Assembly: GCF_964355755.1 (NCBI RefSeq)
Contig: NC_092679.1
Span: 4,340,001 to 4,404,000, forward strand
DNA length: 64,000 bases
Direction of reading: 5' to 3'
Origin: Antedon mediterranea
Lineage: Eukaryota > Echinodermata > Crinoidea > Comatulida > Antedonidae
Position numbers and translations under genes: made by a program. Below the pieces are notes generated by a model. That model was not told the DNA's origin and made no database searches. It worked only from the letters and a program-made list of their open reading frames with translations. Each line of letters begins with the position of its first letter. The first letter of the stretch is position 1. Positions 1 to 64,000 of the stretch are shown one piece after another.

Positions 1-75
1 ACAGAACAAACACCTAAATGCTAGACATTTAAGGTATTTGTTCTAAAAATATAATAGTTTTTTGCTTTTTGTTAG

Positions 76-1351
76 ATAATATCAAAAATGACAATGATGA
101 ACAAATAGATGGACTGTCCAACACTAAACTAAAGTCGTCGTCGATTTGCCCACCCATCACCATACCATTGTCATCTGATGAGTTGCGATTGGTTCGTGGC
201 TTTCGTGATAAGTTTACAGAAATCGGTCTACAACTGAAAAGCATTGATGAAGACTCGGTGCGGGTATCGAGCGTGCCAGCGTGTTTCGTTGAGCATGACG
301 TAAGCGAAATGAGGCATGGACGCAAACCTGTCGCAGACACGGTTGTTGAAGTAAGTTTTTGGGTTATGTATTATTAGCCACAAATTGCATGGTTATATGA
401 AAATGAACAGTAAAAACTATCTATCTAAAAACACCTTTATGGCACAAAAATACCTTGCTTATTGTCTATATCTAAATACTAATTTTTTGATCTTTACTTT
501 TTTTAGACACTGATAAAGGAACAACTGACTTTATGGACCCAGACATTGGGCGCAGCGGGTACCTTGCCTAAAACAGTTACCAAGGTTCTAAATTCGCAAG
601 CTTGCCATGGTAAAATTTCATTTGCACATATTTTGGTACTAGATAGTTGATTCAACACATGTGTATGTACAGTAACGTGTGTGTGTATTTACAGTATTAG
701 AACGCATTGTGGGGAAATGCCTATATAAGGTGGAGGGGGAATTTTGTTAGGTCCCAAAAATGTCCCCTTAATAGGATATTAATATTTTTTTTATAATGGT
801 TGCAATTAAATCCACTTTTGCAATCCCACCATTTTGATTAAATAGAATATTCAAAAAATAATCAAGCTTTATATCTATATTTTGTAGGGGCTATCAAATT
901 TGGCGATGCCTTGACATTATCAGCATGCAAGAACCTGATAGGTGACCTCGCTCATTGTGATCTACCGTTTCAGTGTGCTCATGGTCGCCCTTCACTCATG
1001 CCTATCTTGGACTTTAACTTGATGAGATCAGTTTCAGATTCTGAGGTTTGTTGCATGATACAGTATTTTAAAGACTTTTATAGTATAGGGGTTTTACTCA
1101 TTTGGATGAGCCATAGATATACTAGTCTTATTGAACTCAATAACAAATGTTTGGTTTGTAGAGTGTCCAGTGGACTGCATTACAAACATATAATGATAAT
1201 CTTATAGAGGGGGCTGTTACATTTATCAATAGCTGCTACACTCTGCACAATATTTTTTTTACAGCCTCCAAGAAAACCGAGCCTTTGGAAATTGAATAGA
1301 ACATTACATTGTGAGAATGAAACATTAATAACTAATGATAAACCAGATTAA
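76..1351 (+). CDS. MLH3: MLH3 DNA mismatch repair endonuclease, C-terminal part (5' truncated by window)
   Basis: Four exons can be joined: 76-350 (enters in phase 1), 507-609, 888-1045 and 1265-1351, with TAA at 1349-1351. All junctions are GT-AG and the frame stays open. The product resembles the C-terminal dimerisation and endonuclease domain of MutL-gamma subunit MLH3. Visible family motifs are [13 protein letters not shown] followed by HGR in exon 1, ACHGAIKFGD across the exon 2/3 junction, and [10 protein letters not shown] in exon 3. The last is the MutL Cys-x-His-Gly-Arg-Pro metal-site element. The final exon ([12 protein letters not shown]) matches the short MLH3 tail. In known MLH3 the DQHA(x)2E(x)4E metal motif lies just before the first residues seen here, so it should be in the exon left of the window. 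MLH3 pairs with MLH1 and nicks DNA in meiotic crossover resolution and repair (family knowledge). The assignment is strong; only the missing 5' part is unknown. Confidence 0.92.
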
Positions 1352-3227
1352 TATTGTGTGCACTGAACCATGAAGTTATATTGGTCCCTGGATGTGACTG
1401 GTGAACCATGAATACATGCAATTTATGGTCACTGGAGCTGAAAATGCAATGAGTGCAAAAATAATAACTTTGTTTTAATTTGAGTACTGTAGTTAGCTCA
1501 GTAAAAATGCAATAACAACGTGCAATTATATTATTCTTTATTGCCAAATGTATAAGAGGATCACTTATTTTCAATAAAAAATTACATAATTTTAATATTA
1601 CGTATGTTTTGTGTATAAATAGCGATTTATGATGCGCTATGCAGCTATTCAGTCATTATGTGCATGCTCATGTGATCCATCTCACATTTTTTATCCCTAC
1701 ACTACCCCCTAAAGTAGCAACTTCTATGACTCGCGTGTACATATACTATCAGAGATAGTTAGATTTTTTATATTACTTCTCGCGAATCCCAGGTTCCACC
1801 TACACCCCACTGTTAAAAAATTTATCATGTGAAAATTTGAATAAGAAACTACTTTTAGCCAGCCTGTCTCAAGTTTTTGCCTCGCTTTTTATTCTTCATA
1901 AAAACAAATTTAAATCAAGTTTGTTCAATAGATTGCGATCTAGTTTCCTTTTGACGATTTAGATAATAAATTGGTGATTGCTAATTGATAATGCTAATTT
2001 GCTTTACATAGTACAGTACTTCCTTCTGTTTTATGGCGACATAGTTGTTTGTTTTATCAAAAAAAATACCGGTTTCACTTATGAGAATATATCTGCTAAT
2101 AATATGTTTAAAAAAAAAATTAAGTACAGTATCTCAAGTACGGTACTTAATTTGTGGGTGCCTATACTTGCTAAAAATACAGGTCTGTGAAAAGGATTAG
2201 CCTAGGTTCAATATGAATAATTATAAAATAATTTTGGAATAAATTGAATGCGTTTTTTTACTCATAACAATCTTTATGCAAACATAGTGAGTTTTCTTGT
2301 TATTGTAACTATATAAAAATCAAATTTCTTTTTGAACAACCAAAATGACGATGAAACGCCAGTTGAGAATGAAACCTGATAGGTTTCGAAACGTACTGTA
2401 AGTTCGCTTATACTATTTTTGGTGGTTCAAAAAGAAATTTTATGTAGTAATACCTATTCCACAACCAGATGAAATTCTTCCAACATATAAAAATCAAGTT
2501 TTGTATCTTATTGAGGGCGCACTTTATGGTTTGTATTATTTTCTCTCTGTATTTACAATTTTTGACCAACAACTGGGACCAGCATTGTTTTTTGGGCATG
2601 GATGATATGCATGGTTAATGTTTGTTTAGATACGGAATATCTTTATTAATAGATTATTAAAAGGTAACATTATACCTGGAGAAGACTACGGGGTCTATTT
2701 GACGTGGGATTTTATTTAACTGGAACCAGCAATTTCTATCTAGATCACCGTCCTCTCTCTACTACCACTTCCGCGGTGGTACACAACAGAGAACCACCCC
2801 AGCCCAGCACACTGACAAGACAAGGCCACCGGAGGTGGTTTCGATTTCCTTATCCGCCACACATCAAAGGACGGTTCGTACGGTCGTCTGCTGCTTTAAC
2901 TACGAACCTCCTACAATAACAAGCATCTATTCTCGCTTTTTCAAAGAATTTGGTATGAAATCATAGCTCCATATTCATTATGAGGTAAGCTCGTTTTGTA
3001 TTATATTTTTTTAGGCTAGATTCCATATGAAATTAAATTCATCCACACTTACTTCACAATACTCTGAGTCTGATCTAGTCCATGCATTGTTTTAAATTGG
3101 GTCACATTCCAGTCTGGTGGTGGTTTTGCTGTATCCTATATATTGGTATTTTGACATCCCCACCCCCCTCTCCCTACCCACATATTATATGTTGAATATT
3201 TTAAGATGTGCATACTAATAACTAGGC
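1352..3227. other. MLH3 3' flank and intergenic DNA
   Basis: AT-rich sequence downstream of the MLH3 stop. An AATAAA at 1573-1578 could serve as the MLH3 poly(A) signal. No coding exon or RNA gene is supported. A GC-richer island at about 2700-2930 stands out and is listed as a finding; its 71-codon open frame has no recognisable motif. Confidence 0.5.
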
Positions 3228-4020
3228 GGATTAGGCCAAGTTGAGCCGCCGACAAGTTGAGCCGCCGCCAGAAGAACGTTATTTTCTATGAAACGCCAAA
3301 TGCTTACTTTCGCCGGTGCTCGTTTCTATTTAATAGAAGTTCTATTTATATTACTTATTAGATATAACGATGTATATTCCAAAGTTTATATATCACGGTT
3401 TTTAGTATATATTATTAAATATTATAATTAAAGAGAAATAATTATGAATATCTGACTTGTAGATTTAAAAATATAAGGCCTAAAACATGACCGAAAATGA
3501 TCGTTTTTAGCCAAAAATGACGTAAACATGTTGCCCCCTCAGGCGGCGGCAGTTGTATGAACTAGGCCTACTCCATTTTTCGGTAAAATAATTGCATAAA
3601 ATCACCGTCTTTTAGTAAAATATTTTGTGTATTAACATTGTAAAATTTAATAAAATATGATATTAAAAGATATAGTAAATAAAAAATAATAATTATTTAA
3701 TCTCATTCGAAGAATATCAATACTCTATTAGTCCTGAAAAACAAGGTGATTTTACGTGGTAGACATACACGCGAGAAAGATTAAAAACAATTAAATTATT
3801 AAATATGACTACTTTCCTTTGCTGTGTATGGCGGTTCAAACCAACACAATCGTAGTATGTAATTATTATTTATTTTCATGACACAATAAACGTAAAGACC
3901 ATGAACTTTTGTACTAGGACACCACTCTATCACTACGCGAAATGTCGTAAAAGACGCACTGGGCGTTTCATAGAAATTACCGGCGGCTCAACTTGTCGGC
4001 GGCCCAACCGGTCATATCCC
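3228..4020. mobile_element. Non-autonomous DNA transposon (hAT-like MITE) with 8-bp target duplication
   Basis: A 793-bp element whose two ends are imperfect inverted repeats. Each end holds two copies of a block like AGTTGAGCCGCC, followed by TTTCTATGAAACGCC. The 3' end reads GGCGTTTCATAGAAAT then CGGCGGCTCAACTTGTCGGC. The element is flanked on both sides by the identical 8-mer AACTAGGC (3220-3227 and 4021-4028), a target-site duplication. An 8-bp duplication is typical of hAT elements, though a few other superfamilies share it. There is no transposase frame, so it would depend on a partner element. The interior is AT-rich with one further GGCGGCGGC patch near 3543. Confidence 0.85.
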
Positions 4021-4028
4021 AACTAGGC

Positions 4029-7000
4029 TAGGCCTATCTATGAATTGTCCCATCCTATATTGATATTAATTATTAACATGACATTATGTATTTGTTTTAT
4101 AAAGTAAAGTTTTTAAATACCAAAGAACTTTGATTAAAAGGTTAACTTCACTCACTTCACTTTTGATGATGCATTCATTAGAATTGATTTATTAATTAGT
4201 TACTGTATTTAATTACAAGACAAGTGGAGTGCGAGTCTTTAGTTAAATGATTTAATTTTTCATTGGTTGTGTTTGTACACATGAATAAAAGGTACGGAAC
4301 TATGTCAGGAAATCGTTGGCGTTTATTATTGTAGTTGACGTAGGTGAACCAGGAAGCTGTACATCGTCCTTAAACCAGTTACGTAGGGGTGTGTTGGTAT
4401 AAACTCAAAACTTCTCTGAACAGCATGATAAACTATAGGGTAGGGGCATTGGAGCTGTTTTGAGCAAATAATCAGCAGATCTACTGTAGCTCTTTATAAC
4501 TTTTCACCGTTTACAGAATGCCAGCAGTGGGAGTAGATCAATGCCAGTTGTTTGCGAGTTACTAATACTAGTCAAATAAAACTTACTAGCTCTAAAACCA
4601 GTCAGTATGGTAACACAGTACTACTTGTTTGTAGAACCATTTCATCTGTGGTATTGAGTTTTTTCTGAAACACTTACCACACATACCAGAACCAATTGAG
4701 CCTACCGTTTTGGGTTTTCTTTACAAAACTCCCCTCGCACCACGTACCCCTCCTTCCAATCCCCCTTGGTCTCATGTGAGCATACTGCAGAATCCACCTA
4801 CCATGCAGTATTCACTGGTTTTCCGACTGAAAAAGTACCTCCCTGAATCCACCTGCCGTCATCGTGGATTGCCAAAATGAGCTTAATTGTACTCGCATAC
4901 CTTAACAGCTGGGCCCATCCTAATGTCATACCTTCTCTGTTGATAGATTATCAACTATAATCAACCAGTTGTTACACAGTTCTAAGGTTATTACTCTATA
5001 CTTGTTATTAAGTGATAAGAAATGATGTACTTTTAAAAATAAATAATCTGTATAATGCTAACCATAGCTAGAAAAAAGTAAAGTACAGTACATCGAATCT
5101 ATGTCTAGCGATGGTCGCTGGTCATTTTTTAAATATTCTTTTGAGAATTAAGGGTAAGTGTGGGGTTATTCACCCATAGAGACGCCTCTGAATATAGTAT
5201 ACAGTATGTCTACTTTTATTTATTTTTTTTACGATAAAAATATTAGAAAAACATATTACTTATTTATTTCTAAAAATAAAGGATTTTATAAGAATGCATC
5301 CATGCATGCATTACAGTATAAAATCTACATTTCAAAATGTATTTTTTTCAAGGATATTTCCGACATATTTAAAGAATCTTTATCAAAAATGTGTTGGTGC
5401 ATAGCTCAGCACAGTAATAATTCATACTACAGTAATATTTCCTAAATATGATCTTTGCATTATTTTTCAATTGAAAATTATTTGACACAGCCATCAATAC
5501 CTGACATGACCTATTGACCCTGAGTTAAATTTCTAAATTGCTGTCTTTTTATATCCAAATAAAACCTGCCAGGATCACGAGATTTGCACCTTCGCAGTCG
5601 TGTTTAGCTACAGGCTAGGAACACTTTAACAATGTTGGGAATATTATATTGTAGGTCGTCTGAAAAAAATATTATTTGACTGGAAGGCTCGGAAAATAAT
5701 CAATTCAAACTATGTTATTGTCATAGTATAGTCCACAACAAAAAACTTACAACAAAAATTCATTATTAATTCAAATATGGTAGTGATGTAGACAGAGTTT
5801 AAGGTAATCTTTAAATTACTATACTGTTTAGAGAAGGAGTGGATGTACTGTAGAGTACATCTGAAACATATTTTGGTCCATAATTAGAATTAATTTGGCT
5901 ATGTCCTGCCTATAGTCGCAATGTTATAGAAATCCCTGCACTCTAATTACAGTATCTTGTTGCAGTGTATTCAAATACGGTAAGTGTAATACTACAATTG
6001 AAAGCGGTTTCTTATTGGAGGAAACATTCTATTAGATAACTGACGATCATTAGGACGAGAGAATAAACCAATAACACATACAACAATAGACTTATTTTGT
6101 GAAGGGAATATCCCTTCACAAAACCAAGGTCTAAGACAAAGATACGAATCACTGTTATTTGTCAAATGATCATTGATGTTAGGATGTTTAAATTGCTTAA
6201 AATCAATATATTCAATACTCAGACCGTTTAGTGTGAGCAATTTCTTCCCCAACATTAAACTGTGAAAATTAATTTATTTTCTCGAACCGTGTATTGATGA
6301 TGTTTTTCTGTGTACAGTACATTACAGTATTTAATATTGATGACAATTTTAATGTACTGTAAAATGTATTTCCAGCTTTAAATGAAAAAGGGATTTTATT
6401 TTCGCACCAATTATTTATGAAATCTGCATCATCAACGTATGACTGTTGATTGTTGTCGATTTTCAGAATTCCAAAATAGAAGCATAAAAGGGACTAGGAT
6501 TTCTGTATGCATTAAACATTAAGTACTGATTTAAATTAACAATTAATTATTTAAGTTGGAAAATACCTTTCAAAATAACTATTAAAAACTCAATTTGACT
6601 TGTTTTATATGATAATAATTGTAATAAAGTTGTATCTTTTTGTATCTGTCATGTGTTGTATAACAAAGAGCAGTTTTCATACAGGTAAATAATTGGTGAG
6701 AAAATAAAATCTCTCTTTTTTATACACTTTAAATTGCCTTTTGCAACATTAACTGTCAGTGTTACTCTACTGTACATCAGTATGCTGTTTTGGGGTTTAA
6801 AAATAAACATTATTATTTCACAGCTAAATAAACCTGGATCTTATCAATATCCTTATCTCTGCAGCACTGTCCACTCCCAATATCCTCTGATCTTTGTTCT
6901 ACAGTAGTAACAATAGTTGTTGACCTTTGACATTGTTTACATTCATCTCCACACGTGGCGTCATAAATTATTATTTGCCTTCAAGTGCAAACACTACACA

Positions 7001-8202
7001 TAGGTTACGTGCTGTACATTCATGTTCTATTGAAGATAAACTTAGTGGTAGAAAGTAACACTAATCAGAAAGTGAACCTTGATTTTAAAACCCCAGTGTA
7101 AACTGGTTTTAAATTATGTATTAATATCATATTGCAGCATAAATATAAAAAATAAAAGGCTCCTCAAGACTAATGTTGTGCCTTGTGGGAAGTCTGAGAT
7201 AAATATTGAATAAAAAATAGTAAAAAACATCTATCGGTATTATTTTTATTAATCACTGTCTATTTTGCTCTGACATTCCAGAATGAATGCATTTGTAAAC
7301 TGCTTTTGTAGTTAATTAGAGATTCCAATTTTAACTCAAATAACAAAACTATAGTTGACCTTGTAAAAAAAACATTGATGGTGCTGACAAAGAAACAATA
7401 TAATCTGTAAGTATCAAAGACTCCCGTAGTTTGCCCTTTATGGAACAATTAAAGTTAAAATCAAATCTACGTTTCTGCGAAAATCTGAGATATAAGGTAC
7501 ATGTAACGGTTCTAGGTATCAAAGACTGTTACAGTATTTCTATAAAAGTTTTTGCATTGTACATGCCCCTATTTAGAATTAGTAGATAATGCAACTCAAA
7601 ACAGTAAACTATAATACAATAGAAAATAAATCCTTATCTTCAAAATTCTATTATATTATTAATAAAATGCTGATAATTGTTCTATTTCCATGATTACATT
7701 TGTCTTTTATTTAGTGTTTTTATCACATAATGGTACAAAGTTTACTGTCTACACTGCTACATTAGTACAAACAAGTACATTTACCATTGTCCCATAGGGG
7801 GAAAAAAAACATTATTTTTACATTGTTTGTTATTATCAACAAATTCCTATGGACTATTGGAAAATCAACAAATTCCTAACATTGATGTTAGTTGAATGGA
7901 CTATTGGAAAACAGTACTGCACAATGTAATACAATATTTGAGCATCTCTCCAGGTGTTTGTACTATTATGTTACATTATAGTATTTCATATCTGTTGGCT
8001 TCCAATTAAAGTACTATACTTAAAGGACCTATTACTATATTAAATCCTTTTTTTAGATAAAAATATTTAATATAAGTATTGGATGGGAGTTTTTGATTTT
8101 ACTAAGTACGGTAGATATCTTTTCATCCATATTATTTTAAGAAACCCACTTTACAAAATATTAGGTTACACAGTAATGTACAGTATATTCCATTTAGACT
8201 AT
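4029..8202. other. Intergenic DNA without recognised genes
   Basis: About 4.2 kb of AT-rich sequence between two MITE insertions. The open frames here (for example at 5158 on plus and 5992-6255 on minus) are short, of low complexity and without splice context or family motifs. I see no RNA gene or array. Confidence 0.5.
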
Positions 8203-8314
8203 CAGCTCTATCTACACTATCAAACTTTATGTGACAAAAATATGATGTACCCAAATATGGAAGTGATATGAACATCTTTTTGTCACAAAGTTTGATAGTG
8301 TAGACAGAGCTTAA
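8203..8314. mobile_element. MITE family 1, copy A (palindromic, one 21-bp unit)
   Basis: Short palindromic element. It begins AGCTCTATCTACACTATC and ends GATAGTGTAGACAGAGCTTAA, one arm being the reverse complement of the other. The middle holds one unit of the type 'ACCCAAATATGGAAGTGAT'. Seven copies or fragments of this family lie in the window (8203, 10105, 21418, 26001, 30353, 41672 and 46743). Confidence 0.85.
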
Positions 8315-9042
8315 GGTTTGGATCCTGGGTAGAGCTTCAGGATTGGTTCTGAACTTGCATGTTAGCTCATTTTGAACAGCTTGTGGTGGTGGTCTAAAAT
8401 TATGCTGGTAAAATACAACATGATTTCCCCCAAAGCACTTAGCTTTACTGTACATATATCAATTAGCAACCAAGGGCAGGCCCAAATAGTATAATATATG
8501 TACATTAAATTTGGTTTATTCTCCAAGCCAACTATCCCAAAATGAACCTACCATCTAAATGTTGAATTTTTTTAGTGGAAAATCTGGTTATTGACATCCA
8601 CATTCTTTGGATTAAAAATTATCAAAAGCAAATTGTTCAACAAAATGTTGATATGGAAAACAGCTGCTTAAAAAAAGTTTTTCCTTTATATACTTTTGTT
8701 TAAAAGAAAATAAAGTTATTTGTTAGTTTTCCTGTTACATTTATAAAGTTTGCTTTTAAATGCTTTTGAACGACAGTATTGTATTGCAGATTTTCTCTGT
8801 ATGCTTCAGTATTAACTTGTGTTTCTTTAGGTCAGCTGGTTCAAACTTAACAATACACCAGATTACCAGGTCCCCATACTTTATATTGTTCTTTGTATTT
8901 TCCTATTTGACTTTAAATCTTCTATTCAATGATTCTGTAAACATGATTTTTAAATATTATATGGAACATGTGTATTTCCTTGTTATTTTGTAGATAAAAT
9001 ATATTTTGATTTTATAATAATATTAACATTTTTATTGACTTA

Positions 9043-9876
9043 GGGCCTGTTTCTATAGAGCAGAGAATACGGTTTTGAATACCGTTCTTTTCAAGAACCG
9101 TTTTTTCTTGCCAGCAGAAATGGGTCCCCACAAAAAACCACAAAAAAGAACCGATCTTAAAAACGGTTTCAAAAACCCCAATTGATTGCGGTTTCGATCG
9201 CAAAGAACCGTTCTGAAACCAGTTTCCACGGAGCAATTTTTAGCTGCAACATAATCGCAGTCTCAATTTGACCCCAAAAACTGAACTCTGCAGTCTGCTG
9301 CACTGGGACGATTGCGGTCAACTCGCAGTCAAACCCGCGCGATAGGACCTAGGCCTAAGTCATTTTTATTTCTCTAGATAGTGAACTAAAAAATGTTGAC
9401 CGATGCCATTACGAGGTTCGTAAAAAATATGTGAAGGGAAGAAGATGAGGGGACTTGTCGGGAGTCGGAAGAAAGACTCACGTAGGCCACATGTTTTTAA
9501 GAATATTGTAAAGCGTGTGAAAGCTAGACGAGTTCAACTTGACAATATCAGAGGGTGCTACGTACCTATACTTTAACCAAGGACCACAATAACGTTTCAG
9601 GTAATAATTCCCCCTTCTATGATGAAATGGATGCTATTTCTTGGGGATCGCGCTATGCGAAAAAAAGTAAACATGACCTCGATCCAATCACGCTTCCGCC
9701 TAACGAACTGCATTGTGGTGTATATAATGACGTCATTCATAACGAACGCACATGAACGAAACCGGTTTTATTGAAGTAAAAATTGAGCTGCAACGCGATC
9801 TTTATTTATAAACAACAGACGAAACCGGTTTCCAAAAAACCGTTCTTTTTTTTTATTTTTCAATAGAAACAGGCCC
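9043..9876. mobile_element. DNA transposon relic with GGGCCTGTTTCTAT terminal inverted repeats
   Basis: An 834-bp interval starts GGGCCTGTTTCTATAGAG and ends CAATAGAAACAGGCCC, a clear terminal inverted repeat. Inside both ends are many copies of AACCGTTCTT-like or reverse-complement words, as expected of subterminal transposase-binding repeats. GGGCC-type ends resemble PIF/Harbinger elements, but a 3-bp target duplication is not obvious, so the superfamily is unsure. A 66-codon frame at 9555-9755 lies inside and has no recognised domain. It is less AT-rich than its surroundings. Confidence 0.75.
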
Positions 9877-10104
9877 ACAGAGAATTATAGTGCAATAGTT
9901 GGCATTACATCATAGATCTATTTGTAAAGAGCAGTGGTTTATTTTGAGTTGTTGGGTTATGATATTATACAGTATAACTATTTTCGATTTTTGAGCTGGT
10001 CATTTTCAAGAACCTATGTGTCCGTGTCTTTTTTTGTCTGTGACTGTATTTTTTTTTCCACGTTTTTTGTGTCCGCATCATCATTTCCTTTATACAGTAT
10101 TGTG

Positions 10105-10255
10105 TTAAGCTCTGTCTACACTATCAAACGTTATTTGACAAAAAAATGTGATGTGCCCATACATGGACATGATGATGTCATATCACTACTATATTTGGGC
10201 ATATCACTACCATATTTGGGCACATCACAGTTTGATAGTGTAGACAGAAGCTTTA
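10105..10255. mobile_element. MITE family 1, copy B (two 21-bp units)
   Basis: Starts TTAAGCTCTGTCTACACTAT and ends TTTGATAGTGTAGACAGAAG. The internal unit is in the reverse sense and appears twice (TATCACTACTATATTTGGGC, then TATCACTACCATATTTGGGC). The ends are the reverse complement of each other apart from small changes. Confidence 0.85.
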
Positions 10256-12722
10256 CGACTTCAATGATATGACATGTACCCATGTGTTGTTGTCATAGTC
10301 CTTCCATTCTTTTATGGAATCATTTTGACTTTTAATATCATTGTCCTTTATACCATGGAGAAATATTCTCCATGTTTATACTGTGTTACTTATTTTTGTA
10401 GGTTTAATGCTGATCGGATTATTTACAGTTTTATAGGTCCCTTCTTTGTCTATTTGTCATTGAAGAAAAAAAAAACTTAATTTGAATGCCACAAAATCAA
10501 GTTCACATTCCATCATACACAGTACTGTACTTTATTATACACACATTGTTTCATAGTCATATTTTGTAGCGTGCCATAGCTTGAATGCCTACATACAGCA
10601 TCCTGATTTAGATTCCTAAAGGATTAATGAACGGAAGTAAAGGGTGTTACGCTTTATACTATCCATTGTTTTATAGTGAATTACAAACAGATATGTTTTA
10701 AGTCATTGCACCATTAATATTTATGTGAGATGTGCTATATATTCATATGATACATTTATTAGTTAGTAATTATTTAGTTAATTGCCAAATTCTGAAATAA
10801 GTGCCAAATTAAATGTTGATCCTTCACTTCAGCAATTTTACTTACTGTACAAATTATGGAATCAGTACTAACATACAGACAGACAAAAAATAAATGTCTT
10901 TTGAATTGAATTGAATTGAATAGTTAAAGGCTAAAGCTCATGTTTTTAAAGACCTGTGCCATATTGCTTGTTCTTAAAGCTACTGTAGACACTTTTCTCT
11001 CATTGCTTCGTCCTTTGGATAGAATGTAAAGCCTTCGGTTTGTCCTGATCATTGTCTATTACTGTGTCCTCTGAGAGAATAGTCTTGTACTAAAGATGTC
11101 ACCTAAGAAGTAAATTTAATGTAAAATAGGTTCAGTACACTAGATCACAGTCACAATTGAACATACAGTTTGCTTTAGGAATCGAAGGCAAGCATGTCAT
11201 TATAGCAGCTAAATAGATTTCCCAAAGAGCATTCACCAACCAGTTAATATTATGTCTCATTTCACACATAATTTAACAAATGCCCCTAGACAAAACATCG
11301 CATTCCCATTTTCTGTCATTGATTTGATTTTTCAATTCGGTAGAAAATGATGGCAGAAACTATTTCACAATGATTGTATTATGTAATGCAGTTAGTGACA
11401 CACTGGCTGAATGTCTTGGTCTATAATCAAATAACTGTTAATGAAGTTAATGATTGTAACCTTATCTGCGCATCTGCCAAAGGGTTTTACTGTGATTGTA
11501 ACTAGCTGATTTACTTGGTTAGTATTTTACTTCTATGGTGGTTATACAATAATGAAGGATATATACTGTAGCCAGGAAAATGTCGAAAATTGAAAACTTC
11601 CCTTGAGTGATTCCTTTAACAAAAATTAATTGGATTGGCCACTAGAGGGCAGTGTTGACAGTGGACTATACCATTTGTGAATAGTATGGTGTTCAATTTT
11701 AAATCTCTCGGAAAGTATTTAGGCCAAATTATAGTTTGTTTGAGTAGTTTTTTTTTATTATTAAAAAAATGTTTCTGGTAGTACAACAGTGCAATATCCC
11801 ATAAGAAATGAACATGTGTATTCAAAAAAATGAATTTGTTTTTATACATAATAATTATATTGTCTTAAAAATTATTTTATTCTCAAATGAACTTTAATAG
11901 ATATTATTTATTAGCAAATTTGATTTTTAAATCGAATTAAACTTTACAAATTGCAACAAATTATTCTGTACCGGTGTTTATTGAAGTCAGACAAAATGAC
12001 TTACTGTTTTCATTGATGACTAATTAAAAACAATCATTAACATCACAATGTGTTTCACCTTGATAGAAAATCAGAAATGGAATTAGTGAAGACTATTTAA
12101 ATCTTACTGGTAATTATTACTATTTTCTGCCATCTTGCTTGGATAAAACGACATTATAGAAGCCGATTAGCCTACTTACTTAAAATCAACTTTTCAACAT
12201 GTTTTTTATTTAGAAAATTTAAAAAAATAGAATCCGTTTAGTTGCGTTTTTTTATTTTTGGCATAAACCCCAAGCCGTTCGTTGCAACGTGCCTCTATGA
12301 TAAAACTCAGCCTGGTTAGTATTACTGTATCCTCTTTCTGGTACTATTTTTTAAATTTTTTTATTGGCACAGAATATTATTAAACAGGATAGTGTCTCCT
12401 TTCTGCGCTATTTTTAATTTTTCTGTAAAGTGTAAATTATCTAATTAATTTGTCGTCAGCATTTATTTATTTTTTAATCTTTAGTATAAGCAATTATATT
12501 AGCATCTGTTGTAAGCTGATAGAATTGTTTAGGTAATTAGGCAGGGAAGGGTTTTCAGTCAAGATTGACCCTTTTACCCTCGATACTGCGAGCCTTGGTC
12601 AATTTATACGGTCACTAAGGAAATGCCATATTAGTGTGTGACGATGATATCTCTGTAGAATACTTAATAAAATATTCAGTAGGTATTTTGTATATTAACA
12701 AGTAAGGAATAAATTATGCACT
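10256..12722. other. Intergenic DNA upstream of the Ena/VASP locus
   Basis: AT-rich sequence with no supported exon. Near 10886-10921 a run of TTGAA units (about four) follows a short unique stretch. This looks like the 3' tail of a retroposon, but the body is not recognisable. The last few hundred bases should hold the promoter of the 12723 first exon; no convincing core element was seen. Confidence 0.4.
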
Positions 12723-12997
12723 ATGTCTATAAAAACATCTGTTTCAATCAAAGTGTTAAAACCGCAGCGTACATTTGGTAGTATCGGTGGAAGTATACAC
12801 TGTTTAAGGAGCGTTGAGGACTTGAGATGTCACGTAAAACAAGAACCCTTTTATGAAACTATCAGGCCTAGCAATGATTATGAGATCCCAACTATTTCGT
12901 CTTACTACTACAAGAGCGGATCTCTTCAGGGGCTGGATAGAGTTGGTTATGAGTCTGTGAAAAAGTGGAAACCTCTGGAGTCTAGGATGTTACCAAG
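12723..12997 (+). CDS. ENAH: Ena/VASP candidate alternative first coding exon 1
   Basis: An ATG at 12723 opens 91 codons plus two bases and stops at a donor (CCAAG|GTAGGG). Phase 2 matches the acceptor of the common EVH1 exon at 25625, where the split codon would become Ser. The peptide starts MSIKTSVSIKVLKPQRTF and is Ser/Tyr-rich with a short YYYKSGSLQG stretch. It has no recognised domain. Joined to the common exons it would give a 551-residue protein. The call rests on ATG, open length, donor and phase. No transcript was available. Confidence 0.6.
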
Positions 12998-14366
12998 GTA
13001 GGGTACGACGACTATATTAGGTAAGGAGGGGTATACATATACCATGGACCAAATTCACCTTACATTGCAACTACCAATTTGCTTGTTAGATTTTGATTTG
13101 AAATTTTTAAATCTTTGCTAATCTTTAAATTTAAAAAAAAAATTTTTGTTTAGTCTAGCAGTCTTTGTCTAGTACATTGATCTGCCAATTCAATAGACGA
13201 GTACTAATGTCTGGCAAAATGCATTTCAAAATTTAACTAATAACACGTATATGTTTTAATAAGTTACTTATTTTTCAAGATTGGGACATGTACCGATCCT
13301 GCTGTATTGAGACTTGTTTCTTTTTTAAGTATGTAATTTGCAAGTTACTGTTGGATGGGTATGGAAAGAAAAATTGAGTTTGCAAGTTCAGCGAGGTAGC
13401 TTGCTTCACTAGTCTGTATTTGTTTCAAAGCCAATGTGGTATAATAATGTTCATAATAACGATTATTTAGTAATCAACTCGTACCACACATATTTATATT
13501 AATGGTTGCAGCAATTATGTATGTTTATCTGCAATTAATTATGAATCAGTTGCTTGTATATCCCATCATCTGCACCTAATCCATACCCTTGCAAATAATC
13601 TCCAAGTTAATCCGTCAAGATTGGATTTTTTAGGCGAGTCTGTCAAACTTTGACAACACCGTCCAAAGACCTGACTTTCGCTACGTAGAATTTGACGATT
13701 TCTACATTTGGATCAAATCGTTGTTGCAAATAGCAAAGGTAGTGATAATCATCTACTGTACGTTTAGGCTGAGCGTGGCCTCGTCTGGTGGCTATAACTG
13801 TTTATACAACTCTTCCCAGAATCCAAAAACAAAGCATGTGTGGTGTGATTAGAAAATGTTACATTGTTTGGAGTTTCCTCCATTCACTGGAACAAATATA
13901 CTGTAGTCTCAGTGTTGAAGTAGTTTTAGTTTAGTTTCTGTTGAGGAATTGTTTATTTTCAACTAAAGAATATAGAGGAGTTTATTGGTGAAAACCAATG
14001 AGACAATGTGCTCTTTATAAATACTGTATTACTCAAATAATAAGATTGAAACCTTTTATTGTTAATAATAATAATTAAATCTAATCGCCTATTTCTTAGA
14101 ATATGACACTGCCGTATAATAATGAAAAAATTCTGTTGAAGAAAATGAAAGTACTAATATATAATGGCAATAAATAACATCATTGTAATTACAACTCTAA
14201 TGTTGTCATTTTTACTGAGAATAAAGTGTTTATATACTTGGTCTTGGTTTCATTTGACACTCTCATCCGCGAGTGCACAGTTCATAAATCAGTTGCGTTG
14301 TTTGATAAAATCTCCGGGTGTGAAATGATGACATATTATTGATATCAATCTAAACATTGATTCGAA

Positions 14367-14413
14367 ATGAAGAAAGGTAAACGACCAATACCGCCACCAC
14401 TGCCTTCTTCAAG
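14367..14413 (+). CDS. ENAH: Ena/VASP candidate short alternative first exon 2
   Basis: An ATG at 14367 gives 15 codons (MKKGKRPIPPPLPSS) and two bases before a GT (TTCAAG|GTTTGC), again phase 2. Splicing to 25625 would give a basic, proline-rich leader ending in Ser and then the EVH1 domain, 475 residues in all. The frame hits a stop four codons past the donor, so it is open only if spliced. The donor is weaker than the others and the exon is tiny, so chance is not excluded. Confidence 0.35.
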
Positions 14414-17400
14414 GTTTGCGTAAATTTTTTAAACTTTTTTAGGTTCATTTTAGGAGCAATTTTTTTATAATTTGATCTGAGAAAAGGTGTGTTTTTCAGG
14501 AAAACAAAACTGGTTTCCTTGTACAGTAACTGCAGATGTATAGGCATTTTTTATTTTAAAAATTACACAATATTTTTTGCGGCACGTACAGCTCTGTGAA
14601 CATTATAAAATGATACACCAAATTATTTTTTTTTTTGGTATTTATATTTGTACTCAAGCTTAACTAGAAATTAAGAAAGTTCGGATTAGGCCCTCCATGG
14701 ACCCACGGCAGCCAGCAGTGTACCAGATAAGCACACCGGTAGGCGATCCCCTACTCTTTTCCTATTGTCAATACAGTATACTATAAAATATGTATTGGTT
14801 CAAATGTATCCCATTACTTTTAACTGATATTTCGGATCTGTTTTTGCTGGATTGCTGGTTCTGGTAACTTATTTACAGATCATTAATTCTTTAACCCAGC
14901 TTGCTAGTTTATGTTTACAAAGCCAACAACTTTGTCGGGACCTTAAAAACACATTTGATATTGAAAGGTGTTGTATTGTCTATGTCATGTACTGTAAAGA
15001 TTATAGAAAAGGTTTTTGTTTGTGCTGTGACATGTATATTCCTATTTATGATACTGTATAAGGTTATTTGATTTACTTGGTTGATTGAATGGGTTTTTTA
15101 TTCATTGCTTTTGTACTGAAAAGTATTTTGAGTTGTTACTGTATGTACTAAAGCTTTTCTATGAGGTTGTTTGTTGAATAAACTTTATGTTTTCAAATTT
15201 ATAAATAGGGTCTGCCAAAAAGTAGTGGGGACAATTTGTTTCCTTCTTCACAATATAGAGACTAAAAACGTGCTGTTTCATGTCCGTAAAAATCAGTTGT
15301 GTCAATAGCTCTTCAATATAAGATGAAGATTTTTTAAAGTGCCATTTTCAACCTAGGTTGAAGGTGCTGATTTCTTTGTACTTTCGTATAATTTTGACCC
15401 ACAGTAACCATGGTGGCACAGAAACCATGGAATACATCGAGGGGTTTGCTAGCATTTCATAGATTTAAAAATGTTGGGAACCACTGATTTGAAAGGAAGA
15501 AGAGATCGAGGAATGGGGAGTAGAGGAGGGATGTACACAAAATAATACACACAATAATACACACTGTAGGTTTGAGAATTACAATATATCATAATTAATA
15601 TAGCTGTCAATACAGTATTTTATTAAATAATATGACCTTTGAACCAGGAAGTGTTTTGACATATCCTGCACAAGGTGTGGTGATACAAATATACAGTTAC
15701 TTTGAGGAAACTATAAATTAATTTCTAGTATTATGTAATAACATTTGGCAATGTTTTGCAAGCAGGATACTGCTAGAAATACAGGGGAAATTTATAGATA
15801 ATTTTCTGAGAAGGAAATAAATTTAATTTTTAACTTTTTAATAATAATTGCAATGTTTTCCAGAAGCATTACATTTTCTGGGGGTTGGGGGAAAAAACGT
15901 ACAATAACATGTCCAGAAAACTAAGTTTCTAAAATGTGTTTTTTAGTTGTTACCACAAATCATTATCTGTTGTAATATGAAAGGTTTGAGAAATTTGGCA
16001 TTGCACTTTATAAATTTGTTTCAGTGCCTTAAAAAAATAATCACAGTTACTGAACCCCTCCTTTATGATACCACTATTCAAGGGAGATCCTAACAAGTTG
16101 AAATATATATTTTAACCCAACAGCCAACCTCTTATTTGAGGACATCCCTAGTAAAAAGGAGAAACTTTTAATGTTGGGTCCTGAAGGTGTCCTCTTAATA
16201 GGATAGTCATATTTCCGGTAAGGCTAATTTTCCTTGTGTGCTTATGCTTATACTATTATAACTGAAGGTATAATTTCAATTAAGGTATAGTGTGTATAAT
16301 AGTAATTCTTCATTTACAGTATGGTGTTCATATGGAGATCACAAGCACCTGTTCTTGATGACTTCATACAAATTTCATTACTAACTTTATGTAAATAATT
16401 AGCATAATTAAGCAGCATGACGAGATTAAGTAATTTAAGATATTACTTATAACTACAAACATATGTATTCTTATTATTAGTAGGTTAATTTTAGAAACAT
16501 GGAACTCGGAAATTAGTGGTTTAAATGTTTCAGTATTAAGATATGGTATTTACTATTTTATTCAATGTTTGTGGTTAAAAAGAGAGCATGTTTTTGACAA
16601 AATAACGATTTATAAAGTTGATTCTAATCCGAGATTTATTTTTTATTTTCTAGTTTTTAATAATTTACAGTATAATTATTTAGTGATTTTTCATATTTTC
16701 TTCTAAAACAATTTGACCAAAATATTTTATAGTACTAATATTTAATAGTACTGGTAATTATTTAAATAAGAATGGTAAACCATTTCCTTTGTTTTTCTTT
16801 TGAAAAGACTAATTATATTTTTGCAGATGTTTTTATTAAATATTGTCTCACAATTAAAAGGCTTCTGTGTAGTTGGGTACGTATGTATAACTAGATAAGG
16901 TGAAGCGATTCATGGTCATATTTTAAGTTGGGTACATCGCGACGAATATTTCCAGCAGTCGGGTCTATTCATTAATATCATATCCTTTAATTTCCTGAAA
17001 ATGTAGTCTTCCTTTCAGTGTATGCTCATCAAATATAGAAATATGTAATAATGATTAAATAAAATAGATTTTATGTACGGTATCAAAAGTGTCTTTTAAA
17101 AACTTTTCTTTTCAAAAGGAAATTATAGAAAATAGTAAATATAAAATATATTACTAATTGCTTCGTTAACTATGTAAATGAATGCATATGCTTTGTACAG
17201 GTATATGAAACATGAGTTGAGAAATGTTTAGAAAGCAAAAACATGAATTATTGTAATTACTTTCATTTTCTGTAACATTATAAATGTAATGTTATTTCAC
17301 AATGTTTGCTTTCTTTCTAATTTTTTATAGATTATAGATATTATTATTTTGACAATTAAAAATGTTTAAAAATGTAATTATTAAAATTTGTAATTAATTT

Positions 17401-17698
17401 TTTTTTTTACAGTAATTTAATTATTTAAAATGTCCTTACTGTATCTGTAAAAATCTTCTGATAAAAAGTTTGATTCAGAAATTCCCACAGGAAGTGACTT
17501 CACTGATCGTGATTAGTCGTCTGTGACATCAACGAACAGAGAGCGTGTAATAGTCACAAAATCGTGTCATATTTTAACGGAACAACAAAACGTGGAACTA
17601 TGGGAAATATTAGTGGCAGTAAAATAATTCAGGAAGATTGGTCATACAGTAGTCGAATCATAATCTTCGCTCCGGTTGTTGTCTACCAGAATTGAATC

Positions 17699-17847
17699 AT
17701 GGCCGTCTCTACGACAAAGAGTCTTTACCAGTTGTACAATATTGACCGTGCACCGGATTTATTAAGTGGATACAAGTCATCGTTACGGAACCCCGCTTTC
17801 CCGCCTGCCTTCACATTGGAGCGAAGTCAAAGCTTGCCAAGCCTATG
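17699..17847 (+). CDS. ENAH: Ena/VASP candidate alternative first coding exon 3
   Basis: An ATG at 17699 opens 49 codons plus two bases up to a donor (CCTATG|GTTGGT) in phase 2; the split codon becomes Cys at the 25625 junction. The peptide begins MAVSTTKSLYQLYNIDRAPD and includes AFPPAF and RSQSLPSL. RSQSLP fits the RSxSxP form of the mode-1 14-3-3 binding motif. AFPPAF is a degenerate relative of the FPPPP ligands that EVH1 binds. Both readings are inference. The isoform would be 509 residues. The 200 bases upstream are GC-richer than the neighbourhood, as expected near a start site. Confidence 0.65.
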
Positions 17848-18648
17848 GTTGGTGTTTATTGTAGTCGATAGATAAAACTGGATAAAGGATTGATTTATTA
17901 AAACATTATTTTATCAACAGTAGGGAAGACATTAAAGAGATATTAATGTTGTTACAAATGTATTATATTTAAATGTATGTATTATAAAAATAGTATAATT
18001 TTTGTTGTAATTTTCCTATGATATCAACTTTACTAAATAGGGGATTGGTGCTAGTTGTATTTGCCCTTGTTCCTTTTGAATTCCTTTTGTCCCATGAATG
18101 TGATTATAGTGACATATTTCTCTATTTTTATTTCTTGGAAAGTGTGCCTTCAACATTAGTATCCCAAATGAAGGGTTCTACCTGTATTTATTAATTAATT
18201 AATTAATTACACAAACCTGAAGAAAATAATGTCTTTTATTAAATTTAAAAGAATTTGTAATTGGTAATGTAAGCAAGCATTTGTTAACATTAGAAAATTT
18301 GGGGGAAATTTACAGAGATGTATTGTTTATTTATTTGTTTATCTTCAGAGTTTATTAAGAATGAATTCTTAAGGTATTTGAAGATAATGGAGAACAAATA
18401 AATATTGTACAGTAGTTTGATGTATTTACCTGTAAAAAATATTACCAATTATAGACAATTTTAAGATCAAAAGAAACCATAAAATTGTTGACAACCCAAA
18501 AGGGAATTCCATGTTTGTTACTGTACATTCCTAAATCTCATCTCTATCTGATTTTGTTTATTATTTATTTCCTTTATTGCATCAAGTAAACAGTGATAAA
18601 GTTGACATAAATATTTAAAAAAATTATCAAAGAGTATAATAATGTATA

Positions 18649-19436
18649 ACACAAACCAAACAAGTTACTAAAATATATCATAGTCCACAAATCAGTCTTT
18701 CAATGGCCATCATAGTACATACAGTAACACAAACCAAACAAGTTACTAAAATATATCATAGTCCACAAATTAGTCTTTCAATGGCCATCATAGTACATCC
18801 AGTAACACAAACCAAACAAGTTACTAAAATATATCATGTCCACAAATCAGTCTTTCAATGGCCATCATAGTACATCCAGTAACACAAACAAAACAAGTTA
18901 CTAAAATATATCATGTCCACAAATCAGTCTTTCAATGGCCATCATAGTACATCCAGTAACACAAACCAAACAAGTTACTAAAATATATCATAGTCCACAA
19001 ATCAGTCTTTTAATGGTCATCATAGTACATCCAGTAACACAAACCAAACAAGTTACTAAAATATATCATAGTCCACAAATCAGTCTTTTAATGGCCCTCG
19101 TAGTACATCCAGTAACACAAACCAAACAAGTTACTAAAATATATCATAGTCCACAAATTAGTCTTTCAATGGCCCTCATAGTACATCCAGTAACACAAAC
19201 CAAACAAGTTACTAAAATATATCATGTCCACAAATCAGTCTTTCAATGGTCATTATAGTACATACAGTAACACAAACCAAACAAGTTACTAAAATATATC
19301 ATAGTCCACAAATTAGTCTTTCAATGGTCATCATAGTACATACAGTAACACAAACCAAACAAGTTACTAAAATATATCATAGTCCACAAATCAGTTTTTC
19401 AATGGTCATCATAGTACATCCAGTAACACAAACCAA
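18649..19436. repeat. 78-bp minisatellite, about 10 copies, in the Ena/VASP 5' region
   Basis: Head-to-tail repeat of a 78-bp unit (ACACAAACCAAACAAGTTAC... ending in CAATGGCCATCATAGTACAT). Some units lack two bases (CATGTCCAC instead of CATAGTCCAC), giving 76 bp. Because 78 is a multiple of three, the plus strand stays open over several units (18935-19258 and 19246-19473). This is a by-product of the unit length and not evidence of a protein. It lies between candidate first exons 3 and 4. Confidence 0.95.
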
Positions 19437-20318
19437 AAGGGCATCACAATTTGCTTATCATAACTCAGTTTGATGCACGATAAAGATTATACCATTGGTT
19501 AACTTACTTTATTTACACTTTATATGAATTTTGGCTAATTACCTTAATTATTGTGATAATTGGATACCATAGAAGGGGTGATTACTGTGGTTATTGACAG
19601 GTCTATACTTTTAATTGGGACAGGCAATCGATCAACTACGCTTTTCAGAGAATTATTGATTTTGCAAGTGAGCCCTCTATAGTTGATAAAAATAGTGTTT
19701 CAGTATAGTATGTTATGCAGTACATACGGTGATTATAACGATATGTTTTTTCACCACATTATTTTTATGCTTTTATTCTATCACTTTTTCGGGTTAATAT
19801 ATTATAACCCCAGCTTTGAAATTATATGTATTCCCCCTTTTAATTTATCCAAAAATATTGCATCCAATTTTCAGTAAACTTTAATTAATTAATAATTGAT
19901 TACCGGTATTACTATTTTTATACCTGTTTATTAATTTTTTTTTTGTGTAAATACTTTCAATTGTTTTAATTATAATTTTATATATGATAATAATTTACGT
20001 TAAATTTTAAATTTAAAAAAAATCACGTTCATTAAATGAAACAAAACACTTAGGAATGCAAATGATAATTATGCTAAAAAAGCGTTCATGCATGAACAGA
20101 AACGGAAATCAACCAAGTTGAACCGAGCCGGCAAGTAACATTATTATGCTGGTTTCATTACACTGTAAAGAATATGTGATTTAGAGCAATAAAACTTATA
20201 ATAATTGGCCTAGAAAAAAGTATAATCATACATAGGATTACTGTACAATTTTCTGTCTGGGTACTGTATAATTTATACAGTACTATTTTTCAATTGTTCG
20301 TCTCTCGGATCGGCTTGG

Positions 20319-20416
20319 ATGATGCATACTGCTATGGATGATAACGTTTCCTTAAATATAATGTCAACTGATGATGGATGTGAATCGGTACCAGAACAAT
20401 GTTTTTGTCAAGACAT
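20319..20416 (+). CDS. ENAH: Ena/VASP candidate alternative first coding exon 4
   Basis: Tandem ATGs at 20319 and 20322 open 32 codons plus two bases to a strong donor (GACAT|GTGAGT), phase 2; the split codon becomes Ile at the EVH1 exon. The peptide MMHTAMDDNVSLNIMSTDDG continues CESVPEQCFCQD and is short and acidic with three cysteines. No domain is recognised. The isoform would be 492 residues. The donor is the best of the five, and phase agreement supports it. Confidence 0.6.
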
Positions 20417-20524
20417 GTGAGTTTTTAGAATATAATGATAATTTGCTATGGTATTGATTTACCTTTAATTTTAGCTAATTGTGTTGTTTAATTAATTATC
20501 TATATAAATTGTATTTATTGATTC

Positions 20525-20592
20525 AATCCTGTTATGGGCGACTTTGGTCGCTGTTGGATGAAGATGAAATAAAATTAAAAAAATAAAAAATA
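20525..20592 (+). mobile_element. SINE 3' tail fragment
   Basis: CAATCCTGTTATGGGCGACT followed by GCTGTTGGATGAAGATGAAA and an A-rich end. This matches, in the other orientation, the tail of the tRNA-derived element at 26257-26468 (ATCCTGTAATTGGCGACTTA ... GCTGTTGGATGCGTATAAAA). The head is missing, as expected of a 5'-truncated copy. Confidence 0.6.
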
Positions 20593-20772
20593 ATTGTATT
20601 TTTGATTTAATCAAAATGATGTTTTTATCTCACATTCGTTAATTGCCAATTAAAGAAAAACTGTAAAAATTTACAGAAATTTGGCTACTACCATTTTTTT
20701 ATGTCCTTATATTTAGTAAGTTCTTGTGTGATCAGTTTTGTGCATTTACTGTACTTCATTAGAACCGAAACT

Positions 20773-20843
20773 AGGCGGACAAACCCCCATGTCCAGCGGA
20801 CAAACCCCCATGTCCAGCGGACAAACTCCCATGTCCAGCAAAC
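20773..20843. repeat. 21-bp tandem repeat, three units
   Basis: The unit CGGACAAACCCCCATGTCCA(G) occurs three times with one base change. GC-rich against an AT-rich background. No function is visible. Confidence 0.85.
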
Positions 20844-20880
20844 GTCTCTTAAAATAATTTTGATAACCAAAAGCATTGTA

Positions 20881-21072
20881 GACTGTCAATCCCGAACACC
20901 TTTGGGCTAACCAAATACGGTCTGTTTTTCTGGAAAGTCTGGTATTTGGAATGTGTTTTTAATGCTAAAAATGAATTTGGGACTGTTTGGGCTTCTAGAA
21001 AAGTCTGGTATTGGAAGTATTTCCTATTTTCAGAGAGTCCTGTATTGAGAGAGGAGAGGATTGATTGTACCA
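20881..21072. mobile_element. MITE family 2, copy 1
   Basis: Contains CCGAACACCTTTGGGC, AAAGTCTGGTATTTGGAATG and GAGTCCTGTATTGAGAGA. In reverse orientation this matches the element at 31040-31229 over most of its length. The ends are degenerate inverted repeats built on a 'CTCTCCAATA' word. No coding frame. Confidence 0.7.
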
Positions 21073-21417
21073 CATTTTTTTAACCAGTAATTTGACTTTG
21101 GAAACCTAATGAATATGCCTTGGATAAATTAGTTTTTCATGGCATTTACAAGATCGTATTAAACTAAAAAGCGTGACTCATTTGCTCAGCATTTGTCATT
21201 GATTAGTAATATTAACACATTAGATGTTAATTAGTTCACTAGGGAACTATTCCAGTCTGCTACTTCTGCTGCTCTAGGCTTGTATTATTTATTCATAGAT
21301 TCATAGTCTTTTCTTTTGTTTGTCTTTACTGCCTTTGTACTACTGTAACAGTATGTTTGAAAAGTACTGCTTAATATAAAGAAATGAGAATTATTTTGTT
21401 TGGATATTTCTTCATAC

Positions 21418-21500
21418 TATAAAGTCTGCACTATAAATCTTTATGTGACCAAATGTGATGTGCCCAAATATAGACATGATGATGTCATATCAAGGGAAGA
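21418..21500. mobile_element. MITE family 1, copy C (partial)
   Basis: A decayed left half: CTGCACTATAAATCTTTATG, then ATGTGATGTGCCCAAATATA and GACATGATGATGTCATATCA. The right arm is absent. Confidence 0.65.
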
Positions 21501-22769
21501 GAATTACAGTAGGGGTAGCTGGTTAGGCCACCTCTAAATTTGTTTATTTATACAAACAAACAATGGAACACTATGATAAGTTCAACACAATTCATTTTAC
21601 AATTGTTATGCTCTGTTCCTGGATATACCACTAGCAACACCTTGTCCAAAAGTAAATTCATTTTTTTGTAAAAATTTTTTGGTAAAAATTGTTTTATAAA
21701 ATAATATACTGTATCACTGTACAATAAGAAAACATAAATATTTAAAATGAAATGAAAAAATACTGTACTATTGTGTAGTATAAATTTGATTTCATCTCGT
21801 TACTATTATTATTTCTCCATCATGATATATGAAGTTGTGAGACGCTTTTGTAAATTTTATAATATTGTACATGCTATGATATTATAAATGTTACATATGT
21901 CATGATATATTTTGATTAATTAAGAAGTCTACCAGTCATCCATAGAATTTTTCAGCTGTTAGCGATGACATCATACCTAAAAATTGATATTTGATATGCT
22001 CCATATGACATTCCCTTCAATTAATTAAATGAGCCAATGTGTATAAGATATCACCTATTAGTTACATTTAAGATTTGACAGATTTGACAATAAGAAAATT
22101 GTAATTTAAAAATAATGTTAAAAAATGTATCAAAATTATAATAAAACCAAGTTAACCTTCAAATTCGTATCTACCCTCTTCTACATTTAGTGCTCACTTT
22201 TTAGTGGCCCGGAGAAGCGCAAGCTCATTGGTAAATGAAAACCTCTTTACATTATTATTTAAAGGACCACAAAATAACAGAATAGTGGTCTTTATTTAGA
22301 AGCACACTGGGGTTTTGGCATGTTTTAAGAATAAAGTCTAACATTCTTCGAATTTGATAAAACTCCTTGTTACCATCTGCGATAATCACTTCTGACATAT
22401 CCCGATACTATTGATTCACATGTATTTAATAAAATTATTTTCTATCGATACTCATAATCACCCCCGACATCCCCCTGACAATGTTAGTATCACTGTTGTC
22501 TTCAATTTCTGAATTATACAAATCAACAGCTGAAGATGACGTTTCGGGACATAGAGGGAGTGGGAACAGCTGATAGAAAAACAGGTGACGTCACTTATCT
22601 TGAGGCGAAGTGTGTGCCAGTAATTATTAAATTACGAGACAGGATCTATGATGACATAAGAACTAATATGGCAACGATGTTGTGACCCCTAGATTGGTTG
22701 AACCGCAGGTAAATATTTCAACTTGTGCTGTGCAGTCGATGCTGAATCGTTTGTTAGTACATTTACAAG

Positions 22770-23599
22770 ATGTCTTTTCTACAAGTTAAGCTGCAATCTC
22801 CGGAAAATAAAGATCGAAATGTTCTGAAAAGGTACTCTTCTACAGATATGGACGACGTTGAAATTATACCGGATGCGACGGACGACAACATCGGTAGTAA
22901 TACCGATAATCAAGATAGTTATTGTTCAGAATTACCGACAGTTGCACATGGAAATTATGCTTTTGGTGCACAACAATCAGTTGAAACGAATTGGAAAAAC
23001 GTTGACTGTGATACTGAAGATCCATTTAATGATAGCCAAGCTGTACATCAACAGTCGCAATTATACAATGCAAACCCGGAATTTTACTCCCATACGGAAC
23101 CAATAAATAATCCATGTAGCAACGTTTACACTTCTCAAGATGATATATACCAAGATATTAATGCTGCGCCACAATATGCAAATTATTCACCTGATATTCA
23201 TAATAATTATCATCACTATAGTAGACAAAATCCTGCTGGAGAAGTTGCCAGGGTAACAAATGTCACACACCAGGAAGTAATAGGTGAGCCATGGAAACAA
23301 AGTCCGGATCATATTGAGGAAACATCGGGAAAAAGACTGTCAGATGGACAAGTAATTAATGTGTGGTTAGATCAGGAAGTTAATAAAAGAGGTGGTGATA
23401 TTATTAATGCAGTTGATCTATCAGCTTCGTCAAACCAGTTTTACCCACCAGCAGATGTAACAGATCCACAAAGTATACCAATTATGAGTGAATTAGATGC
23501 AGAGAGTATGCAGCAGCCTGACATGGATTTGGATGATACTAGGCTAGAAAATGAAGAAAATGAGGGGGAGGGTGACACAGCAGGCTCGTATAATCCAAG
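22770..23599 (+). CDS. ENAH: Ena/VASP candidate alternative first exon 5: long disordered N-terminal extension
   Basis: An ATG at 22770 opens 276 codons plus two bases to a donor (CCAAG|GTAGTG); the stop TAG is formed by the donor itself, so the frame ends where splicing would begin. Phase 2 fits the 25625 acceptor, the split codon becoming Ser. The peptide (start MSFLQVKLQSPENKDRN) is rich in Asp, Glu, Asn, Gln, His and Tyr and has no hydrophobic segment or known fold. It looks intrinsically disordered. It ends in an acidic patch (LENEENEGEGD). An upstream small frame at 22535-22684 would lie in its leader. The isoform would be 736 residues, much longer than vertebrate VASP. It could instead be a separate single-exon gene ending at the TAG; the phase match and location favour a first exon. 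Confidence 0.65.
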
Positions 23600-25348
23600 G
23601 TAGTGTATTTCTACAGTGTCATGTACAGATACTGGCCTACATAGTTGTGTGATTACTCTAGGGAAATATTGTATTCAAGGTGAAATATGAATTTGATTGT
23701 GACCTAGCAGATTATAAAGCATATTGCAGATATTAATATTAATTTAAGTAAACTTTATTGTGTAGATTCACTACGAGGCCAGTCTTTTCCAGTTGTTTTA
23801 ATTTATTTATATCATTTGTTTTACATACTATACTGTCATTGATTTACCCATATATGATATTGATGTTTTTGTGATTTTTTTAGTTTTTTGATGATTTTTT
23901 TATTGTTATGTGATAAGAAAGGACATTTTTAAATATTGTTTATATTTTTTTTAATACTAAAATGAGGATTTAAACAAACACAGAGTTCTCTTGATGCCAA
24001 ATATCAGAATTTAATAAAATATTACATTATATTCAATAACACTGGTGTTGACTTGCTATAGATTCATTATGATTATATATTAATATATTAGTGATTGTAA
24101 AGTAAATTTTAATAATTTCATTGCCATTATGTGCCTACTAAATGATCATATGAATTATTTATATCTACATGAGCACTTTGTCTTATAAATGGTAAAGCAA
24201 ATGTACTGTACTGGTTTATTTCCAATATACAGGTAATGACCATGAATAAACATACATACAGTTTACAATACATATTAAAAAGAAAAAAATGCTCATATAC
24301 TGGACAAATTACCATGGTAATCAAATGAGCCAGCTCCATCATTGGCATTTAAACCAGGGATATCAACGCATCTTCCTTACTGTACTTATCAAAATCATGG
24401 TACACCATTATATATTTTAGTAGGCCCACAACATGGTGAAGTTTTTCACGCCTAAACAAGCTGGGTTTTTTTTTTATTGTTCTTGCAAATCCCTAGAAGC
24501 CCCTTCCTTAATTTAATTACAGAAAACCGGACAGCCCACGGTTTTCTGAAAACTGCTGATAGATATTAATTCATTGTGGTTTGATGTTTTAATTGCCACT
24601 TGGTGATCGAAAATGCACATTAATGTTTTATAGAAGAAATAAAAATCCTGCTTGGACCTGCTGATGGACTACCTTTTGCTTAAGAAACTACCATCCGCTT
24701 TGACGGATGTAGTCCAAATACTCACTTTTTAGGGACATTATTATTTTAATTTATGTTGAAATAATAATTTCATAATTTCCTTTGAGTTTCCTCAAAGATT
24801 GATCTGAATAATAAGAATGGAAACTGTATAGTAATATATTACTTTTGTTCCCATTTGTTTTCGAAACCACTCCTTTTGATAAATAAACTGAAGTAATAAT
24901 AATGATATGTATTTCTTTGTTAGAAGGGTTTCTTTATGAATATTGATATTAGCATGACAAAGGTTTTTTTTTTCTGAAGATTGATGGCAAGCTTCTGTGT
25001 AAAGATTTATGCGTACTTCTGCATACTGTCAAATCATTTTTTTAAATATTAATATTTTTAGCATTAAATGAACAATTGTTATTGAAGCTACTGGATTAAA
25101 AATCTTTAGCTTTTATTTTGTCTAGTACATTTAAACAATAGTTTATAAATCTTCTGACTTAAATGGTAAAGACAGTTTGTTTTTTAGTTAATTAACAACA
25201 CAGGGGTACAGGACTAGAGAGTTCGTTGATAACTTGCGTCAGTTGGAACTTGTGATTTGGATCACCTTAAACCAGAATTCTATTTTCATGCACATATGTG
25301 AACATAACATTTTAAAATTTTAAATTTCAGCATGTCATGACTTGAACC
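23600..25348. other. Intron sequence between first-exon cluster and EVH1 exons
   Basis: AT-rich, with no supported exon, structured RNA or clear transposon apart from the MITE that begins at 25349. Confidence 0.5.
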
Positions 25349-25567
25349 TAAAGCTTGGTTCTCACCAGCGACACAAACTAACACAATCTACGCAACTTCA
25401 GATAAATGCCATTCCAATAATTGTGTTTAACTCTGTCTGTGTGAAATCAAACCTGTGGTGTTTGCAGCACTGTTGCTTGCATCGTTACTTCCCACTTGTG
25501 ATTATGCAATACAGCAATTTACATCAATACTTTGTTGCTTTGCGTCGCTAGTGAGAACCACGCTTTA
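25349..25567. mobile_element. MITE with AGC(T/G)TGGTTCTCAC ends
   Basis: Starts TAAAGCTTGGTTCTCACCAG and ends CGCTAGTGAGAACCACGCTT(TA). The ends are inverted repeats of about 28 bases with four mismatches. About 219 bp and non-coding. It ends some 57 bases before the acceptor of the first EVH1 exon. Confidence 0.8.
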
Positions 25568-25624
25568 TCCTGTTAACCACAAAGCTACAACTCCACTATA
25601 ATCATACTTTTTATTATCTTACAG

Positions 25625-39197
<13,573 letters not shown>

Positions 39198-41671
39198 TAA
39201 GTTGATGAAATCAAAATATACAGAGAGTATTAACCACCAATCAACATGTTTTCCATTGGTCATGTGATTACTGGATGCCTTATAATATAATAGATACAAT
39301 CATTCCTCCTTATTGGTAATACTTCGGGGTTCACGGTTTGTTTTTTGGGGATAAGATAAATGTGGAACAAGTCTAGTTTTTTTGTAAATATGACTGAGAA
39401 TAGAAAGACTCTTTTTTGCGTCTTTTCGAACTGAACCAGTGTCGACTGCCAGATTGTATTTGAGTGAAAATCCATGACGGAATTAAGAGTAACTCATACA
39501 ATTTAGATTTATTGTAAATATCATTTAGATATAACGTTTTTTCCAAAAAAAATTAAATTTTTAAGGGATGGTGGGTGGTGAATATTTTGAAGATGAGTTC
39601 CATAGCTTTAAGCATATCCTCCTAAAAATAATAATATTAATTGATAATTCAAATTTAATAATAAAAACAGTTTTTTACATCCATTTCTGACCAGATTGGT
39701 GATACTTTCTTAAGTGAAATTGCCCCGAATATTTTTTTTCTTTTTTCATCCAACATGTTTGGTATTGCAGTAAGCATTTGTATTTTCTTATTCCACAAAA
39801 AAACTTCTTTTTTTCTATTCTTAATTAATCATTGTCAGATTTTGTTTTTTGTATTTTGCAATAAAAATTAGTTAATCGTAATAAATTTTTAGTTAAACCA
39901 ATTTAATCATTTTAATTTTCAACGAAAAATTCAATTAAAATACAAAACAAAAACATGCAAAAAGTTAAATATAAATGCTTATTATGCTAATTTTCTATTC
40001 TGCTAGCATTTATGTACATATTGGAAATGTCTATCAGACTATCAAATGCAAATATAACCAATATAGTTTGTTGTCTTCCAATTGTGGTAAATATTGATTT
40101 GTTTCTCTGATTACATTTACAATTTTTACAATTGGTATTTAATATAAATAAATGTTGTTAAATGTTAAAATTAGTTTTAAATTATTTTGTGATTTGTCTG
40201 GGTTTTTAAAAAAGCAACTCTCTATTCTATATTATATCTTTATTGTTGATTGGCTTTACATTATATGGCTTTTAGTTATATACTGTATTTGATTGAATCC
40301 CTCTTACTGCTGTGAAATATTTCATTTAATAAAATTTACAGTATATTAATATTTGGGACCAAGTAGAGATAAAACAGGCGCAGTTGTTTTCCAAAAATTG
40401 TTTTTATTGTTTCCATGGTAATTTTTAAACACAAACAATTCAGTAATTTATAACTATTTTGATTTGTTATTTCAGTAGAACCCCTATTAAAAGTAAACCT
40501 TCGGGACCAAGTGTCCTCCCCTAATAGGGGGTCCAATAAGCGGGGTTTTACTGTAGTTTGGTGGTAACACATTAAAATATACATCCATCATGTAAGATTA
40601 GATGTTTGGATGTCAAAATAGTTTAAACAAAAGCAAGCTTCTTTATAAATGTTTAATGAAAAACACCAAAGAATAAAGTTAATAATTGCATATTTTTCCT
40701 ATTATAGAAAAATATGTTTTATTTCATTTTAAAGAAATAAAATAATAATATACCGCTTATGGTATAAGTCTATTAAGTAATTATCAGGCATAGCGATCCA
40801 GTTTAACTCATTATATTTTTAATTCCCGATAAAATGCTGTCTATAGCGGGTATAAGGCAATACTAATGAAATAGCGGAGACATGTTTATTAACTATAATA
40901 ATCATTCAATAATAATAATAATCGAGGTAGTTAATGTTTTTAAATATTATTGCGCAATCATTCACTTTGTCATTACGATGGATAGCAGCCTTCTAAAGAT
41001 ACACACAACTTTTTGCAGGTATAAAAGTGTGTTTAGATGGTGATAGTCATGGTTATGGTACTCATCATGTGTCTAAAATGAACGACTCAGATTACATAAT
41101 AAATAATTTTACTAGCCAATCAGATTGCCTAATACATAATTTAGCTAATCAAATTATTGATGCAAATCAAGCTAGCAAATTACTTAATTAAAATTTGCTG
41201 TAAAAACAGTATAACTAATTCTTTTATTAAAAATATTTTCAGTTAATAAACATTTTTTCATAAATTTATTAAAATATTTGTTTTTCTTAAGTAAGTCTAA
41301 TTATCATTACATATATAAAAAGTTTCCAGAATGCTTTAAATTTAATATACCAATACTGTAGTAGTTAGTTACCTTAGTTTTATGAGTAATTATGGAAAAA
41401 AAAGTTTAGGAGGTTAGAATTTATACTAACAGGGGCGGATTCAAAGGTAGAGATTGGGGTAGCGGTCCCCCTTTTTGATTGACACTGACAGCTAAAATAA
41501 AATTATGAACTCCAATTTAATATCTATTTTTTACAGACTATTAATATTAAACGTTAGCACTCCCCGGTTAACACATTCTGAATCTGCCCCTGTATAATTC
41601 TTAAAATGTTTTTACTATATTTCTGCTAAATTTAGTTTATCAGTATATAAATAGTAAATGCTTGAAGCAAT
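39198..41671. other. Ena/VASP 3' flank and intergenic DNA
   Basis: AT-rich. AATAAA at 39859-39864 is a plausible poly(A) signal for the Ena/VASP gene. Apart from the small MITE at 40473-40554 I see no gene or structured element. Confidence 0.45.
40473..40554. mobile_element. Short MITE with CAGTAGAACCCC ends
   Basis: CAGTAGAACCCCTATTAAAA at the left pairs with CGGGGTTTTACTG at the right. The centre reads CCTTCGGGACCAAGTGTCCT. Related but decayed sequence occurs at 720-780 and 16130-16215 (CCTCTTAATAGGATA words). Confidence 0.65.
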
Positions 41672-41902
41672 CTAAAGCGCTGTCTACACTATCAAACTAG
41701 TTTGACAAACAAAGTTTGATTTGCCCAAATATGGTAGTGATATGGCCAAATATGGTAGTGATATGCCAAAATATGGTAGTGATGTACCCAAAAATGGTAG
41801 TGATGTACCCAAATATGGTAGTGATATGACATTATCGTGTCCATATATGGGCACATCACATTTTTTTGTCACATACAGTTTTATAGTGTAAACAAGGCTT
41901 AA
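41672..41902. mobile_element. MITE family 1, copy F (five 21-bp units)
   Basis: TAAAGCGCTGTCTACACTAT at the left, TTTTATAGTGTAAACAAGGC at the right. Five copies of the unit (CCCAAATATGGTAGTGAT with small changes) lie between them, followed by the shared GTGTCCATATATGGGCACAT palindrome. Confidence 0.9.
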
Positions 41903-43021
41903 TTTACTTCAGTTTATTTTGAATAATAAGAAGTGTGTACACTTTATGAATCTGGTAGAATATTGTGCGAACAAATTTTTAAAAAATATAAGAAATTTAT
42001 TAAATAAAAGAATTTTCTATCAGTGAAGATAACATGTTTTTTTTACATAAATGAACTGTATGTAGAAAAGTAATTTGATGATTTTGAATATTGTAAAATA
42101 TACTATTTTGTATGAAATGAATACATGTTCTCTATCATTAATATTGTATTTTTATGTATAAGTTAAAAACTATTTTATTCTGTTAGATATTATATTATTT
42201 TTAATACTTATTGTCAATTAGTAAGCATAGATTAATATGAAATTATCATTTATTATAATCTTTTTTTTTGTTATTGATTGAAAGCATTTGTGATTAGCCA
42301 TGTTGTTCAAATTTTCATAAGTATATTGTTCATTTCTGCACCATAGGTTTTCTTGCAGGCTAATCATACTTTTCAGTGTAGTTATAGCCATATTTTTCTC
42401 TGTTCTCAATTCGGTGATTAAAATTCGCTGTGGCCATCATCACCAATCGCGCTTAAGTGAAATATTTTCCTTACATAAAGTATTTCACTTAAGTTGATTT
42501 AAGGATTTCACTTTTAGTCAAGATAATGTTTAAAATTGTATTGGTGTTTCCCTAAGTGTGAATGATGAAGATGGCTACTTGCTCTTTTAAGCCCTCTGCT
42601 AAATTTGGATCACTTATTATTATACAAAAGGGCTACATGTGTACATGGGTGTTGGACCACACCCCAATTTTGACCTACTGTAATTAGAGGGTTGGGCATG
42701 TACCCGCCCAAGTACAGTAAATTTAACTATTCCACAAACTACTTATACAGATGTTTTCTATGGGACCTGGGGGATGATTTTTTTTTCTTTTAGGGTTGAG
42801 CTTATAAGATTTAATCATATGGTACCACACGGAGAGTCCAATCAAACCCTTTGTTATAAAACATTTGCCATAATTTACACCTGTAGGTTTGTTCTGAATG
42901 CTAACAAACCAAGAAAGGAAACCATCTGAATTAGAAAGATCCATTGAAAACAATATTTCTAAAGTTTCGTTATGGTTGAGATTTGACTTTGAGATAACTT
43001 TTTATACAGCGTTGTAGTAGT

Positions 43022-43131
43022 ATAGTGTCATAGCGCCCTCTTCTAATAAAGACTGGAAAAAAATGAAAACCCATCTATTATGTTGACAGTGGTGGGATCA
43101 TGTTTTCAGAGAGAGGGCGCTATGACACTAT
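43022..43131. mobile_element. 110-bp MITE with perfect 20-bp inverted ends
   Basis: ATAGTGTCATAGCGCCCTCT at the left end and its exact reverse complement at the right end. The short interior has no coding potential. The perfect ends suggest a recent insertion. Confidence 0.85.
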
Positions 43132-46073
43132 TTATTAAGCGTTAATAAATTATTGTTTGTAATAATCCATTTCATAGTTATATATTTCAATACATCAAAT
43201 TACACTGTTCAAATATGCACTTTTTAAACTTATAGATTTCATGCTGGGGGCTTATTTGTATAAGTGCAGTACTTAATTTGAAAAGGTTCATTTCTGTGTC
43301 AATTTGTACCATACGCAATAAATTTTTGCCAGAATAGTACTTTTTTTTTCAAATGTTCCATTATTTTATGTGAATGTCTTGATTCTGTTGATGTGGTGTT
43401 CTTAATGTTTTAATATCTGTTGTGACATGTATGTGTGGTTATCTTTATACTGTAATAATCAGTATGTATGATGTAGTATTATTCTAATTTTAAAACTCCT
43501 ATGCACTATGCACACACCTAACTTTCAAGTAACTTCCACTTATGAGAATTAAGTGCAGTGAGGTTGAATAGCAGAATTAACTTTCATCCAGTTGTTTAAA
43601 TAGTATCTTACTTTACCCATCCAATTTCCTGGACTTTCTGCATTCTCACTCCTGAAAATGATCGAAGGTCACTGATCGAAATTTTGAAAATTCGACAGTT
43701 CTTTTCAGAACTATTTATTTTTTTATTTTTCTGCAACCTGATAGATGGTTTTTATCATTGATGAAATATTTACAAACCATACAAAGTCGCCCCAAAACAA
43801 AGTAGCCCCGGCACAGTCCCCCCCATCGCAAAGTCGCCCCATTACAAAGTCGCCCCATCTTTTATAATGCCTAATCCGCCCCTATGGTGAACTGCAAACT
43901 TGACATCAACAATTCCATTGTGTTTACTTTTCTTGTATATTATGTGCAATTAAAAATTTATTTTTATCTAGTAATTATTCTGAACTCCCCCCTGTGACAA
44001 TTAACAGATATTTTGTATTGTAGTGTATAAAGCTTTAAAAGAGCATGGCTTGTTAGGCATAATAAGTGAGAGCAATCAACCGGAACAATCATGCGATTCA
44101 AACAAAGAAACATTGGCCAACAAAAGACACACTCAATCATATGCTTAGCAAAGGCAAACAAAATCAATGTTTTTATACCATAATATTCACACTCCAGGTT
44201 ACACAATGCTGAAATAATATCAAGGTAATTTATATCAATTAATAACATAAATCATCATTCGCTTATTCCTCTCTCTGAAATCTGGAAATAAAAAGCACAA
44301 AACTTTCAATATTTAATTAAAAAATATACGGTACATTTATTTATTTATTTATTTGGAATTACACCTTTAGATCGGTGGCACACTTAGCACAAAGGTGCAT
44401 CCTTCACAATATAAAATATAACAACAGAAAAGTAAAAAGGCAAAAGCAACTATCAACCCCTATCCTACCCCCCCCCCCCCCCACCTAATTTACATCAATA
44501 CATACAGTAGATCATTACTTTGCACAAATAAATACAAAACAAGATATAGAAAAGTGTATTAAATAAAATCACCTGACTAAACACAGGTTTTGTAATTTGA
44601 ATAAGTGTAGGCCTGATTCTCGAAAGACTACCAATCCAGAGCTGGCTAAAGTCGGGTTTTAGTCCACAACAATATATAGGTTTTTTTTTAAACAGTTATA
44701 ACATGGGGAAAAATAAATGTACAGTATTATTAATTATACCTCCATGGTTGTAATAGTCTGATTAAAACCATAGTTAATGTACTTCCACAATCCAACCTAT
44801 CAGCATTCATACAAATTGATATTTTAGGATATTAGGTTGTGTTAAGGTTGCTTTAATTTCCAGTGGTGTATTTTTGTTGTTTTCTCTTTGGTTTTGTAGA
44901 ATTTGTATATTATGAATGTACTATCTAAAATAAGGAAATGAAATAAAACAATTATGTTTACAATGTTACAAGTATACAAGTAAATAAAAACATAATTTTA
45001 GTTATTAGTAACAGTAGACCTAACAGTACAAACAATATAATGTACAAGATATTTTTTTATTGTCCTTTTTAAATTAAATGTAAAAAGTAAAATCTTCTCT
45101 GATGCTAAATGTTTATTTATAAAGGAATGCAATATCTTTTATACAGCATTGAAATACATCAATTATGATTAAAACAAATAATTAATAAAATTCTATTTCA
45201 TATTATTTATTATTGTTTCTACTAGCCTATTATAATTTATTACTTTTACAGTATTAAATAGTGAACACATTTCAGGTCCCCATATTTTTACTTTACACAA
45301 CGGAATATCGATTGATGATAATCAACCAATCATACATGGCGCAGTTCATATGCAAATATCTACTGTCCAATCAAATTCATTCCCGATATGACGGAACAGT
45401 TTTCCGTTACTCATCTTGTGTACGCGGTTTAAAATTAAACATAGGAAAAAGTATGATTGATATTTAACCTACAAACAAGGAAAATATAGATATTTGAAGT
45501 AAGAACAAATTTAATTATATTTTTTTAAATATTTATGTGTAACATTCACTTTATTAATCAGGCTAATAGCATTGTAAACTTGTAATAATTAATGTGAGTT
45601 GTTGGGCTATCGATCGTGAGCTAGGCTGGCAGTCACGACTTTAGTTTACCGACGACCGATATGCAAGAAAACCGACGACTTGATCTGTGTGAGTTTATTG
45701 ATGGTTAGGCCTAGACAATTTAAATTTTGTTTGGTTACTCTGGTGTTAATTTAACACAGTGTAGGCTAGACTTAGCTCTGTGATACCATACGATTACAGA
45801 GAGCTAGCATGCTGCCTGGAATGGTAGGCTGGGTGGGGGTGGGCGTGTGATAATTCATAATCAAATCATGTTGGTGGATGGATTGTATAAATGAGGCGGC
45901 TGGCTCTCGGAGTGCGATGATGTGTCATGACACGCGGAAAGGACAGGGTGGTCTTATGCAATAGGCCTAGCCTAGGCCTAGATATTATATAAATGAATTA
46001 AATTAGCCTAGGCCTATATAAGAATGAAATAAATTTTGTGTATCTTTTAGGCCTATTTTAGTTTATAAAAAAC
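43132..46073. other. Intergenic DNA and LBR upstream region
   Basis: Contains an (ATTT)n run at about 44338-44357 and a C homopolymer at about 44469-44482. From 45600 onward the sequence becomes GC-richer with AGGCCTAG words, as expected near the LBR transcription start. A probable 5'-UTR acceptor (TATCTTTTAG) lies just upstream of the LBR ATG. No core promoter motif can be named with confidence. Confidence 0.45.
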
Positions 46074-49000
46074 ATGAGCAGACGTAGTAAAAAACAATTC
46101 TCAGTGGGTGAAGAGGTGAGAGCGAAATGGCCAGGCAGCTCTCTGTGGTTTAAAGCAACCATTAAAAGTATTGAAGATGATGACGTATTTGTAACCTTTG
46201 AAGATGGTACTGAAGACGTCGTAAGAAAGAATGATATTTCGGTAAGCTCTAGAAAATCATACTCGACCAAAAAATGTTGTTGTTTTGTTGATTGTACGTC
46301 CATATATATTTAAATTATACTTTTTGAATTTATATCAAATATAGGATAATTGAATTTATTATTTAAACCTAAATTTATTTTGTAGAGAGATGGATCTTTT
46401 AGGTCACGATCCAAATCTCCAGCAAGACGTGCTGGAAGAAGGAGTCGTTCTAGGTCGCCAGCAAGACGGAAGCCTTCTCCTGCCAGACAGAAGAAGACTT
46501 CACCCGCCAGACAGCAGAAGGGTTCTCCTGGTAGGCCGAAGAAAGTTTCCCAAGGCCCAGCTCGACAACAAAAGGAGAAAGAAGACAAGAAGAGCGAGAA
46601 TAATCCTGCACCAGCACAAACAACTGTGATCCCTGATGAGACACCTAGACGCAGCTCAAGAAGAACTGTAGTTAGCAGCACTGTAAGTGGGTTTGTTTAC
46701 CTATCTAGGCCTGACTCAATTTAGTATTAGCCTGACAATGTCTAAAGATCAGTCTACACTATCAAACTAGTTTGACAAAAAATGTGATGTGCCCAAATAT
46801 GGTAGTGGTATGACATCACATTTTTTTGTCACATAAAGTTTGATAGTGTAGACAGAGCTTAATAAATCATGTTCCTATGAGACTGGCACCATCAGACACA
46901 TTTAATAGTCCTTTGCTCCAACCAAGAGTAAGACCATGTTTATTTTGCCTTATCTTTCATAAAGTTTTAAAATAAATCTTTAAACCTTCCTGTTTCATGC
47001 ACAGGCTACTACAGAAACCAGAACCTATGGAACACGCTCTGCAGTAAAGGCTGGGAAGCAGACCATTGATGCACCTTTGGAATCATTCTCAACAAGGGTA
47101 GCAAAGACTACCCATTACGAGTTTGGTGGGCCCATAGGTAAAGTATTCAATTATTTAGTTTTATTTATTCTGCAATCTGCAGAAATTAAGAATAATTAAA
47201 AGTCGGTCTAGAATGTTTATGAGAAACTAATTGGTCATTGTCCAATCCAAAGTTACTAATCAAATTAGTGTAATACTAATAAGCATTATTAACGTGTTTG
47301 TTGTTTTTACATTAGGTGCAACATTGACTGTGTTTTTCCTTCCACTGGCTATGTACTATTTTTACTTTGCCTGTGGAAAGAACAAGTGTGAGCTGACCCT
47401 AAAGCCTGGCTTCAGTAGAAAATTTGCAGATTACTATGACCCAGAAGCCTACCTCATGTTTTGTGGCTGGATGGTATTCCAGGCTGCCTTATACATGCTA
47501 CCAATTGGCAAGGTAAGGCTGATTCATTTCGTGTCGGCCGAAAATTTGGTCTGCAACTTCAACCTTTTATATTGATATTCATTTTGTAAGTTAACCCATC
47601 GTGAACGGTTTTCCGATGGCGATAAAGCTATGTATCTGGGCAGGCATTTATCAGTCTTTTTGCTTAAGTCTTTTTATCTGATGGAATGGATTTTGTTATC
47701 TGAGAAAAAAGAAAATAATGAATAAAAATATATTTTTTTTTGCGGGTAATATTTATTGTAGTGTATAATCTCTATAATGGCTTAAATTGATATTAACTAA
47801 CATTACAATACTTATTCATTTTTTCTATGTAGAGTTGTTTAGGACAACAGTTGAAAAATGGAAGTAGATTGTCTTACCGTCTCAATGGTATGTCCTTATC
47901 ACTTTATTTCTTTGTAAATAGACTATAGTAATATTTTTCATTTTAGTACGAATGAAAAAAAAAGAATAGTGCACAATTTTTTTAAGTCCTCTAAGCAAGA
48001 AGTTTGCAGATTTTAATCTTCTCAAACTAATACTAATCATTTTGATTAAAAACCACTCGTAAATTATGATATTATTTTTTTTTACAGGTTTCTTGGCATT
48101 TTTCTTGAGCATCTGTGCATTTGCAGGACTTGTTTATAAAGGCTATCCTGTGACCAAGGTTTACGACAAGTTTCTACCTCTGATGACGGCATCTATCATC
48201 TTCTCGTTTGTGATGTCATCACTACTATATATCAGGGCTAAGTTTGTAGCCAACAGTCAGCTGGCACCGGGAGGAAATTCTCGTAAGTCTTAAAGCTTAA
48301 TGTAACCAAGGTAATCTAAAAACAGGATGCTGAGCTCCAAAGATCAAAGGGTTTATCTGTGGCTGAGACAAGATCCGTTTCACGCCCCTTAACATTATGT
48401 ACATAGTACAGTACTGTTGGTATTTGTCACAGCCAGACATAAGATCAAAGGACTGTTACGAGTTCCTATCTTGGCAATGCTAGCTCAGTGTCCTGTTGTT
48501 AGATTGCCTTGATGTAACAGTCATATAATAAAATTTAATGTAGTCAGTATAATCAATTATTGTACAAGAAACCATATTTATTTTTCTTTTGGCAGATTGC
48601 ACCATTTATGATTGGTTTATTGGTCATGAGTTGAACCCACGTATAGGCAACTTTGATTTAAAGTTTTTCTGTGAACTTCGACCTGGTTTGATTGGATGGG
48701 TAAGTAAATAACTATAATAATATAGCTTCAAATAGCTTACTATGTGCCCCAAAAAACTTGAGTAAATAAATAGTTACTTCAGGGATTCAATGACCCACAC
48801 ACCATATGCATAAACATTGCAAAAGCTATAGCCAGTGGAGCATTAGTCTTTAACAATGAAGTTTGCTCCTAAATGGAAGATTAGACCCTATTGTCTGACC
48901 CCACCCATTCATGGCTAACTTATATCTTACAGATTATGATTGACCTGGCCTTTTTGGTCAAAGCACTTGAGAGTGGAACGCCAATGGATAACCTTCCTAT

Positions 49001-51342
49001 GATTCTTTTGGTCTGTTTCCATACATTGTACGTAGCGGACGCCCTATGGTGTGAGGTAAGCATTTAAACGGGAGAGTCAATGTAAGCAAGTGCTAGGCAC
49101 AAAACTGGCATGTCTTGGTGGATTGGGTGGGTGGATATATATAAAGGCCAACTCGCACTGCGTCGTATGACGATTTATCTCGTCCGAAGAAAATTAATGT
49201 TTAATGCTCTCCCGACTACCTAAAAACTATGCAAGACGCTATGGCAAAACCACTCATTTCATCGGGATTCAACGACAGCACTGACGAGTCAAGACATCAT
49301 GTCTGGCCTCGTCGTACGACACAGTCTGAGTTGACTTTTATGGATTTAACTAGAGAAGTGTAGGGGTGGGGATGGTACGTTCAGTACCTAGAGGTTTCTT
49401 GACTGGGTGCTATAGAAATTGGGCTGGGTGTAACTGTAATACATTAAAATAGGTATTTGGGTGGATGGAAGACTTTGAAGGTTTGTGTTTCCATTCAGCA
49501 TATATACATTCATGAATAATATCTCATTTTGTATAAAAATAGTTAATTATATTGGACTGTTAATTTCGTTTATCCTAATTTGTTGAATTCATACTTTATA
49601 TGTATTTATGTATGTTGAAATTGTGTATTGTAGGATGCCATTCTGACAACAATGGACATTACCTCCGACGGTTTTGGTTTTATGCTGGTATTTGGTGATC
49701 TAGCCTGGGTACCGTTCGTGTATTCGCTGCAAGCCAGATTTCTTGTAGATCACAGTGTTACAATGGCATACAGGAACTATTACCTGGCTGCTATCGTTTG
49801 TCTTGGACGTAAGTATTTTTTAAGGATACAAATAAATGAACAAGGGACATGACAAATGCTTTTTATGCTAAAATAAGAAGAAAGTAATTTCTACTTTGAA
49901 TGTTTAAAAAGAAAAAAAAAGAAAATTGTAATTATGCAGGTCTGTTTAACCAGATTTATATCTATCCTGAATAAAAGTACATTCACACTTTTTACGAAAT
50001 GGAGGATGGCGCTGTTCACTTTATATGGTGTTCCTATACAAAACGGTGTGTCTTCTGTTCCGTGAAACGGTACAAGTGTGATTGTAGCTTTAGCCTTCAT
50101 GATGTTATGACAAAAATGCTTTAAAAATATTATTGTAATATTTTGTAATTGTTTTCAGTTTTTGGTTACTACATCTTCCGTTCTTCCAACTGTCAAAAGA
50201 ACATGTTCCGCAAAAATCCAAACAATCCTGCATTGAAAGGTAACGTTTAATTTGTTTGTTGATATGTAAATTCAGTTGTAATGCTGTACACATTTGATTT
50301 ATAAAAACCTTTAAAATAAATACTTTTTGAATATTTTTCTGCAACATAATTAACATTAATAAATAATATACATTAATATGTAACTTGTATGTTGTTCTTG
50401 TCTACTACAGATTTAGCGACAATACAAACACCAAACAAGAAGCTTCTGGTAGGTGGCTGGTGGGGTATGGTACAACATCCAAATTACCTTGGCGATATCA
50501 TGATGGCTTTCTCATGGTCGTTGTTCTGTGGTAAGTATTCTTATTTCAATGTTTCAGTTTATGCCAAAATAATTTACATATTAACAGTTTCTGCTTTTAC
50601 AAATGAAGTTTGTTTGTAACAGGCTTGTCATGTTTTTTATGCGTTGCATTTTATTCATATGACTATCACTGTGCAGAAAGTTGTTTAGTCTACAATGGCT
50701 GAGAGTTGCTCCTAATTAAACCCATATTAGGTCTTCATGTCAATAATTAGAATTACTTTAAAAGGCCCATTTACACTAGGATGATAATGATCGGTGATAA
50801 TAGATAAACATGCACTTTTCATATTTAAAAGAAAAGAAATCCAACAAGTTTTCATCCCAAAGCCGAATATGGGTGTCCCAAAGCCAAATAGGGGTGTCCC
50901 AAAGCTGAATAGAGGAGCCAAATATAGGTGTCCCAAAGCCGAATAGGGGGTGTCCCAAAGCCGAATAGAAGAGCCAAATATAGGTGTCCCAAAGCCGAAT
51001 AGGGGGTGTTCCAAAGCTGAATAGAAGAGCCAAATATAGGTGTCCCAAAGCCTAATAGGGATGTCACAAGGCCTAACAATAGAATATAAAGTCTGTGTGT
51101 GTAAACATAGCGACTCTGACTTAGAGGTTCTACTGTACAAATTAATCCATTACCTTATATTTCATTATTATTTTCTATTAGGTTGTAAGAGTATCTTCGT
51201 CTACTTCTATCCATTTTATTTGACCGTGTTACTCGTGCATCGACAGCGACGTGATGACTATCACTGCCGGCAGAAGTATGGCCCCGCTTGGGACAAGTAC
51301 ACTCAATTAGTCCCCTACAGGATTTTCCCAAAACTTTACTAG
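46074..51342 (+). CDS. LBR: Lamin B receptor: inner nuclear membrane Tudor / sterol C-14 reductase protein (complete)
   Basis: Twelve coding exons: 46074-46241, 46386-46682, 47005-47137, 47316-47512, 47833-47887, 48088-48282, 48596-48699, 48933-49055, 49634-49808, 50159-50239, 50411-50530 and 51182-51342, 1809 bases or 602 residues (human protein 615). Residues 1-56 form a Tudor domain ([20 protein letters not shown]). Residues 57-155 are an Arg/Ser linker ([15 protein letters not shown] units), the type that SRPK kinases phosphorylate. From about 198 on comes a multi-pass sterol-reductase domain with both family signatures: [12 protein letters not shown] (353-364) and [15 protein letters not shown] (569-583). 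Asn534 in HPNYLGD and Arg570 correspond to human Asn547 and Arg583, sites of disease changes. It ends [10 protein letters not shown]. The protein tethers lamina and heterochromatin and reduces the C-14 double bond of sterols; kept motifs suggest activity (inference). The start is the first ATG, giving [15 protein letters not shown]. Confidence 0.97.
46743..46862. mobile_element. MITE family 1, copy G (one unit, short form)
   Basis: TAAAGATCAGTCTACACTAT at the left and GATAGTGTAGACAGAGCTTAA at the right, with one CCCAAATATGGTAGTG unit. Lies in the second LBR intron. Its small size is close to what the family would look like before repeat expansion. Confidence 0.9.
48307..48511. mobile_element. 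MITE family 3, copy 2
   Basis: CAAGGTAATCTAAAAACAGG at the left, CCTGTTGTTAGATTGCCTTG at the right. Read backwards it matches 38041-38292, including the AAGATCAAAGG and GACATAAGATCAAAGGAC blocks. It sits in an LBR intron. Confidence 0.85.
49140..49342. mobile_element. MITE with AAAGGCCAACTCGCACTGCG ends
   Basis: Left ATAAAGGCCAACTCGCACTG then CGTCGTATGACGA. Right TCGTCGTACGACACAGTCTG then AGTTGACTTTTAT. The ends are inverted repeats of about 33 bases with a few mismatches. About 203 bp, in the LBR intron before the 49634 exon. Confidence 0.85.
50854..51072. repeat. Minisatellite in the last LBR intron
   Basis: Alternating short blocks GGTGTCCCAAAGCCGAATAG and AGAGCCAAATATAG build a higher-order unit of about 55 bases, repeated roughly three to four times with base changes. 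All three minus-strand frames stay open across it, a repeat artefact. It ends 109 bases before the last exon acceptor. Confidence 0.85.
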
Positions 51343-52594
51343 AGTGTTCAACCGTTTTTAAACAGTACTAAAATATTTTCCAAAGAATCAATCACAACAA
51401 ATGTTTTTAAACTCGAGATATTTGACAGAAGAAAAAAGCTAATGTGGCCTTTCATAGATCTTTCTGTAAAAAAAATTTAATGACTGGTTGTTTTCGGTCA
51501 GGTATTTCTCAGGTAAATTTTGGTAAATCGAAATGTTTCTTGTGTACAGGTATCTAGCACTCCCCTTTGTTTATACCCTAATTGACCTGTGCTATAGTCA
51601 TTTTACTTTCTGTAGTAAAAAATATCATTTATAGCCTCACTAATATTTACTTTCCTTTCCTTGCTGATCATATCATTAGGTAAATTAAATTAGTTATCTT
51701 ATTATTTTCAAATCAAATTTGTAGGGAACCAACAAAAGTATTAAAATTAATAATTTAGAATACTTTACAATAAAAGCCTTAAACAATAAAAATAATCAGA
51801 ATTTTCTACATATTTTTTTTTATGGAAATTGTGTAAATAACTTTAAATTTAACATTATTAATAATATTTCAAATATTGATGCCCTACACTGTAATTAATT
51901 CAAGATTCAATTTTAAAATTGCTGAATTTCAGTGCTTGCAAAATTAACGCGAGTTTGTAATTGTTGTACAAGTTGTGTATTTATTACGTGTGTTTACAAT
52001 TTCTTTAAATGTAAATACTGTATTTAGTTGTTAGTGAACCTAGTAGTGTTTCATTAGTTACTTAATTTGTAATATGATTTAACCCATTTATGTGAAATTT
52101 GTGTTGCTTTTTTTTTTTTTTTTTGTAAATATCGCTTTTATTCTTTGTGTTAAATAGTTCATATACAATAATCAAAGCAACATTCAGTATTAGATCATTT
52201 AGCAAATCAGGCCTGGTTTAAGCTGCTTTATTACTTAATATAAAAAGGACATGTAGATGATATTTTCATTGTGTACTGTTTGGTGTTTTTGTATTTCATA
52301 CAGTATGCAACTTTTAAATTTTTATGAGAAGAAGAATTTATTAGTTCGTTGTGATATATAATATGGTTAACTTTTAATGACATTATGATTAATGACAATA
52401 TTCATAGAGAGAACCACCCAGCAGTGGCTTAATGTAATTAGATGTAGCTTTATCAGGGAACTCTTTTAAATACTGCTTTAGAATAAACCAGGGAACTATT
52501 TCAAAAATAGTGTCCTTACATGGAATCGATCATCTATTTCTTTCTAAAAAAAATAATATAGGAGGAACGGGGATTTATTTTTAAAATTGAGTTT
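51343..52594. other. LBR 3' UTR and flank
   Basis: AT-rich sequence after the LBR stop. AATAAA at 51769-51774 (and again near 51785) are the first likely poly(A) signals. No further gene is seen. Confidence 0.55.
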
Positions 52595-53115
52595 TTTTAA
52601 ATAATGTTCTTAAAGAAACTCATGATCTATTTTAAAAATAGTGTTCTTGAAGAAACCAGGAATCTATTTTTAAAATAGTGTTCTTGAAGAAACTCGTAAT
52701 CTATTTTTAAAGTAGTGTTCTTGAAGAAACCAGGGACCTATTTCTAAAATAGTGTTCTTGAAGAAACTCGTGATCTTTTTTTAAAATAGTGTTCTTGAAG
52801 AAACCAGGGATCTATTTTTAAAATTGTGTTCTTGAAGAAACCAGGAAACTATTTCTAAAATAGTGTTCTTGAAGAAACCAGGGATCTATTTATAAAATAG
52901 TGTTCTTGAAGAAACCAGGGACCTATTTATAAAATAGTGTTCTTGAAGAAACCAGGGACCTATTTATAAAATAGTGTTCTTGAAGAAACCAGGGATCTAC
53001 TGTATTTTTAAAATAGTGTTCTTGAAGAAACTTGTGATCTTTTTTAAAATAGTGTTCTTGAAGAAACCAGGGATCTATTTCTAAAATGGTGTTCTTGAAG
53101 AAGTTAGTGACCTAT
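52595..53115. repeat. 37-bp tandem repeat, about 14 units
   Basis: The unit TGTTCTTGAAGAAACCAGGG followed by ATCTATTTTTAAAATAG is repeated head to tail. Two sub-types alternate in places: AAACCAGGGA(T/C)CTATTT and AAACTCGTGATC. Decayed units extend upstream to about 52450. It lies about 1.3 kb past the LBR stop. Confidence 0.92.
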
Positions 53116-56100
53116 TTTAGAAATACAATGGTGTGATCTTGGATAAAGCCAGTGTTTTAAAACTGTCTGTTTAATATTGAAGTAACATTTATAAAAACAC
53201 TATCTGCAGATTAATATTTTATTACAATTCAACTACGTACTGAATTCATGTGTGTTATACAAATCTGTTGAAAGTAGTTTTAGAAAGTGTGGAATAAACG
53301 ACAATACAAGATATTGGTAAATATCATTTAATAATAATCTAAATATGTACATGTTGTGTGAGCTTTTCGAATTTTCAAAATAAATGATTTGGAGTAAAAT
53401 TAATGCTTTATTGCTTAAATAATATTTTTTTATGTAACTTGTTTTTCAGTTTACCAATGAGTTATAATAGCGTGCGACCTCTATCTGCTATGCGCATATT
53501 TTCTGAATCATTATCAAATTATTATCATAACTAACTAATAACACAATTTCATCTTCATTACATTCATCATAATTAGAATCGCAATTTTATTTTTAATTCA
53601 TCCTACAGTACTTGTTTGACTATGTTCGATAATCAGTATTTACTAAAATAATAATTTAGTGACTATATTAACATGACAAAGCCAAAATATTATGTATATT
53701 AATTATGTCATAATATAAACGTGACTAAACTAATGATAATAACCAACCATTTATATCAAATCTATAACGCATATTAGCCAAAAAAGGAATTACCCAGGTT
53801 TTTCTATTCTTTGTCCGTTACAAGCATCGGAACCCCGTTGAAAAGACTCGAGTTATTTGAAGAGAGTGACGTAACTGGGTATCTATTGAATAGCCTGTTT
53901 AAGGATTATTTACCGAGGACAAATAAAGCTTTTTATATTGTAATGAGGTCTTTTCAAGCGTTTGTGAGTTGGATGTGCTCACCCACGGAACGCAGTGGAG
54001 TGGATTGATATATTTAATAAAGCTTCGTTGCTGAAAAAAATATAATACAGTTTTTTCATTTACTAATTACGCTAGTAAACAGACGGTGGATGCACTAATT
54101 ACGTACTAATATTACAATACATTCATTTGATGTTATGTATCTTCGGATTATTTTAATATTGTAAATACAACACCAGTCGGATATACCGTCATTTTTAAAA
54201 GGTTTGTTTAGTTTTGTTGTTTAGGCTTACGTTTTATTTTATATTTTATAAGGATAACAACCAAACGATTATCCGATTAATAGCAACTGGATGTTTTATT
54301 TCGAAGTCCCATACACTTTATTTTACCACTGCTCAAAATAATGCGAAATAATTATAAAGATTTAATTTCTTCATATATTCTAAGAAACGATTCTGTTTAT
54401 ATTTTATATATTTATTTCCGTTTGCCGGTTTTCTAATATTGTTTTATTTTCAGAATTTTCACAATCATTCATTTTATAATATTTTTTCATTTTCATAATA
54501 CTGTATCATTGCAAATTGTTAGTTATGTACTGTAACCTCTCTACAGTATTTTTAGTTATTCACTTCTAATTTTATCCATAGGATATCCTCATGTAGGCCT
54601 ATTTGTAACAATAATGTTTTGTGTGCGGTACCGTATATCCTATTGCATTATTTGGTTAACTATATTATATAGAAGAGGATAATAGTGTTTTTAATTCACG
54701 AGTGACTGAATTATATAGACTAGATGGTACGCTCGCTTCGCTCGCGTACCATCTAGGTCGTGCCCACAGATGGTTCTCGAATACACAGTAATTTCAGGGT
54801 AACAAATCTGGCGATTTCAAATGCACGTACCGCAGGACTATAATACATTGTCGTTTACAGAAACGAATAAGTAGACACAATGATTTATGTAGTCAACTAA
54901 AATTAGCACCCTGAGAATTACTTCCGAGAGAGAAACAAAATGAGTCAAAATTTTTTATTTGGACTCATTTAAACAAACCCAATTTGTGTTTTGTATGTAA
55001 CATTAAGGGTTGAGGGATGGGGGAAGAAGATAGGTACAAAGAGGAAACATTTTAAAATATATTCTTATCCACTCAGTAACGAAATATTGTTTTTAATGTT
55101 TTATAGGCCTATAAATAATATACCACTAAATACAGTAAAACATTTACGATTTAATACGGTACTTTGTTAAAACTCTCACTGTCATAGTCGATTGAAATAG
55201 TAAAGTACATGTAACGATACACCACTACGACGTTTATATATTTTTAAATTATTAATTAATACAAACGTTGAGAAGCAACTGTCAGTAATAACGTTTATTT
55301 ATTTGTATATTATATGTTTATAATCTAACAGTAGGGCCTACCCACACTCACAGTAATAAAGTTTATTTGTATATATTTTTATATTACATCTAACAGTACC
55401 AACACTCACAGTAAGAAATTTGCGATTCAAATTGCGATCAAAAGTTGTTAATACCTTAACAGTATTGTACATGCATTGCAATACTATTTATGTTTATTCT
55501 CCAAGGGGGCCCATAAATCTAAATCTATACCTGTATGGTTAAACCAAATAATTTGGAATGTTCCATTAATCACAAATCAATACATTTGTAAAAACGTATA
55601 TTAAATGTGACTGAATTATATAGATATATCAACCACTCTCAATACATGCATTCCCTCTTGTTGTGTAATGTAAAAATGGCCTTGCACATCAATACTATCT
55701 AGGTCCTAATCGATTATTACAAGCGATTGAAGTTTAAAAAATAAGCATACAGTTTGTATCTTAAATCGATTACTGTAATATTATTTATCGATTATTTTAT
55801 TGTTTAGGTCGCCAGAGCCCAGACAACATTTTTACCCGCGCGTACAAAAACCGTGCTATTTTCCTCAGCATTTGAACGCGCCCGTATCATAGATGTCACC
55901 GACGATCAAGTAGAGTTCATTTCAACATATCGATTCGATGAGGACCTTGATGATTGTAGGCCTACGAATACGAATCTCATTTTGTTTTTAATTTGAACGC
56001 AATGTCTAGACGGGATTACATTCTGTATTAGGCCTAATAGTTTATGTTAATAATACAATTAATTTCAAGACGGAAGCGCGAGTTTTATCCATTCGTTTTG

Positions 56101-56525
56101 TAACAATTGTATTTTGATGACAACAACCACAAAATATGTGAAGGAGTGTCAAACAATAAAGATATTCTGTGTGCCTTTGTATTAAAATCCTTTGTGAATT
56201 TGATAGGACAATATATTTTGGGGAACAGGCTTAGTTCGACCATGGCGACCTACAATATTGTCTGTATTACTCCTGTATGGTAATTGAAAATAGGTTACGT
56301 CAAATAAAATAATTGGGCGGAAGTCGTCACGGTCCTACTATACTATATCAGCTTTTGAGCGACGCACGTTTATCATTTACCTTTTTTCGTGGCGTCACTG
56401 ACAAACTATCCAAACGACAATCAAGCAACCCGTACCTAAATCCCATTCTCCTCTGCACCCCAGACCCTATGGTTTCCAGATAATTTACCTCCTGTATTTT
56501 AACTTTCAGGTCTTTTTTTTCCAAC
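53116..56525. other. Intergenic DNA between LBR and the EGF gene
   Basis: AT-rich. It contains a 12-bp-stem hairpin at about 54721-54755 (TAGATGGTACGC ... GCGTACCATCTA) and an open 62-codon stretch without Met at 55808, reported as a finding. The region 56230-56525 is less AT-rich and should contain the EGF-gene promoter and leader; no core element is certain. Confidence 0.45.
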
Positions 56526-63826
<7,301 letters not shown>

Positions 63827-64000
63827 GTAAGTAACTGATGTTCCATTATAATTTAATTTAATGTGATACAAGAATATCAAGTCAATATTTACTTTTTAGC
63901 TTATTATGTTTGATTAAAACGAGGAAATTAACAATTGACAAACAATGGCAACATTCACAGAAAACACATTAAAAACATTTTTTTTTTAAATTGCATTATG

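Follow-up and report, generated by a model that had tools for sequence, protein, structure and literature searches.

Putative alternative leader exons ahead of the EVH1 domain in an Ena/VASP gene of Antedon mediterranea

Judged by its sequence, the plus strand of the window (the whole 64-kb stretch of DNA analysed, in whose positions all coordinates are given) carries the 5' half of a single Ena/VASP gene. We consider it likely that this gene has a short start of the canonical kind at about 3 kb in addition to two to five intronic promoters and their leader exons, and that all of these starts share one EVH1 exon. At least two of the alternative leaders seem real.

Results

An Ena/VASP gene and its surroundings

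Two plus-strand exons encode EVH1. The first (25625..25793) has a phase 2 acceptor, matches Pfam WH1 and finds its best PDB match in the EVH1 domain of Mena (PDB 1evh, E=2e-18); the second (27200..27371) matches WH1 with E=6e-19 and ends at a donor of 9.5 bits. They are followed on the same strand by a proline-rich exon, recognised from its translation, at 34640..35035 (left end approximate) and by the Ena tetramerisation (EVH2) exon at 38460..38590 (Pfam VASP_tetra, E=2e-12). An EVH1 domain close to those of Mena, VASP and EVL, a proline-rich middle and a C-terminal tetramerisation helix are all present, as expected of a member of the Ena/VASP family. In genome-wide searches, which covered the 354-Mb assembly (the window being positions 4340001-4404000 of its contig C10), the exon at 38.46 kb was the sole match of the VASP_tetra profile, and since this match is single, the gene is probably the only Ena/VASP gene of the genome. 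Further WH1 exons lie on contigs C9 and C11 and may belong to other EVH1 families.

A MutL C-terminal exon opens the window (78-1300 region), upstream of Ena and on the same strand. Reading it by eye we take it to be MLH3-like; the gene continues at 887-1045, a segment with no Pfam match, and ends, again by eye, at about 1.05-1.3 kb. Downstream of Ena, also on the same strand, a lamin-B-receptor-like gene spans 46070-50620; its LBR tudor domain is encoded at 46.07 kb, and an exon of the sterol reductase type follows at 50.4 kb. LBR and ENAH are presumably neighbours in human too, and Ena and LBR may be an old gene pair. At the right end of the window (56727-62789), EGF-like domains occur in three open frames.

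The stretch at 1.1-25.6 kb contains 144 open frames of at least 45 codons, 26 of them of at least 75 codons. A Pfam scan of 20 of these 26 longer frames between the MutL-like gene and EVH1, namely two leader frames and 18 others, gave no match at the cut-off; the frames outside the scan are 9015-9239, 18643-18867, 19216-19470, 20852-21079, 20853-21080 and 22828-23103. Two transposon-like elements, at 9027-9892 and 3222-4026, have inverted termini, 33 and 46 bases long and set 800 and 713 bases apart, and contain 44 and 36 CpG, respectively. A tandem array of ten copies of a 78-base unit, 96% alike, occupies 18647-19437, between the leaders termed C and D below; a CcmD match in this array (E=0.009) was below its cut-off and was rejected. 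An Rfam scan of the window returned 0 matches.

The EVH1 exon needs an upstream start in phase 2

Behind TTATCTTACAG, the exon at 25625 opens with T/GCA GAG AAA TCA, the T completing a codon begun upstream. Phase 2 is the sole upstream phase that runs without stops through this exon, up to the donor at 25794; entered in phases 0 and 1, the exon shows a stop within 17 codons. The alignment to Mena EVH1 (1evh) begins already at residue 2 of the exon, which therefore has no start of its own. The sequence-only reading had asserted that EVH1 requires phase 2 and that no Met precedes the domain in this exon, and both statements held. As only phase 2 reads EVH1 and the domain is entered at residue 2, an upstream start is required. 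A second AG, giving an exon start at 25630, would let phase 1 enter EVH1; phase 1 does not occur among the five top-ranked upstream places described below.

A candidate canonical first exon at 2980

Ordinary Ena/VASP genes have a short first exon, an ATG plus two bases, which is joined in phase 2. A candidate for such an exon (2690..2984, plus strand) consists of a 5' UTR-like stretch, the left end of which is a guess, and a micro coding part ATG AG at 2980-2984. Its border, ATG AG/GTAAGC (the slash marks the exon end), yields one codon and a phase 2 donor of 7.2 bits, and joined to 25625 it would read MSAEKSICQ... The 290 bases before 2980 are single-copy, have a GC content of 46% compared to 32% in the region, and include one short upstream reading frame with its ATG at 2955.

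The whole window contains the pattern ATGAGGTRAG once, against an expectation of 0.19 for the two strands together, and among 100 whole-window shuffles 18 had it at least once; on the plus strand of 1.2-25.6 kb it was present in 1% of 300 simulations. Since the shorter pattern ATGNNGTRAG was not in excess in the window (3 compared to 3.8 expected), what speaks for 2980 is the precise AG together with its donor and its location. A printed primer for the short Ena isoform of the fly reads ATGACTGAGCAGAG after its linker. The predicted 2980 product has the form of ordinary Ena/VASP proteins, and the canonical start of the gene probably lies there, upstream of the leaders.

The sequence-only reading had set its alternative leaders against a short first exon carrying the canonical start. 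A candidate for such an exon is indeed present at 2980-2984, but it would not exclude the leaders, which would be additions to the normal start. The earlier list of starts was in this respect incomplete, lacking both this canonical-looking exon and a place at 22536 considered below.

Five candidate leader stretches

The five ATGs and donors proposed previously were recovered at the same positions, all in phase 2, with exon lengths of 275, 47, 149, 98 and 830 (all 2 modulo 3); the donor numbers 12997, 14413, 17847, 20416 and 23599 denote the last exon base, with GT next. Open frames, donors, phase, single copy and order are properties read directly from the DNA. Since the stretches had originally been chosen in the wanted phase, ranking was made blind to phase: ATG-to-donor open stretches at 1.2-25.6 kb were taken in any phase, and each was given the sum of its coding score and its donor score, the latter having to be at least 0 bits.

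All five stretches are on the plus strand. Leader A (12723..12997, 23.2 bits) has 91 codons and a split codon, starts with MSIKTSVSIKVLKPQ... and ends at the donor CAAG/GTAGGG. The weak candidate B (14367..14413, 6.9 bits) encodes MKKGKRPIPPPLPSS and has the donor CAAG/GTTTGC. The probable leader C (17699..17847, 15.9 bits) comprises 49 codons and a split codon, reads MAVSTTKSLYQLYN...ERSQSLPSL and ends at the weak donor TATG/GTTGGT; the probable leader D (20319..20416, 13.9 bits) has 32 codons and a split codon, starts with MMHTAMDDNVSLN... and has the donor ACAT/GTGAGT. Leader E (22770..23599, 84.2 bits), with 276 codons, a split codon and the donor CAAG/GTAGTG, lies within an open frame of 281 codons, the longest in the window. 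A purine stands at position -3 in four of the five leader ATGs, and likewise at 2980. By a donor matrix that was not trained on this genome, the leader donors score 0.0 to 5.9 bits, those of B (0.2), C (0.0) and E (1.1) being weak; all fall inside the range of 12 other donors of the window (-0.5 to 9.5 bits), which were assigned by eye, the exon at 34.1 kb being given none.

Genome searches with three of the leader peptides and with the DNA round the other two matched only themselves, a missing match in such a search being less than full proof of absence, and because they are single-copy the leaders do not look like transposon pieces. Pfam scans of leaders A, C, D and E and an NCBIfam scan of 22770 gave no match, and a PDB search with 22770 and 12723 found no credible relative (best E 0.12 or worse). 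Leader E is acidic and rich in Asn, Ser and Gln, with 50 Asp+Glu and 14 Lys+Arg among its 276 residues (net charge -36); leader A is basic (+5) and leader D acidic (-7). Ten motif patterns were scanned in the five leaders, amounting to 50 tests. The sole result that was borderline after correction was KR.S, present twice in 22770 as the PKA-type sites KRYS and KRLS (p=0.001). Before correction, the 14-3-3-type motif RSQSLP at the end of leader C (17699) had p=0.012 and PPLP in 14367 had p=0.025; significance was reached neither by LxRxxS in 17699 (p=0.17) and 22770 (p=0.18) nor by the acidic run in 22770 (p=0.13).

The best-scoring places share phase 2

The forward strand of 1.2-25.6 kb holds 51 independent places, of which five reach at least 13.5 bits: 22770 (84.2 bits), 12723 (23.2), 17699 (15.9), 22536 (15.5) and 20319 (13.9). 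All five are in phase 2, and the sixth place, 14697-14738 with 13.0 bits, is in phase 0. The chance of finding phase 2 in all of the five best places is 0.4%, and in five of the best six 1.8%. In 200 runs of simulated DNA of equal length the best place averaged 9.7 bits, with a maximum of 19.8, and places of at least 13.5 bits numbered 0.035 per simulation on average and never more than one. The score of 12723 was reached in none of these simulations, and those of 17699 and 20319 were attained in 1.5% and 2.5%. The score of 14367 is inside the noise, as simulations contain 3.4 places each of at least 6.5 bits.

Real DNA served as a further control. The forward intron segments 28.0-31.8 and 39.5-45.9 kb gave best scores of 3.4 and 9.4 bits, with 0 of 6 and 0 of 15 places at 13.5 bits or more. 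On the reverse strand of 28.0-45.9 kb the best score was 22.4 bits (one of 30 places), antisense of the proline-rich exon. The reverse strand of 1.2-25.6 kb yielded best scores of 14.7 and 12.0 bits, with one of 59 places at 13.5 bits or more, and as one reverse-strand place reaches 14.7 bits, the method can give non-coding DNA such scores. These two minus-strand ATG-to-donor stretches, within 4678-4929 (the 14.7-bit one at 4802-4929), are both in phase 2, GC-rich and single-copy, and no known gene was recognised in them.

On this evidence 22770 and 12723 are very likely coding. For 17699 and 20319 coding is only probable, because GC-rich DNA of the reverse strand attains 14.7 bits, and 14367 is doubtful as a leader. 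The earlier proposal of alternative first coding exons for one Ena/VASP gene is thus still the preferred interpretation for 22770 and 12723 and a probable one for 17699 and 20319, and is not borne out for 14367, which scores at chance level.

A more frugal reading would accept one alternative only, the long first exon 22770 beside the canonical 2980, with the other stretches being chance or non-coding promoter DNA. We regard this as unlikely. Its appeal is that 22770 stands isolated by its score, that 17699 and 20319 differ little from the best reverse-strand place of their region, the one being slightly higher and the other slightly lower, and that 14367 is noise. However, 12723 exceeds not only all simulations but every control place (the highest being 22.4 and the next 14.7 bits), and phase 2 is common to the five best places.

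Codon usage as a separate test

The codon-usage model was derived from 4653 codons of kinase loci in this genome; 29 of 30 loci were used, L026 being dropped for internal stops. As controls served two sets of random open stretches that begin with ATG and match the leaders in length. Because the flank control contains coding DNA, the non-coding model was rebuilt from window introns and the inter-leader space, leaving out the leaders. Codon usage alone had little power to tell leaders from random stretches: scores as high were reached by 37% and 62% of random stretches in the two sets for 12723, by 6% and 4% for 14367, by 9% and 27% for 17699, and by 7% and 8% for 20319. With synonymous choice alone, the respective shares were 37% and 20%, 4% and 5%, 7% and 5%, and 64% and 67%. 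For 22770, no random stretch of such length was found. Synonymous codon choice by itself gave no lift to A, D and E, and the per-codon score of the known Ena and LBR exons was no higher than that of the leaders.

Possible promoter signs before the leaders

In the 250 bases before the five ATGs the mean CpG count was 7.0, compared to 3.04 in the pool (p=0.005), and the excess persisted when corrected for C and G content by the observed/expected ratio (p=0.019); the pool windows overlap, so that these p values are rough. The excess comes mainly from 17699, 22770 and 20319, the count upstream of 17699 lying at the 95.6th percentile, and is weak at 12723 and 14367. A palindrome, TGACGTCA (22586..22593, plus strand), which we take to be a CRE-type site, ends 177 bases before the ATG at 22770. 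Two copies of it are found in the window with 0.40 expected, and two occurred in 8 of 100 shuffles, too often for the site to count as evidence by itself; the second copy, at 9728, lies within a transposon-like element. The palindrome is contained in 22536..22609 (plus strand, 15.5 bits), a single-copy stretch just upstream of leader E and absent from the earlier list. It may be an additional phase 2 place, or the promoter or 5' UTR of leader E.

Alternatively, the leaders could be internal 5' exons, joined by splicing to 5' UTR exons behind a single transcription start near 2.7 kb, which seems to us quite improbable, somewhat more so than a single alternative leader; as it is compatible with most of our preferred explanation, the likelihoods of the two need not sum to one. 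AG does lie close before some ATGs (17699, TTGTTGTCTACCAG; 22770, TTTACAAG), but acceptors, judged by eye and without scores, appeared fair only at 17699, and the CpG enrichment and the CRE-type palindrome before 22770 fit local promoters.

Very unlikely is the possibility that 22770-23599 and 12723-12997 are not Ena exons but belong, as exons or as single-exon frames, to one or more separate small genes in an intron of an Ena gene starting at 2980: a TAG directly behind the donor in both frames (CCA AGG TAG) would make each a potentially complete reading frame, and neither has a homology tie to Ena, but a phase 2 donor of the form AG/GTAG yields that stop by itself, partner exons of another gene were not recognised in the Pfam scan of 20 of the 26 longer frames, and the best places share the phase needed by EVH1.

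Discussion

According to the model that we favour, the most upstream start, at about 2.7-3.0 kb, would have a first exon coding only for ATG AG and would make plain Ena. We infer that the 22.6-kb intron behind this exon holds further promoters, each giving rise to a separate first exon, in which an ATG would start a distinct leader peptide and a phase 2 donor would be spliced to 25625. Use of E (22770) and A (12723) appears very probable, that of C (17699) and D (20319) probable and that of B (14367) doubtful. The actin-binding half of the protein would be unaltered by the leaders, which would place differing regulatory tails before EVH1: leader E would supply a long acidic tail with two PKA-type sites, and leader C one with a 14-3-3-type motif at its end. 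Probably A, C, D and E form unstructured extensions that would be phosphorylated and would bind partners. Taken further, the row could amount to a five- or six-way promoter switch offering no tail, a 276-residue acidic PKA-type tail, a 14-3-3-type tail or two or three others, through which each cell type would direct one and the same polymerase of actin by a signal of its own. To this extended version we give little credence.

Vertebrates have three Ena/VASP genes with spliced inner exons. The probably single gene described here could diversify its product by exchanging the N-terminal part, which adjoins EVH1, the address domain. Should the leaders be real, they would provide a ready-made series with which to study how residues in front of EVH1 alter the destination of the protein.

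ENAH, VASP and EVL of vertebrates share the order of EVH1, proline-rich part and tetramerisation domain seen here; their exon 1 codes only for the first residues, and EVL has alternative first exons. Longer isoforms of Drosophila ena have an N-terminal extension (UniProt Q8T4F7). Drosophila enabled (ena) with its short (PA) isoform is likewise one Ena gene, and the 'short' isoform of the fly has been published. The variety described for mouse Enah comes from exons 3a, 3b, 6L and 11a (PMC2898656), unlike the row of long leaders proposed here. Human NHSL3, a MENA/VASP partner of the Nance-Horan family, is reported to have three transcription starts with alternative first exons and isoforms that differ in partners and places (PMC11696792). 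The NHSL3 isoform that acts via 14-3-3 rather than MENA/VASP is also devoid of exons 5 and 6, so that the first exon by itself does not account for the difference, and NHSL3, being another protein, is only a partial model for the Ena leaders. Among the titles and abstract starts listed from the open-access literature, a scope that mostly excludes subscription papers, none described such a series of leaders for any Ena/VASP gene, and the isoform passages of PMC2045632, PMC3992947, PMC3994775 and PMC7076993 were likewise uninformative. Variation at the start of Ena is a kind of variation already known from the short fly isoform; a row of long leaders would be new.
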